Assembly: GCA_034440615.1 (NCBI GenBank)
Contig: JAOTOM010005182.1
Coordinates: 1,170,001 to 1,234,000 of the forward strand
Length of the DNA stretch: 64,000 bases
Source: Ashinkailepas kermadecensis
Lineage: Eukaryota; Arthropoda; Thecostraca; Neolepadidae
Direction of reading: 5' to 3'
Shown here: positions 1-64,000 of the stretch, in pieces
Layout: the number at the start of each line of letters is the position of its first letter
Position numbering within the stretch: the stretch's first letter is position 1
The notes under the pieces: generated by a model
The model's input: only the letters and a program-made list of their open reading frames with translations
The model's database searches: none
What the model was told of the DNA's origin: nothing
Made by a program: the position numbers and the translations under genes

Positions 1-774
1 ACTTGTTGCCGCTATCTTTGAGCGTCTCTATATTTTTTAGGTGGAGTACTCTACCTCATGAAAGTCTTGGAAACGCCCTTAAGACCAAGCGCCCTTAAAG
101 ATAAACTAAAATCGAGCTAGTGCACTGGTTTATCTCCGGCGCGTACGTCCCTGACCAGGATCCGAGGTAGTCAGCAGTGAGCTACACTGGACAGACATTG
201 CACAGCAAAGGACAGGTTTCCAGCACAACCACACCGCACCTAAGTGACTAATCCTGACTCGCAAGCTGGGGAAAGTAAGGGCGATGTCGCATGACACGGG
301 ATTTTGTTCGCATACCTACCGCTGAACCTCGCGCTCGAGCATATATTTCGTGAATCGTGACGATTCAAAAATATGTACTTGATCAGTTTAGTTCCGCTGG
401 CATCCCATCAATTAACATCAGTAGCGCCCCTTCGGCAAGTGTCAAGTCCCGACCATGTTCGACACTCCAACATCCTGATTGGGTATGCGTGAGGTTATCC
501 TACCTCTTTTTCCTGATGCCGCGTCAAACTATAGCGAAAAATTATGTTATAAACAGGATTTAGCACCACCCCTCCGAATAAATGGTCAAATGAAAAGACG
601 AATTTTCATTTTGGAGTGGCTGGGATCAGCCCAGATCCCAGCCACTCCAATCCTCGACAAAATCAAGGGTTGCGATGTTGCCTGAATATAATGATTGCTA
701 AGGAGGTGGAACCCGCTAGGCTGACTGGCTCAAGAAACTATTAACGATTTTTTTGTTTGTTTAATAAAAGTCAT
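1..774. other. No gene seen; one perfect hairpin
   Basis: Only short chance reading frames are present. An inverted repeat with 17-base arms (TTGGAGTGGCTGGGATC and its complement) spans 611-652 around a 6-base loop. Confidence 0.5.
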
Positions 775-1440
775 ACTTTTGGGAGACAAAGTACTGAAAG
801 TTAGCCGATTTTCACTAAAGCTTATCTCACGCCCGAACTACCACACCCAGTCTCATGAAACGTATACCACTGGAATTTCCGTGGAAAACTCCACATGCAT
901 GCAGCATTTCGTAGCTCTATCTTCAAAAATGTGCAAGGAAAACAGCTTTCAGTATTTTAGTGGCTGCGCCACAAAAGTTACTGAGTCTTTTTCGATTCTT
1001 AAATCCCAATCCCAATCGGGCGTACACCATTTGATTCGTCGTACCAATCTACGTCCGGCTGAACACCTTACATGATCCATGGATCAAAGACCTCGAAAAA
1101 TTCACTGAAAATCTTGTTCGAGCCTTAAATATGCTCCAATCCCAATTAAAGGTACACCATTCGACTCGTACCAATCTACGTCCGACTGAACACCTTCCAT
1201 GACCCAGGGTTCACCTCCACGTGACCCAGAGGTCAAAACTACGATAAATTCGCTGAAGGTATTTTGCGACCCTTAAATATGCTCGAATCGCCGTAAAAGG
1301 TACACCATTCGACTCGTACCAATCTACGTCTGGCTGAATACTTTTCATGACCTGCTCACCCCCACGTGACCCAGAGGTCAAAAACACCCGATAACTTTTG
1401 TGAAGTATTTTTCTGTCGACATGTATGGTCACATCGCAAG
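775..1440 (+). repeat. Interspersed repeat, left copy, with tandem inner units
   Basis: About 300 bp (775-1075) matches the reverse complement of 9240-9545 at roughly 80 percent by eye, for example AAGTTAGCCGATTTTCACTA and CCAATCTACGTCCGGCTGAA. It is followed by two further tandem copies of a ~140-bp inner segment containing ACTCGTACCAATCTACGT, around 1155 and 1315. No coding capacity was seen. Confidence 0.75.
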
Positions 1441-2008
1441 AAGCACACCGTCGGGCTCATCGACACAATATTCGTCGGTCTGATTAGCTTTCATGACACC
1501 AGGTGGTAACCATCACTTGACCATGGATGTCGAAAACCATGGATGTCGACCATGATTGTCAAAAATCACCGAAACCACCGGCGTTACCATTCCTGCAGCC
1601 TGGAAAAGAGATGCTGGGAGTTGTCGCGTACCATAGACGCTTCGAGTTGACTTCTTATCATGTGATGGCTGTTGCAATCCCAAAGGGTGATCGGTATGAA
1701 GCATGGGTGTCACTTCATTGAATTGATTGGGGACCAATTTATGTTTTTGATAGTTTTTTTTTTTTGGGGGGGGGAGAGAAGTGCTATCGCCAAAAAAAAC
1801 CTTTGTGCGAGGGGAGGGGTGCGCTCAAGCGCCCTGGAACAGTGCCTCCATTGAATCAATGATTGGAGCCTCCATAGCTTCGGTTTGATTGGGGGATCAA
1901 GTCAATGATATACATCTTGGATCTGGTCAGGACAGATCTGACATCGTCACTTATATCTTGTTGCCTGATCTGACGTTTGCCTGCCTCTGTGTCTAAATGA
2001 CTGAGTTA

Positions 2009-2062
2009 TGGGCGCTGTATGACCTATGCAGTCGATGCGCCCTTAAACTGCAATAACTAACT
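2009..2062 (+). repeat. Ultrashort retroposon copy (about 54 bp), old
   Basis: It aligns from its TGGGCGC start through GTCGATGCGCCC to the AATAACTAACT tail with the copies at 21987 and 44017. No clear target-site duplication was found, so it is probably old. Confidence 0.55.
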
Positions 2063-2140
2063 CGCTGAGGACTCCCATAACGCGAGACGGTTTAAAAACA
2101 TTTTGGTTTGTTATTGTCAATGGAGTCCCTCGTTTGCTGT

Positions 2141-2310
2141 CATTTCGAGTGGTCCAGAGGTAAGATGCTCGTCTCACAATCGAAAGGTTGTGGGTTCGAG
2201 TCTCACCTGTCGCTACTCTTCGCCCGCGACCAATCGGCGTGAGAGATTGGCGACGCTACATGACTCAACGGTCGACGTGTCGTAAAACCAATAACCAACC
2301 AAGTCCGAAG
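2141..2310 (+). mobile_element. tRNA-derived SINE, copy 1
   Basis: The head carries an A-box match TGGTCCAGAGG and a B-box match GGTTCGAGTCT at tRNA-like spacing. The body contains CTGTCGCTACTCTTCGCCCG and ends with AATAACCAACCAA. The anticodon-loop region CTCACAA resembles tRNA-Val(CAC); that origin is a guess. It lies at the degraded 3' end of the first LINE. Confidence 0.85.
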
Positions 2311-2629
2311 AGTGCATTGATAGACTGGTTGAGATTTGTAGCAGGGAGGGGAAGTACACGGGTGGGGGATCGACTGGCTGCACTCCTCGCCGCGACATCA
2401 GCCATGTCGTTGCCGATAGTTCCCACATGGCTAGGGACCCAGCACAAGATGACTTCATGCGTCTTAGTACTTCCCAGACCGGCTGGGAGTACTAAGACGC
2501 ATGAAGATGTTCTGGTAATAGCGGGTCACGAGGGTAAAAGGACTTCAAGGTTAAAGACTTAACGAGTCAGACACGACAACGTGACAATTTTATACTCCGA
2601 ACTGCTATGAAAGTGTTTTTTTTTTTATC

Positions 2630-3465
2630 CAGCCCCGGGTTAAAAAAAGTTTCCGGTCTTTCCGGTCCTCACTCCGTTTCGGGGGGGGGGGTCGATACAT
2701 GCCCCCTCTAATCTCCAAACTAAGCGTCGCACGAAAACGAAAGAGGTGTCATCGGAAAGTGCTCGACGAGTAGGGCCAGAAACTACCCCAATATTTTCTC
2801 CCCTAAAAAAATGCCGTCACTAAGGGCGATTATGTGGTCACGACTGACGTCATGTTTTTGGCTCCGGGGAGATCATTTTGGGGAAGATTTTAAAATAAAA
2901 TTTATTTGGAATCAGAAAAGGAAGGCGAAATCGACCATAGCCCAAAAATGTCTTCACATCCAAAAATCATGTTGAAATTTTTAACATTCAATTTTCGTGA
3001 ATTTTTACTTTTCTAATGAGTAGAGCGGATCGAGAAACGTTGCTTTAAGTCAAATTGCTCTCATAAAAGTGCCTACTTTAGCCCGAATCTTCCATTTTAG
3101 CCCTAATTGGCAAAGATGCAAAACTAATGTCATAAAAAATAAATGCCTCTAGTGCTTTTTGTTGCATCCCTAAAAACAAGGAAACGCTGGAAGTTTCATT
3201 CAAATAACTTTATCCGTTAAAGCATGGCGACTGGTTGAACTTTTTTTTGGTGGTGATCTTATACCTAACCTGACCTCTCAACCTAACATAACTTTGACTA
3301 ACTCGTTGACCGTAGATGACCTGACCTCAACATTTTCACACAACATGTCAAATTGGTGTGGGAAAAAGTATGGCAAATTTCGGCGCGCTGACGCGCGTCG
3401 TTCTTTTCCTATCCGCGGAAAATCTTCGGGGGTGGGGCGCATATCACCCCCCCCCCAATGGTTAA
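2630..3465 (+). repeat. Unclassified dispersed repeat, copy 1, inside the LINE RNase H
   Basis: It shares an ordered set of blocks with 55600-56345: a C/G run, then AAACTAAGCG, AAAACGA, a later GACCTGACCTCA block, and a GCGCTG(A/C)CGCGC block near the end. It separates two parts of one RNase H domain, so it inserted after the LINE. No coding capacity was seen. Confidence 0.6.
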
Positions 3466-5343
3466 TAGCGATCAATTCCGCCGTATAGTTCGATGCATGT
3501 GCAGGCAGTGTAAACGTCCTGGTAGTGGAACTACTCACGAAAGCACAGCACACCATCACCAATATTTGAGCCGTCAGTGTAAGTAAAAACACATGCATCA
3601 TAAAATTCCAGGTGCTCCAGGGCCTTCATGTGAAATACGTTTTGTACGATCTCCGCTTTAGGGGTGTCCATCAAGTGAGTGTTAATCGTGAGTGGAGTCA
3701 GCTCCCAAGGTGGAGTGGAGATTAACTTCACTCATAATGCTGCGCAAACGGAACTGTTCTCCTGCAGCAACTCCCGCACGCGTACACAAAGTGGGTTCAC
3801 GCCTCGTCCACGTCGGAACATCCGTAGCATGCGGGTTGAAAACACAAATAGGTAATCTGGGTGCGCAGGGTTGCCTTTACCTGGAAGCGTAGCGCAGACC
3901 AAGTTTTGCTCTTGTCAAGGATAGTGGCGACTCATGAGCTTCCGCTAGGGGCCTCGCGATTGGCGGGGTACGAATTGCTCCCGTAGCAATTCTGAAGGCT
4001 GCATGACAAAGTGTCGAGAGTGCGTTTCTTTGAAGAACTGGCAGAGTCGTAGACGAAACAGCAATAGCGAAGTTTCGATTGAATAAGTGATCGGCGCAGT
4101 CGCAAAAGTGTAGTCTTCTCCGATCCGTACGTTGTACGGGATAGGCAGTTCATGATAGTTAAAGGTTTTCAGCATGTTTCCCGTTTGGCTCTTTGCTGCC
4201 TTTTATACGTCATACGACTGTTAAGTAGCACACCGAAGAATCTTGCTGTTGGTTGGAAAGGTATATCCCGTTCGTAAAGTTGGATTTTGTGATTCTGGCA
4301 GTTCCGACGACGGCAGAAGTGCATGGCTACCGTCTTTTCCGAAGAGAATCGGAAGCCATTTGCGATGCTCCACCTCTCTAGATGTGAAACGACAAGCTGC
4401 ATCTGTCTCGACAGAGACCATGTTCGTGATGCAGAAGACCAAACTGCAAGATCATCAACAAACACAGATTTATCGATGTCAGGCGGCAGGCTATCTCAAA
4501 TGTAATTGATAATTATTGCAAACAAAGCAACACTCAACATTCTTTCTCGAGGAACACCGTTCACCTGGGTAAAGAAATCAAACATGATATTTCCCACTCT
4601 TACGCGAAACGTCCTTTCGGCCAGATAATTTTTCAAAAAAGTTAGCCATGCAGCCTCGCACACCAGCACTCCACAACTTCAAAGTATACCATGCCTCCAT
4701 GTGGTATCGTAGGCACCCTCGATGTCGAATCAGACAACACGTACATACATGTCGTGTTTCCTTAAAACTGGCTCGAATTACAGTATTTAATGTTATAACA
4801 GCGTCAACTGTAGAGCGATGTTTCCTAAAGCCGCACTGAGCGGCAGTTAAAAAGTTTCGTTGCTCAAAGAACCACGTCAGTCACAAGTTTACAAACTTTT
4901 CCATTAACTTACGAAGACATGATGTGAGTGAAGTTGGTCGATAGTGTGGGAGGGTAAGTCCACTCTTACCTGGTCTTAACAACGGCCTCTTGCCAAGAGG
5001 GGGGAAACTCACTGCCATCCCACACGACATTAAGCGTGCTAGGAAATATTTGAAGCGCATTAGAGGGGAGGTGACGAAGCATCTCATTATGCCCGGTGTC
5101 CCTCCCCCCCCACACACACACAGAGCGCAAGGTTCTAGTTGCCGACATCAACGCCGCCATGTTGAAAGGTAGATTATACGGGTAGTGTTCCGAAGTTTTA
5201 AAGTCAACAGGTGTGGCCTCGCAGTGGGTTTTATGGCGCCTAAACACGGGATTGTTGCTACCGCTTATGCTGCGTTCCGCAAATGCTCCAGCGATTTATT
5301 TGCCACATGCAGTGTTTCCACGTCGACTTCACCGTCTACGTAT

Positions 5344-5447
5344 TGGTTGGTTGTATTGATTTTGACGCCATTGGTGGCGAAGAGTAGCGACAGGTGAGAC
5401 TCGAACCCACACCTTCGATGTGGACGAGCTCTTACCCCTAGACCACA
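5344..5447 (-). mobile_element. tRNA-derived SINE, copy 2
   Basis: The reverse complement reads TAGGGGTAAGAGC, GGGTTCGAGTCTCACCTGTC and CTACTCTTCGCC, then a shortened tail CAACCAACCAA. It interrupts the pre-RT part of the first LINE. The flanks TCTACGTAT (5335-5343) and TCCACGTAT (5448-5456) match 8 of 9, a likely target-site duplication. Confidence 0.8.
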
Positions 5448-6637
5448 TCCACGTATAGAACGGGTAGTGGAATTGGCCGTAACCGGCCGAAAATACGTTT
5501 TATTTGCGACCACGCTTGCGACGATGGCACAGCGCGGTTCAACTTACTGACCTACGCCCTCTATGACACCTTTCCCTCTCTGAGTTGTACGGCACGCAGC
5601 TGCTCTCGCCTTCTGAAAAGCTAATAGGTTATTGGTTGTGCTATTGTGGTTGAGTTGCTTCAGAGCACGGCGCCGTTTTCTAATTGCTATCCGGCAATCT
5701 TCAGTCCACCACGGCGGGAGCGTACGTCGGGGAGAGCCAGTAGTACGAGGTATGCATTTGAAAGCGCACGATACAAGTATGGAGGTAAACCCCTCCGCAG
5801 GACTGGTGCACAGGAATAGTCGCATTCGTTAAAACATGCATGCAGCCGAGCAGTAAAAAACGACCATTCAACCTTTCTCAAATTCCACCGCTGTGGCCTG
5901 AACACCAGGGCTCCTTTCAGAAATTCGAGCCAAACGGGGAAATGGTCGCCATCTCGCGGATCGTCATCAACGAACCAATTCAAACACTGCTATCTCCGGG
6001 CTGGTGATGCTTAGGTCCAGCGCAGAAGTATTTCCCGATGGTTGTGATAAATGTATGTGTGCGCCAGTGTTAAGAATGCATAGAAACTCCTCTAGAACAA
6101 ATATTTCAAGAGGACATCAACGCACATTCATGTCGGCACATCTCCATACGGTGTGGTGGGCGTTGAAGTCACCCAGTAGTAAAATGGGTGGGGGAGCTCT
6201 GATGCAAGTCATCGGAGTGCTGAAGAAGGCAAAGCGGGGACAGGAGGGAGATATACTGAGCATGTGGTCATCGAGCGATCACCGAAGGAGACTTTTGCGG
6301 CCACCGCCTGGAGAGATTTACTTGCAGCAAGATGTTGGTCGGGACCACTTTTGTGCACCACCAGCATGACACTTCCATGCGCAACAGTATCATTGTCACG
6401 GTCCGTGCGAAAAAAGAAGTTGCTTAGATAAACGGGCCTTCTGATAAGAGTTCCGTCTCATGTATGCAAACAAGCACCGGGTTCCGGTTATGTAGTAAAA
6501 TCTGTAGCTCCTGGAGACTGATCCTGATGCATCTACAGTTTCATTGTAAGACAAATGATATGTTGACTAGGAGTGACTAGAAAGAGGGGAAGGACACGCT
6601 CTAAAAGTTTGCACGGTCGGGCGCAGAGTCGAGGCGA

Positions 6638-9200
6638 CTAACCGGCCCCGTCCCATGCGAGTGGATTCTCGGGCGAGAGCGTGGTGACGCTCCTCCAGCT
6701 GGCGGGGAGCCGGTCCAGGGTAGTGAACGTATTTTTTTTTTGGGTGGGGAGGGGCGTTGACACGGGGAGGAGGAGGAGGGGAGGACGCATTTTAGGGCTA
6801 TTCCCCACAGTGAGGATGACTTCCTTTTGACGGTGAGATTCATTTGATGTGCTCCATGTGCCTACCGTTGGTTTGATGATGTAGGTGTGGCTGGATTTGT
6901 GTTGTGTAGAGTTGTGTTGTGTCCGTGTGTTCTGGTGATGTTGGCGTATGTGGTTGTGTATGAGTGTTTTGCAACCGTCTGCCGAATATTCCCTGCTGAG
7001 GTAAGTGTTCAATGCTAAGGCTTGCTTTGCGAACCGATCTGCTTCTTCATTACCTAGGATGTTGGCGTGGCTCAGTATCCAGAGAAGTGAAAATTGTTTA
7101 CGTTATGGGCCACGATTTGTTAGATTCTGTCAGTGACTGGATGAGGACAGTCTTGGGCGTTGCCAATTGACTGAAGGACGGATTTTGAATCTAAGCAAAT
7201 TACTATGTAATGTAATATACAATGTATGTGATATGTATGTAATAATATATGTATATATGTATGTATGTATGTACTAATAATGTATGCAATAATTAGTATG
7301 TAATACTATGCAAATAGCTTCACGCCTCGTGATAATGGAGATAGTGGCCAAAATGGCCAGTGCTTCAGCGGAGTAGATGGAAAAGTTATCCGGCAGACGC
7401 TTGGAAAGCCTAAGGCCTGGTCCAGTGATGCGGGTGCCTACCTTGACCTCGTGTTTCAGCCCATCCGTGAATACGAGTGGTTTTTTTATGAGCGCTTAAT
7501 GATCACAATTTGTGGTCGAGGCGCCCTAAAACCCAACTAACTGAATACGACTGTTTTGTGATTGTTGTCATCGGCCAAGTTGCGGGAGGTGCGAATAATT
7601 TCCGCGTGGTAGCCGATTTCTTTTCCGAGGGTAAAGTCCAGGATTTCTACCTTTGGTTGACTGAGGGTCGAGAACGGCCTCAAGGGCGGTCGAGCTGCAA
7701 TGGTGGGCATTGTGAGGTTAAGATCTGAGAGAGCCGTGGCAATTTGAACACTATGTGGTGGAAGTTTGCGCCTAAATCGGATCTTGTCGTATCTGTCGTG
7801 CGTAAAACAGCGCTGTGCCGGATGATTTGTAAGGGATTTTATTATAATGTCGTAGCGGCACATCCGTTGTCCTCCTGAAGCGTAGGGGAGGCTTGTTTCA
7901 GTCTATTGGTAGACTGGATATCGGTGTGCTGTAGAGGGCTCCTGTGGCTGCTCTGATGGAGTTTTTTTTTATGGCTTCTATTTTTTGCACTGGTTTTGTA
8001 AAATGGTGGAAAAGAAAGATGTTGTATTTTAGGATGGGTCGTATGCATGATTTGTTGAGTCGTATTTGTGTTTCCCCGTCTCCGCCCCTGTTTGTTACTG
8101 CAATTGTGCGGAGTACGTTGATGCGTTTCGCGCATTTGTTCGAAATGGAAATGGTATGTATGTTGAAGCTAAATTGTTAATCCAAGTATGTTCTTAAGAA
8201 CTTGAAACTTTTTACCTGTTCGATGACCTTGTGGTCGATTTTAAGCAGTGTTATTGGTGTGGGGAGGAAACGACTATATGTTTCTGTGGCTGATTTTTCT
8301 GCTGACAGGGTGAAGCCCCACGTTTTGCACCACTTCGCGGTGTGGTCCATAGCTGTTTAAATGGTTTTCTCAGCTTTTAGGAAACATTTTGCTGTTGTCT
8401 AAATGGCTATGTCATCCGCGAAAATTGAATATTGAAGTGACGTGTCGGTGTGATCAGCAAGCATGTCGCTAATCATGACGAGGAAGAGGTTCGGTGAGAG
8501 CACGCTCCTCTGTACCAGGCCGTGGTCCTAGGGTGTGGCGATCGATGTGACACTGCCGCATCGGACCTCAAGGGTTCTGTCTCTGAGGAAGCTGAGAGTG
8601 AAGTGTGCCATGCGTCCACGTAGGCCTATCTTGTGGAGCTTGTGTGTTAGTGCGAACTTGTGTACTCGATCGAACGCGGCAGTGATGTCTAAGTAGGCAG
8701 CTATTGTTGCGCGTTTCATGCGTAGACCACGTTTGATGTGCACTAGCCTAATGAGATTGTCTGTTGTTGATTTTTGACGCTGGAAGCCGCACTGAAATTC
8801 TTCTAGCAGGACGTTGTGTTCTAGAAAGTGTCTCAATCGTGTGTTGACCATGCGCTCGACCAGCTTACTAGCGCAGCTAATAAGTGAGATAGACCTATAA
8901 CCTTTTGGGGTAGAACGATCTTTGTGCGGCTTTGGCAAATGAATAACTACACTTTTCCGCTCGGAGCCTGGAATGGTGTCGCTTAGGTGCATATCGTTAA
9001 TGGGCACTAGAAAGTGCGTTATATATTTTTTGCTAAGGTGTTTGGAAAACTGGTAATGAATGTCGTCCAGCCCAACCGACGTGTTATCACAATTGCTGAC
9101 TGCGCGATGAAATTTGTGCATAGTGAATGTTTGGTTGTAGTCTTATGTGCTGTAAGAGTTGACATTTTTTCAGCATATTTATGGGTAAAAAAGACTCAAT
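6638..9200 (-). mobile_element. I-clade LINE 2 (RT and RNase H), decayed and 5'-truncated
   Basis: On the minus strand, 9121-8528 gives an open RT segment with GLDDIHYQFSKHL, GYRSISLISCASKLVERMVN, EFQCGFQRQKSTTDNLI and YLDITAAFDRV. The frame continues, with stops, through LVQRSVLSPNLFLVMISDML and SIFADDIAI (about 8420) to an RNase H: VFTDGLK, YSAEALAILAT, CLDSKSVLQSIGNAQ and WILSHANILGNEEADRFAKQ (about 7060). A TATG-type microsatellite (7195-7315) splits the RNase H. The 5' half is missing, cut at the repeat starting at 9240. Confidence 0.87.
7195..7315. repeat. ATGT-rich microsatellite inside the LINE 2 RNase H
   Basis: Irregular TATGTA/ATGT units (for example GTATGTATGTATGTAC) lie between the RNase H blocks SAEALAILAT and CLDSKSVLQS. 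Confidence 0.8.
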
Positions 9201-9239
9201 TAATTTTGTTGTGGTTGGTTTTTTACCTCTTGGTCACAT

Positions 9240-9550
9240 GGAAGCCAACACTGGGTCATGAAAGGTGTTCAGCCGGACGTAGATTGGTACGATTCGAATT
9301 CTATACCTTTGATAGGGATTGGAGCATATTTAAGGGTCGAAACTAAGTCACGTTTGTGGCACAGGTACTACAATACTGAAAGCTGTTTTTCTTGCATGCT
9401 TTTGAAGAAATTTGCGTGCAGGTAGGGCTTTCTATGGGAATTCCGGTGGTATACGTTTCATCAGGCTGCATGTAGTGGTTCGGGCGTGGTATATGTTTTA
9501 GTGAAAATCGGCTAACTTTCAGTGCTTTAGTGTCTCCCCATACTTTTGAA
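9240..9550 (-). repeat. Interspersed repeat, right inverted copy
   Basis: This is the inverse of the repeat at 775-1075. The two copies face each other about 8.2 kb apart and enclose two LINEs. The left edge of this copy also marks where the second LINE's reading frame stops. Confidence 0.75.
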
Positions 9551-10289
9551 CCAAATCAGTTTTTGAGGGTCCGACGTTCAAAGCACCAGCCATGCATTTC
9601 AACCGTCCAGAAAGATGTGACGTTTCCTTCAAATGGGCCGATTGCCAGAAAGTAGTGGCTGATAGTCCCGCGATTGGTTGCAGTTAGTCCCGCTGGCAGA
9701 TAGTTTGGCAAATGTGTGCCAGTAGCTAGCAGATAGTTGTAGGGTACCGCAGGGCTTTCGGCTCTATTATTTGCCTGTGATCTAAGTCTGATGTTAGATA
9801 CCACATTACCTGTTGGATACAGACACCCACGTAACTGCGGTGATCACGGTGGCGCCGACATTCTCCTGATCAGGGTGAAAGGTTCGTGCGGGATTCTGAG
9901 GCGCCAATGAGGGGCCAGTGGAAACCCTCATGAAAGAGAAGGTTGCGACTTTGGAATTGCAATATTTTGGGGTGGGTCTCTGGCTAATGAGGTGCACATT
10001 GGACGCGACAGTTCTTTCTTCCTCTATTAAAACTGGAAATTGCTTGCCAAGCTGGGTGGAGGGGGTCTTTGTTAGAAGATTTTCAGATTTGATACGGAAA
10101 ATGGCAAATTAACATTGGCAAGGTAGCAAATCAGAAGAGGCTCGGGCCCCCTCGACCCACCCGTTCCCTCCGCTGGAGTCATGGTATTTGAGGTGCCGAA
10201 TGGCTGTCGTGGTGGGACCATTGGTGTCGTGTTCAGGAACTGCCTGCCCGGAAATGTATCGTGTACAAATTCCCGTGCCAGTCGGGTCG

Positions 10290-11120
10290 GGAGCGAATCT
10301 CGACGCCGACTGTATTTTCGTAGCATCGCGAAGGTCGTGCGGTGCAGCCGCCAACGCCGGAATGCCGCCGCCCAGTCGACCGTTGCGGCGTTGGCGCACG
10401 GCACCGGCCGCGCTCGTTCCGTCTCCCCGTGGCTGAGCGCGGCGTGACGTCACGACCGTGGGCGGGACGGCGCTGCCGGCGTCGGTGGGCGCAGCGCCGG
10501 TCTGGGCGGGTGGCGGCGGCGGCGCGCGGTGACTCAGATCGTCGGTGTCCGTTGTTGGTGCTGTGGTTCGCCGTGTGCTTCTCCGTGAGCCTGGTCGTGA
10601 GTTGAGCGACCCGACCCGACCAGACCTGCGACGTCACCCGAGTCGGCACAGACGTGCAGTGGTGGGGTCATGGGCTGCGGCTGGGGTCTGTGCCGGGGAC
10701 GAGCGCGTCACACCCTGGCCGACGAGCTGAAGGCGCACGCCGGCACCGTGCGCCGACTGGAGAAGGAGCACGAGGCGCAGGGTGAGTGCTGTGGACGCTG
10801 GGGCCCGGTCGGGACGGCGTCGGGGGCGAGCTCGGGCTGGCGCGGAGCCGCGCCCGTCTGTGGTGCTGAGAGGTGTGGGGACGGGTAGTGGCGCCGTCCA
10901 ACGCTGACGGCGGGCGGCGTCACTGCACCTTGGCCCGCCGCACGCTGACTGGCCGCCTCATCACTCACCAGCCCGCTGCTAACCAACTGCTGAGCGACTC
11001 GCCGCGTGGTCTTGGTGTGTGTTGTGCAGTCGCCCGGGCACTGCGTCTTCATGGATACAGCGAGGGTCAGATCGGCCAGAGGTGGGTGTAGTCTCCAGCC
11101 GGACATACCGACACCCGGCT
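10290..11120 (+). promoter_or_regulatory. CpG-rich region around exon 1, candidate promoter
   Basis: CG dinucleotides are far denser here than in the flanking DNA. A perfect CRE palindrome TGACGTCA lies at 10445-10452, about 220 bp upstream of the presumed start codon. I saw no TATA box. This would fit a CpG-type promoter, but no transcription start can be read from sequence alone. Confidence 0.45.
10670..10781 (+). CDS. PLC exon 1 (likely first coding exon)
   Basis: The ATG opens a 37-codon reading frame starting MGCGWG, in a very CpG-rich stretch, and ends at a strong donor (gtgagt at 10782). It leaves one base, which joins the two bases opening exon 2 to make a Glu codon, so the phase fits without adjustment. 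The MGC start could allow N-myristoylation and palmitoylation; that is inference. The body is charged and probably helical ([10 protein letters not shown]). There is no clear family homology to prove it, and the intron to exon 2 would be 12.25 kb, so another first exon is possible. Confidence 0.5.
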
Positions 11121-14100
11121 GCGGCGTCAGAGGCGGATGCAGGGGGCGTCACTTGGGCACGTGCCCCGCACCAATAATAGAAAGGTGGTGCCCCTCTGAC
11201 CGGGAAAAGATGCCACATTGGGTAGGTTGGAGTGCACCCCCTCCCTCGCTCAACGGTTTTTCTCAATAAATATTGCCCTTCTCAGAGGAAAAGGCTTTAG
11301 TATGCTCGAGTGCGCCCCCCCCCCCGATGAACGACTTTTCCGTCGAAGGCGCTCTCCAGGGACTGCAATGGCGCCCCTCCAGGGACTGCAATGGCGCCCC
11401 TCCAGGGACCGTGCAATGGCGCCCCCATAGGGACTAATGGCGCCCCTCCAGGGACTGTAATGGCGCCCCTCCAGGGACTGTGCAATGGCGCCCCTCTAGG
11501 GACTGTGCAATGGCGCCCCTCTAGGGACTGTGCAATGGCGCCCCTCCAGGGACTGTGTAATGGCGCCCCTCCAGGGACTGTGCAGTGGCGCCCCTCCAAG
11601 GACTGTGCAATGGCGCCCCTCCAGGGACTGTGCAATGGCGCCCCTCCAGGGACTGTGCAATGGCGCCCCTCCAGGGACTGTGCAATGGCGCCTCTCCAGG
11701 GACTGTGTAATGGCGCCTCTCCATGCTATTGCGCCCCATGAAAAGTTCTGGATCCGCCCCTGTGCGTCATTTCTGTTCGCTGCGCTGCCACGCGCGGGTG
11801 TGACGTTGGTTTGTACGCGGTTGGTTTGTGCGCGGGTGTGACGTTGGTCTGTACATGATGCGGCACGAGCGCCGCCGCAAGTCGCATTGTAGGCGGTCAC
11901 AACCCGGGGGCGGATACAGCAATTGTCATGTAAAGGGCACGTTTTCTCTGAGGATCGCCTTCGGCGGAAACAAATTGAGCGGAGAGGGGTGCACTTCAGC
12001 ATACTGGAGGGGCGCCATTTCGACTCCAAGGGGCGTCTTCCTATGAAACGGACATCCTTGACTGAACAATTAACTAAGCGGGTTGGAGGGTTGCACTCGA
12101 CATTTCCTGATACCGGGTTCAACATTCACACCACTCGGGACATTTCCCAATCCCGCGGCCAACCGGCGAAACATTGTGGGCGGCGCCATTAGCCGTGGTC
12201 GTGCATGAAGTGCGTCGAGAACCACCCAATACACAATAAACAAACTCGACATTTCCTGAAGGGCGTCTTTCCTGGCCGGAGTGGCTCCATCTTCCCATGA
12301 GTGGGATCAGATGCTCCAGTGCTCCTGTATCCGCCCCTATCACAACTGGTGTTCACCGCCACCAAAAACCGGTATATCCGAATGGTTGGAGGCAGTGCCG
12401 TCTAGTTCCTGCAGATCAAGTCTGCGCACCATCGTTACGGCAGGTACCGCCGTATCGATGGTGTGTTATGCGCCGGAGGGTTTGCAGTGATGGGCACTGT
12501 TTTCGTATGGCAGTTACTGCCGTATCGATGGTGTATTGTGCGCCGAGTCCGTATGGCAGGTACCGCCGTATCGATGGTGTATTGTGCGCCGGGTCCGTAT
12601 GGCAGGTACCGCCGTATCGATGGTACATTGTGCGCCGGGTCCGTACCAGATGTGTGCTCGGGCGCCTTGACTAGGTCTGGATCCATTCTAGTTTAGTTTA
12701 CTTTATCTATATATGTTGTGTTATCTTACTTCTCACTATAATATTTACATATTCATAAGCCGTGCAGCCAGCCCCGCGACAGCTGAAGCCGTGTGGCATC
12801 AGGAGACAATGCAGGCGTACCTCTGGATGCATAACATGGCGATCCATCCATGCACTATTTCGTATACACGTATACAATGACAATACTCGTTGCAGGATCA
12901 GTGGCGTCGCCGCGAAATTCTTCTGGGGGGGGGGGGGCAATGTTGATAGGGGGCCTCCTTCTCCCCGAAAGGGGGCCTCCACTGTGTTAGGGCCTCCTAT
13001 TGCTATTTAGGCTCTTAGTATGGTTCCCGAATGGGGAGCATGATTTCGTATTGATGTCTTGTTTGTTCTTGGCATGGTGCATCATTTACACGAAACGCAA
13101 TAGCAAGAATCATTTTTTTTCGCTGATAACTGAGCCATACCAGGGTATAAATAAGCAAATGTGGATAAATACGTCAGTGCCAAAACAAGCCAATATCTTT
13201 ATGCTTTATCGACGAGAAGAATCTTCCCGCTGGCCTCTAGATTGCAGCGAGCTGGTGGGGCTGGTGCTGAGCATATCTTAAAGATATCTCCCATTGATCA
13301 ACCCGCTTCTATGTCCACCAAGTTTAACTGAATATAGCTAGGTTCATCACTACTGTTAGTCATTCCCACAGCTTGATCTCATAAACAAGCTTCAACGATC
13401 ATTTCTCAGTCCTAGGACGACAATTTCGCGAAGGTGACAACGAGAAGTGGATTGAATTGGTGTTCTGATCGTCATCTTAGGGATTTAAAAAAAAAAATAA
13501 TAACATTTGGTACTGGCTGCAAGGCACTTGGCACGGAAGCTAAAATAATAAATCCTCCGCGAATAAATTCACGGCAAGAACATGCACTGAACAACAATGC
13601 ATCAATGACAATGCAACAATGTAACAATGACTGCATAAATAATGCAAAACTTTCAAATTCCACGCCGTCACGCCCATGGTTTTCGCTGTGCTGTACCGTT
13701 TTGTAAATTATGTCGTTGAGAAGGTATTGAAGTTTGGAAGCTCTAATTATGCAGGCTGTAATCACAGAAGGCAAGTTTATTGGAAGAAAATACATATAAA
13801 AACATCATTCCTCCCATTTAATATGGGGCATCGGTGGTGTTTTGTATGCTTGTGAGGAGGAAGTTGCCCCCTCAATGTAGGATTTGCTCCATTGGCGTAT
13901 GTTTGTGAAAATTATTGGGGGATCAGTGACGTACCTATATTTGCGTCAAGGGGAGGGGGGGCAAACGTATTTGGAGGGGGTCCACCTACTCAATATAGAC
14001 TTCCGATTTCGACCACTATTTTGTCAAAGGGGACCTTTTTAAATAAAATAATTAGTGACCAACTGAATTATCCTGTGGAGGGGCCTAGTCTACCACTATC

Positions 14101-17100
14101 GTTTCTGATTCGTCGGATTTCAACCCTAGCTCCCCCACCCTGTTCGAATGTATTATTTTGGTATCCCTTGATAAGTCACCTCGCACTGCTGAAATTACAC
14201 CTACACAAATCACTTTCAAATGTAAAATTTCCCAATTTCAGACATTCCAGTTCATAGTGCCCGGTCGTCACGACGCCAACGTTATTGCACGTGCACACCC
14301 ATCTTGCGTATTCGGCGCATTCGCCACACTTCGTGCGATGCTACGGATTCTGCTGGGCCTCCTACGCTTTGCTAATTGCTGCCACATGATAGACTTGCAC
14401 CATATCTGACGTGATGAAATGCTTCGTATGGGCGTTCGCTGCGAAAATTCGATGAACTAAATTCGATCATTAGTTCCCTACTTCCAATATTTTATGGTGA
14501 AGAAATGCGGATACCCGCTGAGCTTTGATGTACATCATATCCTTGATTAAACATGCTTCCAGGTTGGCTACCGAACCGAGGCCCTGCCTGAGTGTACTTC
14601 TTTGGACCCGTTTCGTATTTCTTTGTCTACGGATGTGTCTTATGGCTCCAATCCATTTTTGTTAGAGGCCCAACGCATTTTCGAAACCCCTGCTCGTTTT
14701 GGGGTTTGTTGCTTTCTTGTGCACCGAAGATTTTTCTTAGTTGTCGGGGCGCTTTAAAAGATCTCGATGTCTTTACTTAGTGCCCGGTATTTTTGTTCGT
14801 TTTGGAACCATGTAGCTTTTTGCGGTCCCAGCCTCTTTTCAGGCCCTTGTGTGGTCGCATGGCCCCTGTGTGCCTTGAGAGCTTCCGGTGTTTTTTTGTG
14901 TTGTTTTTTTAGAGTTCCCGGTATATTTATTTAGGGCTGCAACGCATGTTTTAGGGCCCTGTCGCTTTTTGCGAGACTACGCTTTGGAGGGCGAGTTGCA
15001 TTTTCGGTCCCCGTTGTGCTCTTAGGGTCCCGCTGTGTTTATTTGGGGCTTCTGACGCACATTTGTGGTAGCCCAGTACGATTTTGGGGCTTCGGTGCGA
15101 TTTTTCTGGGTCCTGGCGCGACTTATCGCGCCCAGGCGCGTGGTACCGGGGACCCAACGCCAGTTATCTGGGCTCAACGCGATTTTTGTGGATCTCTTCT
15201 GAATTTACTTAAATTCCGAATCCAGGCCTGATTTTTCGAGTCCCTGGCGCCATGTTTTTGTATCTCACCTCGATTTTCTTCGAGCTCCGATATGTTTTTC
15301 GATGGCGTACGCGATTTGTGAAGGCATCTGATGATATGTTCGGTGCTCCAGAACCATTTTCCTGACCCGGACTTTTTTTTGGAATCCCTCCTTATTTTGG
15401 AGGGCTCCGGCTTTATTTTTCGGATACCGATGCGACTTTGGGGGGTCACACGGTGCTTACGTGGGGCCCTAGACGCCAATTGGTGGCAGCCCCATCGTGA
15501 ATTTGTGATGCCCAGACGAAATTTTTGGTACTACCGATGGGAATTGTGGGTCCGAGCGCGATATTTGGTGGGACCGGTTCGAGTTTGCGGGGCGCGTTGT
15601 ACTTAGATGTGGCCCCAACGCGATCTTGGCGGTTCCTGTTGCAGATTTTCGTGCCTCGGAGCGAGTTTTCTGGGGCCCGCCGTATTTACTTGGATCCCCT
15701 ACGCAAATTCTGGTGGACCGACGCGAATTTGTGTGGCCCCAGCGCGACTTTTGGGGGCCTCGGCTCAATTCTTGGGAGCATATCCCTCTTAGGAGGGAGA
15801 GGTTGTAATTTTTTTCCGGACCTGTTCTTAATTTTCCGGTGCTGGGGTCGATTCGATCGAGTCTCGGTGTGAACTTTTGGACATCGAGTTCTATTTTTTT
15901 AAAGGTTCTTATGTGATATTTTTGGGTCCCGGTACGATTCTTCGGTCTCCAGGTACGATTTTTTTCGGTGCCCTGACACGTTTTTTTCCAGTGCCCAACG
16001 GGTTTTTTTTTTGGGGGGAGGACTGACACGATTTTTTGGGGGCGCAGAGTGACATTCCGGTTGATAATTGATTTTTGGTGCAGCTGCAACCTTTGGGGTC
16101 CAGGCGCGACCTTTTTGGTCCCCAGTGAGATTTTCAAGGGCTGCGACGCGACGTTTTTAATCCAATGTAATATTTTGTGTCCCGACGTCATTTGCTTGGA
16201 TCCCTAGCGTGAGTTTTAGCGACCTCGACACTGCGGGGTCCAATACGTTTTGGATGCTTTTGGTATCATTGTTGGGGCCCCAGGGTGATTATCCATGTCC
16301 GGATTGTTTTTCGTTGCCCGGCTTCATTTGTGTCCCAATGATACTGTTGGGGAACTGTGCGACCTATCGTGCCCCTAGCGTGATTTTCATGGTCCGGGCG
16401 TGAATTGTTGGTACCCCTAGGCTCAGCGTGATTTTCAGGGGCCCCGACCGGATCTTTTTGGGCCCATATCGTGATTTTCAAGTACCCCGGCACGACTCCT
16501 ACCATTTCAGTGGCTTCTTGCAAATTATAGGCCTCCTCTCGCGTCTTAGGCGTCTCGTCTCATTTCCTGGGGCCTCTTTACTGGTTTTAGATGTCTCCTC
16601 GTGTGTCCTCCCATCCTCCATATTCATTGGTCCTCCTCTCCCGTTTTGGAGGGCCTCCTCCCACATCCTGGGGCCCCTTTAACATGACATGGGGCTTCCT
16701 CTCATATTCCAGGGGCATTTTCTGCCAAATTAGGGGCCTCCTGTCACGCCTCGTGGGCCTCCTCCTTTGTCCTCGCAAAGCTTACCCGTCTTGAAGGGAT
16801 CTTCAATTTTGGAAACCTCGCCTCCTTCCATACCTGCTACCTACCACTCCCATCTTAAGGGAATTCTCTCATTTCCTGGGAATTCCTTCCGGTCGTCGGG
16901 GCCTCATTCGGCCCTGGAGACCTCCTACTCCGTCTTGAGGGACTCCTCTCGAGTCCGGCAGGGGCCTCCTTTTCTCTTCTAGAGGCTTTCTTTTTCAAAT
17001 TAGTGGCCTCCTCTCACGTCTTCGGGGCCTCCTGTTCTGCGTTTTGATTCTATCTTTGCCCATTTTAAGGGTGGCCTCGTATCTCCTGGTGGACTCCTCT

Positions 17101-20100
17101 TCTCTCTCGGGTGCCTCCTCTTCCAAATTACAAGCAACCTTTCCTATCTCAGTTACCTTGTCATTTCCTGGAGACCTTCTTACCCGTCTTGAGGCCTTCT
17201 TTCTCGCCTGGGAGCCATCCCTCTTATCTAATGGCCCTTCTCTTCTATTTTAGGGGCTTCCTCGTTCATCATAGGGTCTCATTTCCAATATTATATCGTC
17301 CTCTTCCGAATTAGGTGCTTCCTGACACTTTTCTGGATCATCCTTTTCTATCTTGGGGGAACCTTACCCGTTTTGGGGACTGCTTTTGCGTCTCCAAAAC
17401 CTCATCTCATATCCACTGGCTTTCTCTTCCGTCTTAGGGCCTCCTCTCGTTTTCTGAGGTCTCCCTTCCCGTATTGGGGCCTCCTTTGCAATCATGGGGG
17501 CCTCCTTTGCAATCCTGGAGGCCTCCTTTGCAATCCGGGGTGTCTCCTTTGCAATTCTGGGCCTCCTTTGCAATCCTGAGGGCCTCCTTTGAAATCCTGG
17601 AGTCCTCCTTTGCAATCCCGGGGGCCTCCTTTGCAATCTTGAGGGCCTCCTTTACAATCCTGGGGGGCCTCCTTTGCAATCCTGGGGGCCTCCTTTGCAT
17701 TCCTGGGGACTCCGTGCCAATTGTTGGCACTCTCTAGATTTCTGGGGCCTCCTATCCTTTCCTAGGTGACTCCTTTTTCAAATTAGTGGCCTCCTCTCAC
17801 GTCTTGGAGGCCTCCTCTCATGTCTCGTCGGCCTCCTTGTTCACTTTTTTCCTGTGCATTTCCGGATATGGGCCTCCTCAAATTTCAGTGGGGCGGTTCC
17901 CCCCCCCAGTCTCACGGCAGGGGGGGACGACTGCCCCCTCTGACCCCCGGTGGCGACGCCCCTGTGCAGGACATAGTGAACAAAATGCCACATTAGCCAC
18001 AGCACACCAGCACTACTGCATTCGTATAATGCGCCGTGCCTCCCAGTTTCATATTGTTTCTTGGGAAGCCCCGCAACTCTTTACTTTTCACAAATTGAGG
18101 TTTCCATGAGACATCAAGGGGAAAATTTTGCTGCTAAGGACTCCCATGCGATTCACCATAAATATGTTTTCGTTGGCTGTGGTATAAATTTCAGGCATAT
18201 AAGAGCGTTGCAGCGTTAGCGTGGATACCCTACAGCCGTCCCGGTAGCAGTCGCCACACCGGAAAATTTCCAAATAATCTTGGGGAATCAGCTCCGGTCT
18301 TGGGTTCTTGATATTTGAATCCAAGTCTTGGCAACTTTCCGAATGCCTTGTAAAAATTTCGGCGTGTCTGGTCGCAACGATCTTGTATTTCTTTCAATGT
18401 TTAGCTTAGTCCAAATCTTTTAGATTTTCCGATTCCAAGTGGGAGGTACAGGGAGTGCGAGAAGCATGTTGAATACATCCAAGATATACACATTGCGCTG
18501 ACGGTGATTCGACAAAGCCCAGCAGCGTGAAGGTATCTTGGTTCAGGTCGCGGGCCACCGAGCAGGAGGTCGGATAATGTGCTGCTGCGGCAAAATTGCT
18601 CTCGCAGGGCACTCTTGGTCCAGTGATCTGAAATCCTGGATCAATTGAACCTGGAGCTACCGAAACAATACCTATGTTGTCATGCAATATTTGTTTTCCA
18701 CTGATGAGACCGATTTTGACGATCATTTATATGCACAACTCGCTAGAGTGGGTGAAGACGAAGAGAGTGAGGGAGTGTGAGTGGAATTATGCTGCAGAAA
18801 GTCTCAGGGTTTTTCTTCAGCAACCCTGAAGCGTTCTCGACCAGTCTGACGACTTCATTGCTTGGAATATGCATGTACAGCATATCCTCTGGGTGCCATG
18901 CACGGCACCTTCTCGAGTAAAAACCATGTAACAACCATGCTCTGGGTGGTTAAAAATAAAAACTGATGAGCAGCGTGCCTAGGAAATATCCTTGATTGTC
19001 CTGCCGGAAGCGTGGACACTACTGTGTAGATCATACATGAAAGTTAGAACACGACCCTGACACTCGCACGAAGTCTTTCATGATATTCATTCAGGATAAT
19101 CCTGTACCGGTCCTCAATGCACCTGAAGGCATGCCGCCGCTGTGACGAGATAATCCGCAGTGTTTAGGTGTCGATATTCAGATGCTACCCATTCCCTCAA
19201 CTTGCAGGTTGTTCGCAATTGCCTACCTCAATGGTCTACCAAGCAAGTCATTGTTAGCAAAGAGAGAGTCGCTTTGTTGTGAACAAAGCGGAACATAAAC
19301 GTGTTCCACGTACAATGCCGGGCGGAATGTACTGGTGACTGCGGCCACTGTACGCCTGATTATTTCACTACCCGACATCCGTGATCATCGCTTTGCCTGG
19401 CACCCGTAACCCATTCAATGGTGGGTGGATCACTCCGCCCTGCAGGCGGGTGGTGACGTCATCACGAGATGGTGACGTCATCGGCGGCGCGGACGTGTGT
19501 GCGGTGTGGCACTATCATTGCTGAGCTGCACCCTGCCGTTCCACGCTGCGAGCACAGCTCGGTGCGATTTGGTGACGTCACAGTCGGCTGACATTCTGTC
19601 GATAGAGCCGAGCCGACTGTGAGCGGAGATGAGTCGTGCACGACACGGTTTGGTGCGCGGCTGTTGAACTGTTTACCTCTTTTGCATGGGTTCGCTATTC
19701 CGCTCGCAACGTGGGAAATGACCGATGTTCCTCCGTCAGGCAGGCGACCGGCGGCCGAAGCGCAGTGAATGTGAGCATGAGTCTGTGCAGTCATTGTATG
19801 GCTCGTTTGTTTATTTGTTGTGGAGGGACCCGCGGTGGTGTGGAGGCACCCGCGGTGGTGTAGAGGGACCCGCGGTGTTGTTTGGGGGGGGGGGGCGATG
19901 GTGTTGGTGTTGGTGTTGGTGTGGGTGTGGGTGTTGGTGTGGAGAGACCCCGGTGGTGGGAAGTTCCGCTGTGTCGTGGAGGGACACACAGTGGTGTGGA
20001 GAAATCACGGTGTTGTGGGTGGATTCCAGTAGTGTGGAGGAGCACCAATAGCAGATACGGCCAACCGTAGGTGGCGAGGTCACCGTCGGCTGTGTGTACT

Positions 20101-22898
20101 GTGTACTGTGTACCGGTGCTGGTGGCGCTCTCCGTCGGCTGTGTGTACTGTGTGCCATGTACAGTGTACCGGTGCCGGTGCCGCTCTCCGTTAGCTCTGT
20201 GTACAGTGTATAGTGTACGGTGGGCCGCTCCCCGTCTTGTTACTGTGTGCCGTGTAGTTACGCGTTAGCCTTGCCCAAATAACCAACCAACAGTGTACCG
20301 GTGCTGGTGCCGCTCTCCGTTACCTCTGTGTACAGTGTACCGGTGCTGGTGCCGCTCCCCGTCGGCTGTGTGCACTGTGTACAGTCTACTGGTACTGGTA
20401 TCGCTCTCCGTTAGCTGTGTGTACAGTGTACTGTGTACAGTGTACGTGTACCGGTGCTGGTGGCGCTCCCCGTCAGCTGTGTATACCGTGTACAGTGTAC
20501 TGGTAGTGGTATCGCTCTCCGTCGGCTGTGTGTATTGTGTACAGTGTACCGGTGCTGGTGGCGCTCTCCCTCAGCTGTGTGTACTGTGTACAGTGTACCG
20601 GTGCTGGTGGCGCTCTCCGTCAGCTGTGTGTACCGTGTACAGTGTACAGTGTACCGGTGCTGGTGGCGCTCTCCCTCAGCTGTGTGTACTGTGTACAGTG
20701 CACAATGTACCGGTGCTGGTGGCGCTCTCCGTCAGCTGTGTGTACAGTGTACCGGTGCTGGTGGCGCTCTCCGTCAGCTGTGTGTACCGTGTACAGTGTA
20801 CTGGTACTGGTATCGCTCTCCGTCGGCTGTGTGTACTGTGTACAGTGTACCAGTGCTGGTGGCGCTCTCCCTCAGCTGTTTGTACTGTGTACAGTGTGCA
20901 ATGTGCCGGTGACAGTCGGCCGTCGGCAGCGCTTTCTGTTCAGCCTTGTCGTGCCGGTCCCACGCACAGCTGCGCTGACGCTTTACGTCGCGGGTGAGAA
21001 TGGCTCCGCAATGATTGTGAGTCATCCGACGGCGCCGGCAATGTGGGCTTGTTCAGCTGGTCGCTGTTGAGAGCAGCCGATGGCCGTGCCCCTCGCTGCA
21101 TACGCTGCATCCGCGGTCCTTTGATCCTGGCTGACAGCAAAGCAGGTTATGCAGGTTACCTGGCTGTGAAGGACGTCTAACTGCGCGCGACACTGACGCT
21201 CACCAAGGCTATTCCGTGCATTTATGATGCAATGAGCACGACCAGTGATCTGGCCGTAACCAGGCCGCCAGTTTTCCTTTATTTGCTTTCCCGATGAGCT
21301 TCATGTGAGTTGCGTGTTGCCTTGTCGTGTTTGCTGCAGTTCCGTGGTGCTTTGTCGTGTTTGCTGCAGTTGCGTGTTGCCTTGTCGTGTTTGCTGCAGT
21401 TCCGTGGTGCTTTGTCGTGTTTGCTGCAGTTGCGTGGTGCCTTGTCGTGTTTGCTGCAGTTACGTGGTGCCTGAACGTGTTTTTGATATTGGCGTGTTGT
21501 CCGGACGTGTTTACGATAGTTCCTTGTTTTGCGATAGTTGCGTTTTGTTCGGACGTGTTTACGATAGTTCCGTGTTGCCTGGACGTGTTTACGATAGTTA
21601 TGTGTTGTTCGGACGTGTTTACGATAGCTGCGTGCTGCCTGGACGTGTTTACGATAGTTCCGTGTTGCCGGGACGTGTTTACGATAGTGTGTTGTCCGGA
21701 CGTGTTTGTGACAGTTCCGTGTTGTCCGGACGTGTTTACAATAGTTTCGTGTTGTCTGAATGTGTTGGCTGCAGTTTCGTGTTGTCCAGACGTGTGCACT
21801 GCAGCTGCATGTTGTCTGAATGCGTTGGCTGCAGTTTCGTGTTGTCCGGACGTGTGCACTGCAGCTGCATGTTGTCTGAATGCGTTGGCTGCAGTTTCGT
21901 GTTGTCCGGACGTGTGCACTGCAGCTGCATGTTGCCTGAATGTGTTGGCTGCCGGTTGTCTGTGCACCTTGTCGACGCTTGACTGATGGGTGCAATATGA
22001 CCATAGTTGTCGACTCGCCCTAAAGCCCAAATAACTAACTAACTGACGCTTGACTGAGCGGCATACCCACGGGGAAGAATGCTTCAGTTGTGCGCAGCGG
22101 TAAGAGTTTTATTACAAAACATACAGAGAAATTACACCTTGTCCCCTTCAAAGTAATGCCCCCCCCCCCAAAAAAAAAAGAAGAAGAAAAGATGCATTCG
22201 CTTCTGCCACCCACGGAAGCACTTGGCAAAGTCCTCCTCCTCAAGGTCCCTCAGCTCCCTCGTCACAATGGCCTTGCTCTCTTCTACGGAGGCGAAATGA
22301 GTTCCTTTGAGCACAGTCTTCAGCCTGGGGAAGAGCTAGAAGTCGCACGGTGCGAGATCTGGGGAATAAGCAGATTTACGAGTGCTGTTCTGCCAGTGGT
22401 CGCATGCTACCTAATAGTGTAATATACGAAATTCCTTGTTCCGGTTGCTCAAAATCATGTTGGGGAAACCGGAAGGGGAATTCAGGCACGAATGAATGAG
22501 CACAAACGCGATGTGAGGTATCATAGGCAGTGCAGTGCTATTGTGGTCCATATCGACGAGTGAAAATGTACCAAAATGGGATGACGTAAGAGCTTTAGAG
22601 AAGAATATCAAAAAACGAACAAGAAAAGCATTAGAGGCAGCACATATATGCACACGCGACACGATCAATTCAAGAGTCGGTTCTGTTACCTGGGCAGGAC
22701 CTGCAGCGAGATTATCTATTGCGAAAAGCCGAACATGAATTGGCACTTGATTTTTACGGCAGAAAATGTGACTTGTTACCTGCTTGATATTGTCTGCAGT
22801 TGTGCGCTATGTTGTGTACCGATGAAGACCTATTGAGGTCGAAACGTTTACATTAAAGTATCTCCACATAATTTGTTTGTTTTCATCATCCATCCTCA

Positions 22899-22979
<81 letters not shown>

Positions 22980-25900
22980 TGATTTTGCCCAGTAGCCGTC
23001 CTGTATGTGAGCTGTTACTGTGTACCGTGTTTCAGAGGCCGTTGAGCGCAGCAAGTCGGTGGAAGATGTGATATCTTGCCTAAAGAAGGGCACCTTGCTT
23101 TGGAAAGTCAAGTCTCTGAGCAAGTGGTACCGACGGAAATATACATTGGATTTCGAGCACCTGAAGATCCACTACGATCCGTCGCACAAACCGGTCTGCG
23201 TGGAGAATAGCACCGTCCGTAAGTGCCGGGAAATGTGTTGCCGGTTAGTGGAGAACGCCACTGGTATTATTCGTCCTTCTGACAGCCATCTGATGCGCTG
23301 TGTGCTGCTTATCCCGGGCATTGGCCTACCTGGTATGTATTACCATTTGTTAACGAGTACCTTAACAGATGTTGTAAAGTTTACGCTCATCGTTTTTTTT
23401 CGATCCAGTTACATGCCAGGCTCCTCCTTATCTTGATATGACAGACGCACTGCCTCAATATTGTGTGCATGCACATTCGCTGTTATTGGAAAGGCCTTCA
23501 AATACATGCAAAATCACGCGACAAACCGAGTAACTTTCGGGTTTAGTCTGAAAGCATCAGGGGGTAGGGTTCATATCCTTCATCGCAGGCTTGAGGAAGA
23601 TCTCATAAGTGACCAGTTGTACTCAACTGATCTCAGTTGTATTGAACAGATACCCAAAGATCTCAACTGTGTACACTTTATAGTTGCTTCAGCTTGTTTT
23701 GTGTTGTGCTACTAAGCGCTGTGCATTTACTGTTCCAGTGGATATCAGTGATATCCACGATGTTCGGAAAGGATGGAAGACAGACATCTTCAACCGCATC
23801 GCCTCAAAAGTGGAGAAGCGCATCCTCAAAATGCCCAACTCTCCGCCACTGGTCGACGAGAGAAACTGCTTTTCGATCATCATCGGTAAGCAAACGCATT
23901 TGAAGCCGACGGTCTATGTGTCCACGTTATGCGCTGCTTGCGTGTTGGTTAGGACGTGAGCAGCCCCTACCTGGGTGTGTAGTCTACAAGCGCTCGCAAT
24001 GCGCGTGCCATGCGCGTCGGCCATTGATGACTCGGGATGTCCATCGAGCATGACAGCCTGAGTGCAGACTTGCAGTATGATCAGCTGACAGCCTGTGTTT
24101 GGCAGAAGCCGCTGCAGCGCGTCGGTTTAGTTGAACCAAGCGACCTCGCGCAGCTTGCACTTGCACTTGCACTCTGGTAATTTACGTCAGCTTCTCAGAT
24201 AGCGCGGTGATGCGCAGATTCCTATCGGCGGCGGTCGTGTTGTGCCTGACATTTGGAAACCATGTCCTCGTAGGGGTGTTGTTTCTCTGTCGGTATTGTT
24301 GGCTCTATCCAGTCAGCATGTCTACAACGCACTTGCTTAGCCGGGAGTATTGTCCGCACTGTTTTCAACGTACAATATTGTTAACAGCGAATTATAAATG
24401 AAGGTTTTTGCTAACAGATAAGGAGTTGAACTGTCTTTTTGGAGATGATAGTGTTTGGAAGCTACATTTCGAAAGCTCTTCACATATCACCAAGCCTAAA
24501 ATGAGTCGGAACATCACACATTTGGTTATATGTTTTGGCTTTCATTTATTTGATTTAAGCTAGCAAATGCAAATTACGCAATGGACTTGTAGACAAATAC
24601 TGGACTGTTACAGTGCTAACGATAGCCTTTTCCTTGCCTGGGTGTCGTCTTTATGGAACAATATAAATGTAGTTATGTTGCAATGGTTGATAGTATTCAA
24701 GCAAATAGTTGTGTCATTGCGTATGGTCACTACATCTGGTCTGGTTCCATTGAGAAGACTAGGATAGTTGAGAGTTTTCTAAGACATGTGTCCTGCCCTT
24801 TTAAATGGCATACTCCGATCATGTTTATGGGTACCACCACTGTAAGGGTGGGGATACCTCGTCATTAATCCCTAGCGAGCAGCGGAGATGGTACGGCATT
24901 GGTAGCACTCGAGTAACAGTTGGTAGGGCAATCATTAGTCGTGCTCGATCACTACCACACATATACAAAACGCCACCTGTTGTGCACAAACGGCAGCTTC
25001 AGGAAAGGATGTTGAGGCAATTCGACATACGACTGATTCTTCTGCCCTAGAAATTGCCGCCTGACGATCCGGCTTGCGTAATATAGAGATGAGGTATACG
25101 GTACATTGCGTAATATAGAGATGAGGTATACGGTACATTGCGTAATATAGAGATGAGGTATACGGTACATTGCGTAATATAGAGATGAGGTATACGGTAC
25201 ATTGCGTAATATAGAGATGAGGTATACGGTACATTGCGTAATATAGAGATGAGGTATACGGTACATTGCGTAATATAGAGATGAGGTATACGGTACATTG
25301 CGTAATATAGAGATGAGGTATACGGTACATTGCGTAATATAGAGATGAGGTATACGGTACATTGCGTAATATAGAGATGAGGTATACGGTACATTGCGTA
25401 ATATAGAGATGAGGTATACGGTACATTGCGTAATATAGAGATGAGGTATACGGTACATTGCGTAATATAGAGATGAGGTATACGGTACATTGCGTAATAT
25501 AGAGATGAGGTATACGGTACATTGCGTAATATAGAGATGAGGTATACGGTACATTGCGTAATATAGAGATGAGGTATACGGTACATTGCGTAATATAGAG
25601 ATGAGGTATACGGTACATTGCGTAATATAGAGATGAGGTATACGGTACATTGCGTAATATAGAGATGAGGTATACGGTACATTGCGTAATATAGAGATGA
25701 GGTATACGGTACATTGCGTAATATAGAGATGAGGTATACGGTACATTGCGTAATATAGAGATGAGGTATACGGTACATTGCGTAATATAGAGATGAGGTA
25801 TACGGTACATTCAAGCTTAGTCTTCACTCGTGGTCGGTGGCGAATCCAGAACGGCAACGTTTAGACGTTTGCTAAGTTACATCTCCAAGAATGAACGTAA

Positions 25901-28900
25901 AATGCGGGAGATTCTGACTGCTTTGTACGCATTCAATGTTTTACGCGCATTTTCACATGATGTGTACAAGATTTTGTCCGTCTGACTACGCTGCTGGTCA
26001 CTCCACATATGGTACTCCTGACGGACCTGGCACTCCACTCCACGTATAAAGTCATAAAGTCATAACGTGTTAAGGCTTAATAAGAGCCACAGGGGCCCAT
26101 CTGGGTTAAGCAAATCTAGAAAAGGGACTAGAAATGTACATACTCTCACCCAAATCAATCCCTTATCTCATTCTGGTCGAAGCGCCCTAAAGCCCAAATA
26201 ACTAACTAACTAATCCCTTATCTCAAGTTCCTAGGGAGCTATATATCCTAGCCTATCTAGCACCATTCGCTTGCTATTGCATAACACACTCAACAATTAC
26301 AAACTCCTCCCATCGTACCCATTGTGCTACCATAGACAATCTCATCAGTATCACATCCAAGGAAGGTGCTGAATCCATTGCTAGGTACACCCTATATAAA
26401 GTTATAAAGCATTTAGACTTAATAAGAAACCCAAAGGCCCATCCAGTTAAGTCTGTAAATGGAAGTTACCATAAGCCTGGTGAAAAGACAAACCCCAACC
26501 ATCCCACATTCTGAAGAAACCAGTCCTCCAATATCCCACACACCTGTCAATGCCTATCTACCCTAGCTATCCAGCCCTATTCCACTGATTTCGCTTAACA
26601 CATGTGGATTGAATGCCTTATCAATAATTTTCCAACTGCATCCAGTTGCCTGCTTAAAGGGGTCTGTGCCATGTACACTTACTAAACATAAATCTCACCC
26701 CCTCCATCACAAATTAGAACTCAAAAACAAGATTTTCCTGTCTAAAAAAATTGTCCACCCTACTTTTAAATACATTCAATGAGGAACTCCCCACAACATT
26801 AGCAGGCAGCCCATTCCACTGATCAACAACCATTTGACTGAAGACCTGTTGTCGCTTAACTGTCCTACACCTCAACTTGTCTAACCTGAATTGATACCCC
26901 TATGTGAAACTCTAAACTGAAGAGCACCATTCAAATTGACCTGATCTAGTCCTTTAACAATTTTGTACATTTCAATCATGTCCCCCCTTAATCTCGTATA
27001 CTTGAGTAAGTACATATCCAATGCCACAAGCCTTTCTCCATATTCTAAGTTACCTATTCCACTGATGAGTCTAGTTGCTTTGCGCTGCACCCTTTCTAAC
27101 ATGTCTATATCTTTTTCTAGGTAGTGGCTCCATGCTTGTACAGAATATTCCAAGTGGGGTCGCACATATGCTAAGTATAATTTTTTTTCATGACTTCCTT
27201 GCTCTTATTACACTTCTATTAATGAGTCCCAGCATTCGGAGTGCCCTGTTCCTAGCTGAGCTACATTGTTTTTCTGCTTTAAGGTCTCTTGAAACCAACA
27301 CACCTAAGTCCCTTTCCTCTTCAATAACATCCAGTTCCCTCCCTCCCATTGTATATCTTAAAGTCTCACCTCCAGACCCCAGATGCATAACCTTACACTT
27401 GTCATAGTTGAAAGACATCTGCCATCGAGCAGCCCACTTTATTAGGTCCTCCAAGTCTAGTTGAGTGTTTCTAGATTGATCACAACTGTTTGCCACTCCT
27501 ACCAGCTTGATGTCATCAGCAAATTTGAACACCATTCCTCAGCCCTACCTCAGTGTTATTCACAAAGATGATGAAGAGAAGTGGCCCTAGAACAGAGCCC
27601 TGTGGTACTCCACTCAGAACATCCTTCCAATCAGATTTACATCCATTTAACATTACCCTTTGTTTCCTTCCCCTCAACCATGCTTCAATCCAACCTATAA
27701 CTTTTCCAACAATCCCATGTTGCTGTAGTTGATGAATTAGCCTCCCATGTGGAACTTTATCAAAAGCTTTGCTAAAGTCCAAGTACACAGCATCCATCCT
27801 GCTTTGATTATCTACTTATTTAGTAACATACTCCATGAACTCCAAAAGGTTAGTTAAACAAGACCTTCGAGATCGAAATCCATGTTGAGTATCCCTTAAA
27901 AGATTGTGCCTATCAAGATGAATCTGAACATTCTGTTTAACCAGATTGTCTAGTACCTTGCAAACTATTGAGGTCAAACTGGCTGGCCCGTAGTTCCCTA
28001 CACACTTCATACTTCCCCTTTTGAAAATTGGCACTACATTTGGATTTCTCCAATCTTCAGGCACTTCAGAATATTCCATAGACCGCCTGAAAATTATACC
28101 TAGGGGAACTGCTAAAGCTTAGCACACTCTAATAAGACACTAGCATATATATCATCTGGTCCAGAAGCTTTATTAGGTTTTATATTCTGCAACTGCTTTT
28201 CTACAGCTTCTGTAGTTATTGTAAGATACTCCAACATATCGCATGTCATGGCATACGATTCAGTTGTTTCTATTCTACCAAAATTATCTTTAGTAAAGAC
28301 TGATGAGAATTGCTTGCTTAGGGATTCCACAATATCACACTCATCAACCACTAATTCCCCATCTACCTCCAGTGATCCTACACTACACTTTTTAGCCTTA
28401 AATTTGTAGGAACTAAAGAATCTCTTAGCATTACCTGCTGAACATTCCCGAGCTACTTTGATTTCAGCCAGTCTTTTAGATGCCCTAACACACCTCCTAA
28501 CTTTATTTCTAGCTATTTTATAAGATTTGAGGTTTACCTCAGAGCTAGCATATTTTAGTTTCTTGAATGCCTGTTTCTTTGACTCCAGTAAATGCTTTAC
28601 TTCCCTGGTCAGCCATGAAGGGTGCTTAACCATGGTTAATCTAATTTGCCTATTGGGAATGAACCTATCCTGACCTTGAACCTTGAAATGTTTATATTTT
28701 ATCATTCTCCACATTTCATAAGCATCTTAGCCCTTCAATAAGTCTGCCTAATGAATTTCATTCAGGAAGATCCTGAACTCATTGTAATTCCCTTTAGCAA
28801 AATTTGGAATCAATGTCTTATTGGTTCCTACACTTCCAACATACAATGAGAAGCGTATAATGTTGTGATCACTATTACCCAAGGTCTCTCCTATGTTCAC

Positions 28901-31900
28901 ATTTTGTACAAAATTTTCCTCATCAGTAAGCACAAGATCTAATATTTCATTTTCCCTTGTAGGTTCATGTATCATTTGAAAGAAGAAATTTTCCTCCAAA
29001 ACAATCCGTGAAACTTCTTCCTGATTTGTTTAGACCTATAGTTTTGCTTCCCAATCCTGTTATGTTGAAATCCCCCAACAAAACAGTTCTCTCCTGCACT
29101 CTCCTACTTATCTCTTCCTGCATCAACCTGTCCATGTTTTCCTTCTGGTCTGGAGGTCTATAGAATGCCCCAATCCTAAATTGTGTTCCATTCTTCAGAA
29201 TGATATCTAACCACAAGGATTCTACTCCTTCATTATGTACACTATCCTCTATGGAATGACATTTCATTACTTGTCTGACATACAAGAGTATACCTCCTCC
29301 TATCCTTGCCTTTCTTTGATGGTATGGTACTCCTGACTGACCCGGCACTCCACCCCACGTATGGTACTCCTGACTGACCCGGAACTCCACTCCACGTATG
29401 GTACTTCGGACTGACCTGACCCTCCACTCCATGTATTATACTCGTGACTACCCGGCACTCCACTCCACGTATGGTACCCCTCACTCACCCTGCACTCCAC
29501 TCCACGTATGGTACTTCGGACTGACCTGGCCCTCCACTCCATATATGGTACTCCTGACTGTCCCGGCACTCCACTCCACGTATGATACTCCTGACTAACC
29601 CGGCACTCCACTCCACGTATGGTACCCCTCACTCACCTTGCACTCCACTCCACGTATGGTACTCCTGACTAACCCGGCACTCCACTCCACATATGGTACT
29701 CCTGAATGACCCGGCACTCCACTCCACGTATGGTACTCCTGACCGACCCAGCCCTCCACTCCACATATGGTACTCCTGACTGACCCGGCACTCCACTCCA
29801 CGTATGGTACTCCTGACTGACCTGACCCTCCACTCCATGTATGATACTCCTGACTAACCCGGCACTCCACTCCACGTATGGTACCCATCACTCACCCTGC
29901 AATCCACTCCGCGTATGGTACTCTGACTGACTTGGCCCTCCACTCCATGTATGGTACTCCTGACTGTCCCGGCGCTCCACGTATGATACTCCTCACTCAC
30001 CCTGCACTCCACTCCACGCATGCAGACATTTCGCACCCATATCAGCCACCCCAGCCGTGTACCTGAGGGATTTCATCGGGAGGTTTCTACACCGGGAGGC
30101 GAAATGCACAACGTGTGTCCGCGATTTTCTTTCCCTGTACTATTGCATGGCTCATATATGACAAAAGTTTGTTCCTAATGAACAAAATAATGACATGACC
30201 TGATATTCTAACGACAAACTGAAGCTCACTTGTTGTCGGGCGCTTGAATCCTCCAATGTTGTGTGAGAGATGTTCTCCAAGCTCCATATCGATATTGCAT
30301 GCCACAAAAATGGTGTGAGGTTTCAGTTAGACTGTATGTTCTCCAGACATGAATGGTCGATGGACAGCACAAACATGCCTATCGTTTCGTGGTTTATAAC
30401 GCTGACCTTGAAGCTAAGTGTGCATTTTGCACGTGTAGTTCGTGGACTGGATCTCTGGAAATAATCATGTATGACCGTCGGAGTAAGGCATGAAGTTCCC
30501 AAGCAGGATATTTAAAACTATTTCCCGTATCGGGATTCCTACGTTCAGCACTGCCTTTCCTATAAATTTTGGAAACATATACATTGATCGGATAGACCTC
30601 GTGACGGCGGCTGCTTCTCGCTATCCTGTGAGACAATCTGTCGGCAATGCTCTTAGGGAGGGTGAGAAATTGTCCTCCAGTGATTCTTGGATATCATTAA
30701 TTGGGCCGGACAAATGAGCATGATGCGGACATTCATCTTAACGTATTTACCAATAATTTTGATACATGGAGAATTGAGCTTGTGTGTGTATGAGGGGTGT
30801 TGTTTACCTTTTCACCAGCAGTGTGGCGTCTGGTTTCCTGTGTCCTGCGTCAACACGACCACCAACCACAATAACCAACTGTCTCCTGACGTGTGTGGTG
30901 ATCGATGTCCTGTCTGTCCTCACTTGTGTGGACCATAGACCAGTGTTCCGCCTGTGGTCACGTGTGTAGTCCCCACTGTACTGTTTATGGTCACGTGTAT
31001 AGTCGCCAGTGTCCTGTCTATGGTCACGTGTGTGATGGTTGGACGGTCGGAGGTGAGACTCGTTGGCTGCAGCGTTGTGGTGACCAGTGTCCTGTCCATG
31101 GTCACGTGTGTGATGGTTGGATGGTCGGAGGGAGTGTTGGCTGCGGCGTTGTGGTGACCAGTGTCCTGTCTATGGTCACGTGTGTGATGGTTGGATGGTC
31201 GGAGGGAGTGTTGGCTGCGGCGTTGTGGTGACCAGTGTCCTGTCTATGGTCACGTGTGTGGTGTGGTGCGGTTACTTCAGGTTGTGGTGTTTTGGTAACT
31301 GTGTGATGGTCGGACGGTGAAGGTAAGACCCGTGTTGGCTGCAGCGTTGTGGTGCCGTACGTTCGTTACCCCGACTCGTTGTGCGGAGAGCTTGGGCCTG
31401 GTGTTTGACTAATGCAGGTGGCCGACTGCTGTCCCAGCACGTGCCGGCGCGGTGTCTGCCGCTCCGCTGTGCCGGCGTCCACGTGACCCGAGACAGTTGC
31501 TGACTGTGCGACATCGCAGCATCGTTGCACGTGTTCAGTTTTGGGTCCTATCGGCCATCGGCGACTGAGGAGCAGCCAATGTCTGGAGTGGTTTCCATCA
31601 ACGTAGTTAAAATTAGTAAAGGCAGTGGAGGCACGCGAGCCAACTTCAGGGTTCAAGTATATGCCTTTGGCCACCGTTCGACACGTCCCTGAAGGGCACA
31701 TCATGATCGTATGACTGGGTAGTTTTGCGCTGCTCCACGCTAAGTACCTTCGGTGACGTTTTGCCGTTTATATGATGCAAACACAACCCCTGCTTGTGCT
31801 ATGCGACAAGGCCTCGTTTGCACAGCTGTGCTTACCAAGATTCTCTGACGAGTTGTTTTGATATCGGATAGTATGGCTATGGTGTGCTTTAGATTGACAC

Positions 31901-33069
31901 TCAGAGCCCAGGCTCACCGTACCACGATTGTAGTCATTATTTTATTTTGTTCTTTGACCCTCGCCTTTGCCGTGCGGGCCTCTATCCAGAGGCTAGAAAA
32001 TACTGTGCCGTGCCACCGGCAGCCACTGTTCCCCCATCCCCGCGGTGATTGGCCGACCAGGGCTTCGTTTTTCCTCATATCTGTGATGCTGGCGCGGGGA
32101 CGTCTAATTCATGTCTGTGTACTGTGGAGCCTTGCCTAGCTCGTATGTTTCACGTGACGTGTTCGGCGTACCTTGGGTGTCTGTTGGACGGCACCGTTTT
32201 GCGCTGCTCTGCTCCTGGTGACTGGCCGAGCTATGTACATGGACCCCTCGTTCAATACGATGCGGATCCTGTGCTCCAACACTCGTATCTGTCGCACCTT
32301 GATACGGGTATCGTGTCGGGCCGTGGGTCGAGTGTGATAGCACGTACTATGTGTTGTGTGCTAGGAGGCGTCCACTTCACGTCCTACCATTTGTCCGCAC
32401 CGCACTTGGGACTAGTGTGCTTGGTCCCAACCAAGGGAGACTTGCATTCAAATGGCTGTCTATTTACTCGTCAAGCATTACCATAATTATATGATCTTCG
32501 CTCGCGCGACGCAGCGAGCGTAGGACATCTGGACTTACAGAATGCATGCCAGAGTTATGTTCACGCAGTTTGAGTCGGGTTACACGATCACACGGCAGGT
32601 GTCGGTAACAGGTATCGCACAGTTTTGCTGATTATATCTGTTTACTGGTGTTGATCCCAGCGCCTCGACGGTGGGGCAGACTGAGGGCCAAGGAAGGGCG
32701 CATGGCAGGTGAGCAGTATGAAAGTGTGTATATATATATATATATATTTATATGTGGGTGTGGATGTGTGCTGTGTAGTGTGTACTAAGTTTGCGCAACT
32801 AGCACACTATATTGCACCTGCGGCATGCAAAAAATGCATTTTTCTCTGTTCGGCATTGTTAGCTCTATGCTGCTATGCATGTTTGCTGTCTGTTTGTTGT
32901 CATTCCATTGTAGTTTTTTCTATCTATGCGTCAGTTGACATGTAGGAAATTTAGAATAACGCAAAATTTTATATTTGTGCGTATTGCATAAGTATGACAT
33001 AGCCTGACTGCTATGGTATATTTGGTAAGTTTGTGCGTATTGCATAAGCGTGACATGGCCGGACTGCTA

Positions 33070-33124
<55 letters not shown>

Positions 33125-36100
33125 ACTTTCGGAATAGTTAAAAAATAAGAAAATTTTAACATTTCAAAAGGTTAATTTTTTATAAATAAATATTTGAGAT
33201 ATTTGTACATATTTCATTAGCATGCCATAGCCTGAATGCTATGGTATATTTGGTAAGTTTGTGCGTATTGCATGAGCATGACATGGTCCGACCGCTATGG
33301 TATATTTGGTCAAATGTTTGGTAACACGTAAGTGCTAACAAAATAATTCAAGAAGGAAGAAGTGCCCGGAAGCTTGGTGAAGGTCTTGATTCGGCTTTTG
33401 TCAATGTTCTGAGCCATGCTTGCATATGTAGTAGGCTGTTTCGGCAGTGCTGATATGTCCTATGTACAGTTCACTCGTTAGTTATTTTTCCTTAAGTAAT
33501 GTACGATCTGGTGAACATTAGCGTCCGCACGACTCGCACTTCTTCCCCTGTGGAGACGATATCAACCAGCGAGAGACGACATTATGCAAAGTATGTTATA
33601 AACATAGTATAATCCTACTGTGATATATATATCCCATGTTGAGAGCACGTATAACTTGGTAGCTGTTTTGTTTTGTTTTGTTTTTGTGATGCCTCTTTGG
33701 TGGCTCCATGACTATCTGGGTGTAGCCATTTGCAGCCATGATGGTCACTCCGCGGTTGCCGACGGTTCTCCCGTACCACTCACTGGTCAATAAGTACATT
33801 ACTGTTGGTTGCATTGGAGAGGTGTGTTGTTGCTGGGCTTGCGTTCTGACGTCTTGTTGACCGCTCTTCGCTGCCGCCGCCACGGGAGCTCAGCCTTGAT
33901 GCGCCTCTGCTACCCATGCTGCCAGCTGTCCCGCGCACCGTCCTCTGCTGTGGCCCATTCTGCGCGGCCGTCCAGCGTACCTCTTTTTTCTGCGCCCCGT
34001 CCCGCTCGTCCCTTGGCCCATTCTGCGCGGCCGTCCAGCGTACCGTCCTCTTTTGCATTCTGGGCCGTCCAGCGTACCGTCCTCTGTTTTGGCCCATTCT
34101 GCGCCGCCGTCCCGCGTACTGTCCTCTGCTGTGGCCCATGCTATGCTACGCCGCCGTCCTTTGTTGTGGAACCATGACCAAGGCGTTGGACAATATAGGT
34201 TATGTGGTTGTATGTCGGGTAATGCAGGCTGTATGCAGATGACGGGTGACATTGCTGTTGGAGATGCAAGTCGTACGGTGGTGTCTCTGATAATGCTTAG
34301 CAGCAATGCAGTAGTGGCAATGCTTTATGTACATCAGCGGCTCAGCTTCATGGGCGGGACGGAATTTGGCGATGCGTGAAACAGCCTGTGGTGTGGTGGG
34401 GCGAGCGCAGTCGTGCGGACTAGCGTGCGATGTTGCCGGTCACGCCTGTTGGGTTGTGTGGCGTTAGTTGGTGTGGTATTGGTGGTGTGTGGTGTAGTTG
34501 GTTCGGTTGTGTGGTGTTAGTTGGTATGTTGTCGGTGGTGTGTAGTGTAGTTGCTACGGTTGTGTGATGTTAGTTGGTATGGTGTTGGTGGTGTGTAGTG
34601 TAGTTGGTGCGGTTGTGTGATGTTAGTCGGTATGGTATTGGTGGTATGTGGTGTAGTTGGTCCCGTTGTGTGGTGTTAGTTGGTATGGTGTTGGTGGTGT
34701 GTGGTGTAGTTGGTTCCGTTGTGTGGTGTTAGTTAGTATGGTGTTGGTGGTATGTGGTGTAGTTGGTACGGTTGTGTGGTGTTAGTTGGTATGGTGTGTG
34801 GTGTAGTTGGTTCCGTTGTGTGGTGTTAGTTGGTATGTTGTCGGTGGTGTGTAGTGTGGTGTGTACGGTTGTGTGATGCTAGTTGATAAGGTGTTGGTGG
34901 TATGTAGTGTAATTGTTCGGTTACGTGGTGATAGTTCGTACGGTGTAGGTCGTCTGTGGTGTAGTTGGTTCGGTTGTGTGGTGCTAGTTGGTGTTGTGTT
35001 GGTGGTGTGTGGTGTAGTTGGTTCGGTTGTGTGGTGCTAGTTGGTGGTGTGTGGTGTAGTTGATGCGGTTGTGTGATGTTAGTTGGTATGGTGTTGGTGG
35101 TATGTGGTGTAGTTGGTTCGGTTGTGTGGTGCTAGTTGGTGTTGTGTTGGTGGTGTGTGGTGTAGTTGGTTCGGTTGTGTGGTGCTAGTTGGTGTTGTGT
35201 TGGTGGTGTGTGGTGTAGTTGATGCGGTTGTGTGATGTAGTTGGTATGGTGTTGGTGGTATGTGGTGTAGTTGGTTCGGTTGTGTGGTGTAGTTTGTGTT
35301 GTGTTGGTGGTGTGTAGTGTAGTTGGTTCGGTTGTGTGGCACTAGTTGGTATGGTGTAGGTAGTATGTGGGCGTGCGATCTGAGTGTGTTTTGATTGTCT
35401 TTTGAGGTGAGGTTTGGTGGAGGGTCGCGTGAGCTGTACTGCGCTGTGTTGCCAGGATCGTTCAGCCGTGGTGGCTCTCCGGCCCAGTGTGGCGGCGTTC
35501 TGGTCCGCTGTAGCAGGTAGCTGTGTTGGGGCCCACCGTGGTGGCTCTCCGGCCCAGTGTGGCGGCGTTCTGGTCCGCTGTAGCTGTGTTGGGTCGGCCG
35601 TGGTGGTGTTTTGTCATTTGTGACTGTTGTGGTCCACTGTAGCGGTGTTCTATTCCATTATGGCGGTATTATGATCCACTGTGGCGGTGTTGTGGTCCAC
35701 ATTGACGGTGTTGTGATCCACTGTGGCGGTGTTGTGGTCCACATTGACGGTGTTGTGATCCACTGTGGCGGTGTTGTGGTCCACATTGGCGGTGTTGTGA
35801 TCTGCTGCGTTGTGGTCTACTATGGCGGTGTTGTGGTCCACGGTGGCAGTAGTATGAACCACTGTGGTGATGTTGTGGTCCACAGTGGCCTTGGTATGGA
35901 CCACTGTGGCGGTGTACTGGCCAAGGGGACGAGTAGTCTAGGGGTAAGTTGCCTGTCTCACAATCGAAATATTGTGGATTCGAGTCTCACCTGTCGCTAC
36001 TCTTCGCCCGCGCCCAATCGGCGGAGAGGTTGGCAACGCTACATGACTCAACGGTCGACCTGTCGTAAAACCAATAGCCACCACGGCGGTGTACTGGCCA

Positions 36101-39100
36101 GTGGCGATGTGCCAGTTGTGACACGCGACCGACTCTGTTTCAGGCATCAACAAGAGTTCGGTGGACCTGGTGGCGCCCGATGAGCACACGTGTGATATGT
36201 GGGTGCGCGGACTGCAGCACCTGGTGGCCGTGGTGCGCAGTCTCGAGCAGGAGAAGAACTACGACCGGTGAGTCCGGCCGCCGCATGTCGGGCATAGGTC
36301 TGACTACGAGAGGAGACTGTTCAGATCCAGGGAGTCCGGCTGCCGTATCTGGCATAGGTCTGGCTACGAGAGGAGACTGTTCAGATCCATGGAGCTAGAC
36401 CGCGGTATGTCGGTCATTCGCCTCACTACGAGAGGAGACTTCAGATCCAGGGAGCCAAACCTCCGTATGTCGGGCATAGGTCTAACTATGAGAGGAGATG
36501 TCGTGTTCAGGGCCAGGGGACCAGACAACAACTGCGAGACCGGGGACAGACACAGACTTACAGACAGACAGACAGACAGACAGACAGTGACGCAGACGCA
36601 GATGAAGACAGATGGACAGAGTGGGTAGGAGGCCTTTGATGAGGAACTGCATAGATGTTCTTCGGTTTAGCAGAGGAGCAGTGCAGTCCAAGCTTGGGCA
36701 AAATATAAGACAACCGTATCCAATGATGTTGCTTGTGTCCGCAAATATTAAGACTTTGGTGAAGGGTAGGATTGGCGACTGTTATACGGTGGGGTCGGCA
36801 TGCTGGCAGTCAGGGCTGAGTTTGATACTGTAGCCGACTCGTGGTACTGAGATTGATATTAAGGTCTGAACTGGCAGCCGAAGTATATGGCCATTACCTG
36901 TAATTATAACCTTTAACCGATGACCTGTAATTTTGAATCAAGTCTTGACGGCTATCTATAGCCTTGACCGGGACGTAGTATGCCTCTGGCCGGTACCAAT
37001 AGCCTTGGTTGGTGTATGCAACTGTGGTTGAAATCGATGCTGATGCTTAGATTGAGACTAGCGCTGAAACTCTGGTTCAGAGCCCGATTGAATCTGAAAC
37101 TGAATATGGGGCTGTCTAGTCATCCCGCGAGGGTCATACTGAACGTGTTGTACTTCCTTTCAGGCGAATCTCGCTTGTAGTACATGACTTCGGTGAAAAA
37201 TTGCCCTGTGCACTTAGTGGCGTGACGTAGTGACGTTGAGGACATTTTAGTGTATCATACTTGAATATACGTATACGTAATATACGTAGTGACGTTGAGG
37301 ACATTTTAGTGTATCATACATACTTCACTTGAATGCCTGGATGCAATTATTGTGTTTGGTGTGAAATGCCACTAAGAGACGTAGTTGTGCCGAAAAACGC
37401 TTCAAAACACCTTCAAATCTGAAGAGACGGCGAAAATATCAGCTCTCGCTTGTGATATGCCCAACAAGGCTTCTTACAAGCTATTATCAGCGAGGCCGTA
37501 GACCAAGTCCGTTTCTTTCCTGGCAGACCGAAACAACCGAATTAACTGGCAGACCGAAATAACCATGTAACCAAATCCCATTATAGTTGTGTGGTCGTTT
37601 TACACAAGCGTGGCATTCCACAAACGTAGCTGGATGCACAAAAGGGTCATTTTCAGGCAGGTTTAAGGGTTTTCGTCGTAGCACTACAACTAGATCAGCT
37701 ATTTGAGAAAAACCAACACATATTTCGTAAGATTGCCACGTTACGGTATTCCGTATTTAAGCTGTAAATTTTCCGAAGTTGACTATTGGAAGTCTTCCCT
37801 TAATTGGACATGATTGTGATAAATGTATGGGAATGCAGTGAAAATTGCCGAATGTTTCGGTTTTGCCACTGTACGGTGTATACATTTTGTGAACACTGCT
37901 TGTGATATTTCGGAGGTAATTCGCATTCCGTAACAGTTGGCAAAACCACCTTGTCGTGCCAAAATATCTGATTGAACTCTGTATTTCCCCCTAGATGCCA
38001 TAAATAGACATTTAAACGTTTGCGTGTGATGCAGCCTACTGCCGTACTGTTGCTAAACATGTATTCGCCTATAACACAAAGTTGCCGTACAAAGCCCCTA
38101 TCAATGACGTTTTGCATGAATAGTGAAGTGAATGGGAATGAATGGGATTCCCATTCATTCTCACAAGTGAATGGGAAGGAAGTCATTAGTGCACGCACAT
38201 GTACAGGCAATTTTAGTGGTTCAATAGAACGATTTCATAAGTGGTGTTCCAACACAAACGAACATTAAATGAGCAGCTCCCCCATCGGTTGTGCAGTAGG
38301 CCCCGTGCTTTCTGCTCCCACCAAGATGAGCAGCTCCCCCGCCACCAGTCGTGCAGTGGGCCCAGTTCGTTCTGCTCCCACCAAGATGAGCAGCTCCCCC
38401 GCCACCAGCCGTGCAGTGGGCCCAGTTCGTTCTGCTCGGGCCAGGGGTCCTAATGCTATGACATGTTGTATAGCAGCAAGATATCCCGCTCTCCCTGCAG
38501 CCAACCCGGGCCAAATCCCAATGGCAGCTGCTTCACCAGCCCTAGTGTAGTAGACATATTTGCACTTATTGGGTCATGCAAATACGTAGTTTTTTTTTGG
38601 CAAGCCATGAAACATTTATAATACTTCCTTGAAATAAGTGCGTATTATCATGTTTTGCAACAGGCTCCCTGTGATATCTGACACTTACCCGAACCGCTGT
38701 TTTGCAGCATCTTGTAATTTGAGGTGGAAGTTATCAACATTTCCTTTATTACCCAGGTGGCTAATTGTCTTTAGATGTCTGATCGTTTGCTGTCACACTT
38801 CAGCTGTTCGGCTAACCCCTGTCTACTTCAGGTGTCCGACTGATACCTGTCCATTTTCGGCTGTCTATCTGACCCCTGTCCACCTAAGCTGTATAGCTGA
38901 CCTCTGTCCGCCTCAGCTGTTCGACTGCCTCCTGCCCATCTCAAGTGTCAGACTGATTCCTGTCCAACTCAAACGTCCTGCTGATCCTTGTCTGCTTCAG
39001 ATGCCCGACTGACTCCTGTCTGCCTCAGGTATCTGACCTTCCCCTGTCTGCCTTAGGCATCTGACCTGCCTCTGTCTGCGTCAGGCATCTAACCTGCCCC

Positions 39101-42100
39101 TATCCGCCTCAGGTGGCTGAAGCGGCAATTCCAGTCGGCCGATCACGACCACAACGGCGTGCTTACCTTCGATGAGTGTCTTCACCTGCTCAAACAGCTC
39201 AACATACAGCTGGACAAGTACACCGCCAGAAAGCTGTTCGAGGTGATCAGGGACGCGCCCGCAGGCCGTGTCGTGGCTCTGAAAATGTCTGGCTAGAAGG
39301 GACATTCGTGCACCGTCAAACCTAATTCGAGTAGAAGTGGGTGGAGAAGGGCCTAATGTTAACAAGTGGAAACATTAAGAAAGAGGCTATGAAGTGGAGG
39401 CAAGTTTCGCAATGCTGTTATATTTTTGAGCATGCTAAGTCAAAACACATCCTCACGAAGTCAGGTGAATCTAGCGGCTGTTGCCGATACGATCCATGTC
39501 ATCAGTGGCTAGATTGATAGACTGTCCGTATTGCACCGTGGTGAAGTGCTTCACTGGGGCAGATGGTTCTAACGTTGTCATGCGGCACCTATTGACAATA
39601 TGTATACACCCTCTTCGGTAAACGATTTAAGAGTCGCCGCCAAGGCTGCTGCTGCAAATTGCAGACCTGATGTTGCCAAAGACGGAGCTGGTGCTGGGGA
39701 GCGGTGTAATCAGTAGAGAGAACTTCGGTGTTACGGTGTAAGCGACGCTAATGTAGATAATGTTGATGTTGGAGCTTCACAAGTGGTGTGGCAGCTGCAA
39801 AACGTGAAATACTACGCGCTTCACCCATGTCTGTCATCAGTGCAATGTGTCCATCATGCGACCGACATTTTGCATTGCAATTTCGGTTTTAAAAAAACGG
39901 CGTTCTTCATTGCGAGCCGCCCACCACTGTCATTTGCCACTCACGCTGCCTGCGACTCCCCCACCACTGTGCCGTTTGTCATAAGCTATGCGACTCGCCC
40001 GCCACTGTGTCGTTTGTCGGTAACGCTGCGACTCGCCTACCACTGTCGTTTGTCATAAGCTCTGCGACTCGCCCGCCACTATGTCGTTTGTCAGTAGCGC
40101 TGCGACTCACCCATCACTACGTCGTTCCGCAGTGAAGCAGACACTCGCCCACCACTACGTCGTTCGGCAGTGACGCAGACACTCGCCCACCACTACGTTG
40201 TTCCGCAGTGACGCAGCCACTCGCCCACTACTACGTCGTTGCTCAGTGACGCAGACACTCACCCACCACTACGTCGTTGCTCGGTGACGCAGACACTCGC
40301 CCACCACTATGTCGTTGCTCGGTGACGCAGACACTCGCCCACCACTATGTCGTTTGTCAGTAGCGCTGCTACTCGCCCACCACTATGTCGTTGCTCGGTG
40401 ACGCAGACACTCGCCCACCACTATGACGTTGCTCGGTGACGCAGACACTCGCCCACCACTATGTCGTTTGTGAGCAGACCGCCCACCACTATGCGTTGCT
40501 CGGTGTAGACACTCCGCTGGCACTCGCCCACCACTATGTCGTTGCTCGGTGACGCAGACACTCGCCCACCACTATGTCGTTGCTCGGTGACGCAGACACT
40601 CGCCCACCACTATGTCGTTGCTCGGTGACGCAGACACTCGCCCACCACTATGTCGTTTGTCAGTAGCGCTGCTACTCGCCCACCACTATGTCGTTGCTCG
40701 GTGACGCAGACACTCGCCCACCACTATGTCGTTTGTCAGTAGCGCTGCTACTCGCCCACCACTATGACGTTGCTCGGTGACGCAGACACTCGCCCACCAC
40801 TATGTCGTTGCTCGGTGACGCAGACACTCGCCCACCACTATGTCGTTGCTCGGTGACGCAGACACTCGCCCACCACTGTGTCGTTGCTCGGTGACGCTGA
40901 GACCCGCCATTTAACAGGCGGCCGACACCGACAAGCACACCAGGGGTGACGAGCCGGCTCTGGACGAGTCAGAGTTCGTGGTGTTCTACCACAGTCTGCT
41001 GCATCGGCCCGACCTGGAGGTAATCTTCAACAGGTGGGCACTGTGTGCTTGGCTCCTCCGAGGCTCGGTGCCTCTGGGGATCCGACAGCAACGGCCGCTG
41101 TCGCTATGCAGCCAGCCGCCAAACTGACCAGCTTGATGACCAGCCAATCCATCACTCCCAACAACAATCGCCACTACATCGATGCACATATGCGCATGGT
41201 TCCTTTCCTCGAAGTGTGTCAGAGCCTGAGAGACCTTTCAGACGTCGGAGTGCCTGTTATAGTAGGAGGCGTGCAGGGTTTGCATGGCAGTACGCTTGGT
41301 GGGTCCTCCGTGCCAAGAGCGTAGCACTGTTCAGCGAGAAAACTGTACATGCGTTTCTCAGGAACACGTCATGACGGTGTTGTTGCGAATGAAAAGAGAT
41401 AAGCCGGAACAATGTTTTCCATATTCACTTCGCTGCACAGAAATGGTGCCGGTGGCAACGCCCCAAAACAAGTATTGTTTGGTGTCACGTCCAACAACAG
41501 AGTGAGGGCGGTCACACCCTCTGCCAACTCACGCATGGTTTCCACATCACACGTATCTGATGCATGGAATGCATGGAATATTGCCTGTACAGAAACATTT
41601 GCGGGTCTACTCCCGAACTCTCCGATGTCTAGCGGTAGTCAGCTAACTATTGCTTGCAGATCCCGCTTCCAGATGCGCCAACTGCACAGCACTCGCAGAT
41701 GGCGCTAATACAGCTGACCCGCATTCTGAAACATCCTCCACACCGTGCTGGATGAAGGAATGTGCCACATTCCTGCGCCAACACAACACGAACCTGAGCA
41801 CTGCATAACCAGACAAAAGACGAGCGCAAACGGAAATAAACCTAACACGACTAAGAAGCCTAATACGACAAACTGAAAGAAACATAAGACGAGCACTAGT
41901 TCAGTTATGTATCCATAGTTGAAAGGATGAGTATGCAATAGCTCCTCGCCATTCTGCAACAAACACGTACGTACTATTTGCACTTCAAGTCGCACAGTAA
42001 CAGTGGGCAATGAACATCAATGCAACAATTTCACAGTACATTAAACAGCGGGATACTGAATTGCCTTACTCCAGCACCTCTAGGTCATGTAGCCTCTGGA

Positions 42101-45100
42101 TAGGCAGTGTGCGTCAAGATGTCAAGATGTACAGTCCCATTACTGCACATGCATACAGACAAACGTACACCTGTCTGGACAAACAAAGCAGAGGACCACA
42201 TAAGTCCACGCCTGTGACCAAAAAGGGCGGCGCCTCACTTGCTCTAATGACCAGCAGAGGCGCTACTGGTGCGTTCAGCGCTGCTGCGTCTTACCTTTGA
42301 CAAGCCAAACGGATCCTTTTCACCATTTTGGCTATCCTTCTGGCTCCGATGATGCAGTGCTCACACCGCAGCGGTGTCGGAAGTGTGTCTATACCAGCGT
42401 GTTTCAACAACTCGTGTTGAAACCTGATAGTGATCTAAGCGAGATGGACCTTCGGAATCAAAATAAAACATTTGTCCCCTGGAGGAAACTCCGTTTTGCA
42501 AGTTTACTACGTACTCGCATAGTCCTTGCATGTCCATGGACAGGAACGGACACAGTAAGATAATCCGATAGTTTTTGTGTTGGGAGTCTTGCCGGTCCTC
42601 AACACCTGACACTCCTTTGGATTCGCCTGGGACCGCGACATTTTGAACAAACAAACCTTGGCTTCAGTAAGCTCCTCGTAACTCAAAATCGCAGACTACG
42701 TCCACTCCGTCCTGTAGTACAAGACTTCGGCCTGCGAATAAATTTAAACGCAAGTCCTACTACACGGATAGCCTTGGTCAATGAGGAAAAACGTTCTTCA
42801 CGAAGTACTGGTTCTAGATGCGACTCAGTGGGAACAGATAATAGCTGACTCATCGATGATGGAGTCCTCTTCTCCCTCCTCCAATAGGACTGCCACTGAA
42901 GGATTATCTGCACTACCCTCACCGGACTCCTGCAACCAGTTAAGTCCTACAAATTAGAAGTTGTTAAGTACCAGTTAAGTCCTACAAACCCTACAGTTAA
43001 GCGCAACCAGTTAAGTCCTACAAACCAGAATTCAGGTCAGCTGAATTATCCTGCCCGGGGCAGTGAGCCCAGAGTGACGGATCTGTCTGACTGAATCTCA
43101 GGTGCACTGTTCCCAACGAACTGCTTCCATCTGGACGAGTCATCTCTGATCAAGCACAGCACCATGGTAAAATCCATCCAGCTCTTATAAGATAAGAAGT
43201 TTTAGGAGGAAGTTGCAAAGCTCTACGCACAAAGCTGAGCAGGCGGGCAGCTAGCAAGCTACCCAACAGTTCCAGCCTGGGCCAGCTGACACGCTTCGGG
43301 TGGGTGGGGGGCAAATCTGGCACGTGACATCGCTAAGTGAGTCGCCGCAGTGTCATTCCTCAGTGTCTGGAGCAGGTACGCTGCAGCCCGAAAGCTTGCT
43401 TCAGATGCATCACCAAAGGCATCCATTTCGATGAGTGACGCATCCGTCCACCCTGCATCACAGTAGCTGCAGAGCACACGGACCTGTTTCAAACGTTCCA
43501 TCCCATTCAGCCATCTCAAGAACCTGTTCTGAATGTTCTATGGAACGAGTTTATCCCAATCAAGATCCAAACGTTAGATTTGAAAGAGGCGCTTCACAGT
43601 TAAGATGAAGAGTGCTAGCAAGCCCGGAAGATAAAACAGTCTTGCTATGAACCCGAGTATGACTCGCTTCGTCACTGTCACATCGGGAGGAACTTGGACA
43701 CCCTCAAATGCAAGCACATCCTCATTAGGGTCCCACTCCACCCCAACACCTTGTGGCACTCCAGGCCACCTTGACCTGACAGATTATGAGCCTTGTCGAG
43801 TGTCACATGACTGTTCAAATAGTTTTCGTCAGTGTCATGCCAGCCTTGCTCAGCACATATCTGGCTTCAGAAAACAGAGCATACTTTTTCTCCTCATAGT
43901 CGGCTTTAGTAAGGAGATCTTCCACAAACATGTTCTCTTCTAGTAACGTTCTCAGATGGTGACGTATGGGTGACGCAGCCAGCACAAATTGGCTGCTTTT
44001 GACGCCAAACGTCACATGGGTGCTGTTTAGCCAACGTAGTCGATACGCCCCTAAACCCAAATAACCAGCCAATGCCAAACGTCACACCCTTGAACTTCAT
44101 AGTTCTCACCCGACCGTGGTGGTGTCACAATCATCTGTGTACATCTTGATCCTGAGCACGAAGCTGGATCATCAGGAACGCCTTCCGAATAGCAGCAGAC
44201 ACAGCGAACCTCCGGCGTCTAAAGCGAAGTAACACCTGACTGGGATCAGGAAGTAGAGATGGACCAGTCTCTAAACAATCATTGAGACTGACCAGACTAC
44301 GGCTCCGAGCAGTCGCGCCAAAGACAGGTCGCACGTGTATCGTTGAGCTGGACTCGCGCGCCACTGGCCTGTGGGGACATGGAGCACCGGACCGTCACTG
44401 TTCACTTCACTCTCTGGCACCTCTGAGATGATAACAGCCTCCTCAGGTTCCTCCAGGACTCTTATACTCAGACTTCAATTTGGGGTCTTTCTCAAGCTTC
44501 CTATTCGGAGTATCCAACACAATTTCTGCAACTTTCTGCTTCCAAGGAAGCTCCACTTCATATATGCCAACCTTGAAGCAGACAGAAGACTCAAAGTTTT
44601 TCAGCACATAATTGGTCTCCAACTCATCATCCTCGGGATTAATATCCACAGCATCCAGATCCAAGAATTGTCCGAGCCTGGATAGTGTACATCAGCCATT
44701 ACCAACAACTCATGACTGACGCTACTTTCTCTGAGTGAAGTCCAGATGGGCCTGAAAAAGATACACCCAAGCACAGTCTGCTAGGCCGCAGGGACATCAT
44801 CATAGCGCAGGCAGCCAGTGCCCATCAGCTGTCAGTAGTTGCCCAACCCAAGCAAAATGTCGATGGTCAACGACTTTCCATCCTTTGTATGGTCAGCCAG
44901 CTCTAGGTTCCCAAAGAAAGCCAACAGACTTGTTGGAAGGAAGGGCGGGTCAGTGGAGAGCAGATAACAGACACCTCAGCAGCCTCAACATCTACAGCAA
45001 TAGGCTCAGACACACAAGCGCCACACATTTCAGGACGATAAATGCTTCTTAGGCTTTCTCCACTTTCACTCCCATCAAACGCAGAGTAGCTGATCTTCAT

Positions 45101-48100
45101 AGACTCCACCCACTCTTGCGCACACTTTCGCACCAGTGATGAGGACATGTAAGATCTGTTCGAGCCAGTATCGAACAGCACTGTTCCCCTAACATCACCT
45201 CTCGAACCTTTCACCATAACATTGGCAGCAGGCAAAGCAATGCTCTGACAATCTACTCGTGATGTACAAGACAAGTTAACGTAGGACACATTTCCAGGGC
45301 CTGTTGGTCTGCACTGATCAGCTGACTGATTACTGGGCAGCACTTTACTGCCTGGGCCTTGAGGAAGGTCATCTGCTTTGGAACATGACACCACATGATG
45401 TTTACGTTTGCATGTGTCGCGCCTGGTACTACACGAAAAACATTTGTGTCCACTTTTAAGACGCCTGAAGCACAACCCTGAGTCTTTAATCTTCATTGGG
45501 CGACTGCCTCCAGCCAGCTTCAGCATGTCAGGACACCTCGCTGCAAGATGGTTCTGGCCGCAGAATCCACAGCCATATCTTGACATTGTAGGAAGCGCCG
45601 AAGCGGTCGCTGTCCTCAGTTCAGGCCTTCCCGACTCCGGGTCACGATGTCGCGTTGTCTCAGCGCTGCCTCCAGACACTATGTGAGAGGTCCCAAACAA
45701 GTGGAATGATTGTGATCTCTCTTTGCACTCTATCTCTTCTTTCAGAAATTTGAGAAGCCACTCCAGTTCTGCTTCTCCACCAACACTATCTTGTTTACTA
45801 CTTTTAATGTCTTCAGGGAGTATGGACAGGATCAGTGGCGTTAGCACCGCACTATGCTTCTCACCGCCGACACCCAAGTTATCGAGTCTCCGCACATGAA
45901 CTAACAGTTCATCTTGAAGGTGTTGCAGATTCTTGACGTGCACAGACTTGCTGCTATTCTTGGAACTCGGCTGCAACAGGGCTTGAATGTGCGAAAAGGT
46001 AGTCTGCTCTTCCTTTCGGCGAATCTACCTTTCAGAATTTCACATGCAGCCTTGAAATTGTCTTGCTCAGAGCCAAGCTTTCCATACATTTCTTCGCTTC
46101 ACCATGCATATGTGATTTCAAATATGTCAACTTGGTAACGTTGGGTAAGTCAGCTGAATCAATGCTATCTGAGACTTAATTCCAAAATTTGGTCCACTTT
46201 GACGTTATCTATGAATGTCGGTAACTACAGCCTGGGAAGTCGAACAGACTGGTCTCACGACTTACACTCAGAAGCAGCCGCCTCAACACTCTTTAAGCCT
46301 TCGATCAACTGATCTGCTCTTTGTCTCAATGCCGTCGCTTGATCCCTCACCTCCCCAGCATGGCGATCTCTTGTAGGATTCTTCGGGGATTTTATCTCAA
46401 CAATTGCATCTGCTTTATCACAGTCAGCCAAACGCTTGTCAAATTCAAAAGCAAGCGTTTTGTATCTCACTTAGCTGTATATCCTTTCAACTCAAACACT
46501 TTTACAACCAACAGACCGGGTTAGCTACCCTTGGGTCGCCATACGCCTTCGTCTTAGCTTTTCTAACTCTGCCATGACACTGACACGAAATAACCTTATA
46601 CCCTGACCCTGGTTAGTGCAACGGCAAGAGTATTCCCGGGTTTCGGCACCAATATGTTACAGATGAAGAGAGATGAGTCGGAAGAATGTTTCCTCTATTC
46701 ACTTTGCTGCTCACAACGCCCAAAAGCCACGTACCGATCGGTGTCACGTCCTACAACAGAGTGAGAGCGGTCACGCCCTCTGTCACGCAGATAACTGGCA
46801 GCTCGCGCAGCGCTGCCACCTCACTCATGGTGTCTGTGTCTCACACGCTTTATGAATGCATGCAAAATTCCATATATAACAAATATTTGCGGATCGCCTT
46901 CGCGACTCACCGACATCTATGGTGGCCAGCCAACTATTAATTGCAGCACCGCTTTCAGATGCGCCAACCATGCAGCACTCACGGGCGACGCTAATCTAGC
47001 AGACACGAACTATGCAACAGGTGTCTCAAAGCCCATAACCCACCCACCATATAGTGACACTGGAGTGACATGGAGTCACTATACATATTGGACATATTGT
47101 GTCACTATATGACACTATATGTGTCATATAGTGACACATGTAGTGACATGGAGCTGTGGGTTTAATGCGACAATTGGTCCAGAGTTTAGATTTCTCGGCG
47201 GTACTGGGAAATCAATCAGAAAGCGGTATTGGGACTTCGTGTTTTCTCAGTCACCAGGCCACCATGTGTTCCATTGACCGTCGGGTGGGCCACGGCACAG
47301 CTGGCTTAGGTTCTGCCTACGAGCGTCTGCGTCTTCGCAGGTACACCAACAACGAAAAGCTCATGACCACTGAAGAACTGGCGGACTTCCTGAGGGGCGA
47401 ACAGAAGATGAAGGACGTGACCAGTAACTTTTGCCGCGAGGTGATCGAGACGTACGAGCCTTCCGAGTCCAAGCACCAGGGTCTGATGTCCCGCGACGGT
47501 GAGCACATCAGCTGCTCTGGCCGGTGTACCGAATCTCCTTAGGTCGGGTCAGGTGAACGCTGGCTGAGGCACACTGTAGGGACAGGTGTCCTGTTCTGGT
47601 GACTGACCGGTATTGTCCGGACTGGCTGTGCACTGTTCTGGTGACTGACTGCCATTGTCCGAACTGACTGTTCACTGCTCTGGTGACACTGTCATTGTCC
47701 GGACTGACTGTTCACTGTTCACTGTTCTGGTGACTGACTGCCACCGTCCGGACTGGCTGTTCACTGCTCTGATGACTGACTGCCATTGTTCTGGCTAACT
47801 TTTGACCATTCTGACAGCTATGCATACCGGTCCACTGCTGTTTTTTTTTAGTTGCAGCTGAAACAGTACCTATGGTATGGCAGCTCACAGAGCTGCACTC
47901 ATCAGTGTACTCGTTATGCTCTCGTGTCCAGATGAATTTCTTCAATTGTTGATTTTTTGGTTTGCGTGCTGCAGGTTTTCACATGCTGATGTGCTCGAAA
48001 CTGGTGCGCATATTCAATCCGGAACACAGCCTCGTGTACCAGGACATGAAGCAGCCGCTCTCACACTACTATATCGCGTCATCACACAACACGTGAGTGG

Positions 48101-51100
48101 CACAGTACACTGCGCAGATGTCAGACCACGCTCTGTTGAGGTCAGGTATAGATGGTCTGGGTCATGCGGCACTGGCTTGAGGTCATGCACACTTGACCAA
48201 GGTCAGGTAGCACAATGATCCGAGGTCAGAAAGTACATGGGTGAGATCAGATGACTCACCGGGCTGGGATCAGGTAGCACGGGACCAAGGTCAGGTGACA
48301 CAGTGGTCTGGGGTCAGGTAGCACGGGACCAAGGTCAGGTGACATTGGTCTGGGGTCAGGTAGCACGGGACCAAGGTCAGGTGACATTGGGTCAAGATCA
48401 GGTGATGCAGTGGTCTTGTGTCAGGCACCACGGGACTAAGGTCAGGTAATCTCTGGTCGAAGCGCCCTGAAGCCCAAATAACTAACTAAGGTCAGGTAAT
48501 ACTGAACCACGATCAGGTGACGCAGTGATCTGGGGTCAGGTAGGGCCGGCCTGGTGTGGGGCAGCGCTGGAATGGGTCAGGTGGTGCTGCACTGAAGGTA
48601 GATTGAGACAGGGTCAATGTTAGGTGAGGTCATACCACGTCCTTAACCGAAGTTGTGAGGTTCGACGTGACTACGTTAGTGAGTATGTGATTTGGATAAT
48701 ATGCGGCTGCGTTGCAAACATTGTCGCCTCGCCCCTCGGTCAGGTACCTGATGGGTAACCAGCTAACGGACTAGTCCACTGCCTGTGTATGCGAGATGAC
48801 CTGACCGTCCTCACCCTACGGCCTGACTACCTAATGGGTAACCCAGCTGACTGTCCTCGCCATACGGCCAGGTATCTGATGGGTAACAAGCTGACTGGCC
48901 TCGCCCTTCTGCCAGGTACCTGATGGGTAACCAGCTGACCGGCGTGTCCAGCGTGGAGGCGTACATCATCGCTTTGCAGAAGGGTTGCAGATGTGTGGAG
49001 CGTGAGTTGTTAGCTGTCCGATGGGTCGTCTAGCTCGGTAGTCATCGGTGTGCTGGCGCTTCGAGGCAGCTTTGTTCGATTAACTCAGCTGTCCCCAGTT
49101 GTTCGGTTTAAGTGTGGCGAGCTTAAGGCGGAAATGCTGAATATTTTGACACGGTTGAAACAATCCATGCGTGCCAGGTGTTTTTTTTTATTGAGTTTTA
49201 ATTACCAACGTGTGACGGCATAATGAAAGGCAAGGTTCAGGTAAAATGCGAATACATTCACATGTAGTACCAATCGGTATTGATCACGGGGCGGAGATAC
49301 GGGTAAAGTCGTGTAAAATGTAATGTAGTAATTAATGAGACTGATTGGACTTAAATGTAATACGTTCATGTTGAACGCCTGCCCGTATGTCTGTGTTCGC
49401 CCATGGTGCGTGTAGCCTGTTAGAATAACACCCATCAATTCGGGTTAAATGTCAAGAGAAATGATGGTCAATGTTAAAATAGTTTATAATTGAGTTGTCA
49501 AAGTTTAGTACTTTTAAGTTTTCAATCAGCATGAGTTTGTGAATATCTCAGCAAAGTATCGGTACTCGCTCTGGAATCTGAGGATAGTGTATCTAAGTTC
49601 CTATAAAGCCATAAACACAGCAGTAGATGGGGCTGGGGGTGCCGGCGTATCAGTGCATTCAAGATCGCCCACTAACTTGACCTGCTCCTCGTCTCGACAG
49701 TGGACTGCTGGGATGGTGAGGATGGCGAGCCTATCATCTACCACGGGTACACGCTCACCTCCAAGATCCGCTTCCGTGACGTCATCAGTGACGCCATCAA
49801 GCCGTACGCGTTCCAGTACTCTGAATACCCGCTGATCCTCAGCATTGAGAACCACTGCTCGGTGCGTCAGCAGGAGAAGATGGCTCAGCACCTGAAGAGC
49901 ATCCTCGGCGGTAGGTAACATGCTCAGTACTGTTACATGACATACGGGGCCCGCTCTGGACGTTGATAGGCGGTGTTTATTTCGCCGGATAGGCAAAGCT
50001 AGCTTTAGCCATTTAGATAATTAACATTTATATATGGTCTAGTATCAGGGGAAGTAGTGCAAATTAGAAAGCATATCACGGCTGTCAGTATCACGGTTGT
50101 CAGTATCACGTTTCCGACGCATGGAGGTAGCAAATCCGCGTGTAAATATTATTAGAAAAAAGATTGCTGCACAATCAGTATATTTTCGCTTTGTTTTCAT
50201 TTAATACCCACTGTATGCAACACTGTGTGCCAAGTACCCCCTTCTGGATCTCTTGGGTTTCTGGAGACCTCCAAGCCTCTACTAGGGGTTTCGTCTCCGG
50301 CTTGTGGGCCTCCTCTCATTTCCTAGGGGGCTTATTGTGCCATCCTGGGAATCTCTTTAGCCGGCTTAGCGATTTGTGGAAGTAGTTTCCCCGGATTGCA
50401 GGGGAAAGCCATATGTTAGCCACTCTGCCTCAGGACAGTCCCTCACGCGTCCCCGGCTGCACTGTGTGCCTTGTTGATATCGGAAAGTTTAGCTGTAATA
50501 CTTAGGGGATTATCGGGCAAGACGTCTCCAAAGGGATAACCGCAGCTGTGATGACTGTCAGGCATAGTAATGAGTGACATTTTGCAACGAGGGACCAGTA
50601 GCAAAAATATGTCAAAAATATAATATATGTGATTAGAAAAGCTGAATGATTGGCTACGACACCAGTAGTGCAATTTTTTTTCAAGAACATAATTTTGCGT
50701 GCTTCATTATCGCAAACAAAAACGGCTCAAATCTCCCATGTTGAGCCTACGTGATTGTATCAGTAAGAAAACAGTAACGGTCCCCGACTCGCACGTACGT
50801 TTGTGGCTGAGGAATGTGAACCATTTAAGTCACGTGACCCAGCCGTCATAACGCTACCGTATTATAGAAGTACCGCGATTCATATTTGACGCCCGTAAAG
50901 ACTGTAGCACTTGGCGGTTTATTTGTTAACATCTTAAAGTGCAATTTGGTTCATATCTTCAACTTAATCCCCAAAACTGGAGCATACAATTTTGTTTTGT
51001 TCTTTTCAATCTAGGGTTGATACTGGTAGACAATAGCAATGCCAAAGTTATTCCACATTGTATGATGTTGGGCGTCAGACGCAATGGTAATGTGGACATC

Positions 51101-54100
51101 GGGTGAGATCCAGTAAAATAAATAAAACAGGTCGGTTCCCGATGTCATTCAAGAACTCTGAAATACGCGTCTGTGGCAAGCGCGTCTTCTCACTAGTTTG
51201 TGCCTGAAGAATATAGCTACACTCTATGATACTTTATCGCCATGGAATATGATGCCAAGTGCATTTATTAAAGTTAGCTTGCCTTCAGATGTCATTTTCA
51301 TTGCCATTTACATTGATATATTGCAAATATTATTACTTTGCGAATTATCTTCTGTAACTATATTCTGATATTCATCCACCATTAGTCCGCTCCCACGGCC
51401 CGCCGCCGACCGCCCACCACAGACAATCTGGCCGGGCGCAAAGCCATTCCCTAAGCGTTAATGGTCCCCCAACGCCAAAGTTACAGGCTGGCTGTCATAT
51501 TTGAAACGTTAAGCGATGTTCCTGGCATGATTTCCGCCACCATTGGGATTGAGGCCAACAGGTCCCTCGATATTGTTTAAAAACATTACGCTCATGCGCG
51601 TTGAATGGAAAGAATTAATCTACAACCGTCAGTTTCCCCTACACAATGTTGGCGTGGCAGAGCCGATGTTGCTTGACATTGATCAAAGCTGGAACTTTGT
51701 TTTTGCCGTGCCGCTCGGCGACTCTACGGGTCCTATGGACAGCAAATGTCGGCGCTTGACGCGTATCGAGCCATGCTAGAACCTCAATAATGCCTGGGAG
51801 CTTCATGTCAAATTTCAAGTGAAAAGTGACTGGGTTAAATATCAATAAAATATGGTCGAGTATGGCATCGAAAGACAGGTGATTTTATGCCGGTTTATTT
51901 CAGATCATTGGAAATTCATTCACCAATGTAGAAGGTCTGATATACATTTTAAAGGAGTACACGGTGATAATATGACACATATCTTGGAATTGAGTGCAAA
52001 AATAACAGGCTAAAACTTGATAGAAGAAGACATAAATATGATGTCAAAATATAGCACATTCGATTTTCGTTTCGTGAATAACATTTGCAATTGTCAGCAC
52101 ATTACACAGAAGCTGTATGACGCATTTTATTCCAAGAAGTTGATTGGCCCATTGTTCCCATTTCACTTTGAGAACAACTTGGCAGGATGAAATGATTTGA
52201 TAGTACAACGAACTGCACATCATGAGAGAGCTTGTTGAAATTTAACCATTGTAAATTACTTGCTCCCCTATAGAGACTAGAATATGTCATTCATCATAGC
52301 GAGCTCACTTTGGTGGTGTTCCTTCAGAAGCCCAGCACCAGAGCGGCGCCACCAGTATTGTATCCGCTCATGACGCTTAACGAATATGGTTGCAACCAAG
52401 GGACTTAGATATGCGTGCAAGTTACAAACCTCACACTGGTTGCTAGCAACTAATGTCGGTGGCTCACTTTTTGAAAGCTTATGGTGGTGGTAAATTGCTG
52501 GAAAAGGCCGCAAGTGGTAGATTGTCCCAAAAATTACTTACGAGGTAGTGATTAAAAGATATGAATGAAAGGAAGGAAAATATCAATAATTATTCACATT
52601 GTATTTGAAATATACCTCGTTCAAACTAACCTATGTAGCGACAGGAGATTGTACAGCAAGGATTCCTCATGCTGGGACACGTACCGCCGTGCAGAAAGTC
52701 AGAAATGCGAGGCTGTCTTCCAGAGGTGGAAAAAAACCTCCCTGGTTGTCACTGATGAAAGTTCCAGCTGTCTAATGTGTGGAGAACTTGGCATCACCAA
52801 TGTTTGGGGGTTATAGAGGACAAACTAGGAAGTGAGGGGTGGTAAACTAAGCACACGCTCGGTTGGGGAGGAGTCAAAGTGATAGTTCCACTTTATTGAG
52901 ATTGTCCCAAAACGCCGGAAGAAGCAACGGCGCGCCGTGCCGCGAATATTTACTTAGCCATAGAGCATCGATTAGCGGATCTTGCGTTGGTAATTTCATC
53001 TTGATATCGCTAAGTCGCTCAGCTAGATGAGGTCAAAGTCAGCTAATCGTATATCAGTGGTGCAATGTTTCGAAGTGCTACAAAGATTCAGCTCTAATTC
53101 GCAATTATTTACCCAGTAGCATAGGTTAATTTTTTTTTCGGATTCGGGGCAGAGTTCCAGCAGCAAGAATTGCCTTCACAGCAAACAAAAATCAACCTAG
53201 AATGTAAAAGCCAACAGTTTTGAAGTTTTCTGACCCCCTCGCATTGATCGTATCGTATTTAAATTCATTTTTCTTGCGAGATGAGCTTTTTCAGGGAGGA
53301 TCCTGCAAACCTAGAGCAGGTCCTGATCCCCCCCCCCCTCCTGGAGTCTCCACCCATGCTCAGTAGTGAAGCCAGATCCACGTAGCTTGCCTAGCTCACT
53401 GTCCACTGTATTATACGCAATATCTACAAGACAGGTATTGTGGATACGCTTGGAGTACATTAGGACAGGGTAGGTAGTATCTGCACAGTGCACATGCTGA
53501 TGAAAAGTGTGATTCTTAATGGATGGCTACAATTCAAGAGAAATGCAATGCAACAAGAAGGCCCATTAATGAAAAACATGATACATGGCATGAAGGAGGA
53601 AAAAATTAACACATGGATGAGGATAACAGAAGCATATTTGGGCGAAGTGAATGCCAAAACAGGATATGACAGCCAAGACAGATGAAACCACGAACTGAAA
53701 AAGTCACCACAATGGGACAACAAGTGACAGGAGAAAGTAAAGTATGGCATCTGAATATTTGCAACCAAATACAAATGTATTATTGTTCTTGTATTATTCT
53801 TGTATACCCTGTATTATTCTTAAACCAAAAGCTATGTTGTGAATTTTGGATTTTTCGACTTGCTAAACTCCAAATTTGTCGGCGTGTCCGATGGTGCCAC
53901 GCTCAGCTCTTTGGGATTACCGTGGGCCGACGTAGGATCAAGAAATGCGCATAACAGTCACTAATGTTTTTCATTTATAATGCTGAAGTACACTAATTAA
54001 TTGTTTGCTTCAGCAATGAACATCAAACTAATGAACATCTGATAACACAGAGCACCGTTTCAACGCCGTGAAATTAGCATGATGCGGTCTTTAGAACCAA

Positions 54101-57100
54101 TATTCTTCCTAAATATAAAAGTGATTAAGCAATGAAAAGCGTGAGTGTCATGTCGGATCGTGTCGTGTCCGGTCGTTTCGGATCACATCCGGCCGTGTCG
54201 TTCATATTGTCCGGTCCACTCATTACATGTGAATGTAAGTTCGCTCGGGCTCCCTGCGCTCACCCTCCTGTGTGATCAAGCGGCGTGCGGAGCGATCTTG
54301 GCCTGCCGCTGTGTACGTCACCTGGCTTGTGCGGACGCTGGGAGCATCTCGGTCGCACCTGTATCCCGCGACTTGACCAAATCGGCTCCTACCATCCCAG
54401 ACTTGTACGCGACTCGTACGACTGACTCGTGAGGAATGGTTGGGACATGTGATGCTACATGGCCGCCCTGGTCATGTGATGTGATGCACGTCGGTTGTCC
54501 CCAGAGATGCTGTACGTCACGCCCGTTGACACCTCGCGCACTGCCCTGCCGTCGCCCGACGAATTTCGTCACAAGATCCTGGTCAAGGCCAAGAAATTGC
54601 CGGCAGAGAAAGAGAAAGTTGGATTGGAGGCTCTCAAGCAGAAGGTAGCTACCAGTTTATTAATGGGCAATGACGGTTCCTTGGTACAATGCTCTTTTCA
54701 GTCTTCTTGTTATCGCAGTTGTTTTACACGGATATGTCGAACTGAAAATTGCTTGTGACAGTGGGAAATAATACCATGTTTTCAGCAGAGAGTGGTGTTT
54801 GAAGAAAATGGGAAGCTTTGAGAGCAATGAGAACAACAAAGGTATGGGAGTTTGTTCTGCCTCTTTGTTGTTTTAAGTCTCAGAAGGGTTATTTGCAAAA
54901 CTCGTGTGTACGATCTTCCTTTGTATCTTCAACAGAGAGTTCGATGCCCTGTGTCTCTATCGGACCCCTAGCACGGATCGATGTTCAATCATCTTGAACA
55001 AAGCTCTATGCGAGAGATTCGTGGTCCTGGTAAGTGCATTATGTAGTGCATGATGTCTGTCATGCGCAGCATTGATGAATAAGGCAGTGAAACTCCCTCT
55101 CCATTGCCACTTTGCTAGGTGGACGACTTGATAGATGACAAGAAGAAGCGCACGTCCGAACAGGAGGAGTCGTGCACGGTCGATGATAGCGAGTCCGACA
55201 ACAGCGAGCCCGCCGAGGATGCCGAGAAGGCCGCCAAGCCGTACCAGCAGCACTACGTCCTGGTGAGGGTGTGGGAGAGGTCCGGCAGCACAGTCGACAT
55301 GTACTGACAGTGTTCAGGGTGAGGTCGGGAAGCAGCACCGACAGCACTACGTCCTGGTGAGGGTGTGGGAGAGGTCCGGCAGCACAGTCGACATGTACAG
55401 TGTTCAGGGTGAGGTCGGAAGGCCGCACCGACAGCACTACGTCCTGGTGAGGGTGTGGGACAGGTCCGGGAGCACAGTCGACAGGTACTGATGATGTTCA
55501 GGGTGAGGTCAGGAAGCCGCACCGACAGCACCAGGTCTTAATCCAGTCAGATCTTCACCCTGATCAGCCAGGTCAGTCTTTCCGGTCAGATCCTCACACC
55601 CTGTCTCGGGAGTCATTAGAGACCCCCCCCCAAACTAAGCGTTCCACAAAAACGATGCATGTACTATCGGGATGCCCTTGATGAATAGGGTCCTAAAATC
55701 ATGTTACGTTTTATTTTTGGATAATTTTGAAAATGTAACGCGTTTTTAGAGAGGAAAAAACTGATTTTTCAAACACATTTTATATCTGTAAATTAGGGTA
55801 ATTTAGGTCTTGCAGTGCAACTTTGACACCATTTGGGCCGTAAAAACTCGAAATAAACCATAAAACCAGTATCTAAATAGGCTGGGCCCACATTACGCAC
55901 TTTATCGTGACCTGACCTCATGTCACTTGACAGAGGTCAATCAAACTCGATAAGGAGCTTCTCCTGATGCTTCTGCATGTATGCCAGGTTAACAATGGTG
56001 ATAAAGAGCATGCATATTACGAAAATAGAACAAATGGGCTAAAATTGGCTGTGACTTCAGGCCATCGACCTGACCTCAAACAAGAATCCGAGATATACGT
56101 TTTGCAGGCAATGCCCAGTTGCACTCACGTAGCAAGTTTCGTTTCAACATCTCTTTGTGTGTGTGAGATATCGATCATCGAACATGTTTGGAGGTGGTTC
56201 TCTGACCTGAGCTAGGTTAATGACTTTACATGACCTGAAGTTGAAATTTTCACGTCAGACGCAAAAAAATTGTGATGGAAAAGGTACTGTTAAAATTTTG
56301 CAGCGCTGCGCGCTGCCATTTTTCTTCTGTCGCGAAAACCTTATCATAGCGTACCACCGACCCGTCCTGCGACGGGGCGGGTTGATGAGTGTACGGGAGA
56401 GGTGTGTGAGCACAGCCGACAGGTACTGACAGGGTGGAGAAGCTGTACAGGCCGGCCAGCTGGTACTGACAGGGTGGAGAAGCTGTACAGGCCGGCCAGC
56501 TGGTACTGACAGGGTGGAGAAGCTGTACAGGCCGGCCAGCTGGTACTGACAGGGTGGAGAAGCTGTACAGGCCGGCCAGCTGGTACTGACAGGGTGGAGA
56601 AGCTGTACAGGCCGGCCAGCTGGTACTGACAGGGTGGAGAAGCTGTACAGGCCGGGCAGCTGGTACTGACAGGGTGGAGAAGCTGTACAGGCCGGGCAGC
56701 TGGTACTGACAGGGTGGAGAAGCTGTACAGGCCGGGCAGCTGGTACTGACAGGGTGGAGAAGCTGTACAGGCCGGGCAGCTGGTACTGACAGGGTGGAGA
56801 AGCTGTACAGGCCGGCGAGCTGGTGCCGGGACGGGCATGTTTGGTGACGGTACGATCGGCGTGGGTTGTAGGACTTGATGAGGCAGAATGTGCGGACTCG
56901 GTAGGACATGCCGTACCACGACGGCATGATGAGGCAGAATGTGCGGACTCGGTAGGACATGCCGTACCACGACGGCATGCTCGCATTCATTCAGGTCTTT
57001 TTCATCACACGCACAATTCGCATGTGGTAGTAGCTCACGATATGCAACATCGTCTCCGACTAATATTAACATTATTCACATGCGTGCGCATTCGTGTAAA

Positions 57101-60100
57101 ATAGTAATAGCAAAATAGTAGTGGGTTACGTCCTTAAATAACCCAGTTTGTGACTTCGCGTACTGGGTCTCCTGCCTTGTTAAATCTCACAACACCTGAA
57201 ACCCCTCCATCTGCAGAGCAAGAGAAAGAAAAAGATGATATCGCCAGCGTTCTCCAGCCTCATTAACTACATCAAGGCCGTGCACTTTCATTCGTTCGAG
57301 GAGTCCGCAGCTGCCAATAAATGGTGGACCATGAGCTCGTTCGGAGAGAACAAGGCCCACGGGTAAGTACAGACCGCACTCGCCGGTGCCGACCGTCTGT
57401 GCCTTGTGTAGTGTGATGACGTGGTGTGCCGGTGCCGACCGTCTGTGCCTTGTGTAGTGTGATGACGTGGTGTGCCGGTGCCGACCGTCTGTGCCTTGTG
57501 TAGTGTGATGACGTGGTGTGCCGGTGCCGACCGTCTGTGCCTTGTGTAGTGTGCTGACGTGGCGTGCCGGTGCCGACCGTCTGTGCCTTGTGTAGTGTGC
57601 TGACGTGGTGTGCCGCTGTAGTGTGATGACATGGTATAGTGTGTAGTGTGATGACGTGGTATAGTGTGTAGTGTGATGACGTGGTGTGCCGCTCGATCAG
57701 GTTTGTTCGAGTTGCGTTCATGCTCTTGCTCGAAATGCTTTGCTAAACATTCAATTCACATCCTCTCTGACCTCTGTGTCCTGTGTTGTTGTGGTGGCTA
57801 ATGACCTTATATGGAAGCCTACGCGGCGTGAAGTTTGCTTTACTTCGGCAATGCCTCTGCCTGACTTAACTGTCATCTAGTCCACATTCTCATGACAATG
57901 CCTGAATATGAGATGTTTTGGGTTCGTGACTTTAGTTAAGCTCATTTCTTAGCTGTATCCGTCGGTCTTGTGTAGGTTCGTGGATGGCGATGCAGTTGCG
58001 CTGGTAGCCTACAACAAGCGGCAGCTGAGCAGAATCTACCCGAGCGGAAAACGGCAGGACTCCAGCAACCTCAACCCGGTGCCATTTTGGAACACTGGCT
58101 GCCAGATAGGTGAGCGGCCCGCTCCCAGTACCTCAGCAGCCAGATTGCCAGCTAGGCGAGCGACCCACTCCCAGTACCTCACAGCCAGACTGTCAGGTGA
58201 AGGACCCACTCCCGGTACCCCAGCAGCCAAACTCTCAGATAGGTGAGCGACATACTCCCAGTACCCAGCAGACAGACTGTCAGATAGGTGAGCGACGCAC
58301 TCCCAGTACCTCAGCAGACAGACTGTTGGATAGGTGAGCGACCCACTCCCAGTACCTCAGTAGCCAGACTGCCAGATAGGTGAGCGATCCACTCCCAGTA
58401 CCTCAGTAACCAGACTGCCAGATAGGTGAGCGATCCACTCCCAGTACTTCAGCAGCCAGACTATCAGACACGCGTCACCTGGGTTGTGTTATTGGTACAG
58501 TCGCGGTACTGTCGCGGCGAAAGCCCGTGAATGACCTTGACCTGGGTCGCTGCCGGCCGGGCCCTCTGACCTCCAGTGGCTCTCAACTACCAGACGGCCT
58601 GCAAACCGACGTGCTTCAGCCAAGGCCTGTTTCGGCGCAACGGCGGCTGCGGCTACGTGCTAAAGCCAGCCATGCTGCGTTCCGACCACGGCTTGGACCC
58701 AACTGCCAGTCCTGGAGACATGTGAGTGTCGGTGAGCAGTGGGGTGGGGCACCCCGGGGACAACACAGTGTGGTGTCGCACATAGCCGGTGGTCAGGCGT
58801 GTACAGTACAGTGTGGTGTCGCACATAGCCGGTGGTCAGGTGTCTACAGTACAGTGTGGTGTCGCACATAGCCGGTGGTCAGGTGTGTACAGTACAGTGT
58901 GGTGTCGCACATAGCCGGTGGTCAGGCGTGTACAGTACAGTGTGGTGTCCCACATAGCCGGTGGTCAGGTGTGTACAGTACAGTGTGGTGTCCCACATAG
59001 CCGGTGGTCAGGTGTGTACAGTACAGTGTGGTGTCGCACATAGCCGGTGGTCAGGTGTGTACAGTACAGTGTGATGTCCCACATAGCCGGTGGTCAGGTG
59101 TGTACAGTATAGTGTGGTGTCTCACATAGCCGGTGGTCAGGCGTGTACAGTACAGTGTGGTGTCCCACATATCCGGTGGTCAGGTGTGTACAGTACAGTG
59201 TGGTGTCGCACATAGCCGGTGGTCAGGCGTGTACGGTACAGTGTGGTGTCCCACATACCCGGTGGTCAGGTGTGTACAGTATACAGTGTGGTGTCCCAAA
59301 GGTCAGGTGTGTACAGTACAGTGTGGTGTCCCACATAGCCGGTGGTCAGGCGTGTACAGTACAGTGTGGTGTCCCACATATCCGGTGGTCAGGTGTGTAC
59401 AGTACAGTGTGGTGTCGCACATAGCCGGTGGTCAGGCGTGTACGGTACAGTGTGATGTCCCAAATAGCCGGTGGTCAGGTGTGTACAGTATAGTGTGGTG
59501 TCTCACATAGCCGGTGGTCAGGCGTGTACAATACAGTGTGGTGTCGCACATATACGGTGGTCAGGTGTGTACAGTACAGTGTGGTGTCGCACATAGCCGG
59601 TGGTCAGGTGTGTACAGTACAGTGTGGTGTCCCACATAGCCGTCAGGGTGGTCAGGCGTGTACAGTACAGGTGGTGTCCCAAATATGGGGGGGTGGGGGG
59701 AGAAAAAAGTTTGTCCACATATCCGGTGGTCAGGTGTGGTACAGTGTGGTGTCGTAGCCGGTGGTCGGCGGAGTACAGTGTGTGTCCCATAGCCGGTGGT
59801 CAGGTGTGTGTACAGTGTGGTGTCCCACATAGCCGGTGGTCAGGCGTGTACAGTACAGTGTGGTGTCCCACATAGCCGGTGGTCAGGTGTGTACAGTACA
59901 GTGTGGTGTCCACATATAGCCGGTGGCCAGGTGTGTACAGTACAGTGTGGTGTCCCACATAGCCGGTGGTCAGGCGTGTACAGTACAGTGTGGTGTCCCA
60001 CATAGCCGGTGGTCAGGTGTGTACAGTACAGTGTGGTGTCCACATAGCCGGTGGTCAGGCGTGTACGGTACAGTGTGGTGTCGCACATAGCCGGTGGTCA

Positions 60101-63100
60101 GGCGTGTACAGTACAGTGTGGTGTCCCACATAGCCGGTGGTCAGGTGTGTACAGTACAGTGTGATGTCCCAAATAGCTGGTGGTCAGGCGTGTACAGTAT
60201 AGTGTGGTGTCGCACATAGCCGGTGGTCAGGCGTGTACAGTATAGTGTGGTGTCCCACATAGCCGGTGGTCAGGCGTGTACAGTACAGTGTGGTGTCCGC
60301 ACATAGCCGGTGGTCAGGTGTGTACAGTACAGTGTGGTGTCGCACATAGCCGGTAGTCAGGCGTGTACAATACAGTGTGTTGTCCCACATATCCGGTGGC
60401 CAGGTGTGTACAGTACAGTGTGGTGTCCCACATAGCCGGTGGTCAGGTGTGTACAGTACAGTGTGGTGTCCCACATATCCGGTGGCCAGGTGTGTACAAT
60501 GTAGTGCGGCATTCCACAGTAAGCTGGAGGACCGGATAGAGGAGGGGCCAGTGTCGCCGCCGCCGCTGCCGCCCCGTCCACCGTACGTCGCCAGTCGGCT
60601 GTGCTGCTGCTGCTGTGACGGCCTGCTCCTCACCCTCCGTCCATGGGGAACTTCTGTCCCGTCCACCCTCTCCTGGCAACTGCCGTCCGGGTCAGTCCTG
60701 ATCTACCCTCTCCTGTTATCTGCTGATGTGTATGTTGGTCCTGATCTACCCTCTCCTGTTATCTGCTGATGTGTATGTTGGTCCTGATCTACCCTCTCCT
60801 GTCTGCCCCGGTGTGTATATGTTGGTCCTGATCTACCCTCTCCTGTTGTCTGCTGTGTATGTTGGTCCTGATCTACCCTCTCCTGTCTGCCCCGGTGTGT
60901 GCAGTCACCACCTGTCTGGTGACCTGACCTGTCCGGGTCAGTCCTGATCTACCCTCTCCTGTTATCTGCTGACGTTTATGTTGGTCCTGATCTACCCTCT
61001 CCTGCTATCTGCTGATGTGTATGTTGGTCCTGATCTACCCTCTCCTGTTATCTGCTGACATGTATGTTGGTCCTGATCTACCCTCTCCTGTCTGCCCCGG
61101 TGTGTGTATGTTGGTCCTGATCTACCCTCTCCTGTCTGCCCCGGTGTGTGTATGTTGGTCCTGATCTACCCTCTCCTGTCTGCCCCGGTGTGTGTATGTT
61201 GGTCCTGATCTACCCTCTCCTGTCTGCCCCGGTGTGTGCAGTCACCACCTGTCCGGAGAAAATGCATCCCATGGCTACACTGATTAAGTTGTACCAGAAA
61301 GCTTGGCGCCGACCGCTGTGTTGCATTATGTGCGGCATGGGCTTGTTTAACGCCGATTTATTGCCACACGCATTGCGGTTGGTGTTCCCTGCTGAGTATT
61401 CTGCAAGCGGGAGTGTCTTACGGCTGAAGCATTCGGTTGCAATGCACAGTGTCATCCATCTTTTGCTCGACTCCTGGCTGAATGCCCGTTTTCGCTGCTA
61501 CACCTATGTGCATTTACATACGTTCCGTTCACGTTTAAAGTTTTTTTTGCTTTTGATTCTTGAACGCTTGATTTTGTGTGTGACTGAGCTACTTGTACTT
61601 CTTGGCACCGTTGCCAGCTGTGGAATTACAGTATGCATGACTTAGTTTGGTGTATAATATGATAGTCACATTTTTGCTACATATTCGGATTAAATATATT
61701 GGTAGCTAGCTTGCAGTCCATGCTTCGTTGGAAGGGCTTATGGTGCTCAAAAGCCGAGACATTGCCATTCGAATGATGAACGGATGCTGATTATGAACAT
61801 GTAGTTTTATACAAATATATCGATCGCTTTTTTAAAAGTAGTTGTGTTCGACTTTGCAGCGCTTCATCTAACCAGTTCGACTGCTTAGGCGGCGGATATA
61901 CCGCTGTCCTATTTGACATGTGTAAACTCGGCAAATCCTAGCCAACCATGTCCAGTAGGCTGCACTGCTTTGGGCATTTCGCAGTGGGAGCAATAGTGCA
62001 TAAAGCCTCGACTCGGTGAGTTGGCATTGCGTACTCACGGCCTCGCACGCGCACGAAGTCACGTGGGGGGCCGACGCCGGCTGAGAATAAACCGCCCTGC
62101 ACCCAGTCTGGAGACAGTGTCGTATCATTATCCACTGAATGATAACTCAAACAGTTATTTGTCATTGTTGACTTCATATCTAATACATTAGCCTATCATA
62201 CGTGGCTAGACGTAATTGCATAGGGTCTTTATTTGTTGAGTTTTGCTTGGGCTATGTGTGCCGGTCACCGAGCGCACGGTCAGTGTGCATCCTCTAGCAG
62301 CGAAACCATATTGTGGGGCTCCTGGCAATGGCTAGATACACAAACCAGGTGCCAATAAAGCGAAAAATATGCTCATTGCAGTGTTCTCCGACGGCTCACA
62401 GTTCCAGAGGGACTTCATAGAGCACTAGATGAACATATGTTATACATGTTGAGTGTGAGTTTAGCGTACGTCAGATATTTGATAAAACATTGTCTCCGTA
62501 GAATAGGCTCCTGGAGGCGAATTCTCGGCCAGCGCATCGATTTCATGCTCATATGGGACTGGCAGTAAGACGTTATGTCAATATATGGAATACCAGGATT
62601 CTGTGAATTATTACACCTGCTGTAAGAGCTGCACTGCAGTGCTATGTTCTGGATATGGTTGCCTAGGATTCGAGAAAGTGATGAACGCCAGAAGACAACT
62701 GCATAGCCATAGTTGAGCAGGCGACCCGAGCAATTCAGCAGTTGTAACATCGAACAAAAATACGTTTTAAAGAATCAACATTTTTCATGAATATTGCATA
62801 TTCGTAATTAGCGGATGGTTAGCTATCCAATGTTATGCATCTCGTCTTTTGAGCCCTTCCAGTAAAGCGTGAGTCCTTCGAAGATTAGTCGAATCCACAC
62901 AGTATTAAAATGAAATATCCAGTCAGTTATCATCTTTGAGAAGTATGATAGAATGTTGATGCTTACTGCAGAACGCTTTATACGTTATTGATAGGAAGCA
63001 GCCAAAACTCTATGGATTCTTTATTCACCATTGATATGCAATAGTTCATGCCTGTTGAACATTACCACTGCGATGTCGGGCCTGCTGGTGAGTGCCGCGG

Positions 63101-63354
63101 TAATCGGCTGTGTGATGTGGTTCCACACTACTCAGCCGTGTGCTGCAGCTGATGTGACCCAGTGACGTGACCGTGACCGGTGCGGCTGACCAGGTTCCGC
63201 CAAACGCTGCGTATCCGCGTCATCAGCGGCGCGTACATCCCCAAGGCGCCCGGCTCCAGTATAGACGACATCATCGACCCGTACGTGTGCGTGTACGTGA
63301 CGGGCCACCCGTCCGACGAGGCCAAGTTCAAGACTACCGTCGTCAGGAACAACG
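10670..63354 (+). CDS. Phosphoinositide-specific phospholipase C, delta/eta-like; 16 exons, 3' end outside the window
   Basis: The enzyme cleaves PIP2 at the membrane into diacylglycerol and IP3 and needs calcium. I joined exons 10670-10781, 23036-23218, 23739-23885, 36144-36267, 39113-39242, 40918-41033, 47341-47498, 47975-48092, 48916-49001, 49701-49910, 54505-54644, 55119-55262, 57217-57362, 57976-58109, 58577-58721 and 63194-63354. All junctions are AG/GT and phases match throughout, giving 2254 nt, about 751 codons. Order: PH (about residues 50-189), EF-hands (190-330), X domain (about 345-490), acidic linker, Y domain (about 557-680), C2 start (about 697 on). Catalytic residues by family analogy: His361 (SSHNT), Glu391 and Asp393 (VELDCWDG), His406 (IIYHGYT), Glu441 (LSIENHC). 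It lacks beta-type C-terminal coils in what is visible and the gamma-type SH2/SH3 insert, which favours delta or eta. The remainder of C2 and the stop codon lie beyond 64000. Confidence 0.93.
11128..11762. mobile_element. hAT-like non-autonomous element A, with 25-bp minisatellite inside
   Basis: The ends are CAGAGGCGGATGCAG (left) and the complement of CAGGGGCGGATCCAG (right), 13 of 15 matching. Flanking 8-mers TGCGGCGT and TGCGTCAT match 6 of 8, consistent with an old 8-bp hAT duplication. There is no transposase. The interior is dominated by a 25-bp minisatellite. Confidence 0.65.
11340..11725. repeat. 25-bp minisatellite (unit with ATGGCGCCCCTCCAG), about 15 copies
   Basis: The unit is ATGGCGCCCCTCCAG plus GGACTGTGCA, with single-base variants and two shortened units near 11420-11450. 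It produces long but meaningless repetitive reading frames on both strands ([24 protein letters not shown] peptides). Confidence 0.95.
11905..12339. mobile_element. hAT-like non-autonomous element B (435 bp)
   Basis: The ends are CGGGGGCGGATACAG and the complement of TAGGGGCGGATACAG, 13 of 15 matching. The flanks TCACAACC (11897-11904) and TCACAACT (12340-12347) match 7 of 8. It is related in reverse orientation to element A but carries only one copy of the minisatellite seed (complement of ATGGCGCCCCTCCAG at 12004-12018). Confidence 0.78.
12430..12650. repeat. 46-bp minisatellite, about 4 copies
   Basis: Units contain GGCAGGTACCGCCGTATCGA and TTGTGCGCCGGGTCCGTAT. The first interval is longer, holding extra sequence. 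Confidence 0.9.
14590..16500. repeat. Diverged ~30-bp minisatellite, type GGCGCGATTTT
   Basis: Dozens of irregular units alternate GGGTCCC/GGGGCCC with GACGCGATTTTTG-like parts. Spacing varies around 30 bp, so the array is old. The long reading frame on the minus strand at 15469-16191 is an artefact of the repeat. Confidence 0.8.
16500..17880. repeat. Diverged ~27-34 bp minisatellite, type GGGCCTCCTTTGCAATCCTG
   Basis: Units begin GGGCCTCCT and vary afterwards. The segment 17470-17710 is nearly homogeneous with CCTCCTTTGCAATCC. A small outlying patch of the same repeat occurs at 50245-50400. Confidence 0.88.
18000..19420. other. Intron 1 sequence; unrecognised minus-strand reading frames
   Basis: Between 18934 and 18088 the minus strand has three open stretches that are not repetitive: one with [19 protein letters not shown], one Cys-rich ([20 protein letters not shown]) and one with [20 protein letters not shown]. 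They are in different frames, so if coding they are broken or spliced. I do not recognise a family. 19000-19420 holds nothing else visible. Confidence 0.3.
19430..19640. promoter_or_regulatory. Cluster of three perfect CRE palindromes in intron 1
   Basis: TGACGTCA occurs at 19454-19461, 19473-19480 and 19573-19580, in GC-rich sequence. The first two are in near-identical contexts (GGTGACGTCATC), so they may be a local duplication. CREB/ATF proteins bind this motif. It could be an internal promoter or enhancer; I found no convincing alternative first exon next to it. Confidence 0.4.
19795..20060. repeat. GGTGTGG-rich low-complexity minisatellite
   Basis: Units of GGAGGGACCCGCGGTGGTGT (about 22 bp) pass into a GTTGGTGT run (19899-19940) and further degenerate GTGGAG units. 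Confidence 0.85.
20080..20915. repeat. 49-bp minisatellite, about 15 copies
   Basis: The unit includes GTGTACCGGTGCTGGTGGCG and CTCTCCGTCAGCTGTGTGTA. Some units carry doubled GTGTACA blocks. A fragment resembling the retroposon tail (CCCAAATAACCAACCAAC) interrupts it at 20273-20290. Confidence 0.92.
21300..21960. repeat. 30-bp minisatellite, about 22 copies in three blocks
   Basis: The block at 21305-21480 has TTTGCTGCAGTTCCGTGGTG units, 21480-21750 has TTTACGATAGTTCCGTGTTG units, and 21750-21960 has alternating 60-bp double units with a GCACTGCAGCTGCATGTTGT part. Because 30 is a multiple of 3, several frames stay open; these are not genes. Confidence 0.95.
21987..22044 (+). mobile_element. 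Ultrashort retroposon, 58 bp, exact 13-bp duplication
   Basis: The insert starts TGGGTGCAATATGACC, passes through GTCGACTCGCCCTAAAGCCC and ends ATAACTAACTAACT. The exact duplication GACGCTTGACTGA is at 21974-21986 and 22045-22057. Confidence 0.9.
22085..22400 (-). pseudogene. Mariner transposase, C-terminal remnant
   Basis: On the minus strand the frame reads [20 protein letters not shown], then [16 protein letters not shown] and, after a homopolymer expansion, HYFEGDKV. This matches the end of mariner transposases (K...FE..W..R....GDYFEGD). Only the last ~80 residues are left; an A-run and a C-run have damaged it. Terminal repeats were not found. Confidence 0.75.
22425..22740 (+). pseudogene. 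Penelope-like element, GIY-YIG endonuclease remnant
   Basis: The + strand gives IPCSGC, then in the next frame [29 protein letters not shown], a stop, then [20 protein letters not shown] and INSRVGS. The order GETGR..R..EH..D..., a W with ...E, and KKR..EA..I matches the C-terminal endonuclease of Penelope-like retroelements. It has at least one frameshift and one internal stop. Confidence 0.75.
22808..22870 (+). ncRNA. Degenerate hammerhead-ribozyme-like motif downstream of the Penelope remnant
   Basis: CCGATGA (22819-22825) and GAAAC (22841-22845) occupy the core positions. Stem II GACC/GGTC has a 6-base loop. Stem III is A44-C45, then TTTA, paired with TAAA-G-T (22854-22859) with one bulged G. 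The outer stem I pairs TATGTTG (22808-22814) with CCACATA (22864-22870), 6 of 7. The expected cleavage site would follow GTA at 22860. Departures: the core U4 is C, and there is one extra A before stem II. Hammerheads are known in Penelope-like elements. Confidence 0.45.
22902..22977. repeat. (AT)n microsatellite
   Basis: About 38 uninterrupted TA units lie just before PLC exon 2. Confidence 0.99.
23036..23218 (+). CDS. PLC exon 2: start of PH domain
   Basis: The acceptor gtttcag precedes the exon and the donor gtaagt follows. It encodes the first PH strands, with the family-like stretch [12 protein letters not shown], then [10 protein letters not shown] and HYDPSHKP. The basic residues in the first strands are those that bind inositol phosphate head groups in PLC-delta PH domains. 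The exon enters in phase 1 and leaves one base. Confidence 0.9.
23739..23885 (+). CDS. PLC exon 3: PH domain, middle
   Basis: It encodes [15 protein letters not shown], equivalent to the IxDIxEVRxGxxT segment of PLC PH domains, and ends NCFSIIIG. The acceptor is tgttccag and the donor gtaagc. The joining Leu codon with exon 2 and the Gly codon with exon 4 are both split as expected. Confidence 0.92.
24000..25070. other. Intron 3, left part: no feature recognised
   Basis: Only short unsupported frames are seen. A CTTGCACTTGCACTTGCACT triplet repeat sits at about 24155-24175. Confidence 0.4.
25075..25811. repeat. Perfect 32-bp tandem array, about 23 copies
   Basis: The unit has halves GCGTAATATAGAGATGAG and GTATACGGTACATT. 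I saw no variant among the units. On the minus strand the unit has no stop in any frame, so three overlapping 255-301 residue frames arise, all reading the same 32-residue cycle (containing [17 protein letters not shown]). These are artefacts of the repeat. Confidence 0.98.
26005..26043. repeat. Isolated unit of the 37-bp minisatellite, left of the LINE
   Basis: ATATGGTACTCCTGACGG... and ACTCCACTCCACGTAT match the array at 29325-30020, from which it is now separated by the LINE. Confidence 0.85.
26044..26390 (-). mobile_element. CR1-like LINE, 3' end fragment (copy a)
   Basis: On the minus strand it contains the 3' UTR block CCAGATGGGCCCCTGTGGCT, CTTATTAAG, and an 8-bp terminal repeat (TATGACTT twice), typical of CR1-type tails. 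It is homologous to the 3' UTR of copy b next to it and carries an ultrashort retroposon at 26171. Confidence 0.7.
26171..26211 (+). mobile_element. Ultrashort retroposon, 41 bp, exact 14-bp duplication
   Basis: The insert TTCTGGTCGAAGCGCCCTAA continues AGCCCAAATAACTAACTAAC. The duplication AATCCCTTATCTCA is at 26157-26170 and 26212-26225. Confidence 0.9.
26395..29322 (-). mobile_element. CR1-like LINE (copy b): endonuclease, RT, 3' UTR
   Basis: Minus strand, in order. Endonuclease (5'-truncated) begins near 29310: [52 protein letters not shown]. Linker: [90 protein letters not shown] and [10 protein letters not shown]. Thumb: [13 protein letters not shown] and [20 protein letters not shown]. 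Then a ~480-bp 3' UTR. There are several frameshifts and stops between 29030 and 26880, so it is inactive but fairly young-looking. It sits within the 37-bp minisatellite. Confidence 0.93.
29325..30020. repeat. 37-bp minisatellite, about 18 copies
   Basis: The unit is TATGGTACTCCTGACTGACC plus CGGCACTCCACTCCACG, with variants such as CTTCGGACTGACCTG. It yields repetitive [18 protein letters not shown] frames that are not genes. Copy b of the CR1-like LINE is inserted in it. Confidence 0.95.
30040..30950. other. Intron 3, no feature recognised
   Basis: Short frames without family resemblance. Nothing else seen. Confidence 0.4.
30950..31300. repeat. ~72-bp minisatellite, about 4 copies
   Basis: Units include CAGTGTCCTGTCTATGGTCA, CGTGTGTGATGGTTGGATGG and GCTGCGGCGTTGTGGTGAC. 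The first copies are truncated. Confidence 0.9.
31300..32700. other. Intron 3, no gene recognised
   Basis: Moderately GC-rich with scattered short frames. A hydrophobic stretch ([17 protein letters not shown], + strand near 31925-31975) looks like a membrane segment, but the frame has no support. Confidence 0.35.
32725..33310. repeat. (TA)n tracts and a ~60-bp dispersed tandem unit
   Basis: TA repeats lie at 32728-32750 and 33070-33122. Three copies of a unit containing GTGCGTATTGCAT and GACTGCTATGGTATATTTGG surround the second tract (about 32978, 33030 and 33258). Confidence 0.85.
33935..34165. repeat. ~50-60 bp minisatellite of GGCCCATTCTGCGCGGCCGT units
   Basis: About five imperfect copies, with parts CCGTCCTCTGCTGTGGCCCA and CGGCCGTCCAGCGTACC. 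Both-strand repetitive frames result. Confidence 0.88.
34440..35370. repeat. ~53-bp minisatellite, GGTGTAGTTGGTTCGGTTGT type
   Basis: About 17 imperfect units of GTGTGGTGTTAGTTGGTATG and GTGTTGGTGGTGTGTGGTGT. Strongly T/G-biased on the + strand, with no C-rich interruption. Confidence 0.93.
35470..35600. repeat. ~77-bp direct duplication
   Basis: CCGTGGTGGCTCTCCGGCCC through GGTCCGCTGTAGC occurs at about 35467 and again at about 35538. Confidence 0.85.
35620..35923. repeat. 42-bp (21-bp double) minisatellite
   Basis: Alternating GTTGTGGTCCACATTGACGG and GTTGTGATCCACTGTGGCGG units. The 16-bp target site of SINE copy 3 lies in its last unit. Confidence 0.93.
35924..36084 (+). mobile_element. 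tRNA-derived SINE, copy 3, intact with target-site duplication
   Basis: This 161-bp SINE has an A box TAGTCTAGGGG, a B box GATTCGAGTCT, the shared body and a short CCAATAGCCA tail. It is bracketed by an exact 16-bp duplication GGCGGTGTACTGGCCA at 35908-35923 and 36085-36100. It landed in a 42-bp minisatellite, 60 bp before the acceptor of PLC exon 4. Confidence 0.92.
36144..36267 (+). CDS. PLC exon 4: end of PH domain
   Basis: It encodes [19 protein letters not shown], matching the LDLxAPxxxxAxxWVxGL C-terminal helix of PLC PH domains. It then runs into QEKNYDR, the link to the EF-hands. The intron before it is 12.26 kb, and a SINE sits 60 bp upstream of the acceptor. Confidence 0.93.
36268..36520. 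repeat. ~61-bp minisatellite starting at the exon 4 donor
   Basis: Four imperfect units with GGCATAGGTCTGACTACGAG and AGGAGACTGTTCAGATCCA. The first unit starts within 15 bases of the exon 4 splice donor. Confidence 0.88.
36540..36600. repeat. (ACAG)n microsatellite
   Basis: Nine or so ACAG units, at 36553-36590. Confidence 0.95.
36610..38260. other. Intron 4 without genes; short repeats and a palindrome
   Basis: A 33-bp segment GTAGTGACGTTGAGGACATT... is directly repeated (37207 and 37284). A perfect palindrome with 12-base arms GAATGAATGGGA lies at 38136-38160. Nothing coding recognised. Confidence 0.5.
38262..38445. repeat. 60-bp minisatellite, 3 copies
   Basis: Units contain GATGAGCAGCTCCCCCGCCA and CAGTGGGCCCAGTTCGTTCT. 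The period is a multiple of 3, so frames stay open. Confidence 0.93.
38780..39112. repeat. ~29-bp CT-rich minisatellite running into the exon 5 acceptor
   Basis: About 11 units of the form CTGACTCCTGTCTGCCTCAG(G). The last unit supplies the pyrimidine tract and AG of the exon 5 acceptor, and unit starts (GGTATCTGA) resemble the first bases of the exon (GTGGCTGA). Confidence 0.88.
39113..39242 (+). CDS. PLC exon 5: first EF-hand
   Basis: It encodes [21 protein letters not shown], a canonical 12-residue EF loop with Asp, Asp, Asn at positions 1, 3 and 5, Gly at 6 and Glu at 12. [19 protein letters not shown] follows. It ends in phase 0 at a weak donor (gtgatc). The acceptor lies at the end of a CT-rich minisatellite whose units mimic it. 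Confidence 0.93.
39370..39900. other. Intron 5, no feature recognised
   Basis: No repeat or coding signal seen between exon 5 and the 38-bp minisatellite. Confidence 0.4.
39905..40900. repeat. 38-bp minisatellite, about 25 copies, up to the exon 6 acceptor
   Basis: Units: ACTCGCCCACCACTATGTCG and TTGCTCGGTGACGCAGAC, with a second type TTTGTCAGTAGCGCTGCT interspersed. It ends about 15 bp before exon 6. Confidence 0.94.
40918..41033 (+). CDS. PLC exon 6: second EF-hand
   Basis: It encodes [20 protein letters not shown] then [18 protein letters not shown]. The EF loop is irregular, as is common for the second PLC EF-hand. The acceptor is tttaacag at the end of a 38-bp minisatellite; the donor is gtgggc. 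Confidence 0.9.
41381..41712 (-). repeat. BEL/Pao 3' LTR
   Basis: About 332 bp matching 46655-47001 in the same orientation and order: GAATGAAAAGAGATAAG, GGTGTCACGTCCAACAACAG, GTGAGGGCGGTCACACCCTC and TTCCAGATGCGCCAAC. The + strand edge reads TGTTGCG. The element is on the minus strand, so this is its 3' LTR. Confidence 0.85.
44017..44073 (+). mobile_element. Ultrashort retroposon, 57 bp, exact 13-bp duplication, inside the BEL RT
   Basis: The insert begins TGGGTGCTGTTTAGCC, continues GTAGTCGATACGCCCCTAAA and ends CCCAAATAACCAGCCAAT. The duplication GCCAAACGTCACA is at 44004-44016 and 44074-44086. It splits the RT frame between FGV and the upstream strand, so it postdates the element. Confidence 0.92.
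44903..45976 (-). pseudogene. BEL/Pao gag-protease reading frame
   Basis: This is the longest non-repetitive open frame in the window, 357 codons. It carries two Cys/His knuckles of the BEL type followed by an aspartic protease active site DTGS in [11 protein letters not shown]. It stays open although the downstream RT is broken. It is a transposon relic, not a host gene. Confidence 0.8.
46634..46651 (-). promoter_or_regulatory. Primer binding site complementary to tRNA-Phe
   Basis: The + strand TCCCGGGTTTCGGCACCA is the 3' end of eukaryotic tRNA-Phe including CCA. The site lies 3 bp inside the 5' LTR edge, as expected for a primer binding site. Confidence 0.88.
46655..47001 (-). repeat. BEL/Pao 5' LTR
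   Basis: About 347 bp. The + strand starts TGTTACAGATGAAGAGAG. It shares the blocks listed for the 3' LTR with roughly 75-80 percent identity by eye, so the insertion is old. The exact outer end is uncertain by a few bases and I saw no clean short duplication. Confidence 0.83.
47098..47138. repeat. Perfect hairpin, 18-base arms
   Basis: TGTGTCACTATATGACAC, a TATAT loop, and the exact complement. More TAGTGACA fragments surround it (47050-47155). It lies just upstream of exon 7. Confidence 0.9.
47341..47498 (+). CDS. PLC exon 7: EF-hand lobe 2
   Basis: It encodes [18 protein letters not shown] and [20 protein letters not shown], matching the family pattern FLxxEQ...IxxYEPS...MxxDGF. The acceptor is cttcgcag and the donor gtgagc. 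The preceding 6.3-kb intron contains the BEL/Pao element. Confidence 0.95.
47560..47800. repeat. ~40-bp minisatellite, TGACTGACTGCCATTGTCCG type
   Basis: About five imperfect units with GGACTGACTGTTCACTGTTC and TGGTGACTGACTGCC. Confidence 0.9.
47975..48092 (+). CDS. PLC exon 8: start of catalytic X domain
   Basis: It encodes [20 protein letters not shown] and then IASSHNT. The His of SSHN is the first catalytic His of the TIM barrel. The Thr codon is split with exon 9. Confidence 0.97.
48160..48560. repeat. GGTCAGGT-type minisatellite, period about 35-40 bp
   Basis: Units contain GGTCAGGTAGCACGGGACCA and AGGTCAGGTGACATTGGTCT. Confidence 0.88.
48451..48485 (+). mobile_element. Ultrashort retroposon, 35 bp, exact 15-bp duplication
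   Basis: The insert CTCTGGTCGAAGCGCCCTGA continues AGCCCAAATAACTAA. The duplication CTAAGGTCAGGTAAT is at 48436-48450 and 48486-48500. It lies inside the minisatellite, but the break is exact. Confidence 0.85.
48741..48915 (+). repeat. Degenerate copies of the exon 9 acceptor and start
   Basis: CAGGTACCTGATGGGTAACC at 48741, a decayed copy CTAATGGGTAACCCAGCTGA near 48831, and CAGGTATCTGATGGGTAACA at 48869, before the real one at 48913. Two of the three keep the AG/G acceptor. If used, they run into TAG or TGA within about 10-16 codons. Confidence 0.88.
48916..49001 (+). CDS. PLC exon 9: X domain
   Basis: It encodes [17 protein letters not shown] then [10 protein letters not shown], carrying the catalytic Glu just before the Asp encoded by exon 10. 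Its acceptor and first ~27 bases occur as three more degenerate copies upstream (48741-48897). Confidence 0.97.
49002..49700. other. Intron 9
   Basis: AT-richer, with no repeat or gene recognised. The acceptor of exon 10 is CTCGTCTCGACAG. Confidence 0.5.
49701..49910 (+). CDS. PLC exon 10: X domain core
   Basis: It encodes [20 protein letters not shown] and [16 protein letters not shown], carrying the calcium-binding Asp, the second catalytic His and a calcium-binding Glu. This is the longest and most conserved exon. Confidence 0.98.
49911..54504. other. Intron 10 (4.6 kb), no gene recognised
   Basis: A ~150-bp patch (50245-50400) resembles the GGGCCTCCTCTCATTTCCT minisatellite of element C. 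The rest has unsupported short frames; 54130-54200 has a few GTGTCGTGTCCGGTCGT-like units. Confidence 0.5.
54505..54644 (+). CDS. PLC exon 11: end of X domain and linker start
   Basis: It encodes EMLYVTPVD, then [19 protein letters not shown], the conserved LPSPxxLxxKILxKxKKL element. It ends in phase 0 at donor gtagct. Confidence 0.96.
55119..55262 (+). CDS. PLC exon 12: acidic X-Y linker
   Basis: It encodes a linker rich in Asp, Glu and Ser (for example [20 protein letters not shown]). Linkers of this type autoinhibit PLCs by covering the active site. It ends HYVL in phase 0, donor gtgagg. The last ~15 bases plus the donor recur twice more downstream. Confidence 0.9.
55248..55540 (+). repeat. 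~92-bp tandem repeat carrying the exon 12 end and donor
   Basis: CAGCACTACGTCCTGGTGAG occurs three times, with donor GT at 55263 (real), 55357 and 55447. Each unit continues GGTGTGGGAGAGGTCCGG and AGCACAGTCGACATGTAC. Use of a later donor would include an in-frame TGA in the first unit. Confidence 0.93.
55600..56345 (+). repeat. Unclassified dispersed repeat, copy 2
   Basis: Partner of 2630-3465, same orientation and block order: C-run, CAAACTAAGCG, AAAAACGA, GACCTGACCTCA, then CAGCGCTGCGCGCTGCC near the end. Fills most of intron 12 with the two minisatellites around it. Confidence 0.6.
56395..56825. repeat. 40-bp minisatellite, about 10 near-identical copies
   Basis: Unit TGGTACTGACAGGGTGGAGA plus AGCTGTACAGGCCGGCCAGC. 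The first five units read GGCCAGC and the next four GGGCAGC, a block pattern expected of unequal exchange. All three minus frames are open. Confidence 0.96.
56870..56985. repeat. 54-bp direct duplication
   Basis: GATGAGGCAGAATGTGCGGA through CCGTACCACGACGGCAT occurs twice in a row. Confidence 0.92.
57217..57362 (+). CDS. PLC exon 13: start of Y domain
   Basis: It opens with [20 protein letters not shown] and continues VHFHSFEES and [11 protein letters not shown]. This matches the LSxLIxYxKxVxF...SFxExKA opening of PLC Y domains. The donor is gtaagt. Confidence 0.95.
57385..57615. repeat. 45-bp minisatellite, 5 copies, after exon 13
   Basis: Unit GCCGGTGCCGACCGTCTGTG plus CCTTGTGTAGTGTGATGACG. 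It starts about 25 bp past the exon 13 donor and ends in shorter TGTAGTGTGATGAC units. Units do not contain the exon end. Confidence 0.93.
57976..58109 (+). CDS. PLC exon 14: Y domain
   Basis: It encodes [20 protein letters not shown] and [12 protein letters not shown], the near-invariant substrate-binding stretch. The donor ATAG/GTGAGC is copied at least five more times downstream in a 45-46 bp minisatellite. Confidence 0.97.
58096..58470 (+). repeat. 45-46 bp minisatellite built on the exon 14 donor
   Basis: Units carry GCCAGATAGGTGAGCG and CACTCCCAGTACCTCAGCAG. Intact donor-like sites have GT at 58110 (real), 58243, 58289, 58334, 58380 and 58426. At 58380 and 58426 the nine bases before the donor are identical to the exon end. 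Confidence 0.94.
58577..58721 (+). CDS. PLC exon 15: end of Y domain
   Basis: It encodes [25 protein letters not shown] and then DPTASPGD, matching the VALNxQT...[10 protein letters not shown] signature. It leaves two bases that make a Met codon with exon 16. Confidence 0.97.
58750..60490. repeat. 43-bp minisatellite, about 40 copies
   Basis: Unit CAGTGTGGTGTCCCACATAG plus CCGGTGGTCAGGTGTGTACA. Array interrupted at 59690-59712 by a G/A-rich break, and nearby units are truncated. It begins about 30 bp after the exon 15 donor. Many repetitive frames on both strands are artefacts. Confidence 0.96.
60675..61250. repeat. ~44-bp minisatellite, about 12 copies
   Basis: Unit GTATGTTGGTCCTGATCTAC plus CCTCTCCTGTCTGCCCCGGT, with a second type CTCCTGTTATCTGCTGATGT. 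Confidence 0.94.
61255..63190. other. Intron 15, right part: no gene recognised
   Basis: A + strand frame at 61240-61645 is open but shows no family motifs. Otherwise AT-rich with no repeats seen. Confidence 0.4.
63194..63354 (+). CDS. PLC exon 16: start of C2 domain
   Basis: It encodes [20 protein letters not shown] and [15 protein letters not shown], then KTTVVRNNG. This is the first strands and one calcium-loop Asp of a PLC C2 domain. The donor is gtacgc. The rest of C2 is outside the window. Confidence 0.95.
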
Positions 63355-63379
63355 GTACGCGGCGCCGGCCGACGGGGCG

Positions 63380-64000
63380 CGTGGCCATCCGAGTGGTGTG
63401 GGTGTGTTTGTGTGGAGTTGGAGTGGCCATCAGAGTGGTGTGGGTGTGTTTGTGTGGAGTTGGAGTGACCACCCGAGTGGTGTGGGTGTGTTTGTGTGGA
63501 GTTGGAGTGGCCATCAGAGTGGTGTGGGTGTGTTTGTGTGGAGTTGGAGTGGCCATCAGAGTGGTGTGGGTGTGTTTGTGTGGAGTTGGAATGGCCATCA
63601 GAGTGGTGTTTGTGTGGAGTTGGAGTGGCTATCAGAGTGGTGTGTGTGTGTTTGTTGAGTTGGAGTGACCATCCGAGTGGTGTGGGTGTGTTTGTGTGGA
63701 GTTGGAGCGCCCATCCGAGTGGTGTGGGTGTGTTTGTGTGGAGTTGGAGTGGCTATCAGCGTGGTGTGTGTGTGTTTGTTGAGTTGGAATGACCATCAGA
63801 GTGGCGTGGTGTGTTTGTGTGGAGTTGGAGTGGCCATCAGAGTGGTGTGGGTGTGTTTGTGTGGAGTTGGAGTGGCCATCAGAGTGGTGTGGGTGTGTTT
63901 GTGTGGAGTTGGAGTGGCCATCAGAGTGGCGTGGTGTGTTTGTGTAGAGTTGGAGTGGCCATCAGAGTGGTGTGGGTGTGTTTGTGTGGAGTTGGAGTGG
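63380..64000. repeat. ~40-bp minisatellite to the window end
   Basis: Units GTGTGGGTGTGTTTGTGTGG plus AGTTGGAGTGGCCATCAGA, starting about 25 bp after the exon 16 donor and running off the window. Confidence 0.95.

Follow-up and report, generated by a model that had tools for sequence, protein, structure and literature searches.

Within the window, a 64,000-nucleotide stretch of Ashinkailepas kermadecensis DNA, lie inserts of a few dozen base pairs that are bracketed by duplications of their target sites, and they raise the question of how retroposons so short come to have defined 5' ends. A sequence-only reading of the window had proposed that they form a distinct retroposon family, that they have two defined 5' ends and are not products of random truncation, and that their tail resembles the 3' end of a tRNA-derived SINE; it had also named a partner LINE with the same 3' end as something to look for. 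In zebrafish L2 LINEs the protein is known to recognise a 3' stem-loop (PMC4176376), and we consider here whether the hairpin carried by the inserts accounts for where they begin.

Results

Short inserts in the window

Exact duplications bracket four inserts, as had been reported, but their lengths are 13, 14, 13 and 16 bp rather than 13 to 15 bp, and the fourth insert measures 34 bp (48451-48484) (Table 1). The weakest of the four scores 26 (P = 0.0024 against 5,000 random non-tandem places in the window). When the 50,786 unmasked window bases are shuffled by dinucleotide, exact pairs of at least 13 bp average 0.18, a lenient null because the real window has other such pairs, mostly diverged tandem repeats; 45 exact pairs of at least 11 bp are listed in the window. 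The insert at 48451 lies within a diverged minisatellite, and the automatic duplication search favoured a minisatellite match there, so that its duplication carries less weight than those of the other inserts. Minisatellites abound in the window as a whole (87 rows of tandem repeats); among those at 25074-25811 and 58765-60498 are a perfect array of 23 copies of a 32-bp unit and an array of about 41 copies of a 43-bp unit.

By blastn and alignment, the related places in the window are the five of the sequence-only reading, the insert at 7489 and the 3' ends of two tRNA-SINEs. The decayed duplication at 7489 scores 24 (P = 0.0038 against random window places). The extra copy claimed at 2009 does carry the hairpin and tail; a search for a duplication by alignment gave a longest exact match of 5 bp, and its start is therefore unusable as evidence. 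Duplications are exact at four of the six copies, decayed at one and absent at one, and all of the window copies found lie on the + strand. The tail of the insert at 44017 had been misread: it is AACCAGCCAAT, not AACTAACT.

A covariance model was built from eight window sequences (2009, 7489, 21987, 26171, 44017, 48451 and the two SINE ends). Its only strong matches in the window (E of 3e-9 or better) are these same eight, including the insert at 21987, to which the model (R1) gives 71.1 bits although that insert is itself a model sequence; the matches thus offer no independent support. No further strong copy was found in the window by the model, the next match being one to the tail only at 20272 (E 0.018). 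This match (GCCCAAATAACCAACCA, 20272-20289) is inside a minisatellite region, had no duplication that we could find and is perhaps a decayed copy.

Table 1. Hairpin-bearing inserts, their target-site duplications and tRNA-SINE 3' ends in the window
Feature	Position	Strand	Evidence or remark
Decayed 5' duplication copy (TGAATACGAGTGGTTTTTTTA)	7468..7488	+	TGAATACGAGTGGTTT/TGAATACGACTGTTTT, score 24; last 5 bases by eye
Hairpin-only retroposon, begins TGAGCGC	7489..7541	+	blastn to 26171 and others
Same hairpin and tail, without duplication; GTTA directly 5' as in LINE copies	2009..2062	+	
5' copy of target-site duplication GACGCTTGACTGA (13 bp)	21974..21986	+	exact repeat
Hairpin-only retroposon, 58 bp; 5' end TGGGTGC = hairpin foot; tail AACTAACTAACT	21987..22044	+	abutting duplication
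3' copy, duplication of 21987 insert	22045..22057	+	exact repeat
5' copy of target-site duplication AATCCCTTATCTCA (14 bp)	26157..26170	+	exact repeat
Half-hairpin retroposon, 41 bp; 5' end in apical loop (TTCTGGTCGAAG)	26171..26211	+	blastn/alignment and duplication
3' copy, duplication of 26171 insert	26212..26225	+	exact repeat
5' copy of target-site duplication GCCAAACGTCACA (13 bp)	44004..44016	+	exact repeat
Hairpin-only retroposon, 57 bp, diverged, 71% identity to 21987	44017..44073	+	blastn/alignment and duplication
3' copy, duplication of 44017 insert	44074..44086	+	exact repeat
5' copy of target-site duplication ACTAAGGTCAGGTAAT (16 bp), within diverged minisatellite	48435..48450	+	exact repeat
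Half-hairpin retroposon, 34 bp; 5' end in apical loop	48451..48484	+	blastn/alignment and duplication
3' copy, duplication of 48451 insert	48485..48500	+	exact repeat
tRNA-SINE 3' hairpin and tail	2250..2301	+	SINE about 2146-2303, tRNA-like head 2148-2208
Second tRNA-SINE copy, 3' hairpin and tail	36033..36083	+	flanks GGCGGTGTACTGGCCA at 35908-35923 and 36085-36100

Predicted hairpin

The elements follow, with variants, the plan TGGGYGC-nnn-ATGACC-loop-GTCGA-n-GCGCCC-TAAA-CCCAAAT-(AACT)n, in which GGGYGC would pair with GCGCCC and TGAC with GTCG. The copies at 2009 and 7489 are strongly predicted to take the hairpin (-14.7 and -16.3 kcal/mol, z -3.4 for the latter), the fold is weak at 21987 (z -0.6), and the insert at 44017 and the SINE tail at 36010-36083 are predicted to fold otherwise. 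Two outer pairs differ at both positions between the SINE tail and the short elements, yet pairing is kept in each.

In the window alignment 90% of the cells are paired, against 30-52% when the pairing is slid; for 54 distinct copies the figures are 93.9% against 33-46%, in an alignment that leans to the model. In neither alignment do doubly changed pairs exceed shuffles in number (the observed value is reached in 189 and 63 of 500, respectively), though the number of such cells does. RNAalifold returned no pairs from a gappy 64-row alignment and, from a 21-row alignment, the outer helix only, with one compensatory change. We regard the outer helix of the predicted structure as fairly well supported and the inner helix as less so.

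Start points across the genome

The home assembly comprises 907,663,968 bases in 4,689 contigs, and one 18-base tail occurs in it in 3,242 exact copies over 908 Mb, balanced between strands (1,629 forward, 1,613 reverse); the reversed control contains none. We took 328 bases around 60 of 100 listed tail places, one per contig and in order, on contigs of 10 to 57 kb, and removed 15 as duplicates by their shared flanks, which left 45 independent insertions. The genome counts rest on exact matches, and the 60-copy sample represents one exact tail. Duplications were sought without regard to position over about 260 upstream bases, with a score of at least 18 and the 3' copy beside the tail; by swapped flanks, the null rate for the score alone is 0.051 per copy, falling to 0.004 for a score of at least 22.

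Thirty-one of the 45 copies pass, and 29 are usable once L029 (a tandem array) and L074 (its tail matching a neighbouring tail) are excluded. Measured back from the tail core, the 5' end is at 32-37 bases in 20 cases, at 39 and 42 in two, at 29 in one and at 10-21 in six, with none of the 29 at 43-260; at a score of at least 22, 24 copies remain, 17 with starts at 32-37 and five at 14-21. The binomial P that a given 6 of 250 bases take 20 of 29 starts is 3e-26. The foot of the hairpin is position 36, and the zone at 10-21 is the apical loop or just past it; some starts at 32-35 reflect microhomology between the target and GGG (L049, L054). Among the 14 copies with no usable duplication, four continue into a LINE (L024, L038, L045, L070), L062 falls just below the threshold at position 36, and nine have no resolved start.

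The claim that truncation is not random is therefore borne out by the uneven spread of starts, and that of two defined 5' ends needs qualifying: the TGGGTGC foot is sharp (20/29), and the TCTGGTCGA class is real but is a zone (6/29). Tabulated over the samples from the home genome, starts are not evenly spread and duplications are not mostly absent. A tail of (AACT)n or (AACC)n adjoins the duplication, and the duplications vary in sequence and are usually about 12-20 bp long. A fixed 3' end with a simple tail, set beside target-site duplications of variable sequence, is what a retroposon has, the 5' end being less variable than usual, and the evidence that the inserts arose by target-primed reverse transcription is good.

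A sample independent of the tail

Twenty stretches of 10 kb (200 kb) were chosen independently of the tail and, with the window, make up a 264-kb sample. They gave 26 model matches, 24 of which entered the duplication search with the eight window sequences; L020:8956 and L016:9975, weak or cut matches, were left out. The 32 sequences comprise 11 tRNA-SINEs of two types and 21 others, three of which represent one old insertion, so that 19 remain. Nine of these start at the foot, at most two bases from it or through microhomology (21987, 44017, 7489, L003:103, the reverse-strand matches of L007, L011, L017 and L001, and the L010 group), and five start in the loop (26171, 48451, L005:627, L015 reverse and L016:7707); the rest are one at the inner helix (L016:1789), two LINE ends (L004 and, weaker, L016:5740) and two to which no class was assigned (2009 and L011:9419). 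Several of these starts were read by eye, those of L005, 48451 and L007 (reverse) because the automatic search had settled on a tandem repeat or gave a sub-threshold result, and the duplication of L007 (reverse) is below threshold. The same two start classes are present as in the tail sample. The 10 short inserts resolved in the 200 kb extrapolate, roughly, to tens of thousands in 908 Mb.

The insertion at L016:1789-1839, which begins at the inner helix (GACC) and has a 13-bp exact duplication, may represent a third start. A long parent common to L001, L010 and L015 was considered and rejected: these are copies of another repeat family, with CCTAACCTAACCTAAGCTG, and all three copies seen contain one old hairpin-only insertion (duplication CAAGGAAAGTGTT/CAAGAAAAGTGTT in L010), which indicates that the family was amplified after the insertion.

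A LINE-like parent

The partner that had been sought was found as a LINE-like ORF upstream of the same hairpin. In L024, L038, L045, L070 and L004 the hairpin is preceded by a protein end like DFLSDVSFSVIYTPH and a stop, and then by a 3' UTR (about 100 nt in L045) that ends GTTA-TGGGCGC; L016 holds a decayed form of the parent with weak similarity (E 0.18). A 39-residue protein query gave 2,594 first-look candidates, and among the 150 scored the open frames run from 32 to 1,240 aa and eight are identical over the 39 residues. In 6 of 13 places listed on contigs C253-C999 (C265, C520, C728, C755, C847, C858), GTTATGGGCGCNAAATGACC lies 104-106 nt past the end of the ORF, a placement that points to a parent that is probably LINE-like. 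Its clade may be I/R1-like (RNase H-bearing), to judge by a C-terminal motif at L016:5245-5610, where Pfam shows nothing but a weak match to an unrelated domain (DUF3090, E 0.042). The best 150 of 28,617 first-look candidates for PF00078 include frames of up to 1,253 aa; on the eight contigs that these 150 matches have in common with the 39-residue places, no reverse transcriptase was seen by eye close upstream of such a place. LINE-like remnants on the - strand of the window (3880-6369, 6641-9142 and 26881-29435) have reverse transcriptase matches, with one weak RNase H and one weak endonuclease match. A C2-domain match, together with the LINE and SINE content, suggests that the DNA is animal.

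The sequence of the short elements is contained in the 3' end of the LINE, as in truncated copies; the varied 5' ends of such copies are not seen, 20 of 29 falling within six bases. Of the 45 independent copies in the tail sample, 20 have their start at the foot and four continue into the LINE. The hairpin sequence TGGGCGCNAAATGACC occurs 4,725 times, 1,139 of them (24%) after GTTA, and a second hairpin, a 33-mer with 373 exact copies, has TTA directly 5' in 23 of 100 listed. About three quarters of the exact hairpins in these two subfamilies thus lack the parent's adjoining bases. All six LINE ends that were read have GTTA, and because these bases diverge, the counts fall somewhat short of the true long share. 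Like long shares in two different hairpins suit a by-product of the LINE.

Comparison with the tRNA-SINE

The 3' end of the tRNA-SINE has the same predicted fold as the short elements, with compensating changes, and a similar tail. The resemblance noted earlier is thus one of a common hairpin fold and does not reflect truncation of the SINE. Over the window Rfam has a single match above its cutoff, to the SINE head at 2148-2208, and neither Rfam nor ARAGORN found a tRNA-like or pol III head at the short elements, which lack the promoter of a SINE but, as SINEs do with a partner LINE, have a 3' hairpin and tail that also follow a LINE-like ORF. Exact SINE hairpins number 6,310 genome-wide. In the 264-kb sample none of the 10 main-type SINE hairpins (one of them in L017) starts at the foot; nine keep the SINE body, and the other begins within the loop and has no supported duplication. 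Set against the 9 of 19 foot starts among short elements, this gives a Fisher P of 0.011, post hoc. One truncated SINE (L001:7603) starts elsewhere and has a 15 bp duplication, and L007:8823-8879 is a second tRNA-SINE type with a different head, a similar 3' hairpin and tail and an 11-bp duplication.

Discussion

The 5' ends of the short inserts coincide with the foot or the loop of the hairpin, from which it follows that the hairpin sets the 5' end. We put at about even the chance that the inserts were made by target priming and copy nothing but the recognition hairpin and tail at the 3' end of the LINE, with 5' ends fixed in this way. The hairpin is a putative recognition signal of the enzyme, by analogy with the stringent LINEs described in PMC4176376. 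On this account the LINE protein would bind the hairpin of its own RNA, and a cut in the exposed RNA, either 5' of that hairpin or within the loop, would be where the reverse transcriptase runs off after priming at the target nick, so that the outcome would be a complete but tiny insertion. Cutting of the RNA is preferred because it explains both the foot and the loop ends. Several results sit uneasily with this account. General binding and cutting would predict foot starts at SINE hairpins of the same kind, where none was seen, and half-hairpin products require that the RNA be cut after the hairpin is bound; the lack of an excess of doubly changed pairs over shuffles, the empty RNAalifold result on 64 rows, the other fold predicted for 44017 and the nine of 45 copies with no resolved start also count against it. 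The contrast with the SINE argues against any version that acts on every hairpin alike. More tentatively, a LINE hairpin of about 36 nt with its tail may be a sufficient and abundantly used template, the foot and loop cuts yielding minimal RNAs that enter the genome more frequently than long LINE copies do.

The same LINE origin could be combined with a stop made by the enzyme or the cDNA, either through abortive synthesis after the bound hairpin is consumed or through fold-back of a self-complementary cDNA at the foot. A sharp end at the foot follows directly from either version, and the hairpin is self-complementary; the loop class (6/29) is left unexplained, however, as no structure lies ahead once the 3' arm has been copied, and the stop is absent in SINE copies (0/10). 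We consider this explanation unlikely. An independent family of mini-retroposons, in which a 57-nt hairpin RNA from its own source loci is mobilised in trans like a SINE, would suit the second hairpin of 33 bases in its 373 exact copies and the excess of foot starts over copies running into the LINE. Against it, both counted subfamilies have the LINE-adjoining bases at a near-equal share (24% and 23%, the latter among 100 listed), and searches with Rfam gave the short elements no tRNA-like head; it is distinctly improbable. The retroposon family first proposed thus survives as a set of insertions with duplications, but these are probably products of LINE activity rather than a self-standing family.

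Ordinary random 5' truncation of the LINE, with common starts by chance, has in its favour that LINE copies are commonly 5'-truncated (PMC3747384) and that the C-terminal open frames among scored matches vary in length as truncation would give, but it is rejected on the start points, 20 of 29 lying within six bases and none at 43-260, and is very improbable. Truncation of the tRNA-SINE itself, which the same fold and similar tail might suggest, is rejected on start points and hairpin letters and deserves scarcely any credence, since the letters match the LINE copies and not the SINE (CGACGC/GTGTCG) and SINE-type hairpins keep their body in nine of 10 sample copies.

Recognition of LINE 3' stem-loops (PMC4176376), the sharing of tails between LINEs and SINEs (PMC3747384) and short LINE truncations are already known. 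Stringent-type LINEs (UnaL2, ZfL2-1 and ZfL2-2) likewise have a 3' stem-loop with tail repeats, in their case recognised by the protein (PMC4176376); the hairpin sequence here differs, and stem-loop-only insertions are not mentioned for them in the excerpts of PMC4176376. The tRNA-SINE here, which ends in the LINE's hairpin fold and a similar tail, follows the principle of SINE/LINE pairs (PMC3747384), whereas the short elements have no promoter head. The SINEs Bov-A2, RTESINE1 and MAR4 are also nonautonomous and composed of LINE parts that include the 3' end, but as presented in PMC3747384 they keep the LINE 5' end, and the elements here, at about 34-60 bp, have no part of the LINE beyond its 3' hairpin and tail. 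With 5'-truncated LINE copies the inserts have in common the retained 3' end, the target-site duplications and the tail repeats; typical truncation occurs at various positions and leaves 100-1,000 bp (PMC3747384), in contrast to the one foot position and one loop zone seen here. No earlier report of abundant hairpin-only retroposons was found in the open-access papers searched, and three pattern scans gave no match in a set of viral contigs that may omit records near this genome.

Copies of about 34-60 bp would probably escape the usual repeat annotation. Should the hairpin and tail indeed be a sufficient and abundantly used template, the inserts would rank with the smallest retroposons that have defined ends, and would leave a direct footprint of how the template is recognised. 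They bear on the way in which LINE enzymes select a template and on the shortness of most copies, and a genome in which insertions by the thousand end at the putative recognition hairpin is a natural experiment: each insert records where use of the template ended, and the starts at the hairpin foot may show the part of the RNA that is held by the copying enzyme.
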